A stretch of DNA of 25,213 bases, taken from IMG/VR virus record IMGVR_UViG_3300042197_002006, positions 1 to 25,213 of that record. One strand, given 5' to 3'. The DNA comes from a virus. Shown piece by piece: positions 1-25,213 of the stretch. A model generated the notes under the pieces. That model worked only from the letters and a program-made list of their open reading frames with translations. It was not told the origin of the DNA and made no database searches. Every line of letters begins with the position of its first letter. The first letter of the stretch is position 1. The translations under genes were made by a program, and so were the position numbers.

Positions 1-127
1 CAATAAATTTGTCTTTCGGTAGGGTGCCTGCGATACAAACTTTAAGTTCATCATCGTTAGACCAGGCACCACTTTCTACAAGTTCTTGAAGAGCAACACC
101 GAGTTGCCCAAGCATATTAGCACTCAT
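1..127 (-). CDS. Unknown small phage protein, 3' end outside window
   Basis: This reading frame starts with ATG at 127 and stays open to the window edge, giving 42 residues. It begins MSANMLGQLGVALQEL and continues with a short acidic stretch (SGAWSNDDE) and a hydrophobic core. I do not recognise the family. Its ATG overlaps the TAA of the upstream microprotein by one base (TAATG), so the two are probably translationally coupled and belong to the hli transcript. It has no signal peptide or membrane segment in the visible part. The start is supported only by this coupling, because no Shine-Dalgarno is obvious. Confidence 0.6.
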   Translation of the reverse strand, partial: MSANMLGQLGVALQELVESGAWSNDDELKVCIAGTLPKDKFI

Positions 128-213
128 TAATAAGTTTCAGCAAGTTTCTCCACAGCATAACTCAAAGTCACAAAAAAAGCAACAGAGGTTACTGTCCAAA
201 TAAGTTCAGTCAT
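127..213 (-). CDS. 28-residue single-span membrane microprotein
   Basis: A 28-codon frame begins with ATG at 213, overlapping the TGA of hli (TGATG), and ends with TAA overlapping the next ATG (TAATG). The peptide starts MTELIWTVTSVAFFVTLSYA and ends in a charged tail, VEKLAETY. Residues 4-20 are hydrophobic enough for one membrane helix. Its size and shape recall the tiny single-helix subunits of cyanobacterial photosystems and the cytochrome b6f complex, but I cannot match it to a named one. The double stop/start overlap is the strongest sign that it is a real gene. Because it sits directly behind hli, a role in the thylakoid membrane is a reasonable inference, not something seen. Confidence 0.55.
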   Translation of the reverse strand: MTELIWTVTSVAFFVTLSYAVEKLAETY

Positions 214-422
214 CAGAAGATACCGAAGAAGAACTTGTGAGTGATAGCATAAGAAATAAAGCCAGCAATAATACCAATCATTGCCCAGCGTGAATTTGCA
301 AGTTCGGCACGTTCAGCATGTGTTTGAAGTGCATAACGCTCTGCATCAGATTGAGAGATGTACATTTGTGGTTCTTTCGCAAACATATTTTGCTGACCAC
401 GTTCGTTAGTTGTTACAGTCAT
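213..422 (-). CDS. hli: High-light-inducible protein (Hli), phage type
   Basis: This 69-residue protein has one membrane helix near residues 46-62 and the chlorophyll-binding signature E40-x2-N43-S-R45-x-A47-M48-x-G50 (canonical ExxNGRxAMxG). It ends in FFFGIF, as short cyanobacterial and cyanophage Hli proteins often do. Hli proteins bind chlorophyll and carotenoid and protect photosystem II and chlorophyll synthesis under light stress; phage copies are thought to keep photosynthesis running during infection. I use ATG at 422 (MTVTTNERG). A longer frame up to 488 would run through the promoter and terminator, so it is not credible. A consensus promoter lies just upstream and the TGA overlaps the next ATG. 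Confidence 0.9.
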   Translation of the reverse strand: MTVTTNERGQQNMFAKEPQMYISQSDAERYALQTHAERAELANSRWAMIGIIAGFISYAITHKFFFGIF

Positions 423-449
423 TTTCGTTTTATTACGAATTATTACACA

Positions 450-478
450 ATTATATAGAAAAAATAAAGGGGTGTCAA
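450..478 (-). promoter_or_regulatory. Consensus sigma70-type promoter for hli
   Basis: On the minus strand the -35 is TTGACA (478-473) and the -10 is TATAAT (455-450), separated by exactly 17 bases; both hexamers are perfect. Transcription would start near 443, giving a leader of about 20 bases before the hli ATG at 422. The -35 lies in the loop and 3' stem of the terminator that closes the upstream barrel gene, so the two elements share DNA. Confidence 0.85.
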
Positions 479-485
479 GCACCCC
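459..485 (-). terminator. Rho-independent terminator of the SLH/barrel gene
   Basis: On the minus strand a 6-bp GC-rich stem (GGGGTG/CACCCC, 485-480 with 474-469) closes a 5-base loop and is followed by TTTATTTTTT (468-459). It lies about 30 bases after the stop of the SLH/beta-barrel gene. It overlaps the hli promoter: the stem and loop contain the -35 hexamer. Confidence 0.8.
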
Positions 486-516
486 CATAGTTATTTTTAT
501 CTGTTACGTTAGACTA

Positions 517-1374
517 TCAGAACTTAAATCCAAGTCCTGTCGTAAACACTGGACTATAGCTACCGTTATTGGCAGAAGTGTTCGTAGGGAACTTCAAATC
601 AGCAAATCCAACCAGAGAGTTGGTGATACGACCTTCCGTACCCAGAACAAACACTGCTTGTCCGTTAGAAAGACCCACAGCATTTTGAGCGTTAGATTGT
701 ACGTTGTTCACAAAAGGAACTTGATAACCAACACCAGCATAGATGTTAGCAGCACTTACGCCTGCTTTACGAGCAATAGACAAATCATAGGTAGCAGTCA
801 CACCACCAGCAGCACCGATTTGGCTATTAGGACCAGCAACGGCATTGATATAAGGACGAACTGAAACAGCGTTCTGATTAGAGAAGTTCTTCACAGCGTA
901 ACGTGCTTGAAGAGTTCCACCAGAAACAGTATTGTTAGGATTACCACCGGTTCCAACACTATTCAGCAGCACACCGAGTCCAAGATAGTTACCAACTCCT
1001 TGTGCCTTTTGAGCAGCGGCAACCTCAAGAGCACTTACGCGAGTATTAGTAGCAGCAATCTCTTTGGAGAACTGAGCACGGAGAGCAGCAGCAAGAGCAG
1101 CATCGGCAGCGGTTTGATACTCACTGATGCGATCAAGACATGCGCTGGTTAATGCTGCAAGTTGAGCACGGGTAGCGGGTTGTCCAAGTTGGAAAGTGCC
1201 ATTAGGAAAACCAGCGACACAACCATAACGCTCAACAAGATTGCTAATTGCTTGATAGGACCAATCGGTGGGTTGAACATCACTCAATTGCTTAACACTG
1301 GTGACTTGTGCCATTGCAGGAGCAACCAAAGAAGTAGCAGCAACTGCAGCAGCAAGAATTGAACGAGTAATCAT
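517..1374 (-). CDS. Secreted SLH-domain outer-membrane beta-barrel protein
   Basis: The 285-residue product has a signal peptide (residues 1-22, cleavage after AMA). A single S-layer-homology domain follows at about 28-85, with the typical DVxxxxW and GxxNGTF patterns. Then come an Ala-rich coiled coil (about 86-120) and a C-terminal beta-strand region that ends in GLGFKF, the terminal aromatic seen in outer-membrane barrels. Cyanobacterial SLH porins (Som/OprB type) share this order, with SLH binding peptidoglycan and the barrel sitting in the outer membrane. They are usually far longer (over 450 residues); here only about 160 residues remain for the barrel, enough for roughly eight strands. 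A true channel, a plug or a receptor mask are all possible. It has its own promoter, leader hairpin and terminator. The ATG at 1374 is fixed by the signal peptide. Confidence 0.8.
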   Translation of the reverse strand: MITRSILAAAVAATSLVAPAMAQVTSVKQLSDVQPTDWSYQAISNLVERYGCVAGFPNGTFQLGQPATRAQLAALTSACLDRISEYQTAADAALAAALRAQFSKEIAATNTRVSALEVAAAQKAQGVGNYLGLGVLLNSVGTGGNPNNTVSGGTLQARYAVKNFSNQNAVSVRPYINAVAGPNSQIGAAGGVTATYDLSIARKAGVSAANIYAGVGYQVPFVNNVQSNAQNAVGLSNGQAVFVLGTEGRITNSLVGFADLKFPTNTSANNGSYSPVFTTGLGFKF

Positions 1375-1410
1375 AAGTTTTTTGTTTTGTACTAAACGAC
1401 ATTTAGATTG

Positions 1411-1435
1411 TTAAGAATTACAACAGAATTCTTAA
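1411..1435 (-). promoter_or_regulatory. Leader stem-loop of the SLH/barrel mRNA
   Basis: A perfect 9-bp inverted repeat (TTAAGAATT and AATTCTTAA) with a 7-base loop starts about four bases after the predicted transcription start near 1439. It ends 36 bases before the ATG. A hairpin at the very 5' end of an mRNA often protects it from degradation, as in ompA of Escherichia coli. That role is inferred here. It has no T-run after it, so it is not a terminator. Confidence 0.5.
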
Positions 1436-1445
1436 GTACTTATTT

Positions 1446-1474
1446 ATTATAGTGCAAGAGTCAAATCCTGTCAA
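1446..1474 (-). promoter_or_regulatory. Consensus sigma70-type promoter for the SLH/barrel gene
   Basis: On the minus strand TTGACA (1474-1469) and TATAAT (1451-1446) are separated by 17 bases; both hexamers are perfect. The TGA stop of the upstream methyltransferase (1473-1471) is part of the -35. The predicted start near 1439 leaves a leader of about 65 bases. Confidence 0.85.
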
Positions 1475-2643
1475 TAGTTCTCGCCAAGATCAATTTGCAC
1501 ACTAGGAAGCATTGTAATAATTTTTCCTTTGTAATTTGGACGCAGTGATTGAATAATATAGTCTTTAAAGTTATGAGCTAAGATAATCAAATATTCTGGT
1601 TGTTCCTTGTACAATCTTTCTCTATTGACGACTTCAAATCCTGTTCCAGGAACAAACATGTTTTGCTTATTCAGTGTATCATCAACAATATAAGAGTCTG
1701 GGAAATTTCTGGTTGTGATTCCAAGAGCATTTAAATAGACGCATCCCTTTGCAGCAGCACCAAAGAGAGCAACTTTACCATCTAGGTTTTCAATCCACAA
1801 CTTATCTTTAATAATTTTTTTGTGCATTTTTTCTGAAGCCAAAAAGAAATCAAATTTCTTTTCTGATTTTAAATACTCGTCTGCAGCACCAGTTGGATTT
1901 GAATATTTTTTATGAGAGATCCAAAGTCGCAAAGTTCCACCATGAATTGTTTGCTCTTCCGTATTAACTATACGCAATCCATACTTATCAAACAACTTTA
2001 CAAGAGGAGTTACCAACCAATAATAATAGTGCTCATGATAAAATTGATCAAACTGAAGTGTTTCAAAAGTTCTTAATGTATACGGAAATTCTAAAATCCA
2101 AACTCCAGTATTAGAAAGATGTTTTCTAATAGCAGCAAGAAATTTTTCAACACCTGGAGTATGCTGAAAAACATTTGTTGAAGTAATAATATCTGCTTTT
2201 GGTAGATCTAAATCTTCATTAAAATAATCATTAACATATTCGATTCCAGATTCAAGATTCTCTTCTCTAAACGAAGATGATGCATCCACATTAATTAGAT
2301 TTAGAGGATCTTTCGTTTGAGATCGAAATGCTTTTAATAATGTACCATCATTACCACCAACATCAATGATCGTTTCATGCTTTAGATGTTTAATGCTATG
2401 CCACATTTTTTGACAATGATACGCATAAGGTTTATTAACTGAAGAATGATACAAATATTTTTCATACAACTCTTCAGATGGAATTGCAGTATCTAATTGA
2501 ATTTTTAAATCTTCATCAATCGTTGCTGCCATCGGATATTGCTTGGCATTAATTGACTCTTCCTTGCCATAAAAAAGATTATTAACAAGTGGTTGATGTC
2601 CTAGATCTAATAGTTTACGCATTGGATTGTTCTTGTGGTGCAT
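1471..2643 (-). CDS. Sugar C-methyltransferase (TylCIII/NovU/TcaB9-like)
   Basis: The protein resembles SAM-dependent C-methyltransferases that act on NDP-4-keto-6-deoxyhexoses (Methyltransf_13/23/14 architecture). Visible landmarks are the LDLGxxPLxNN start of the N-terminal domain (residues 12-23), SAM motif I DVGGNDGTLL (94-103), the active-site region HEHYYYW (203-209), HGGTLRLW (234-241) and the C-terminal Rossmann motif GAAAKG (295-300). The four N-terminal cysteines that bind zinc in this family are absent: the protein begins after the first pair, and the second pair is not present. Two starts are possible: ATG at 2643 (29-base overlap with the GT25 gene) or ATG at 2622 (8-base overlap, ATGCGTAA). 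I list the longer one, though the shorter fits the domain border equally well. A 4-keto sugar substrate could come from the RmlB encoded in the same cluster. Confidence 0.75.
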   Translation of the reverse strand: MHHKNNPMRKLLDLGHQPLVNNLFYGKEESINAKQYPMAATIDEDLKIQLDTAIPSEELYEKYLYHSSVNKPYAYHCQKMWHSIKHLKHETIIDVGGNDGTLLKAFRSQTKDPLNLINVDASSSFREENLESGIEYVNDYFNEDLDLPKADIITSTNVFQHTPGVEKFLAAIRKHLSNTGVWILEFPYTLRTFETLQFDQFYHEHYYYWLVTPLVKLFDKYGLRIVNTEEQTIHGGTLRLWISHKKYSNPTGAADEYLKSEKKFDFFLASEKMHKKIIKDKLWIENLDGKVALFGAAAKGCVYLNALGITTRNFPDSYIVDDTLNKQNMFVPGTGFEVVNRERLYKEQPEYLIILAHNFKDYIIQSLRPNYKGKIITMLPSVQIDLGENY

Positions 2644-3436
2644 TATTTTCTGGTTCTATCATCCTACCAAGATAAGGATCATACTGCATAAAATCACGAA
2701 TGTCTACATTTGCTCCATTCTGTTCCCAGAACTGAGACTGTGCATTAAAGTTTCCCTTATGAAAAATATCAATATGTTCAGGATGAATCGAAGATCCTAA
2801 CTCTGTTCTGTATAGAAGGAGAGGAATAGCATATGTATTGCCAGAATTATAGATTAAATCATCAGCAACTGGACGTGGCTTAACTCCATTGTCAAGTTTA
2901 TATTTTTCTCCACGAACATGATGCTTCAGCAACTTTTCGGCATGATGCCTAGTGATTAGATAGCAAGCAGTAGAAAAATCATTCACAAATCTCTTGTGAA
3001 GTTTGACATGAATATTTCCTGTAGAAATAATCGCAATCTGAACCACATCCCAGTCATAAGGAATATTCGCATAGAAATCATCCCAAGTAAAATTCCAATA
3101 ACGAACAATATCTAAATTACAATCATCTTCCATGAAGATTGCATATGGACTATCAGAAGTTTCCATCCAATGTTTAATTGCTTTGAGATGAGATGTTACA
3201 CATCCAACTTCCCCAGAAGTCATCATCTCAGGATATCTTCCAGAGATAATATCACTTAGATCATCGCTTCTACCATCATAAGCAGAAATACGTGTATAGT
3301 TTTTAATCTCCCAATATTCAAATTGAGATTCCATATATTCACGCCTTTCTGGTTGTCCGTCAAGGTTCAAATAATAGATAGGACCGATATTTTTAAGTTT
3401 ATATACCGACTTATTTTTATCTAACAGTTCGTTCAT
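2615..3436 (-). CDS. Glycosyltransferase family 25 (LPS type)
   Basis: The 273-residue protein shows the GT25 pattern. It opens with YYLNLDGQPERR (residues 21-32, the family's 'I-NLD-RRxR' start), then has GEVGCVTSHLKAIKHW (75-90) and the acidic metal/nucleotide motif EDD (103-105) in the context YAIFMEDDC. Members transfer galactose or related sugars to lipooligosaccharide, or to collagen in animals. The ATG at 3436 overlaps the stop of the dehydrogenase gene by four bases (ATGA), which fixes the start. No membrane segment is seen, so it probably acts in the cytoplasm on a lipid-linked or protein acceptor. Confidence 0.8.
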   Translation of the reverse strand: MNELLDKNKSVYKLKNIGPIYYLNLDGQPERREYMESQFEYWEIKNYTRISAYDGRSDDLSDIISGRYPEMMTSGEVGCVTSHLKAIKHWMETSDSPYAIFMEDDCNLDIVRYWNFTWDDFYANIPYDWDVVQIAIISTGNIHVKLHKRFVNDFSTACYLITRHHAEKLLKHHVRGEKYKLDNGVKPRPVADDLIYNSGNTYAIPLLLYRTELGSSIHPEHIDIFHKGNFNAQSQFWEQNGANVDIRDFMQYDPYLGRMIEPENNAPQEQSNA

Positions 3437-4572
3437 AGTTCAATCCAAAATACTTCTTCGCAGGGAATTCCATAACAAATTCTATCGCCATATTTCTCCC
3501 CAAGATAGTCCTTTACCTGATCAATAATCGCTTGATTATCTAGAACATAAACTTTATATCCCTCGTCAAGAAGATCTAAACAAAGACGATATTGCTGACT
3601 TTCTGTAAGAATATCTGTTCCATCTTTGTATGAAATATACTGAAAATAAAATGGAAGGTTCTTATCGTTCTTTTTAAGAAAATAATTTTTTAGAAACTTT
3701 GCATGTTCGTTATTAAAGTCGTCGGTTGTAGCACCAAGATTATACTGTAGTCCTAGTTTCTTTGCGTATGCGGCAAAAGAACGATTATCTCTTGGAAGGC
3801 AAGGACCACCAAACCCATATCCATACCTTAGATACTTATTACCAACCCTAGTATCAGCACCAATTGCATTCAGAACAGTTCCAATTTCACTCTCCAATCC
3901 AGCAAGAGTCATTACCTCGCCAACCATATTTGCATAGCTAATTTTGGTTGTTAAGAAGCAGTTCACAGCAAGTTTCACAAGCTCTGCTGCGGTAGTGCTC
4001 ATTGAGTAAACCTTTGGTTCACTAATCTGAATCTTAGAATAGATATCTTTAATTTGTCCAAGATGTTGTCCCTCACCGCCAACCAAAACCATATCAGCAT
4101 ATTGTAGATCTTTAACAATAGATCCTTGAGCAATAAACTCTGGATTGTAAAATACATCTACTCCGTATGATTTAAGTTGTTCCTGGAACATTTCACAATC
4201 TCCAGGATTAGTGGTGCAACCAACTACAAAACTTTTACCAGTCAAAGGGAATTCACAAGACTGAATATCATTGACAACTTGCCACACAGCACTTACATCA
4301 TAGCTTCCGTCAGGTAGTGAAGGAGTTGCTACAAGTGTGTAGATAATATCACATTGCTTGATAACTTCAACATTATCAAGAACTGCTGTAAAGTTTTTAG
4401 CATCATCAAGTAACTCTGCTACTTGAGGTTCGTTAGTTGCGATGAATCTATTGTTCAGTCCAATGACATAATCATCACGGCAGTCAGAAACAATCACTTC
4501 ATAGCCTGCTTTCTCAAGAAGAAGGGCAAAACAAATGCCCAGTCTCCCAGCTCCGATAACTCCAATCTTCAT
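3433..4572 (-). CDS. UDP-glucose/GDP-mannose-type 6-dehydrogenase
   Basis: The 379-residue enzyme has an N-terminal NAD-binding Rossmann fold (IGAGRLG, residues 6-12), NPEFIAQGS (143-151), the central helix KLAVNCFLTTKISYANMVGE (200-219) and the catalytic loop GYGFGGPCLPRD (251-262) with the nucleophile at Cys258. The family oxidises the C6 hydroxyl of an NDP-sugar to a carboxylate, using two NAD+ per turnover and a Cys thioester. The exact sugar (UDP-Glc, UDP-GlcNAc/ManNAc or GDP-Man) cannot be told from motifs. The C-terminal domain is somewhat short and divergent. The start overlaps the NAD synthetase stop by four bases (ATGA). The coupling to a gene that makes its cofactor is notable. Confidence 0.85.
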   Translation of the reverse strand: MKIGVIGAGRLGICFALLLEKAGYEVIVSDCRDDYVIGLNNRFIATNEPQVAELLDDAKNFTAVLDNVEVIKQCDIIYTLVATPSLPDGSYDVSAVWQVVNDIQSCEFPLTGKSFVVGCTTNPGDCEMFQEQLKSYGVDVFYNPEFIAQGSIVKDLQYADMVLVGGEGQHLGQIKDIYSKIQISEPKVYSMSTTAAELVKLAVNCFLTTKISYANMVGEVMTLAGLESEIGTVLNAIGADTRVGNKYLRYGYGFGGPCLPRDNRSFAAYAKKLGLQYNLGATTDDFNNEHAKFLKNYFLKKNDKNLPFYFQYISYKDGTDILTESQQYRLCLDLLDEGYKVYVLDNQAIIDQVKDYLGEKYGDRICYGIPCEEVFWIEL

Positions 4573-5399
4573 AGTTTAAATGTAGGAATAGACAACATTT
4601 TATGTTTATTTTGGGTGTTGAATTTTTGATATTGCTTGATTGCTGTTTTTTGTTCTTCAGTAATTTCTTGTCCTTTCCATGTCGTAAGATTGTCTGGATT
4701 AGCAAGAGGTGAGTTACACACTCCAGATTCCATCACCCACTCTAGTAGTTGATAAGAGGTGCCAATCTGAGTTTCATCAGTTCGACTATCCTCCCAGAGT
4801 CCATCTGTGGGAGGAGCATCAATAATACGTTGATCTACTCCAAGATGCCTTCCAAGTTCCCATACTTCAGTTTTGTATAAGTCAGCGATAGGTGCAATAT
4901 CAACACCACCGTCACCATATTTAGTATAAAACCCTACACCATAATCTTCAACTTTATTGCCAGTACCAACTACAATGCCACCTACAGTTCCAGCAACCTG
5001 ATATAGTGTTACCATCCGAAGACGTGATTTTGTATTAGCGTTTGCAAGAGGATTACTCGTGTAATCTGTACTATCAGTCCACCAATTAAGACTATGTACA
5101 AACTTTTCATAGACACCAGAAAGTTCCACACGAATTCTAGTAACATTACTGTAGTTACTTTCAAGCCACTTTGTATGATCATCAGAAAGTCTATCGTTAT
5201 CAAGACTTGAATGTAGAGGCATTGAAAGGACGTAAGTGGGTAGTCCAGTTTCTGCACACAAAGTAGAAACTACAGCAGAATCAATTCCGCCAGATACACC
5301 TACAACAAAAGATTTAACAGAGGGATTTTGTAGGATATAATCACCTAGCCATTTAACAATGTCATTTTTTAGTTTTTCGTAGTCTGTAATTCGGTTCAT
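4569..5399 (-). CDS. nadE: NAD+ synthetase, ammonia-type
   Basis: The 276-residue protein matches NadE, which amidates deamido-NAD with ATP to form NAD+. It carries the PP-loop SGGIDS (residues 36-41), NTKSRLRM (122-129), GTGNKVED (145-152), and the run YTKYGDGGVDIAPIADLYKT (158-177), followed by PPTDGLWE (196-203). There is no N-terminal glutaminase domain, so ammonia is the likely nitrogen donor. ATG at 5399 is preferred because it overlaps the previous stop as ATGA; a frame extending to 5420 has seven extra, unsupported residues. A related PP-loop enzyme that amidates sugars is the alternative, but the deamido-NAD-type C-terminal motifs are well kept. Confidence 0.85.
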   Translation of the reverse strand: MNRITDYEKLKNDIVKWLGDYILQNPSVKSFVVGVSGGIDSAVVSTLCAETGLPTYVLSMPLHSSLDNDRLSDDHTKWLESNYSNVTRIRVELSGVYEKFVHSLNWWTDSTDYTSNPLANANTKSRLRMVTLYQVAGTVGGIVVGTGNKVEDYGVGFYTKYGDGGVDIAPIADLYKTEVWELGRHLGVDQRIIDAPPTDGLWEDSRTDETQIGTSYQLLEWVMESGVCNSPLANPDNLTTWKGQEITEEQKTAIKQYQKFNTQNKHKMLSIPTFKL

Positions 5400-6250
5400 A
5401 ATACTATCCAATCTGGGCAATAAAGATCTTTAGTGTCTTTCTCTGCATAGGCAGGTCCAAACCATTTCTTAGGTGCGATAACTTTTTTATTAGGGTTTGA
5501 AATCAACCAAGCACCCCACCAACTCATAGAACTATTAGCAATAATAGCATGAGAACACAAAGACATCAAGCATAGATCTGCGTATGGAGTATATGAACCA
5601 TCATCATATTTCTCTTGAGGCTCTGAGATTAGAAAGCGATCATCTGAGAAAAATTCCTGTTCTTTTACCCACTCTGGAGAATCAGAAAAAACAATTACAG
5701 GTTGATTATCGTCAAATTCTGAAAGTGCTTCTTCATAATATTCAAGAGGTTGTACTGGATGTTGATCGCCGCACTGAGTATAACTCCATTTAAATCCACG
5801 AGGATCAACTAAATTAGGATCGCCTCTACGGACGTGGAGCATGATTGGTTCTCCTTCTACAGAGTCTATCATCTCCTTACAAGGTTGCAAGTGTGCATCA
5901 TGAAATGTAAAGTCTTTACGAATTTCATCTGAGATGTGTTTGAAATATTTTTCAGACTGAAAAAATCCATGAAGACTTACATTATCAGGGCACTGATCGA
6001 ATAGTTCTTCATCAAAATGAAAGAATCTTTCCCCAACATATTGATAATGCTCGACAAAATTAAGGTTATCTTCATTTACTGATTCTAACTTAAAACACTG
6101 CTGAAGACTGTAATTTTCAATACCAGTTCGATTAAATGGGGGGATACACCATTCATATCCATGTCTTGCCGCAATTCCTCTTACAGCTGCATACTCAAAC
6201 ATCTGGTTTCCAAGTCTTCCCAGATTCCCAATTTGATTAAACGCTAACAT
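5396..6250 (-). CDS. GT11 fucosyltransferase-like enzyme, copy A
   Basis: This 284-residue protein has the GT11 (alpha-1,2-fucosyltransferase, FutC/WbsJ-like) motifs: GRLGNQMFEYAA (residues 11-22), HVRRGD (139-144, binds the GDP-sugar) and NSSMSWWGAW (239-248). GT11 enzymes move L-fucose from GDP-fucose onto the 2-OH of galactose or a similar sugar. No GDP-fucose synthesis genes lie in the window, but a GDP-mannose 3,5-epimerase does, so GDP-L-galactose is a possible donor. It shares its plan with copy B (7803-8666), including FQSEKYFKHI in both, which suggests duplication. The start overlaps the end of the upstream GT gene by 14 bases. Confidence 0.85.
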   Translation of the reverse strand: MLAFNQIGNLGRLGNQMFEYAAVRGIAARHGYEWCIPPFNRTGIENYSLQQCFKLESVNEDNLNFVEHYQYVGERFFHFDEELFDQCPDNVSLHGFFQSEKYFKHISDEIRKDFTFHDAHLQPCKEMIDSVEGEPIMLHVRRGDPNLVDPRGFKWSYTQCGDQHPVQPLEYYEEALSEFDDNQPVIVFSDSPEWVKEQEFFSDDRFLISEPQEKYDDGSYTPYADLCLMSLCSHAIIANSSMSWWGAWLISNPNKKVIAPKKWFGPAYAEKDTKDLYCPDWIVL

Positions 6251-7052
6251 ATTTCTTTAAGTAATCTTGCTTTGAATAATACTCAGTTAATTCCTCTTTG
6301 TTCATCCTAGAAAGTTTTACCCATTCATAATGATTAGATTCCATGTGTGGGTTATGTGTCCAAGAGTTTTCTCCTCTTGCATGTTCTAAATGATATACAA
6401 AGTCTTGAACTCTTCCTACATTATAACCTAACGTTACAAATCTGTAAAATCTTTCCTTATCTTCTGGGGCATAGGCTACAAAATTTTCATTTTCCATATA
6501 TCCATCAAGATATACTTGACGATTAAAGAATTGTGCCCAACCAAAATCTGAGGTATGAATGTTTGATTTTTCATCAAGAATGGTATAATCTCCAGTTTCT
6601 AAAAATTTTGAAGCTATATCATCATCTGCATCAACTTGCTTTTGATAATTTCCATGTCCATATGGATAAACAACGTCATATGTTTTATTCAAAATTGCAT
6701 TATACGCTGTCAGATATGAATCAATGGGAAGAATAACATCACAGTCATAGTTAATAACAACTTCTGTAGTTGCTTTTGCCAACATTTCATTTAGTATTTT
6801 TTGGCGATGAAAAGATTCAGATTCACTCCACTCAAAGATATGATCAATATTCACATCCACATCAAGAATTTCTTTTAGGATTGGGATTACATGTTTGTCA
6901 ATATGAGATTCTCTATCAACCTCTTTGATAATAATGTTAGTGTCAAAATTTTCTAAAAGAAATGCAGTTGTAGTAACAACATTTCTCAGTCTATCTTCTG
7001 TTTCAACTCTGACTGGAATAATAAAAGTTGCCTTTGTTAGATCATGTCTCAT
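6237..7052 (-). CDS. GT-A glycosyltransferase, galactosyltransferase-like
   Basis: The 271-residue protein has a GT-A start (ATFIIPVRVETEDR, residues 8-21), a metal-binding DxD within NYDCDVILP (101-109; D103-C-D105) and a C-terminal segment with SDFGWAQFFNRQVYLDG then APEDKERFYR. This second part resembles the GW...ED...R region of beta-1,4-galactosyl/GalNAc transferase C-terminal domains (GT2/GT7/GT27-like). The acceptor and sugar are unknown. It overlaps the GT2 gene upstream by 11 bases and the GT11 gene downstream by 14, so it lies inside a tightly packed run of four transferase genes. Confidence 0.7.
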   Translation of the reverse strand: MRHDLTKATFIIPVRVETEDRLRNVVTTTAFLLENFDTNIIIKEVDRESHIDKHVIPILKEILDVDVNIDHIFEWSESESFHRQKILNEMLAKATTEVVINYDCDVILPIDSYLTAYNAILNKTYDVVYPYGHGNYQKQVDADDDIASKFLETGDYTILDEKSNIHTSDFGWAQFFNRQVYLDGYMENENFVAYAPEDKERFYRFVTLGYNVGRVQDFVYHLEHARGENSWTHNPHMESNHYEWVKLSRMNKEELTEYYSKQDYLKKYVSV

Positions 7053-7806
7053 CTGGATACCTCCTCAATTCATAAAAGTCTGCGTGTTTCTGATGCAGAT
7101 AATTAAGTTCCTCACTATTTACCAACCATCTTCTCCCATCAGTTCCCTGAAGAACTACATCATAGTCAATTCCACTTGCACTCGTTCTTGCCTCATGCTC
7201 ACGATTGGCAACTAGAATATCAGGAATGATGCATGGCAATCCATTCTCCATTCTCATTCTATGATAGAACTCAGTATCAACCAAAAGTTTTAACTTACGA
7301 TCCAAATACATTTTGGATTCATTTAGAAATGCCACGCAAGATGGACTACCCAGTAAGTTGTTTCCCTCAAGTAACATCTCTGCCCACTCAGGCACACAAT
7401 CTCTATGAGTTTCTACACCATCTGTAGTGTGAGTAAATCCATGAAACAACCATTTACATCCGCTTTCATCAAAAGCATTTTTGATCTTTTCAAGTGCAGC
7501 ATCGTCAACGAAAAGATCATCTTGCATGATTAACTTAATAATCCTTCCCTCAGCATTTTCAATTACACAGTTGATGTTTGAAGCTTGATACCCTCTATCA
7601 TTTGGGTTCTTCATGTAAGTGATAGAAAACTCTTCGCTATTGTTTTCACAAAAGTCATGGATCTCATCATCTTTACTGTGATCAGAAATTACAATTTCAA
7701 AGTCTTGAAATGTTTGTTTTCTTAATCCATCAAAAATTTCTGAAAGATATCTTACTCCCTCACCTCTAAATTCATAGGTTGGGATACATACCGAAATCTC
7801 ACTCAT
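7042..7806 (-). CDS. GT2-type glycosyltransferase
   Basis: The 254-residue protein opens with SVCIPTYEF (residues 5-13), the usual GT2 beginning. It continues with QTFQDFEIVISDHSKDDE (31-48), a nucleotide-binding segment, and with MQDDLF (94-99), where QDD takes the DxD place. Later come CVPEWAEML and a histidine/arginine-rich acceptor region. I chose ATG at 7806 because it overlaps the stop of the upstream GT11 gene as ATGA and begins right before the GT2 fold; a frame extending to 7854 adds a Gly/Lys-rich leader with no support. The sugar it transfers is unknown. Confidence 0.75.
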   Translation of the reverse strand: MSEISVCIPTYEFRGEGVRYLSEIFDGLRKQTFQDFEIVISDHSKDDEIHDFCENNSEEFSITYMKNPNDRGYQASNINCVIENAEGRIIKLIMQDDLFVDDAALEKIKNAFDESGCKWLFHGFTHTTDGVETHRDCVPEWAEMLLEGNNLLGSPSCVAFLNESKMYLDRKLKLLVDTEFYHRMRMENGLPCIIPDILVANREHEARTSASGIDYDVVLQGTDGRRWLVNSEELNYLHQKHADFYELRRYPDET

Positions 7807-8666
7807 GACTTTACAACCCCAACCTCCTTTGCCTCTGCTGTTGTAGATGGACAATCATTGAAGTCTACATCAAGATACTTCCAACGATCAACAAATACAT
7901 CTCTTGGATCTTGTCCATCTGGACCGAACCACATCGTAGGTCCAATTACATTATCATGTCCAGCCAACCATGCACCCCACCAGGAGAATGTTGAGTTTGC
8001 CATGATACTATGAGAACACATAGACATCATACACATGTCAGTGATGTTATCACCACCTTCCGAAATTAAGAATCTATCACCCGAAAATAGTGGTTGCTGA
8101 GAGCACCACTCAGGATCATCAGAAAAAACGAGAACTGGAAGATCCGAATCAAAATGTGAGAGTGCTTCTTCATAATATGACATAGGAAGTAGAGCATGAT
8201 ACGTTGGTTTGATCAGATGATCAGTGCGTCGTACATGTAAGGAAATGGCTTTTCCATCAGGAACAATGCCATCAAAAATTTCTTTACACATATTCCATAC
8301 ATCATCACGCCAAGTAAAATCCTCACGAATTTCTTGTTCAATGTGTTTGAAATATTTTTCTGACTGGAAATAACCATAAAGATTAATATTATCTTCACAG
8401 TTGTCAAACAAATCCTGATCAAATGTGAAACTACCTTCTTCACGATAAGGTGCAGGAAACAAGTTTACTGCCTTTACTGAAGGTAGTTGAAATGCCATGA
8501 AGAGTTTGTGTTGGTTCTCTTCATCAGTAAACTCTTCATCAGTAGCAGGACCTGGTGGAATACACCAATCATATCCATGTCTTGCAGCAATACCTCTTGT
8601 TGCCGCATATTGGAACATTTGATTACCAAAACGTCCGTTTTTACCTAAGTGATTGTGTCCGATCAT
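7803..8666 (-). CDS. GT11 fucosyltransferase-like enzyme, copy B
   Basis: The 287-residue protein keeps the GT11 motifs GRFGNQMFQYAATRGIAARH (residues 11-30), HVRRTD (144-149) and NSTFSWWGAW (224-233). HVRRTD in place of HVRRGD occurs in known GT11 members. It is a paralogue of copy A at 5396-6250, with which it shares several identical short runs, but the acceptor-side middle third differs, so linkage or acceptor may differ. I use ATG at 8666, five bases after the previous stop; a TTG at 8675 would add three residues (MKI) and overlap the stop. It ends in a Ser/Thr/Glu tail. Confidence 0.85.
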   Translation of the reverse strand: MIGHNHLGKNGRFGNQMFQYAATRGIAARHGYDWCIPPGPATDEEFTDEENQHKLFMAFQLPSVKAVNLFPAPYREEGSFTFDQDLFDNCEDNINLYGYFQSEKYFKHIEQEIREDFTWRDDVWNMCKEIFDGIVPDGKAISLHVRRTDHLIKPTYHALLPMSYYEEALSHFDSDLPVLVFSDDPEWCSQQPLFSGDRFLISEGGDNITDMCMMSMCSHSIMANSTFSWWGAWLAGHDNVIGPTMWFGPDGQDPRDVFVDRWKYLDVDFNDCPSTTAEAKEVGVVKS

Positions 8667-8671
8667 AATTT

Positions 8672-9364
8672 TCAAATACTAATTTGTTTCGTCTTTTTCC
8701 AAAAAACAGATGCTGGATGAAACCCGCTTTCGCATGGTTCTGGTTGGCACATTTTTATTTCATCTTCTATTTCATATTTTTTTCTAAATTCATCAACAGC
8801 TACTGTGCAACCCCTAACCCCCGAATAATCATCAATGATGCAATATCCACCGACTTCTAATTTGTGATAAAGATAAATTAAAGATTCCCATGTAGATTCA
8901 TACATATCTCCATCTAATCTTAGCACAGAAATCTTTTCTATGTCACATTCTGGTAGACTATCTCTAAAAAATCCTTCTACAAAAATCACACTGTCATCAA
9001 TTTCACCAAAAATCCTAAAATTTTCCTTTACTTTTTCAACAGACACTGCAAGTTCTGGGTAACTGTAATGAATATCTCCCTCATCATGAGGATATAACTC
9101 AACATTTGGTGATGGAAGTCCCTGAAAAGAATCTGCAACATACACCTTTCTTTTCTCATTAAGTTCTTTAAGGACATAATAAGCGTATATGCAGGCTCCT
9201 CCTTTCCATACACCACATTCAATAAAGTCTCCCTGAACATTATTTTCAACTACATCACGAATGCAATACTCAATATTGTCAAGCAATTCTGGAGTTAGCA
9301 TTGTCAATCTAGTTGCAGGATTGTAGTTATCTACAATTCTATCTCTGGTTTGTTGTAGTGACAT
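8672..9364 (-). CDS. TylF/MycF-type sugar O-methyltransferase
   Basis: The 230-residue protein belongs to the macrocin O-methyltransferase family (PF05711-like). It shows the SAM motif GDFIECGVWKGGA (residues 45-57), DSFQGLPSP (78-86) and the metal/active-site stretch LRLDGDMYEST (148-158), followed by IIDDYSG (176-182). Relatives methylate hydroxyls of deoxysugars with Mg2+ and often act on bacterial polysaccharides. Likely role here: methyl-capping or decorating a sugar in the glycan made by this cluster. Its start follows the DUF5672 gene by six bases after a purine-rich AAAGAAAA. Its stop (8674-8672) ends five bases before the GT11 copy B ATG. Confidence 0.85.
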   Translation of the reverse strand: MSLQQTRDRIVDNYNPATRLTMLTPELLDNIEYCIRDVVENNVQGDFIECGVWKGGACIYAYYVLKELNEKRKVYVADSFQGLPSPNVELYPHDEGDIHYSYPELAVSVEKVKENFRIFGEIDDSVIFVEGFFRDSLPECDIEKISVLRLDGDMYESTWESLIYLYHKLEVGGYCIIDDYSGVRGCTVAVDEFRKKYEIEDEIKMCQPEPCESGFHPASVFWKKTKQISI

Positions 9365-9370
9365 TTTTCT

Positions 9371-10048
9371 TTAAAGGACAGTTCCTGGTGGTAAATGATA
9401 ATGGAAACCAAAAGGAGTAATTCCTTCTGTTTCGGGAAGTTGTTTTTCGTGAGAGAATCTAGCCGCAACTTCAATTGGAGCGATCTTGCATCCAACTGCC
9501 TCATAAACATGTCGATTATGTACACAAATAATGCCGTCTTCTGATGTAAATCCAACTCCCATATGTTTATAAAAGTCTCCCCAGTTTACATCAAAATGAA
9601 CGTATGCTCTTTTGGGGACATCAAGAAGTTTTTTGCTGCGGAAAGAGAATCCACCATTACCAACGCGATGTCCTTTACCCCACGGATCCAAATAAGCATC
9701 GGGAGCAATCATCCAAGGAGCACCGATATAATCATAATTAAACCAATCATCATCCCATTTTTCTGGGTTGATTACAAATCCATCGGGTTGAACAAGCAAA
9801 CAATATTCAGTATCAATGTGTTGAGATAAATTGTAAATACAATAATAATTGTACTCATGAATTGATCTGATCTCATGCAATGATTTGCAAAATTCAATTC
9901 CTTCGGGAAGATTTCCAGGATCTTCGTGAGTAATGAGTTTTACTTTTCCAAACTCAATACCCTTCATACTATGCTGAAGAGCAAAAAGTGCTCCTGGAAC
10001 ATTATTAGATGATAAACAAAAAAGTGTCACATTTGGCAAACGAATCAT
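9371..10048 (-). CDS. DUF5672 protein, putative glycosyltransferase
   Basis: The 225-residue protein matches the DUF5672 pattern: a central QPDGFV (residues 87-92) followed by NPEKWDDDWFNYDYIGAPW (94-112), then GNGGFSFRSKKLL (130-142). Members are found in polysaccharide clusters and are thought to be GT-A-type transferases, with QPDGF as the DxD-like site; the reaction has not been established. The ATGA overlap with the preceding gene supports ATG at 10048. There are no membrane segments. Confidence 0.7.
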   Translation of the reverse strand: MIRLPNVTLFCLSSNNVPGALFALQHSMKGIEFGKVKLITHEDPGNLPEGIEFCKSLHEIRSIHEYNYYCIYNLSQHIDTEYCLLVQPDGFVINPEKWDDDWFNYDYIGAPWMIAPDAYLDPWGKGHRVGNGGFSFRSKKLLDVPKRAYVHFDVNWGDFYKHMGVGFTSEDGIICVHNRHVYEAVGCKIAPIEVAARFSHEKQLPETEGITPFGFHYHLPPGTVL

Positions 10049-10980
10049 AAGTCACCTTGATAGATATCTGAAACAATTTTATATTCTTCCCATTCCTTCC
10101 TACATTGTTCGGGAGAAAAAAGTCTTCCCTCCCTATCCATATAGTGGCTAGGATAACTATATATGCTTGATCCAAGAGACCACCATCCTTGGGATCTATT
10201 GTGATCAAACCAATATTTTGGTGCAATGCAATACTCTAAAGTATCGCTTGTCCATAAAGGCCAGCAAGCAAAAGTAGATGCTCCACAAATTACATGCCTG
10301 GCATTTTTTATGGCAACATAATCCCATGCCACACTCTCATGATATGCTGGATATTCCGGAAGAACTAGATTTGCAGTTTTTACATCTTCTGTAATAATAG
10401 CAAACTCCATGTTGGGATTGTAATCCAACATGGCTCTTATAGCATTATCATAATAAGAACGAGGAAGCCAACATCCTGGATTACCAATCATATCACTTCC
10501 ACGAAAATTTATGATACAAATATTTTCACCATTCGTATCATAGTGGTTATAGTCTGAATTAACCTTTAACCATTTCTTTACCAAATCAATCTCATCATAA
10601 AAATATTCTTCTGACTGAAAACTTCCATCAATTTTTGTGTTATCAGGAATTTGAAAAAGATTCTTATCAGTCAAACGTATATCAGTTTGGAGGTATGGAT
10701 CAGTATGAAGTCCATGCCGATATTCTCTATAATAATTGTCAATGCCTTCAGGTAAAGATTCTGGAGGACCTCCTGGAGGACTAAATCCCCCAGACACTTC
10801 CTTTCCCAAATCAAGATCCATAAAGTACACACCTTTATCATTGAATCTTCTATCTCCGAAATTTTCTAACCCCGAAAATCCATATTCAAATCCACGTTTG
10901 TGTGCAATCATTCTCGTCACTACATAGGCAAAAAGTTGATTTCCAAATCCTTGTCCATGGTAAAACTCAGTGATAACCAT
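10045..10980 (-). CDS. Divergent GT11-like transferase
   Basis: The 311-residue protein has an N-terminal GQGFGNQLFAY (residues 9-19) and FQSEEYF (121-127), like the two GT11 proteins of this cluster, so it appears to be a distant relative. The nucleotide motif reads NFRGSD (158-163) instead of HxRRG/TD, and the last motif reads GASTFACWPLW (233-243) instead of NSSxSWWGAW. A Gly/Pro-rich insert (about residues 63-78) is unusual. ATG at 10980 lies one base after the upstream stop; a TTG at 10989 would add three residues. The changes could alter donor choice or mean a different linkage. An inactive copy is less likely, since the fold motifs are kept. Confidence 0.6.
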   Translation of the reverse strand: MVITEFYHGQGFGNQLFAYVVTRMIAHKRGFEYGFSGLENFGDRRFNDKGVYFMDLDLGKEVSGGFSPPGGPPESLPEGIDNYYREYRHGLHTDPYLQTDIRLTDKNLFQIPDNTKIDGSFQSEEYFYDEIDLVKKWLKVNSDYNHYDTNGENICIINFRGSDMIGNPGCWLPRSYYDNAIRAMLDYNPNMEFAIITEDVKTANLVLPEYPAYHESVAWDYVAIKNARHVICGASTFACWPLWTSDTLEYCIAPKYWFDHNRSQGWWSLGSSIYSYPSHYMDREGRLFSPEQCRKEWEEYKIVSDIYQGDL

Positions 10981-10981
10981 A

Positions 10982-12280
10982 TCAACCAATAAATTTAGTA
11001 ACTACTTGATCAATATAATCAATCATAGAGTCATTGATTGTAGGAGAACAACCAAGGAAAAATACTTTATCCAAAACTTGATTTGCTTTTGGATACTTCT
11101 TAGCATCATCTAGATGAGAGTATCCTGGATGTAGAAGAATGTTACCAGCAAAATAGTTGCGAGTTTGAACTTTATTCTTTTCAAGAAAAGCAACCAAAGA
11201 TTCCTTAAGTTCTTTGGTATCACAAATGGTAGGAACTCCAAACCAACTTGTTTCAGCCTGGGGAAGTTCATTTACAACACGAACACCAGGGATCTTTTCC
11301 AGAATAGACTGGATTGCTTCCTTATTCTTCCTACGGAGTTTATGGATCTCTTCAAACTTCGTGAGTTGTACAGATCCCACACCACCCTGTAGATCCAGTG
11401 GTTTGAGATTGTAACCCATGTTGGAGAAGATATACTTGTGATCAACTATACCATCATAGTCTTTCAGCCAACGATCAAATCTCTTACCACAAGTTCCACA
11501 AGACAGAAGATTCTGTGCGCCAACACAGTAACAATCCCTACCCCACCAGGCAAAACTACGTGCAAGATCTACAATCTCTTTCTCATTGGAAGAAACCATA
11601 CCACCTTCAATTGTACAGAGGTGGTGAGCAGGATAAAAGGAACATGAAGCAGCAACTGCATAATCAGTCAGATAACTTCCACTCCACTTGCTACCCAGAC
11701 TATCACAATTGTCTGCAATAACAGCAATGCTATTTCTTCGGCAGAGATCAACAAACTTGTTTACGTTATAAGGATTGCCAAGAACAGGAGATGAGATTGC
11801 TGCTACAGTTCTGCTTGTAATTTTCTTTTCAACTTCCTCAAGATCCCAGTTAAGATCACTCCAATCAATATCTACAAAGACTGGTTTAAGTCCATTTTGT
11901 ACAATAGGAGCAATGGTAGTTGCAAATCCACAAGCACACACAATGATTTCGTCACCATCTTTCCACCCAAAATGCTTCTTAAGGGCAGCAAACATTACTA
12001 GGTTGGCAGAACTACCAGAGTTCACCATCACAGAATGCTTAAAGTTAAACTTTTTAGAGAACTCACGTTCAAATTTATGTACCTTTTCACCAGAAGACAA
12101 CCACTTACCCATCGTTACCGAATGGATAATCTCAATGATTTCGCTGTCATCCCAGTAAGGTCCAGAGTAATAAACAGAATCTGTCTCTGGATTAAAGTTC
12201 TTTTTATTTGCAATGAAAGGAAAAATATTATCCTCTATTTCTTTAGAGGACTCCAAAAATTTTTCAATAAGTTGATACAT
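10982..12280 (-). CDS. rfbH: NDP-4-keto-6-deoxyhexose 3-dehydrase (E1/RfbH type)
   Basis: The 432-residue protein is a DegT/DnrJ/EryC1/StrS-fold PLP enzyme. In SFYPAHHLCTIEGG (residues 214-227) a histidine (H220, E1 numbering fits) replaces the PLP-linking lysine of the aminotransferases. This is the mark of C3 dehydrases such as E1/RfbH and ColD. Cysteines C192, C250 and C252 keep the CX57CX1C spacing of the [2Fe-2S] site in E1. The fourth ligand is C261 or C264 in SCGTCGKRF, so the iron-sulfur type is favoured over ColD. E1 removes the C3 hydroxyl on the way to 3,6-dideoxyhexoses, with an E3 reductase that is not in the window. The gene follows its own likely promoter. Confidence 0.85.
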   Translation of the reverse strand: MYQLIEKFLESSKEIEDNIFPFIANKKNFNPETDSVYYSGPYWDDSEIIEIIHSVTMGKWLSSGEKVHKFEREFSKKFNFKHSVMVNSGSSANLVMFAALKKHFGWKDGDEIIVCACGFATTIAPIVQNGLKPVFVDIDWSDLNWDLEEVEKKITSRTVAAISSPVLGNPYNVNKFVDLCRRNSIAVIADNCDSLGSKWSGSYLTDYAVAASCSFYPAHHLCTIEGGMVSSNEKEIVDLARSFAWWGRDCYCVGAQNLLSCGTCGKRFDRWLKDYDGIVDHKYIFSNMGYNLKPLDLQGGVGSVQLTKFEEIHKLRRKNKEAIQSILEKIPGVRVVNELPQAETSWFGVPTICDTKELKESLVAFLEKNKVQTRNYFAGNILLHPGYSHLDDAKKYPKANQVLDKVFFLGCSPTINDSMIDYIDQVVTKFIG

Positions 12281-12302
12281 ATTTGCAATTTAACGTACTA
12301 CT

Positions 12303-12331
12303 ACGATAACATAATTTGAATTGATAGTCAA
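12303..12331 (-). promoter_or_regulatory. Possible sigma70-type promoter for rfbH and genes behind it
   Basis: On the minus strand TTGACT (12331-12326) and TATCGT (12308-12303) are separated by 17 bases. The -35 has five of six consensus bases but the -10 only four. The TGA stop of the preceding gene (12330-12328) lies inside the -35, as at the SLH/barrel promoter. The 47-base gap is the longest inside the glycan cluster, which supports a second transcription start here. Confidence 0.45.
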
Positions 12332-13131
12332 GGTGCTGAGTTGGTGTGCATGGCATACTGAGTTTTACTTTTTAACATTGCACGATGAACATTGTTATAC
12401 ATCAAATAGTCTGCAATTCTATTTTCAAAAGCACCTCTACCTCCATATGGAGCCACTGCCTGAATAGAATTTGATCCAACGCACTCTTGATAATCAATTG
12501 TTTTTAATTTTTGAACATTCCCTATAAAGACTCCATCCCAAAATGTTGCACTACACCAAAAATCTTCAAGTTCCTGTTCAGGAGTAAACCCAGGAACATT
12601 GACTTGTTCCCACTCTCCTTGGCATGTTATACCTCTACCATGTATTTGTTCAGATTCCCATGAAGTAAATGTTGGATATCCATGAATACTCCAATCTTTT
12701 TCGGTAGGTAAACTTGTAACAACATACTTGTTATCTTCACCCAAAAGACGTATTGATTTTTCAAAGAAACTATCCTTTACACAAATATCAACACAACAAT
12801 CAGAACTAACGTTAAAGAAATATGGTGTTGTGCAAGTTAGAATATTTACAAAATACGGGACGGTGTAATTATATCCCAAGTCTCCCTCTTGCGTATTTAA
12901 TTTAAAAAAATCAATTGCTTCACTAGCATGATCACTCACATAAACTAATTCTACCTCATCTGAATCATAAAGTTCATTTAAAATATCCTCAAATTCTTGA
13001 GTTGAATTTAAATTATTAACGAGTAATCTTTTTTTAGTAATATAGTTGCTTTTGAAATTCCTAAACCAAGAATTTTCTTTTAGATGAAATCTAAAGTTTT
13101 TCTCATACAAAATTGTAGTTAAAGTGATCAT
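12328..13131 (-). CDS. Probable GT-A-like protein, family not recognised
   Basis: The 267-residue protein has no family I can name. A predicted strand (TPYFFNVSSDCCVD, about residues 102-115) followed by an acidic residue looks like the DxD region of a GT-A fold. The stretch EVELVYVSDHASE (59-71) before it fits a nucleotide-binding beta-strand. It ends with YGGRGAFENRIADYLMYNN, reminiscent of acceptor-side helices. The ATGA overlap with the DUF3431 gene supports the start. Glycosyltransferase is an inference from position and fold hints. Confidence 0.45.
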   Translation of the reverse strand: MITLTTILYEKNFRFHLKENSWFRNFKSNYITKKRLLVNNLNSTQEFEDILNELYDSDEVELVYVSDHASEAIDFFKLNTQEGDLGYNYTVPYFVNILTCTTPYFFNVSSDCCVDICVKDSFFEKSIRLLGEDNKYVVTSLPTEKDWSIHGYPTFTSWESEQIHGRGITCQGEWEQVNVPGFTPEQELEDFWCSATFWDGVFIGNVQKLKTIDYQECVGSNSIQAVAPYGGRGAFENRIADYLMYNNVHRAMLKSKTQYAMHTNSAP

Positions 13132-13874
13132 TGCTTTTCAATCAAGTTTTCTGTCCAAATATAATATAAGAATCTTTCACACAAATAAGACTCTCCAGAA
13201 GTTCTTACGTATGGAGGATTTGGTACATAAGATACGATCTCTTGAAGTTTCTGATAGAAACTTTTACTATATTTTAAAATAATTTCTTTTGGAACTGCAT
13301 AGTTACCACCAGGAGCAAATTGAATTACATCTCTCTTGGGAGGATCAACAAAAAATGCATCAGATATTTCATGAAAATCTCCAAAGTATCTTGTCTCTAC
13401 ATCATTATTATAATAAAAATTAGCATAATGAACAGGTTGAGCAAAAGTTTCATTTTCTCCAACTAAAGAGGTTGGATGATACCTATCAATAGGTAAAAAC
13501 TTATCAGTCTGTAAAGCCTCTGCAAATTTTTCTCTGGTTGTATAGTAAAACTCATCAATCTCATAATCTTCCCCAGGTTTTGGATGATTATGTGTTTGAT
13601 CTTTTTTTCTGGAAAATAAATTTCCTTTAATGAAAATGCTCATATCAGGAAGTGATTCATAATTCTCAATTATGAACCGAAATATATCATAGATATTTTC
13701 TCCAACATTTGGACTTTTAATGTACTCTCCAAGATGAGAAAAGTCTTCCCCATACTCGTCAGGAGTTCTGGAATATATTACGGTATTCTGAGAAGAGAAA
13801 CCGTAGTCATATGTAGTTTTTAACCACTCAAGATCCGTGCAATAATTTGATACTACTAATTTTCTATTTGTCAT
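13128..13874 (-). CDS. DUF3431-like protein, putative glycosyltransferase
   Basis: The 248-residue protein shows the DUF3431 pattern: VVSNYCTDLEWLK at the N-terminus (residues 7-19), PNVGENIYDIFRFIIENY (55-72) with LPDMSIFIKG (75-84), then a C-terminal APGGNYAVPKEII followed by FYQKLQEI. DUF3431 proteins often sit in glycan clusters of bacteria and fungi. Their chemistry is not established, but they look like GT-A proteins. The stop overlaps the next gene (ATGA). The start lies two bases after the FkbM stop. Confidence 0.55.
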   Translation of the reverse strand: MTNRKLVVSNYCTDLEWLKTTYDYGFSSQNTVIYSRTPDEYGEDFSHLGEYIKSPNVGENIYDIFRFIIENYESLPDMSIFIKGNLFSRKKDQTHNHPKPGEDYEIDEFYYTTREKFAEALQTDKFLPIDRYHPTSLVGENETFAQPVHYANFYYNNDVETRYFGDFHEISDAFFVDPPKRDVIQFAPGGNYAVPKEIILKYSKSFYQKLQEIVSYVPNPPYVRTSGESYLCERFLYYIWTENLIEKQ

Positions 13875-13876
13875 TT

Positions 13877-14626
13877 TCAGTTATTTGCAAGTGAAAGGAT
13901 TTTTTCAGAGTATTCTTTTCTAACAGCAACCATATTACATCCACTTGCCTCTACCATATGCTGCCTAATAACTTGATACACATCTTCGCTCAGAGGAGTT
14001 AGGAGTTTATCATTTAAAGGATAATACGGATGCTCTGGAGAAACTCTAAGGAGATATAAATCAAAAATATTTTTATCAAACCAACCAATATAATCTTCCG
14101 GAGAAATTTTTCTATCTAACATGGTGGAAGCAAATTCAAATTGAATTACCTTTGTTCCTTTATTTAAAATCTCTTTACCACCATTAAAACAATCAATCTC
14201 CATTCCTTCAATATCTATTTTTAGAAAATCAATATTTTCAATTTCCTTTTCTTTACAATAACCATCTAGAGTTTTGATTGGGAAAGATATTCCTACATCT
14301 TGAGATGTTGTATGAACAGTCCTGAAAACAAATGATTGCGTGTTTGGAAAATATGCCAATTCTCCTTCTTGTTCTCCTAATCCAAAAGTATTAAAATAAA
14401 CTTCATTTTCAACATCATCAGGAGCTTCAAGTTCTTCAAGTTGTTTGTAACAACTCAGAACAAAATTTGGGTCTGGTTCAAACATATGAAATTCTCTATA
14501 TTTATCAAAAGAATTTTTCAAGTAATCAATATCATCTCGCAATCCGATATCAAATACAACAGAAATATCTTCTTTAATTCTATTAAAAAATTCAATCTCA
14601 ATGGAGTTAAATGGAGAAAATGGCAT
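13877..14626 (-). CDS. FkbM-family methyltransferase, copy 1
   Basis: The 249-residue protein has FkbM motifs: VVFDIG (residues 23-28), MFEPDP (48-53), IKTLDGYC (117-124) and FLKIDIEGMEIDCFNGG (134-150). FkbM-type SAM enzymes methylate hydroxyls in polyketides and also occur in LPS and glycoprotein clusters. Motif I here runs DIGLRDD where family members usually have DVGANxG; the acidic bend after Gly is unusual and may affect SAM binding. One-base spacing to the exostosin-like gene suggests co-expression. Confidence 0.75.
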   Translation of the reverse strand: MPFSPFNSIEIEFFNRIKEDISVVFDIGLRDDIDYLKNSFDKYREFHMFEPDPNFVLSCYKQLEELEAPDDVENEVYFNTFGLGEQEGELAYFPNTQSFVFRTVHTTSQDVGISFPIKTLDGYCKEKEIENIDFLKIDIEGMEIDCFNGGKEILNKGTKVIQFEFASTMLDRKISPEDYIGWFDKNIFDLYLLRVSPEHPYYPLNDKLLTPLSEDVYQVIRQHMVEASGCNMVAVRKEYSEKILSLANN

Positions 14627-14627
14627 T

Positions 14628-15560
14628 TTAAATTAAGCTATTGGATACAATTTTATTATAGAAGTTTGATAAAATCAACTCTTCATGATTTATATTTTTT
14701 ACTTCTTGATATAGATTCTCATTGGCAATCAATAGTTCTTCTGTAATATCAGAATAAGTATCGACAAAAAGGACGGGATAATCTTTAAATAAAACTTCAA
14801 GATATGGATGACGTTTCATTACTGGAACTCTTTTCATATAAAGAACTTCCCAATTACGATGACAATCTATGGCACACCCTCTTGGACATAACATAAATTT
14901 ACATCTTCTAAGTTTTGAAAGGAATTCTCTATACTCAACTCTTTGCTCATCTACTATTGCCCAATCTTTACCAACAAACAATGATTTGATTCCTACTCTA
15001 TCTGAATGGGAACTTTCGTTATGACTTACATAAAGTAAATTAAGTTTAGATGGTTCAGGGAACATCATATATTCTTTGAGATCTTCAATTCTTCCATCTT
15101 GTGGGGACATTCTTCTCTGCACACCATAGGGAGCAGGAATTACTTTACATCCATGAGAGATAGCATTTACTGCGGAAATGCACAAAACATTCTCAGGAAT
15201 AGAATCAAAGATGAAATCGTCAATAGGAGTATCCTCTAAATTTGTAAAAATGATGAACTTCATATCTGGAAAATTTCCACATAGATGAAGTAGATCATTC
15301 TTAGAGTGAAGGGAATCTACATATGGACGATCAGATTCGCTTACTTCTACAATATTCCTTTTGTATAAACGAATGTTATCAATAAACAAAGTCATATAAT
15401 CACGACTTTTCTTTACTTCAAATAACTTAGATACAAATTCAACATTAAGGAGATTTGCTTCTTTCATAAAAGAAGTGTAAATATTACCCCACTTCCCAGA
15501 CTGATCTCCAAAAGAATAATCACAAAGGTTTGAAAGTGCTACTCCCTCAATCAATTCCAT
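14628..15560 (-). CDS. Exostosin-like (GT47-like) transferase
   Basis: The 310-residue protein is weakly similar to the C-terminal half of exostosin-type GT-B transferases. It has SKLRRCKFMLCPRGCAID (residues 215-232), an HRNWEVL helix (234-240), VPVMKRHPYLE (245-255) and a closing SDITEELLIANENL. In GT47 enzymes this CPRG...R..E..G..PV pattern forms the nucleotide-sugar pocket; here the Gly before PV is an Arg. I see no membrane anchor. The assignment is tentative, and a novel GT-B family is possible. It overlaps the GT17 gene by ten bases. Confidence 0.55.
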   Translation of the reverse strand: MELIEGVALSNLCDYSFGDQSGKWGNIYTSFMKEANLLNVEFVSKLFEVKKSRDYMTLFIDNIRLYKRNIVEVSESDRPYVDSLHSKNDLLHLCGNFPDMKFIIFTNLEDTPIDDFIFDSIPENVLCISAVNAISHGCKVIPAPYGVQRRMSPQDGRIEDLKEYMMFPEPSKLNLLYVSHNESSHSDRVGIKSLFVGKDWAIVDEQRVEYREFLSKLRRCKFMLCPRGCAIDCHRNWEVLYMKRVPVMKRHPYLEVLFKDYPVLFVDTYSDITEELLIANENLYQEVKNINHEELILSNFYNKIVSNSLI

Positions 15561-16408
15561 GACTTAATATATTCAGCATACTTTTCCTGATTATTAATAA
15601 TGTATTCTGGGTAAGAATCATCAATGGGAACAGCATTAAGACGATTTGATCTTCCAATGGGATCTAGTCCTTCTTCAATTCTTTGCTCCATATTATCAAC
15701 ATTAGAAGAAATATTATTTTCTGTATGCTCGTATGAAGCAAGTTTTAGGCGAACATTATCTGCATCACCCAAGAAACTGAAATGCCATCCAGCATTTTCA
15801 ATCAGATATGCCTTTCTCCAATCGGTACGTAAACGATCTACAGTGGTTGTCTTCAAATGCTTGAAGGTAGAAAGTCTTGTCCCTTTCCAATTCTCTTCGT
15901 ACAAATAGTTGAGTTTGAAATAGAACGCTCTTTGTAGAGCAACATAATTACATGTTGGATCAAACCAATCCAGATCATCAATCACATATGGATTAATGAT
16001 TTCATCCGCATCACTTGTCATCACAATGTCATCATCAGTTGCCCCCGCTTTAACAAGTCCGTAAGCACTGCATTCACGATTGTAAACAGCTCTCTGAAAA
16101 CGAATAGGGAGATCAATGTAACGTGTTCCGCTTTCGTCAGTTGTGCTATAGTCAGTGTGAAAAGGTTTCTTAACAAGATATTGGCTAAAGTCATTAGGAA
16201 TTTCTTCAGTAATATTGTGAATGATCTTGTCATTGAACTTACCAAATCTATCTTTATTTTCTTGATAGAACAATGGTTTCTCATTTCCACTTACTGTAAA
16301 AGGAGATTCAGTCAAAACGAAATAATCAACAACATCGTTTAGAATATTGAGACGAAGATCCAACAAATCCAATTCATTGAAAAAAATGAACGAATCAAAT
16401 ACTTTCAT
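15551..16408 (-). CDS. Glycosyltransferase family 17
   Basis: The 285-residue protein is a clear GT17 (PF04724-like) member. It starts with FDSFIFFNELDLLDLRL (residues 4-20) and VDYFVLTES (27-35), has the DxD site in MTSDADEI (129-136), and GWHFSFLGD (206-214) followed by a helix ending in SYEHTE. The best known member is eukaryotic MGAT3, which adds bisecting GlcNAc in beta-1,4 linkage. Bacterial and viral members occur in surface-glycan clusters and their sugars are mostly unknown. The start is set by the leading beta-strand. It lacks the membrane anchor of the eukaryotic enzyme. Confidence 0.85.
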   Translation of the reverse strand: MKVFDSFIFFNELDLLDLRLNILNDVVDYFVLTESPFTVSGNEKPLFYQENKDRFGKFNDKIIHNITEEIPNDFSQYLVKKPFHTDYSTTDESGTRYIDLPIRFQRAVYNRECSAYGLVKAGATDDDIVMTSDADEIINPYVIDDLDWFDPTCNYVALQRAFYFKLNYLYEENWKGTRLSTFKHLKTTTVDRLRTDWRKAYLIENAGWHFSFLGDADNVRLKLASYEHTENNISSNVDNMEQRIEEGLDPIGRSNRLNAVPIDDSYPEYIINNQEKYAEYIKSWN

Positions 16409-16411
16409 AGT

Positions 16412-17116
16412 TTAACCTTTGTAAATGACTTCTAGACAACGCTTTTCTCTACTGCCAGTAAATCCACCTTCAATATAAGGGATAAGTCTATCCATATCAA
16501 CTGCAGTTGGATCAACCCACCAATCTTCAAATGGATCATTACCAACATTAGAAACATTCTTAGCAATCAAAACATATCCAAGAGATTCTAGTAAATCAAT
16601 TTGTTCTTGTTGAACATGAGGATCTTGTCCGATGTAAATTGCAGTTTCAAAACAAATTACAGAAAATCTATAGTCATTGTGAGGAAGTGCCTTGAGAGAA
16701 TCCAAAGTCTGTTGTGCTGGTTCAATGTCAACCTGTAAGAAATCAATTTGCTTAGGAAAATTATACTCTTTTAAGATCTTTGAATAATCTGCCTTTGTAG
16801 CATCTTCACATAGGCAAGGATTTTTTCTTTTGGATACATAACTGTTCCAACCTGGTTCCAACCACTCAAAAGCAATACCAGTCCAATCGTATTGAGATTC
16901 TAAAAGATAAGTGTTATTGATTCCAATACCATCAGCACCACCAATTTCAAGGTATGTGCCATTTCTTTTACCGTCAAGAACACTCAAAACAAAAATGTCT
17001 TGAAGAGACTGTGAGTAGTTTTGCTCAATATTTTCTGCAGTATCAAATTTAACTCTAAGATTTTCGCAGTTCTCTTTAAAGTAAGTATTAGGATTTATAT
17101 ATTCTGGGTTAATCAT
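16412..17116 (-). CDS. FkbM-like methyltransferase, copy 2
   Basis: The 234-residue protein shows the FkbM subgroup pattern SQSLQDIFVLSVL (residues 35-47) and GTYLEIGGADGIGINNTYLLE (53-73, SAM site), followed by WTGIAFEW. Start choice: ATG at 17116 has a GGAG six bases upstream and overlaps the previous stop as TAATG, whereas a frame extending to 17128 would begin with TTG. The C-terminal half contains QVDIEPAQQTLDSL, where this family usually has DxEGxE; the loss of the Gly may change the active site. It differs strongly from copy 1, so the two are not a recent duplication. Confidence 0.7.
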   Translation of the reverse strand: MINPEYINPNTYFKENCENLRVKFDTAENIEQNYSQSLQDIFVLSVLDGKRNGTYLEIGGADGIGINNTYLLESQYDWTGIAFEWLEPGWNSYVSKRKNPCLCEDATKADYSKILKEYNFPKQIDFLQVDIEPAQQTLDSLKALPHNDYRFSVICFETAIYIGQDPHVQQEQIDLLESLGYVLIAKNVSNVGNDPFEDWWVDPTAVDMDRLIPYIEGGFTGSREKRCLEVIYKG

Positions 17117-18108
17117 TAGTTTCTCCAATAATCATAGATGTTCTTAGTGACTTCATAGTCCATTTTTTTAACTTTTCTATTTGGTTGAGTCATAGCCCAA
17201 ACAAATACACTTTCAATTAAATCATAGAGATTAGTTTCATCCCTAAAGTTTAGCATAGTTTTTGCTTTTGTATGATCACAATAAGCATGTTTTACTTCGT
17301 GACGTGGTTCACCATATTCAATTGGAACCTCATATCCATATTTTTTAGCAATCGACTGAACAGTTTTAGCAACTTCATTTAATGAAAAGTACTTATCTGC
17401 TCCGATATTAAATGTCTCTCCGTCAAAATCAGTGAGAAGTTTATCAAATGGTTCCATGTAATATTTGATATCAGAGAAAGCACGAGTCTGTTCTCCATCT
17501 CCATAAACAAGAATTGGTTCTCCATTCAATGCCTTACGAATAAAAATACCAATCACATTACGATACTTATCCCAAATGTTCTGGTATACTCCCAAAACAT
17601 TGTGAGGACGAACAATGTTATAACGAAGTCCAAATTGCTCATGTGCCAGTTTTAAGTCACACTCTACAGCATACTTAGCGATACCATATGGATCAATTGG
17701 TTGTGGTTTTTTGTCCTCAGTGAATGGAGGTTCCTGCTCACCATAAACAGCCATACTTGAAGTGAAGATTACCTTTGTATCATGAGCAATGCACTCATTA
17801 ATTAAATTTGCAGAGCAAACCAAATTATTACGATAGTTAAAATTACGAATAAAAGGAGACAATCCTTCTGCAGCATAAGCGGCAAAATGAACTAGAATTT
17901 CTGGTTTATGTTCTTCAAAGAGTTCTACAACTTTTTTCCTTTTTTCAAGGTTGAGTTTTACAAAAGTAAAATTTTCTCCCTTGGGCACAAATGCTTTGTA
18001 TCCCCCAGAGAGATCATCAATACCAATAACTTGATGATTATTTTGAATTAGGTGTCTTGTATAATTTGCGCCTAGAAGTCCAGCGCATCCAGTTACAAAT
18101 ATTTTCAT
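17116..18108 (-). CDS. GalE-like NDP-sugar 4-epimerase (extended SDR)
   Basis: The 330-residue protein is an extended short-chain dehydrogenase/reductase. It carries the NAD motif TGCAGLLG (residues 6-13), HFAAYAA (74-80), catalytic TSSMAVYG (116-123) and Y141xxxK145 in YGIAKYAVE, and VYGDGEQTRAFSDI. It resembles UDP-glucose 4-epimerases, which swap the C4 hydroxyl (Glc to Gal). Cluster variants often act on other NDP-hexoses, so the substrate is not fixed by motifs. ATGA overlap with the fucosyltransferase-like gene sets the start. The unusual Cys after the first Gly (GCAG) is seen in some relatives and does not break the motif. Confidence 0.8.
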   Translation of the reverse strand: MKIFVTGCAGLLGANYTRHLIQNNHQVIGIDDLSGGYKAFVPKGENFTFVKLNLEKRKKVVELFEEHKPEILVHFAAYAAEGLSPFIRNFNYRNNLVCSANLINECIAHDTKVIFTSSMAVYGEQEPPFTEDKKPQPIDPYGIAKYAVECDLKLAHEQFGLRYNIVRPHNVLGVYQNIWDKYRNVIGIFIRKALNGEPILVYGDGEQTRAFSDIKYYMEPFDKLLTDFDGETFNIGADKYFSLNEVAKTVQSIAKKYGYEVPIEYGEPRHEVKHAYCDHTKAKTMLNFRDETNLYDLIESVFVWAMTQPNRKVKKMDYEVTKNIYDYWRN

Positions 18109-18935
18109 TCTGGCAATTGATATTCTAACATTAATTTTCTTTGTTCAGTATCATTTAGCCAACTACAAGGATATACTGGAATATATCCCTGCAATTCTAC
18201 CTCATAAACTGTAACATCTGTATTACACAGCATAGAGCAATTTAAATGCTCTGTCAAGTATGCACTAGATGCAAAAAGATTTTTGATATTCTTTGAGCAT
18301 AATGCTGCTGATACTGCAAAAGTTCCAACTCCACCAGTTGCTAGATTTTTTGCTGCTAATAGAGTTGCATAGTCTTCAGCAATAGATAAAGACTGAAATT
18401 TTAATCTATCAATCTTTTTCAATTCAGGAACAACTGGATTATTATTTTCAGGTTCTGCAACAACGATTACGTTTCCAAAATCCTCAATCAAAGCAAGATA
18501 GTATGACAAAGGATTCTGAACATAGTTATGTGGTTCCTCTTTTGAATATTCATGGGCAATGATATCTCCGCCACGAATATGAATGACTAGAGTATCATCA
18601 TCAAATGGTTCTAATTCAGGAACTTTGAGGTGTGGGTAAATGTAGTCTTTACACACTCTTCTCATATTTGAATATGCATGATCTTTACTCACACCAATCT
18701 CATTCCCACCATCAAGAGTTTTATTACCACAATTTACAATTGGTTCCCAAGTATAAAATCTACCAGATCCAGAGTCTTGATTTTCTCCAAATGTAATAGA
18801 AAATTTGTCAAGGATTTCATGATCTAGAGATTGAGAAAAAGTATTCTTTGTTGCTTCAGCTAACATAATAGCATTAGCAGTTTGTTGAATATTATTACCA
18901 ACTCTCCCCGACCAATGAGAAACTGAATACGTCAT
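18105..18935 (-). CDS. Fucosyltransferase-superfamily-like protein
   Basis: The 276-residue protein carries the two hallmarks of the GT-B fucosyltransferase superfamily: GRVGNNIQQTANAI near the N-terminus (residues 10-23) and HIRGGD (119-124), the GDP-sugar pocket. The C-terminal motif TGGVGTFAVSAAL replaces the NSSxSWWGA of GT11. This suggests a separate branch, closer in outline to bacterial O-antigen fucosyltransferases and GT23-like proteins than to the two GT11 copies. Donor may be GDP-fucose or GDP-L-galactose. Both ends overlap neighbours as ATGA. Confidence 0.6.
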   Translation of the reverse strand: MTYSVSHWSGRVGNNIQQTANAIMLAEATKNTFSQSLDHEILDKFSITFGENQDSGSGRFYTWEPIVNCGNKTLDGGNEIGVSKDHAYSNMRRVCKDYIYPHLKVPELEPFDDDTLVIHIRGGDIIAHEYSKEEPHNYVQNPLSYYLALIEDFGNVIVVAEPENNNPVVPELKKIDRLKFQSLSIAEDYATLLAAKNLATGGVGTFAVSAALCSKNIKNLFASSAYLTEHLNCSMLCNTDVTVYEVELQGYIPVYPCSWLNDTEQRKLMLEYQLPE

Positions 18936-19513
18936 TGAGTAAATTCAACCTCTTTTCTTGTAATATACAGACAAAGGCAGTCCTCTTCTAAAGAATCTAA
19001 AGACAACTGATGAACATCAAAGTTGGTAAAGCAATCAACAACGTTTTCTACAGTAATATCTTCCCAGTCTTCTGCATGAGTTGTGCCAAAAAGTCGAAGA
19101 TCATCAACCAAGATTAGTCCAGCATCTGGTTTGTAAAGTTCATCAATTGCTTTACACTCTTCTAGAAGAGGAACATCCTTTTCTCCCTTTGAAGTGCATC
19201 CATTCGAAAAATGTCCATCAAGCCAAAACACACACTTTTCAGTCTCATCAAACTGTTTTAGTAACTCTGGAATCACATTTGTACTGTCTCCGTAATGAGC
19301 TTTAACATTTCCATAGGCTGGATGTGTTGCAAGAAAATGATTATAGAGATCCATTGAAATCTCAATGGTATGAAACTGTTTGAAATACGGTTGCATATTT
19401 CTAACAGTATCCCCCATATATGTTCCAGTCTCTACGCAAATTGGATATTCATCTGCATCGATATCAAAATGTTCTACGACTTTATTCAGTTTTTCAACAG
19501 TTAACATTGGCAT
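18932..19513 (-). CDS. Class I SAM methyltransferase-like protein
   Basis: The 193-residue protein has a Rossmann-type SAM motif, ICVETGTYMGDTV (residues 25-37), then HTIEIS (48-53), GDS (75-77), and FWLDGHFSNG (96-105) followed by LILVDDLRLFG. This layout is that of small class I methyltransferases that occur next to capsule and LPS genes. The acceptor is not known. Its ATG overlaps the previous stop as TAATG and its stop overlaps the next ATG, so it is embedded in the operon. Confidence 0.65.
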   Translation of the reverse strand: MPMLTVEKLNKVVEHFDIDADEYPICVETGTYMGDTVRNMQPYFKQFHTIEISMDLYNHFLATHPAYGNVKAHYGDSTNVIPELLKQFDETEKCVFWLDGHFSNGCTSKGEKDVPLLEECKAIDELYKPDAGLILVDDLRLFGTTHAEDWEDITVENVVDCFTNFDVHQLSLDSLEEDCLCLYITRKEVEFTQ

Positions 19514-20364
19514 TAGATGTACTCCTTTTTCATTTCATCAAAAACTTTTGCAATACCCTTATCAAGGGTTGTTTGGGGCATCCACCAACCAGTGATGTAA
19601 TTATCTGCCTCATTCCTCTTGTCCATCTGGACACTATCCTTAGCAACTCCAGGTTTAATTTTTACATCAAACCTTTCAATTAGATTGAATTGTCCCTGAA
19701 TAATTTCAGCAACACTCTTGATAGAATCATTTCTAAAAGAAGTAATGTGAAGAGGATCCGTTGGTTTGAAGTCAGAGTAACAATTCATAATTGTTTCCAA
19801 TGCTTCACAGCAATCTTCTGCATATAGGAACTGTCTTTCTTCAGTTCCATCAGTCATCATTTCAAACTCACCTTCCTCAAATCCTCTCCGAATAAAGTCT
19901 GTAATGACGTGAGACTTTTCAGCATCTTTTTCTACACCATAGACATTCCAGAACTTTACAGTTAATCCACCAAGAGTCTGAGTATAAAGTTCTCCGACTC
20001 TCTTTAATACCCCATACGGAGAATAACTCATGTTACTCATCTGAGACGAAGCAAATACAAATGGTTTACGATATTCAGCAAGATACTGAAATACGTTTGC
20101 CATCAATCTTGTGTTATTATTAATGAAATCATAGGTATGCTGATACTTCTTTAGATACCTAGATCCACCAACATCAAATGCCAAGAAGAATACAAAGTCT
20201 GCAAGACGAATATCATGCATCAATTTAGAATTAGGAATCTTTGTAAGATCTTGATCTTCACCATTTACAACATCAAACTCAGTAACTTCATGTCCTTTAT
20301 TGCGGAGATACTCCGTCAAGTAGGCACCAATCTGTCCACTTGAACCTAAAATAGTGATTTTCAT
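19513..20364 (-). CDS. NAD-dependent epimerase/dehydratase (extended SDR)
   Basis: The 283-residue SDR has the cofactor loop GSSGQIG (residues 7-13), a catalytic SSQMS with Y117xxxK121 in YGVLKRVGE, and KFWNVYGVEKD, the substrate-side motif. It is shorter than GalE. The LAFDVGGSRYLKKY segment, where many SDRs have HLAA, is unusual. It could be an epimerase, a dehydratase or a 4-reductase acting on a GDP- or dTDP-sugar; I cannot choose. It directly follows the GDP-mannose 3,5-epimerase gene with a two-base gap, so a GDP-sugar substrate is plausible. Confidence 0.7.
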   Translation of the reverse strand: MKITILGSSGQIGAYLTEYLRNKGHEVTEFDVVNGEDQDLTKIPNSKLMHDIRLADFVFFLAFDVGGSRYLKKYQHTYDFINNNTRLMANVFQYLAEYRKPFVFASSQMSNMSYSPYGVLKRVGELYTQTLGGLTVKFWNVYGVEKDAEKSHVITDFIRRGFEEGEFEMMTDGTEERQFLYAEDCCEALETIMNCYSDFKPTDPLHITSFRNDSIKSVAEIIQGQFNLIERFDVKIKPGVAKDSVQMDKRNEADNYITGWWMPQTTLDKGIAKVFDEMKKEYI

Positions 20365-20366
20365 AA

Positions 20367-21443
20367 TTAAACAGGATGGTGAAATGGACGATACTCAATT
20401 TCAGAAATTTGAGATTGAATCCAAGTGTATGTCTTACGAATACCTTCTTCAAGAGATTGCGAGTAATCCCAACCAAGTTTCTCACGAATTAGATCATTAT
20501 TGGAATTACGTCCCCGAACTCCAAGAGGAGCATCCAGTTTATGTCGAGTTTGTACAGGTTTGCCAGCAACCTTTGCGGCAGTTTCAACAAGTTGATTGAT
20601 AGTAACCATCTCTTCAGAACCAATATTCACAGGTCCAATAAAATCAGAATCCATCAAACGACGAGTTGCCTCAATACACTCATCAATATAAAGGAAAGAT
20701 CGTGTTTGCAATCCATCTCCCCAAACTTCAATTGCACCGCCAACTTCAGGTAGATAAGCTACTTTACGACAGATTGCTGCGGGAGCTTTTTCACGTCCAC
20801 CATTCCACGTTCCTTCAGGTCCAAAGATATTGTGGTAGCGAGCAACCCTAACAGGGATGTCGTGATTACGATGGTAAGCGAAGTATAAACGTTCAGAGAA
20901 GAGTTTTTCCCATCCATACTCCGAATCTGGGTTTGCTGGATATGCGGATTCTTCACGGCAATCAGGATTATCAGGATCGAGTTGATTGTGCTCTGGATAC
21001 ATGCAAGCAGAACCAGAATAGAAAATCTTAGTTTTGTTTATCTCTTTCAATTCGTTAAACTGACGTACAGATTCCAGTACATTCAAATTAATAGTCACTG
21101 AATTATGCATGATGTCAGCATCATTTTCCCCAGTGAATACGAAACCTGCACCACCCATATCAGCTGCAAACTGATAGATCTCATCAAAAGGTTCTAAAAA
21201 TTTATCTACAATTGATGCATAAAAATTATTGTACGGACCTGCGTAACGAATACAACGTTGAACAAATCTCAAGTCCCTCAGATCTCCAAGAATGAATTCA
21301 TTTGCTTCACTCACAGAATATTCAGGGTACTTAAGATCTACACCACGAACCCAATAACCTTCTGCTCGTAGTCTTTTTACCATGTGGCTGCCAATGAAAC
21401 CACCAGCACCAAGAACAAGTGCTGTTTTCTTATAGTCACTCAT
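20367..21443 (-). CDS. gme: GDP-mannose 3,5-epimerase
   Basis: The 358-residue enzyme matches GME, which turns GDP-D-mannose into GDP-L-galactose (and GDP-L-gulose) by oxidation, double epimerisation and reduction. Landmarks are LGAGGFIGSH (residues 11-20), QFAADMGGAGF (91-101), the catalytic GSACMYPE (144-151) with Cys147, Y176xxxK180, and YHNIFGPEGTWNGGREKAP (203-221) containing the second acid/base Lys219. WGDGLQTRSFLYIDEC and GVRGRNSNN follow. The last two motifs are nearly identical to those in plant GME. It sits behind a 34-base gap with an AGGAG 14 bases before the ATG, too distant to be a typical ribosome site. Such enzymes occur in bacteria and phages as well as plants. Confidence 0.9.
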   Translation of the reverse strand: MSDYKKTALVLGAGGFIGSHMVKRLRAEGYWVRGVDLKYPEYSVSEANEFILGDLRDLRFVQRCIRYAGPYNNFYASIVDKFLEPFDEIYQFAADMGGAGFVFTGENDADIMHNSVTINLNVLESVRQFNELKEINKTKIFYSGSACMYPEHNQLDPDNPDCREESAYPANPDSEYGWEKLFSERLYFAYHRNHDIPVRVARYHNIFGPEGTWNGGREKAPAAICRKVAYLPEVGGAIEVWGDGLQTRSFLYIDECIEATRRLMDSDFIGPVNIGSEEMVTINQLVETAAKVAGKPVQTRHKLDAPLGVRGRNSNNDLIREKLGWDYSQSLEEGIRKTYTWIQSQISEIEYRPFHHPV

Positions 21444-21477
21444 AGATGAATAATTTACTCCTAGTATATATTGTACT

Positions 21478-22299
21478 TTATAAACAGGCAGTTTGCAAGC
21501 CTTCTTCTAAAGAAATCTGTTGCACAAATCCTAAAGATTTAAGTTTATCTGCATTCAAAGCAAAGTTTTTTGCCTGTGCTATTTGATTGAATTTCGGTGT
21601 TTCTACAGAAAGAAGTTCACTTTCACTCCCAAGATTTTTCTTTACCATTTCAATAATCTCTCTAAACGGCAAAGCAGTTCCACTTGCAATATTATAAATT
21701 TCATTGACTTCTCCTTTATCTATTACAAGTTTAAGTGCTCTACAAATATCGCTTACATGCATATAGTCTCGAAGTTGCATACCATCATCATATAAAGTGA
21801 TTGGTTCATTTTGTTTCATCAACTCAATCAAAAATCCAAGCACATTCTTTTTAGCAGAAATAGTTTTATCTTGTCCATAGACATTTGCAATTCTCAAAAT
21901 ACGATACTTAACGCCAAAAGTCTTACAGAATGAAATCAATAACTGCTCTGCTGTTCTTTTTGTAATGGAATAAAACCCTCTTGGATCACATGAATCGTCT
22001 TCTTTTGCGTAAACAATATCAGGACCGTAGACAAATCCAGTACTGACATAGTTAAAAACTAGATCATTATCTTTGCAATGCTGAAGTACATCTAAGAGCA
22101 CAGTAAGATTTGTATCTACATCTAAATGCAAATTGTCGAATACATTATAGTTTGAGATAGTACTGATTAAATATAAGATATTTTTAGATTCTGGTTCTCT
22201 CTTTTCCCTAGGTATTTGAATTACTTCTTCTGGAAACATGTCACAAAAAGTGCCTCCGATAAAACCAGTGGCACCATAAACAGAAATTTTATCAGACAT
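21478..22299 (-). CDS. Extended SDR, candidate 4-keto-sugar reductase
   Basis: The 273-residue SDR has YGATGFIGG (residues 8-16), an STGFVYG strand (86-92), and Y110xxxK114 in YSITKRTAE. It lies directly behind rmlB-rmlC, which is where RmlD (dTDP-4-keto-rhamnose reductase) usually sits, so reduction of the RmlC product is a reasonable role. The sequence is not classical RmlD, though, and resembles NAD-dependent epimerases more. ATG at 22299 gives an eight-base overlap with rmlC; a frame to 22329 would begin with TTG. Either dTDP-rhamnose or another 6-deoxyhexose could be its product. Confidence 0.7.
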   Translation of the reverse strand: MSDKISVYGATGFIGGTFCDMFPEEVIQIPREKREPESKNILYLISTISNYNVFDNLHLDVDTNLTVLLDVLQHCKDNDLVFNYVSTGFVYGPDIVYAKEDDSCDPRGFYSITKRTAEQLLISFCKTFGVKYRILRIANVYGQDKTISAKKNVLGFLIELMKQNEPITLYDDGMQLRDYMHVSDICRALKLVIDKGEVNEIYNIASGTALPFREIIEMVKKNLGSESELLSVETPKFNQIAQAKNFALNADKLKSLGFVQQISLEEGLQTACL

Positions 22300-22831
22300 A
22301 TTTTTCACAAGTAATAAATGTTTTGCCAAGTTTATCTTTTGGAGAAAGAATTGGATCTCCGTCTACCCCCCAATCAATATTAAGAACTGAATCATTCCAA
22401 AGAAGAGTTCTTTCATGTTCTGGATAATAATAATCAGTGATCTTATAGGTTACTTCAGCTTGATCAGATAAAACATAGAATCCATGAGCAAACCCAGCAG
22501 GAACCCAAACTTGTTTATCGTTAGAATCAAGTAAAATTTTTGCGTGTTTTCCAAAGGTAGAAGAAGAAACACGAAGATCTACAACTACATCTAGAACAAT
22601 ACCAGAAGTACAACGAACTAATTTTCCTTGAGGTTTTTCAACCTGATAATGAAGTCCTCTTAGAACTCCCTTTACTGACTGAGAATGATTATCTTGAACG
22701 AAGTTTTTTACACCTGTGATTTGTTCAAATTTTTTATCATTAAAGACTTCAATAAAGAATCCACGATCATCCTCAAACTTTTTGTTTGTGATGATATAAA
22801 CGTCTTTAAGAGTTGTTCCGATTGCATTCAT
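22292..22831 (-). CDS. rmlC: dTDP-4-dehydrorhamnose 3,5-epimerase
   Basis: The 179-residue cupin enzyme matches RmlC from end to end. It has FEDDRGFFIEVFN (residues 19-31), QDNHSQSVKGVLRGLHYQ (46-63, with catalytic His61), VVVDLR, VPAGFAHGF and YKITDYY. It epimerises C3 and C5 of dTDP-4-keto-6-deoxyglucose. Length is standard. It overlaps the end of rmlB by 26 bases; the start is supported by the family's N-terminal pattern rather than by a clear ribosome site. Confidence 0.92.
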   Translation of the reverse strand: MNAIGTTLKDVYIITNKKFEDDRGFFIEVFNDKKFEQITGVKNFVQDNHSQSVKGVLRGLHYQVEKPQGKLVRCTSGIVLDVVVDLRVSSSTFGKHAKILLDSNDKQVWVPAGFAHGFYVLSDQAEVTYKITDYYYPEHERTLLWNDSVLNIDWGVDGDPILSPKDKLGKTFITCEKYV

Positions 22832-23738
22832 ACCATTTAATAGTTTTTTCTAAACCTTCTTCAATGTTAAAACGAGGAGCCCATTTAATTTCATGACGTA
22901 TTTTGGTAATGCTTGTGGAATACCTACGATCATGTCCTGGACGATCTTGTACATATTCTATCATATCTTCATTCATGTTCAAATAATCAAGAATCATTCT
23001 GACTAGATCAATATTTTTTATCTCACACTCTCCGCCAATATTATATTTCTGTCCTACTCTTCCACGACTCCAAACTTCAACAAGTGCTTCGCAATGATCT
23101 TGAACATACAACCAATCACGAATTTGTTTACCATCTCCATAGATAGGAACTTTTTTACCTTCAAGCAAATTAAGAATTGTTTGTGGAATTAGTTTTTCTT
23201 TATATTGTCTAGGTCCATAGTTGTTTGAGCAATTAGTGATAATTGTAGGTAATCCATATGTGTTGTGGAATGCATTTACAAAATGATCGCTAGATGCCTT
23301 TGATGCAGAATAGGGATTGCGGGGATTGTAGTTTGATTTTTCAGTAAAAGAATCTTCCTCTATGGTTCCATAAACCTCATCAGTTGAGATATGCATGAAA
23401 CGATCAACTTCATACTTCAGAGAAAGTTTAAGTAGATTGACTGTCCCATTAATATTGGTATGAATAAACTGAGCACAATCTTTAATTGAATTATCTACAT
23501 GACTCTCTGCTGCTAGATGGAAAACTGTTTTTGGTTTATATTTTTTGAAAATATATTCGCAGTTATGTTCGTCAGCAATATCTGTTGTATAAAGTATAAC
23601 AGGATCTGGAATATTGTGCCAATCAGCAGCATAAGTCAGGTTGTCAACACAAATAATCTTATCTTCCACAGTACTAACCAAGTGATGTAGAAGATTACTC
23701 CCAATAAATCCTGCCCCACCCGTAACTAAAATTGTCAT
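22806..23738 (-). CDS. rmlB: dTDP-glucose 4,6-dehydratase
   Basis: The 310-residue enzyme has VTGGAGFIGSN (residues 5-15), HLAAESHVDNSI (74-85), the dehydratase triad T119-D120-E121 in STDEVYG with Y143xxxK147, NCSNNYGPRQ and DRPGHDRRYS. These are the RmlB signatures. It makes dTDP-4-keto-6-deoxyglucose, the branch point for rhamnose and many deoxysugars. It may also feed the C-methyltransferase and, if that enzyme accepts dTDP, the E1-type dehydrase. No rmlA (glucose-1-phosphate thymidylyltransferase) is seen, so dTDP-glucose would have to come from the host. The start overlaps the preceding gene as ATGA. Confidence 0.92.
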   Translation of the reverse strand: MTILVTGGAGFIGSNLLHHLVSTVEDKIICVDNLTYAADWHNIPDPVILYTTDIADEHNCEYIFKKYKPKTVFHLAAESHVDNSIKDCAQFIHTNINGTVNLLKLSLKYEVDRFMHISTDEVYGTIEEDSFTEKSNYNPRNPYSASKASSDHFVNAFHNTYGLPTIITNCSNNYGPRQYKEKLIPQTILNLLEGKKVPIYGDGKQIRDWLYVQDHCEALVEVWSRGRVGQKYNIGGECEIKNIDLVRMILDYLNMNEDMIEYVQDRPGHDRRYSTSITKIRHEIKWAPRFNIEEGLEKTIKWYECNRNNS

Positions 23739-24241
23739 AGTTGATCATTTTTAACTGAGTACTTTTCTAAGAGTTCTGGAGAATACTGCTCAAGCACATT
23801 CCCCTCTAATTTTTCATCTCTCTTCCTTTTTTCTAACTGATATACTCTATTTCTGATTTCTGTCGAAGAATATTTATGCCTTCTTAGATGATAATAAATT
23901 TCAATATCATTATCAATACAATACTGTTTACCAGTAAAATCAATATCTTTATATTCCTCACTTAAAAATCTGACATGAATTGTTTGAGTTTGAATCAAAT
24001 TTAGAAGATCTTCTTCAGTCTCATAAACTAAAATCTCATCAACATACTTACAAGCTTGTAATTGAACGTATCGTTCATATACAGATTGTGTTGGTTTGTT
24101 TTTAATTCCAGGACGATCAATAGTCGGATCAACTTGAAGTGCTACCTTAAGATAGTCACACATTTCTTTTTCCATTTTAAGCATAGTGACATGTCCAGCA
24201 TGAAACAAGTCAAATGAACTACAATTAAATCCAATTTTCAT
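23735..24241 (-). CDS. TagD-like cytidylyltransferase-family protein
   Basis: The 168-residue protein has the nucleotidyltransferase motifs FDLFHAGH (residues 10-17, HxGH) and YSSTEIRNR (124-132). A TagD-like YERYVQLQACKYVDEI (55-70) followed by ETEEDLLNLI (74-83) lies between them. TagD makes CDP-glycerol, and relatives activate ethanolamine, pantetheine or sugar phosphates. The insert and the C-terminal Lys/Glu-rich tail differ from TagD, so the substrate is open. ATG at 24241 is chosen; a frame to 24247 would start with TTG. It is the first gene after the promoter at 24263-24291 and stands where rmlA would be in an rml operon. Confidence 0.75.
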   Translation of the reverse strand: MKIGFNCSSFDLFHAGHVTMLKMEKEMCDYLKVALQVDPTIDRPGIKNKPTQSVYERYVQLQACKYVDEILVYETEEDLLNLIQTQTIHVRFLSEEYKDIDFTGKQYCIDNDIEIYYHLRRHKYSSTEIRNRVYQLEKRKRDEKLEGNVLEQYSPELLEKYSVKNDQL

Positions 24242-24262
24242 ATACAAAAAATCTCTAATAAG

Positions 24263-24291
24263 ATTATACTAAAAAAGGTGGGTTTATGCAA
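24263..24291 (-). promoter_or_regulatory. Sigma70-type promoter for the glycan cluster
   Basis: On the minus strand the -10 is a perfect TATAAT (24268-24263). Exactly 17 bases upstream is TTGCAT (24291-24286), a -35 with three of six consensus bases that falls in the loop and stem of the preceding terminator. The start near 24256 leaves about 15 bases of leader. It is the only promoter seen for the next 12 kb of overlapping genes. Confidence 0.65.
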
Positions 24292-24300
24292 CCCACCTTT
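24274..24300 (-). terminator. Strong Rho-independent terminator
   Basis: A perfect 11-bp stem (AAAGGTGGGTT with AACCCACCTTT) closes a 5-base loop and is followed on the minus strand by a run of six T that overlaps the stem end (24276-24271). On the plus strand only three T follow, so it acts mainly for minus transcripts, ending the small-gene operon at 24435-25167. It overlaps the promoter of the glycan cluster. Confidence 0.85.
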
Positions 24301-24447
24301 GGTAATTCAGGCTCGCCACCAATTCTTTGACTGGAAATTGGAAACCAGGCGGGAGAGAGTCCCATCCGCACCACTTGCTCTTGAGAGAAGCAAGAAACTC
24401 ACAATAGGGTCATACTTGACTCCACCACCTAGTTTTACTGAACTAGG
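24301..24447 (-). other. Untranslated stretch with three evenly spaced hairpins
   Basis: Between the stop of the membrane protein (24435) and the terminator lies a region that looks richer in G and C than its neighbours. It has three hairpins: 24447-24428 (7-bp stem), 24394-24374 (6 bp) and 24341-24319 (6 bp). Their 3' ends are 54 and 55 bases apart. Each is followed by TGGTG or TGGCG. The first spans the upstream stop codon. An open frame (24513-24307) crosses the region but starts inside the membrane gene and has no ribosome site. It may be a 3' untranslated region, a small RNA that ends at the terminator, or a gene remnant. Confidence 0.4.
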
Positions 24448-24662
24448 AAAAGTTGGGATAACTTTGATATCTCGGTAATACCAAAGAATGCACATAAGAA
24501 TAGTACATCCCAAAGTTTAAGTTTAATCGCAAAAGGTATTGTGAGTAATCCTCCAATAATTTTTACAAATAAACCAAATTTAAAATCTCCCCACAACATA
24601 GTTTGATAACCAATTATAAGAAGAATGTTTCCAATCCACCGAAGCAAATCAGATTTTGCCAT
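24435..24662 (-). CDS. Small membrane protein of unknown function
   Basis: The 75-residue protein has three hydrophobic segments (about residues 9-24, 29-46 and 50-62) separated by charged turns such as WGDFK and KLKLWD, and a short tail. I recognise no family. Such small multi-span proteins are common in T4-like cyanophages. It starts 26 bases after the previous stop, with a GGGAG about 11 bases before the ATG, a little far for a strong ribosome site. Its stop codon lies in the first hairpin of the structured stretch. Confidence 0.65.
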   Translation of the reverse strand: MAKSDLLRWIGNILLIIGYQTMLWGDFKFGLFVKIIGGLLTIPFAIKLKLWDVLFLCAFFGITEISKLSQLFLVQ

Positions 24663-24688
24663 AAGGGGTTTGCTCCCGACCAGTGCTG

Positions 24689-24952
24689 TTATAGACCATC
24701 CGTGTCTTCATCATCATGAACATATGCAGGTACTCTATCTGGATCCAACCATTTAGTATAATTAAAGTCTTCCATAGCAGTCATTAGTTGCATCTCATTA
24801 TCGCAGAGATACATATCACGATACCTGCCAGTATAGGAATCTACTTTTTGAATACGACAATCAGGTTTTCCATTAATCTCTAAAGTTCCAACCTGAACAT
24901 AACGATATGGAAACCGCTCCATTAGAACGGTTGGTTTTCTTACTACATTCAT
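24689..24952 (-). CDS. Unknown small phage protein
   Basis: This soluble 87-residue protein begins MNVVRKPTVLMERFPYRY. It has a central YTGRYRDMYLCDN and a strongly acidic end (HDDEDTDGL). I do not recognise it. ATG at 24952 overlaps the preceding TGA as TGATG, which sets the start; an alternative TTG at 24955 adds one residue. The regular polar/hydrophobic pattern suggests a small beta-rich fold. Position and size are typical of phage accessory genes. Confidence 0.65.
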   Translation of the reverse strand: MNVVRKPTVLMERFPYRYVQVGTLEINGKPDCRIQKVDSYTGRYRDMYLCDNEMQLMTAMEDFNYTKWLDPDRVPAYVHDDEDTDGL

Positions 24953-25167
24953 CAAGCAACCTCAACAGTTTCAAGATCGGCAAGAACGTATTCCATAAGA
25001 ATCTCATAGTCATCAAGAGGATCACCAGAAAATACTACACCTTCATTTTCATAGTAACGGCGGACTTTTTTGTAAAGTTTCGGATTCTTCACATCAAGAT
25101 AAAAGTCTCCGTTTGCTGCTCCACGAAGGGTTTGAACGTCTTTCTTGAATTTTTCTGCAAGAGTCAT
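24952..25167 (-). CDS. Unknown small phage protein, first of its operon
   Basis: This 71-residue soluble protein starts MTLAEKFKKDVQTLRGAANG and has a basic middle (LYKKVRRYYENEG) and an acidic C-terminus (DDYEILMEYVLADLETVEV). I recognise no enzyme motif. Its highly charged helices suggest a small protein-binding or regulatory role, but that is a guess. The ATG at 25167 lies about 20 bases after a -10-like box at 25195-25190. Confidence 0.65.
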   Translation of the reverse strand: MTLAEKFKKDVQTLRGAANGDFYLDVKNPKLYKKVRRYYENEGVVFSGDPLDDYEILMEYVLADLETVEVA

Positions 25168-25189
25168 TGTTTTGAATGTTGACTTATGT

Positions 25190-25195
25190 ATTATA
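25190..25195 (-). promoter_or_regulatory. -10 box of a promoter cut by the window edge
   Basis: On the minus strand a perfect TATAAT lies 22 bases before the first small gene. With 17-base spacing the -35 would end at 25213, the last base of the window, which reads A as expected for TTGACA. The rest is outside the sequence. Confidence 0.45.
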
Positions 25196-25213
25196 CAGGT
25201 TTGACAAGGAATT

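Follow-up and report, generated by a model that had tools for sequence, protein, structure and literature searches.

Large cyanophages carry glycan gene clusters whose role is unknown (PMC3037559), and a sugar 3-dehydrase gene within a phage-like cluster raises the question of which sugar the encoded enzyme helps to make. We addressed this question for IMG/VR record IMGVR_UViG_3300042197_002006. The window analyzed here spans the whole 25,213 bases of this record, which is complete as a record but covers only part of a larger, cyanophage-like genome. A co-oriented glycan gene array runs through it on the minus strand (1471..24247), with successive genes overlapping or nearly abutting (gaps of -49 to +50 bases), and probably forms a single transcript. 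Scans for promoters and terminators near the 3-dehydrase gene gave results at or near chance level.

The 3-dehydrase gene is an uninterrupted open reading frame of 432 codons on the complement of 10982-12280, an interval whose plus-strand reading contains stops. The 432-residue product scores 244 bits against PF01041, the DegT/DnrJ/EryC1/StrS fold (cut-off 19.8), and its best solved relative is E1 (3bcx; E = 3e-63, 217 bits); the H220K form of E1 is also a top match, and ordinary sugar aminotransferases score behind. Pairwise dN/dS between the window gene and four relatives is 0.03-0.20, with dS near saturation, and the gene is under purifying selection. These ratios, the match to E1 and a score of 360 bits against the NCBIfam RfbH model exclude a chance match. 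Foldseek ranks E1 first (3bcx, TM 0.81/0.83), ahead of ColD, for the AlphaFold model (mean pLDDT 84); the model is weak at the cysteine loop, where segments 253-255 and 261-269 fall under pLDDT 50 and cluster geometry is not readable.

Alignment to 3bcx identifies the active-site and cluster residues. The cofactor position of the window protein has no lysine: where sugar aminotransferases carry their PLP-binding lysine stands His219 (codon 11624..11626, minus strand), equivalent to E1 H220 and found in 104/104 rows of our main alignment, which holds 104 rows besides E1 and ColD. The first-pass annotation had recognized this replacement but placed it at residue 220, which is either the E1 number or one off. 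The four predicted cluster ligands, all encoded on the minus strand, are Cys192 (codon 11705..11707; E1 C193), Cys250 (11531..11533; C251), Cys252 (11525..11527; C253) and Cys264 (11489..11491; C261). As that annotation had also noted, the spacing of the first three is identical to that in E1 and a small insert precedes the last; the insert measures four residues (X11 in the window enzyme versus X7 in E1). Window C261 is a less conserved alternative for the fourth ligand (83/104 rows). D193, Y216 and F347 correspond to E1 D194, Y217 and F345.

These residues are strongly conserved. C192, H219 and H220 are present in every row of the main alignment, and C250, C252 and C264 are kept in all rows but one, the paralog L104:2443-3609, which was included deliberately as a contrast and which we call ColD-like because it has the histidine and is missing three of the cysteines. 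In a second alignment of 26 rows, the histidine and all four cysteines are invariant. A second DegT-family protein occurs in the same virus record as a 3-dehydrase in several instances (L104:2443-3609; G010-G013, G016 and G029).

ColD membership was rejected for the window protein itself, which has the iron-sulfur cysteines and scores lower against ColD (167 bits) than against E1. Cysteines, sequence score and fold match all favor the E1-type assignment made at first pass, and we place the protein with high confidence among the PMP-dependent, iron-sulfur sugar 3-dehydrases of E1/SpnQ type, with a predicted [2Fe-2S] cluster. A 3-deoxy sugar, which had been proposed on the same grounds, is therefore the natural reading, as an intermediate.

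Within this superfamily the window enzyme is nonetheless placed by its sequence in a separate clade rather than among E1/RfbH proper. Its 360 bits against NF011936 (RfbH) lie below the curated cut-off of 423. In a 48-row tree it sits in a 31-row clade with support of 100/99; the sister clade (13 rows, also 100/99) holds E1, Salmonella and Sulfitobacter RfbH, the canonical Cyanobiaceae RfbH and three Streptomyces enzymes, and the tree program warned that long branches meet where the two clades join. RmlA and RmlB lie beside two of the Streptomyces genes, and a 2,3-dehydratase beside the third. Searches recovered members of the window clade and their relatives from 523 viral stretches, 80 of which we retained, and from 19 cellular contigs; viral locus counts below use n = 81, the window included. 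Close relatives include the 3-dehydrase of record G002 (94% identical) and proteins of Synechococcus phages RB11-B and RN05-S (73.5% identical). Some of the cellular contigs resemble virus DNA in bacterial bins: L082, filed with L085 under Saprospiraceae or Flavobacteriales, carries several cyanophage glycan-cluster genes and probably represents viral DNA that was placed in a bacterial bin.

The phage relatives, together with a high-light-inducible gene in the window, point to Cyanobiaceae as the probable host family, and we used 300 Cyanobiaceae genomes as a contrast set. We rejected the idea that the gene was recently captured from the common RfbH of the host, whose copies are only about 30% identical and lie in the other clade. 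Five of these genomes (G196, G314, G048, G137 and G059) hold a further RfbH-like group that scores about 300 bits and lies near CDP-glucose 4,6-dehydratase; its sole member in the tree, L148, has a very long branch.

The genes that accompany the 3-dehydrase bear on its pathway. ORFs around 3-dehydrase genes were clustered, and relatives of window proteins were used as queries for counts of an extended SDR, encoded in the window at 21478..22329 (minus strand; GATGFIG at residue 19, YSITK at residue 120). This conserved partner co-occurs with the 3-dehydrase in 52 of the 81 viral loci and adjoins it in 15/19 cellular contigs, which range from Prochlorococcus single-cell genomes to Bacteriovoracales and Nitrospirales. 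Like the 3-dehydrase, it has low pairwise dN/dS (0.07-0.20 between the window and four relatives, dS near saturation). We propose that it acts as a 4-ketoreductase; the nearest folds include both epimerases and an NADPH-dependent GDP-6-deoxymannose reductase, and the fold therefore leaves reductase versus epimerase undecided.

Upstream of the SDR gene on the same strand lie genes for RmlC, of the dTDP-4-keto-6-deoxyglucose 3,5-epimerase family (22292..22831; TIGR01221, 236 bits, cut-off 155.75), and for RmlB, dTDP-glucose 4,6-dehydratase (22806..23738; TIGR01181, 418.7 bits, cut-off 365.1). The window RmlB keeps the TDE and YSASK (YxxxK) motifs and scores only 100 bits against the CDP-glucose 4,6-dehydratase model (cut-off 278). 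The first gene of this block (23735..24247, minus strand) encodes a cytidylyltransferase-like protein that is above the cut-off of the generic TIGR00125 domain and under those of HldE domain II and glycerol-3-phosphate cytidylyltransferase; it is present in 29/51 SDR-type viral loci. In the window the four-gene block lies 9 kb upstream of the 3-dehydrase in the same co-oriented array. Elsewhere the association is tighter, with contiguous RmlB-RmlC-SDR-RfbH in loci L006 and L009, RmlB-SDR-RfbH in L040 and L042, and RmlA and RmlB adjoining SDR-RfbH in two Bacteriovoracales contigs (L088 and L099).

Which nucleotide the substrate carries was judged from this context. RmlB exceeds its curated cut-off in the window and in 13 of 35 other virus or phage records, and in 9/13 cellular genomes searched, though it was not seen in the stretch examined for about half of the SDR-bearing viral loci. 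The apparent absence of CDP-glucose enzymes from the window, itself a fragment, extends to the wider set: neither CDP-glucose 4,6-dehydratase nor glucose-1-phosphate cytidylyltransferase was above cut-off in any of 36 virus or phage records (window included), many of them fragments, though two complete cyanophages and one phage of 642 kb were among them. With RmlB in the block and the CDP genes absent, gene context favors a dTDP reading, and the substrate is most likely an RmlB-made dTDP sugar; this is deduced from neighbors, there being no known nucleotide-reading residue. Of the two sources first proposed, host partners or RmlB, the block thus favors the second.

We consider it unlikely that the same chemistry instead proceeds by a CDP route, in which a host CDP-glucose 4,6-dehydratase would supply CDP-4-keto-6-deoxyglucose and a host reductase would replace E3. 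Such a route would agree with the CDP specificity of E1, the nearest solved relative, and the host search suggested at first pass did recover CDP-glucose 4,6-dehydratase in 91/300 Cyanobiaceae genomes (RmlB is in 202/300). Both routes are likewise present in G037, a Bacteriovoracaceae genome that carries the viral-type gene and has a true CDP-glucose pair at a distance of about 18 kb. Gene proximity in the host family speaks against it, however: 41/44 canonical RfbH genes have CDP-glucose 4,6-dehydratase no more than 5 kb away, whereas none of three viral-type genes has (a further one, G215, was left out because it is probably a canonical gene broken in two). The lack of both CDP genes from the virus and phage records and the repeated presence of RmlB in the same block weigh in the same direction.

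The electron donor presents a similar question. E1 takes electrons from E3, and SpnQ from ferredoxin or flavodoxin systems (PMC8987622). The reported lack of an E3 gene in the window holds more widely, with the NAD(P)H reductase domain PF00175 found in 0/25 viral records, three of which are long phage genomes; the host could supply one. A plant-type ferredoxin (Fer2), by comparison, lies 1.3-15.6 kb from the 3-dehydrase in 9/25 viral records, including G002. As the dTDP-acting relative SpnQ runs on ferredoxin/ferredoxin reductase (PMC8987622), a dedicated E3 may be dispensable, and by analogy a ferredoxin of virus or host could replace it as donor. Ferredoxins occur in 44/153 cyanophages, where other uses have been proposed (PMC10452541), and since phage ferredoxins serve other enzymes we treat their presence as weak evidence and a lead.

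Taken together, these observations make it moderately probable that an RmlB-made dTDP substrate, a ferredoxin donor and the SDR combine to yield a dTDP-3,6-dideoxyhexose. In this scheme an NDP-4-keto-6-deoxyhexose would bind PMP through its 4-keto group as a Schiff base; His219 would take a proton and the C3 hydroxyl would leave. Two single-electron transfers by way of the C192/C250/C252/C264 cluster would then reduce the resulting 3,4-glucoseen, and hydrolysis would release an NDP-4-keto-3,6-dideoxyhexose. The SDR (21478-22329) would reduce the 4-keto group to give the dTDP-3,6-dideoxyhexose, and a glycosyltransferase of the array would use the sugar, presumably placing it on the final glycan. 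In the ascarylose pathway an epimerase inverts C5, and RmlC might do so here.

The RmlB-RmlC-SDR trio could alternatively make dTDP-rhamnose, apart from the 3-dehydrase. The 9 kb that separate the SDR gene from the 3-dehydrase gene in the window also count against the combined scheme. Identification of the SDR as RmlD was nevertheless rejected: it scores only 45.8 bits, far under the cut-off of 224.

A different set of partners is found in other members of the clade. In 27 further viral loci a thiamine-diphosphate enzyme replaces the SDR directly after the 3-dehydrase, and one more locus has both. This carboligase arrangement (for example L045:11236-14624, L077:11230-14615 and L023:11287-14675) accounts for about a third of the related viral loci. 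Among solved structures, the thiamine-diphosphate enzyme is closest to 8rph (365 bits, against <=228 for the runners-up, which are named acetolactate synthases); 8rph is the YerE-like enzyme JanthE (PMC12188165). The substrate to which YerE attaches a two-carbon unit is CDP-4-keto-3,6-dideoxyglucose, and donors like 4-hydroxy-2-oxobutanoate are preferred by ErwE (PMC12247030). In 24 carboligase loci there is also a PanB-like protein that exceeds the PanB cut-offs, nearly always along with another SDR; acting on pyruvate, the PanB-like protein could supply a donor of this type. Similar pairs occur beside a viral-type 3-dehydrase in the Bacteroidia contig L089 and 2.7 kb away from one in the cyanobacterium L147, and a similar pair adjoins canonical RfbH in L131.

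The carboligase pairing lends independent support to the 3-dehydrase assignment. It also bears on the proposal, which we regard as very improbable, that the fold now performs other chemistry, such as PMP-dependent transamination or epimerization, with its cluster retained. That proposal draws on the origin of the family from sugar aminotransferases and on the precedents of SpnQ, which transaminates without its reductase, and E1 H220K, which shows non-catalytic transamination (PMC8987622). Against it, nearly every relative keeps the histidine at the lysine position, the four cysteines and D193/Y216/F347, and YerE-like partners need a deoxygenated 4-keto sugar in characterized pathways (PMC12247030). 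Although 'stuffer DNA' has been raised as a possibility (PMC3037559), we give hardly any credence to the view that large cyanophages carry their glycan genes mostly as filler and that the enzyme has no role, because dN/dS is low for both the 3-dehydrase and the SDR (0.03-0.20 overall), the key residues are invariant and the partners are kept across viruses and several bacterial groups.

More tentatively, and with considerable doubt, the two arrangements may be joined in a single picture. A third clade of iron-sulfur 3-dehydrases, in aquatic viruses and some bacteria, might feed both an SDR module that yields dTDP-3,6-dideoxyhexose and a carboligase module, each starting from one 4-keto-3,6-dideoxy sugar. 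In the carboligase module, a YerE/ErwE-like enzyme would branch C4. Its donor may be a hydroxylated 2-oxo acid that the neighboring PanB-like enzyme forms from pyruvate and methylene-tetrahydrofolate, and the product would be a virus-made, erwiniose-like branched sugar. Photosynthetic ferredoxin would drive the reduction during infection.

Other genes of the array suggest further tailoring or lie outside this scheme. A sugar C-methyltransferase-like protein (PF08484; 1471..2643, minus strand) might methylate a keto sugar intermediate; it recurs in just a few close relatives and is found in only 5/81 viral loci. An NAD synthase-like protein (4569-5420, minus strand; TIGR00552, 171.8 bits, cut-off 63.65) is encoded inside the array, and the ORF clustering shows relatives of it at 15 further loci. 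At the end of the array, 517-1374 (minus strand) encodes a 285-residue protein whose sequence resembles an S-layer-homology segment together with an outer-membrane barrel and which matches no PHROG; in phage RB11-B, a gene labeled 'outer membrane autotransporter barrel' lies close to the corresponding position.

A specific rare-sugar pathway turns the role of cyanophage glycan clusters into a matter of chemistry. A dTDP-3,6-dideoxyhexose made in infected cells would mean that the virus remodels the host surface or decorates its own particles. The scheme, if true, would also add the combination of dTDP with a 3,6-dideoxy sugar, and a ferredoxin-driven step, to a family with few biochemical examples.

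The window protein shares with E1 (AscC/DdhC/RfbH; the CDP-4-keto-6-deoxyglucose 3-dehydrase of Yersinia pseudotuberculosis, 3bcx) a common fold, the histidine in place of lysine, the D/Y/F set and four cluster cysteines, the first three equally spaced. Unlike E1, it belongs to a separate clade, carries the four-residue insert, falls under the RfbH equivalog cut-off and has neither CDP-glucose enzymes nor E3 nearby. It also differs from canonical RfbH of the host family, since the viral-type enzyme is paired with an SDR that is absent beside the canonical genes. ColD (GDP-4-keto-6-deoxymannose 3-dehydratase, 2gms) likewise has histidine for lysine, uses PMP and deoxygenates C3, but lacks the [2Fe-2S] cluster, and window C250, C252 and C264 have no counterpart in it.

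SpnQ, the dTDP-4-keto-2,6-dideoxyglucose 3-dehydrase of spinosyn biosynthesis, is alike by literature description, with a [2Fe-2S] cluster, the histidine, a dTDP substrate and a ferredoxin or flavodoxin donor. The SpnQ sequence is outside our tree, in which Streptomyces homologs from dTDP contexts fall with E1 in the sister clade; family searches, which covered part of the ORFs, named no 2,3-dehydratase in the window.

Virus-borne members of the family have been recorded before under automatic names. An rfbH is noted in a passage of a report on sargassum-associated viruses (PMC11295528), and Synechococcus phage S-H68 carries the annotation 'CDP-4-dehydro-6-deoxy-D-glucose 3-dehydratase'. Such labels, whether 'aminotransferase' or 'CDP-... 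3-dehydratase', probably mislead. To these known virus-borne enzymes, our analysis adds a clade, a conserved partner and a likely substrate.
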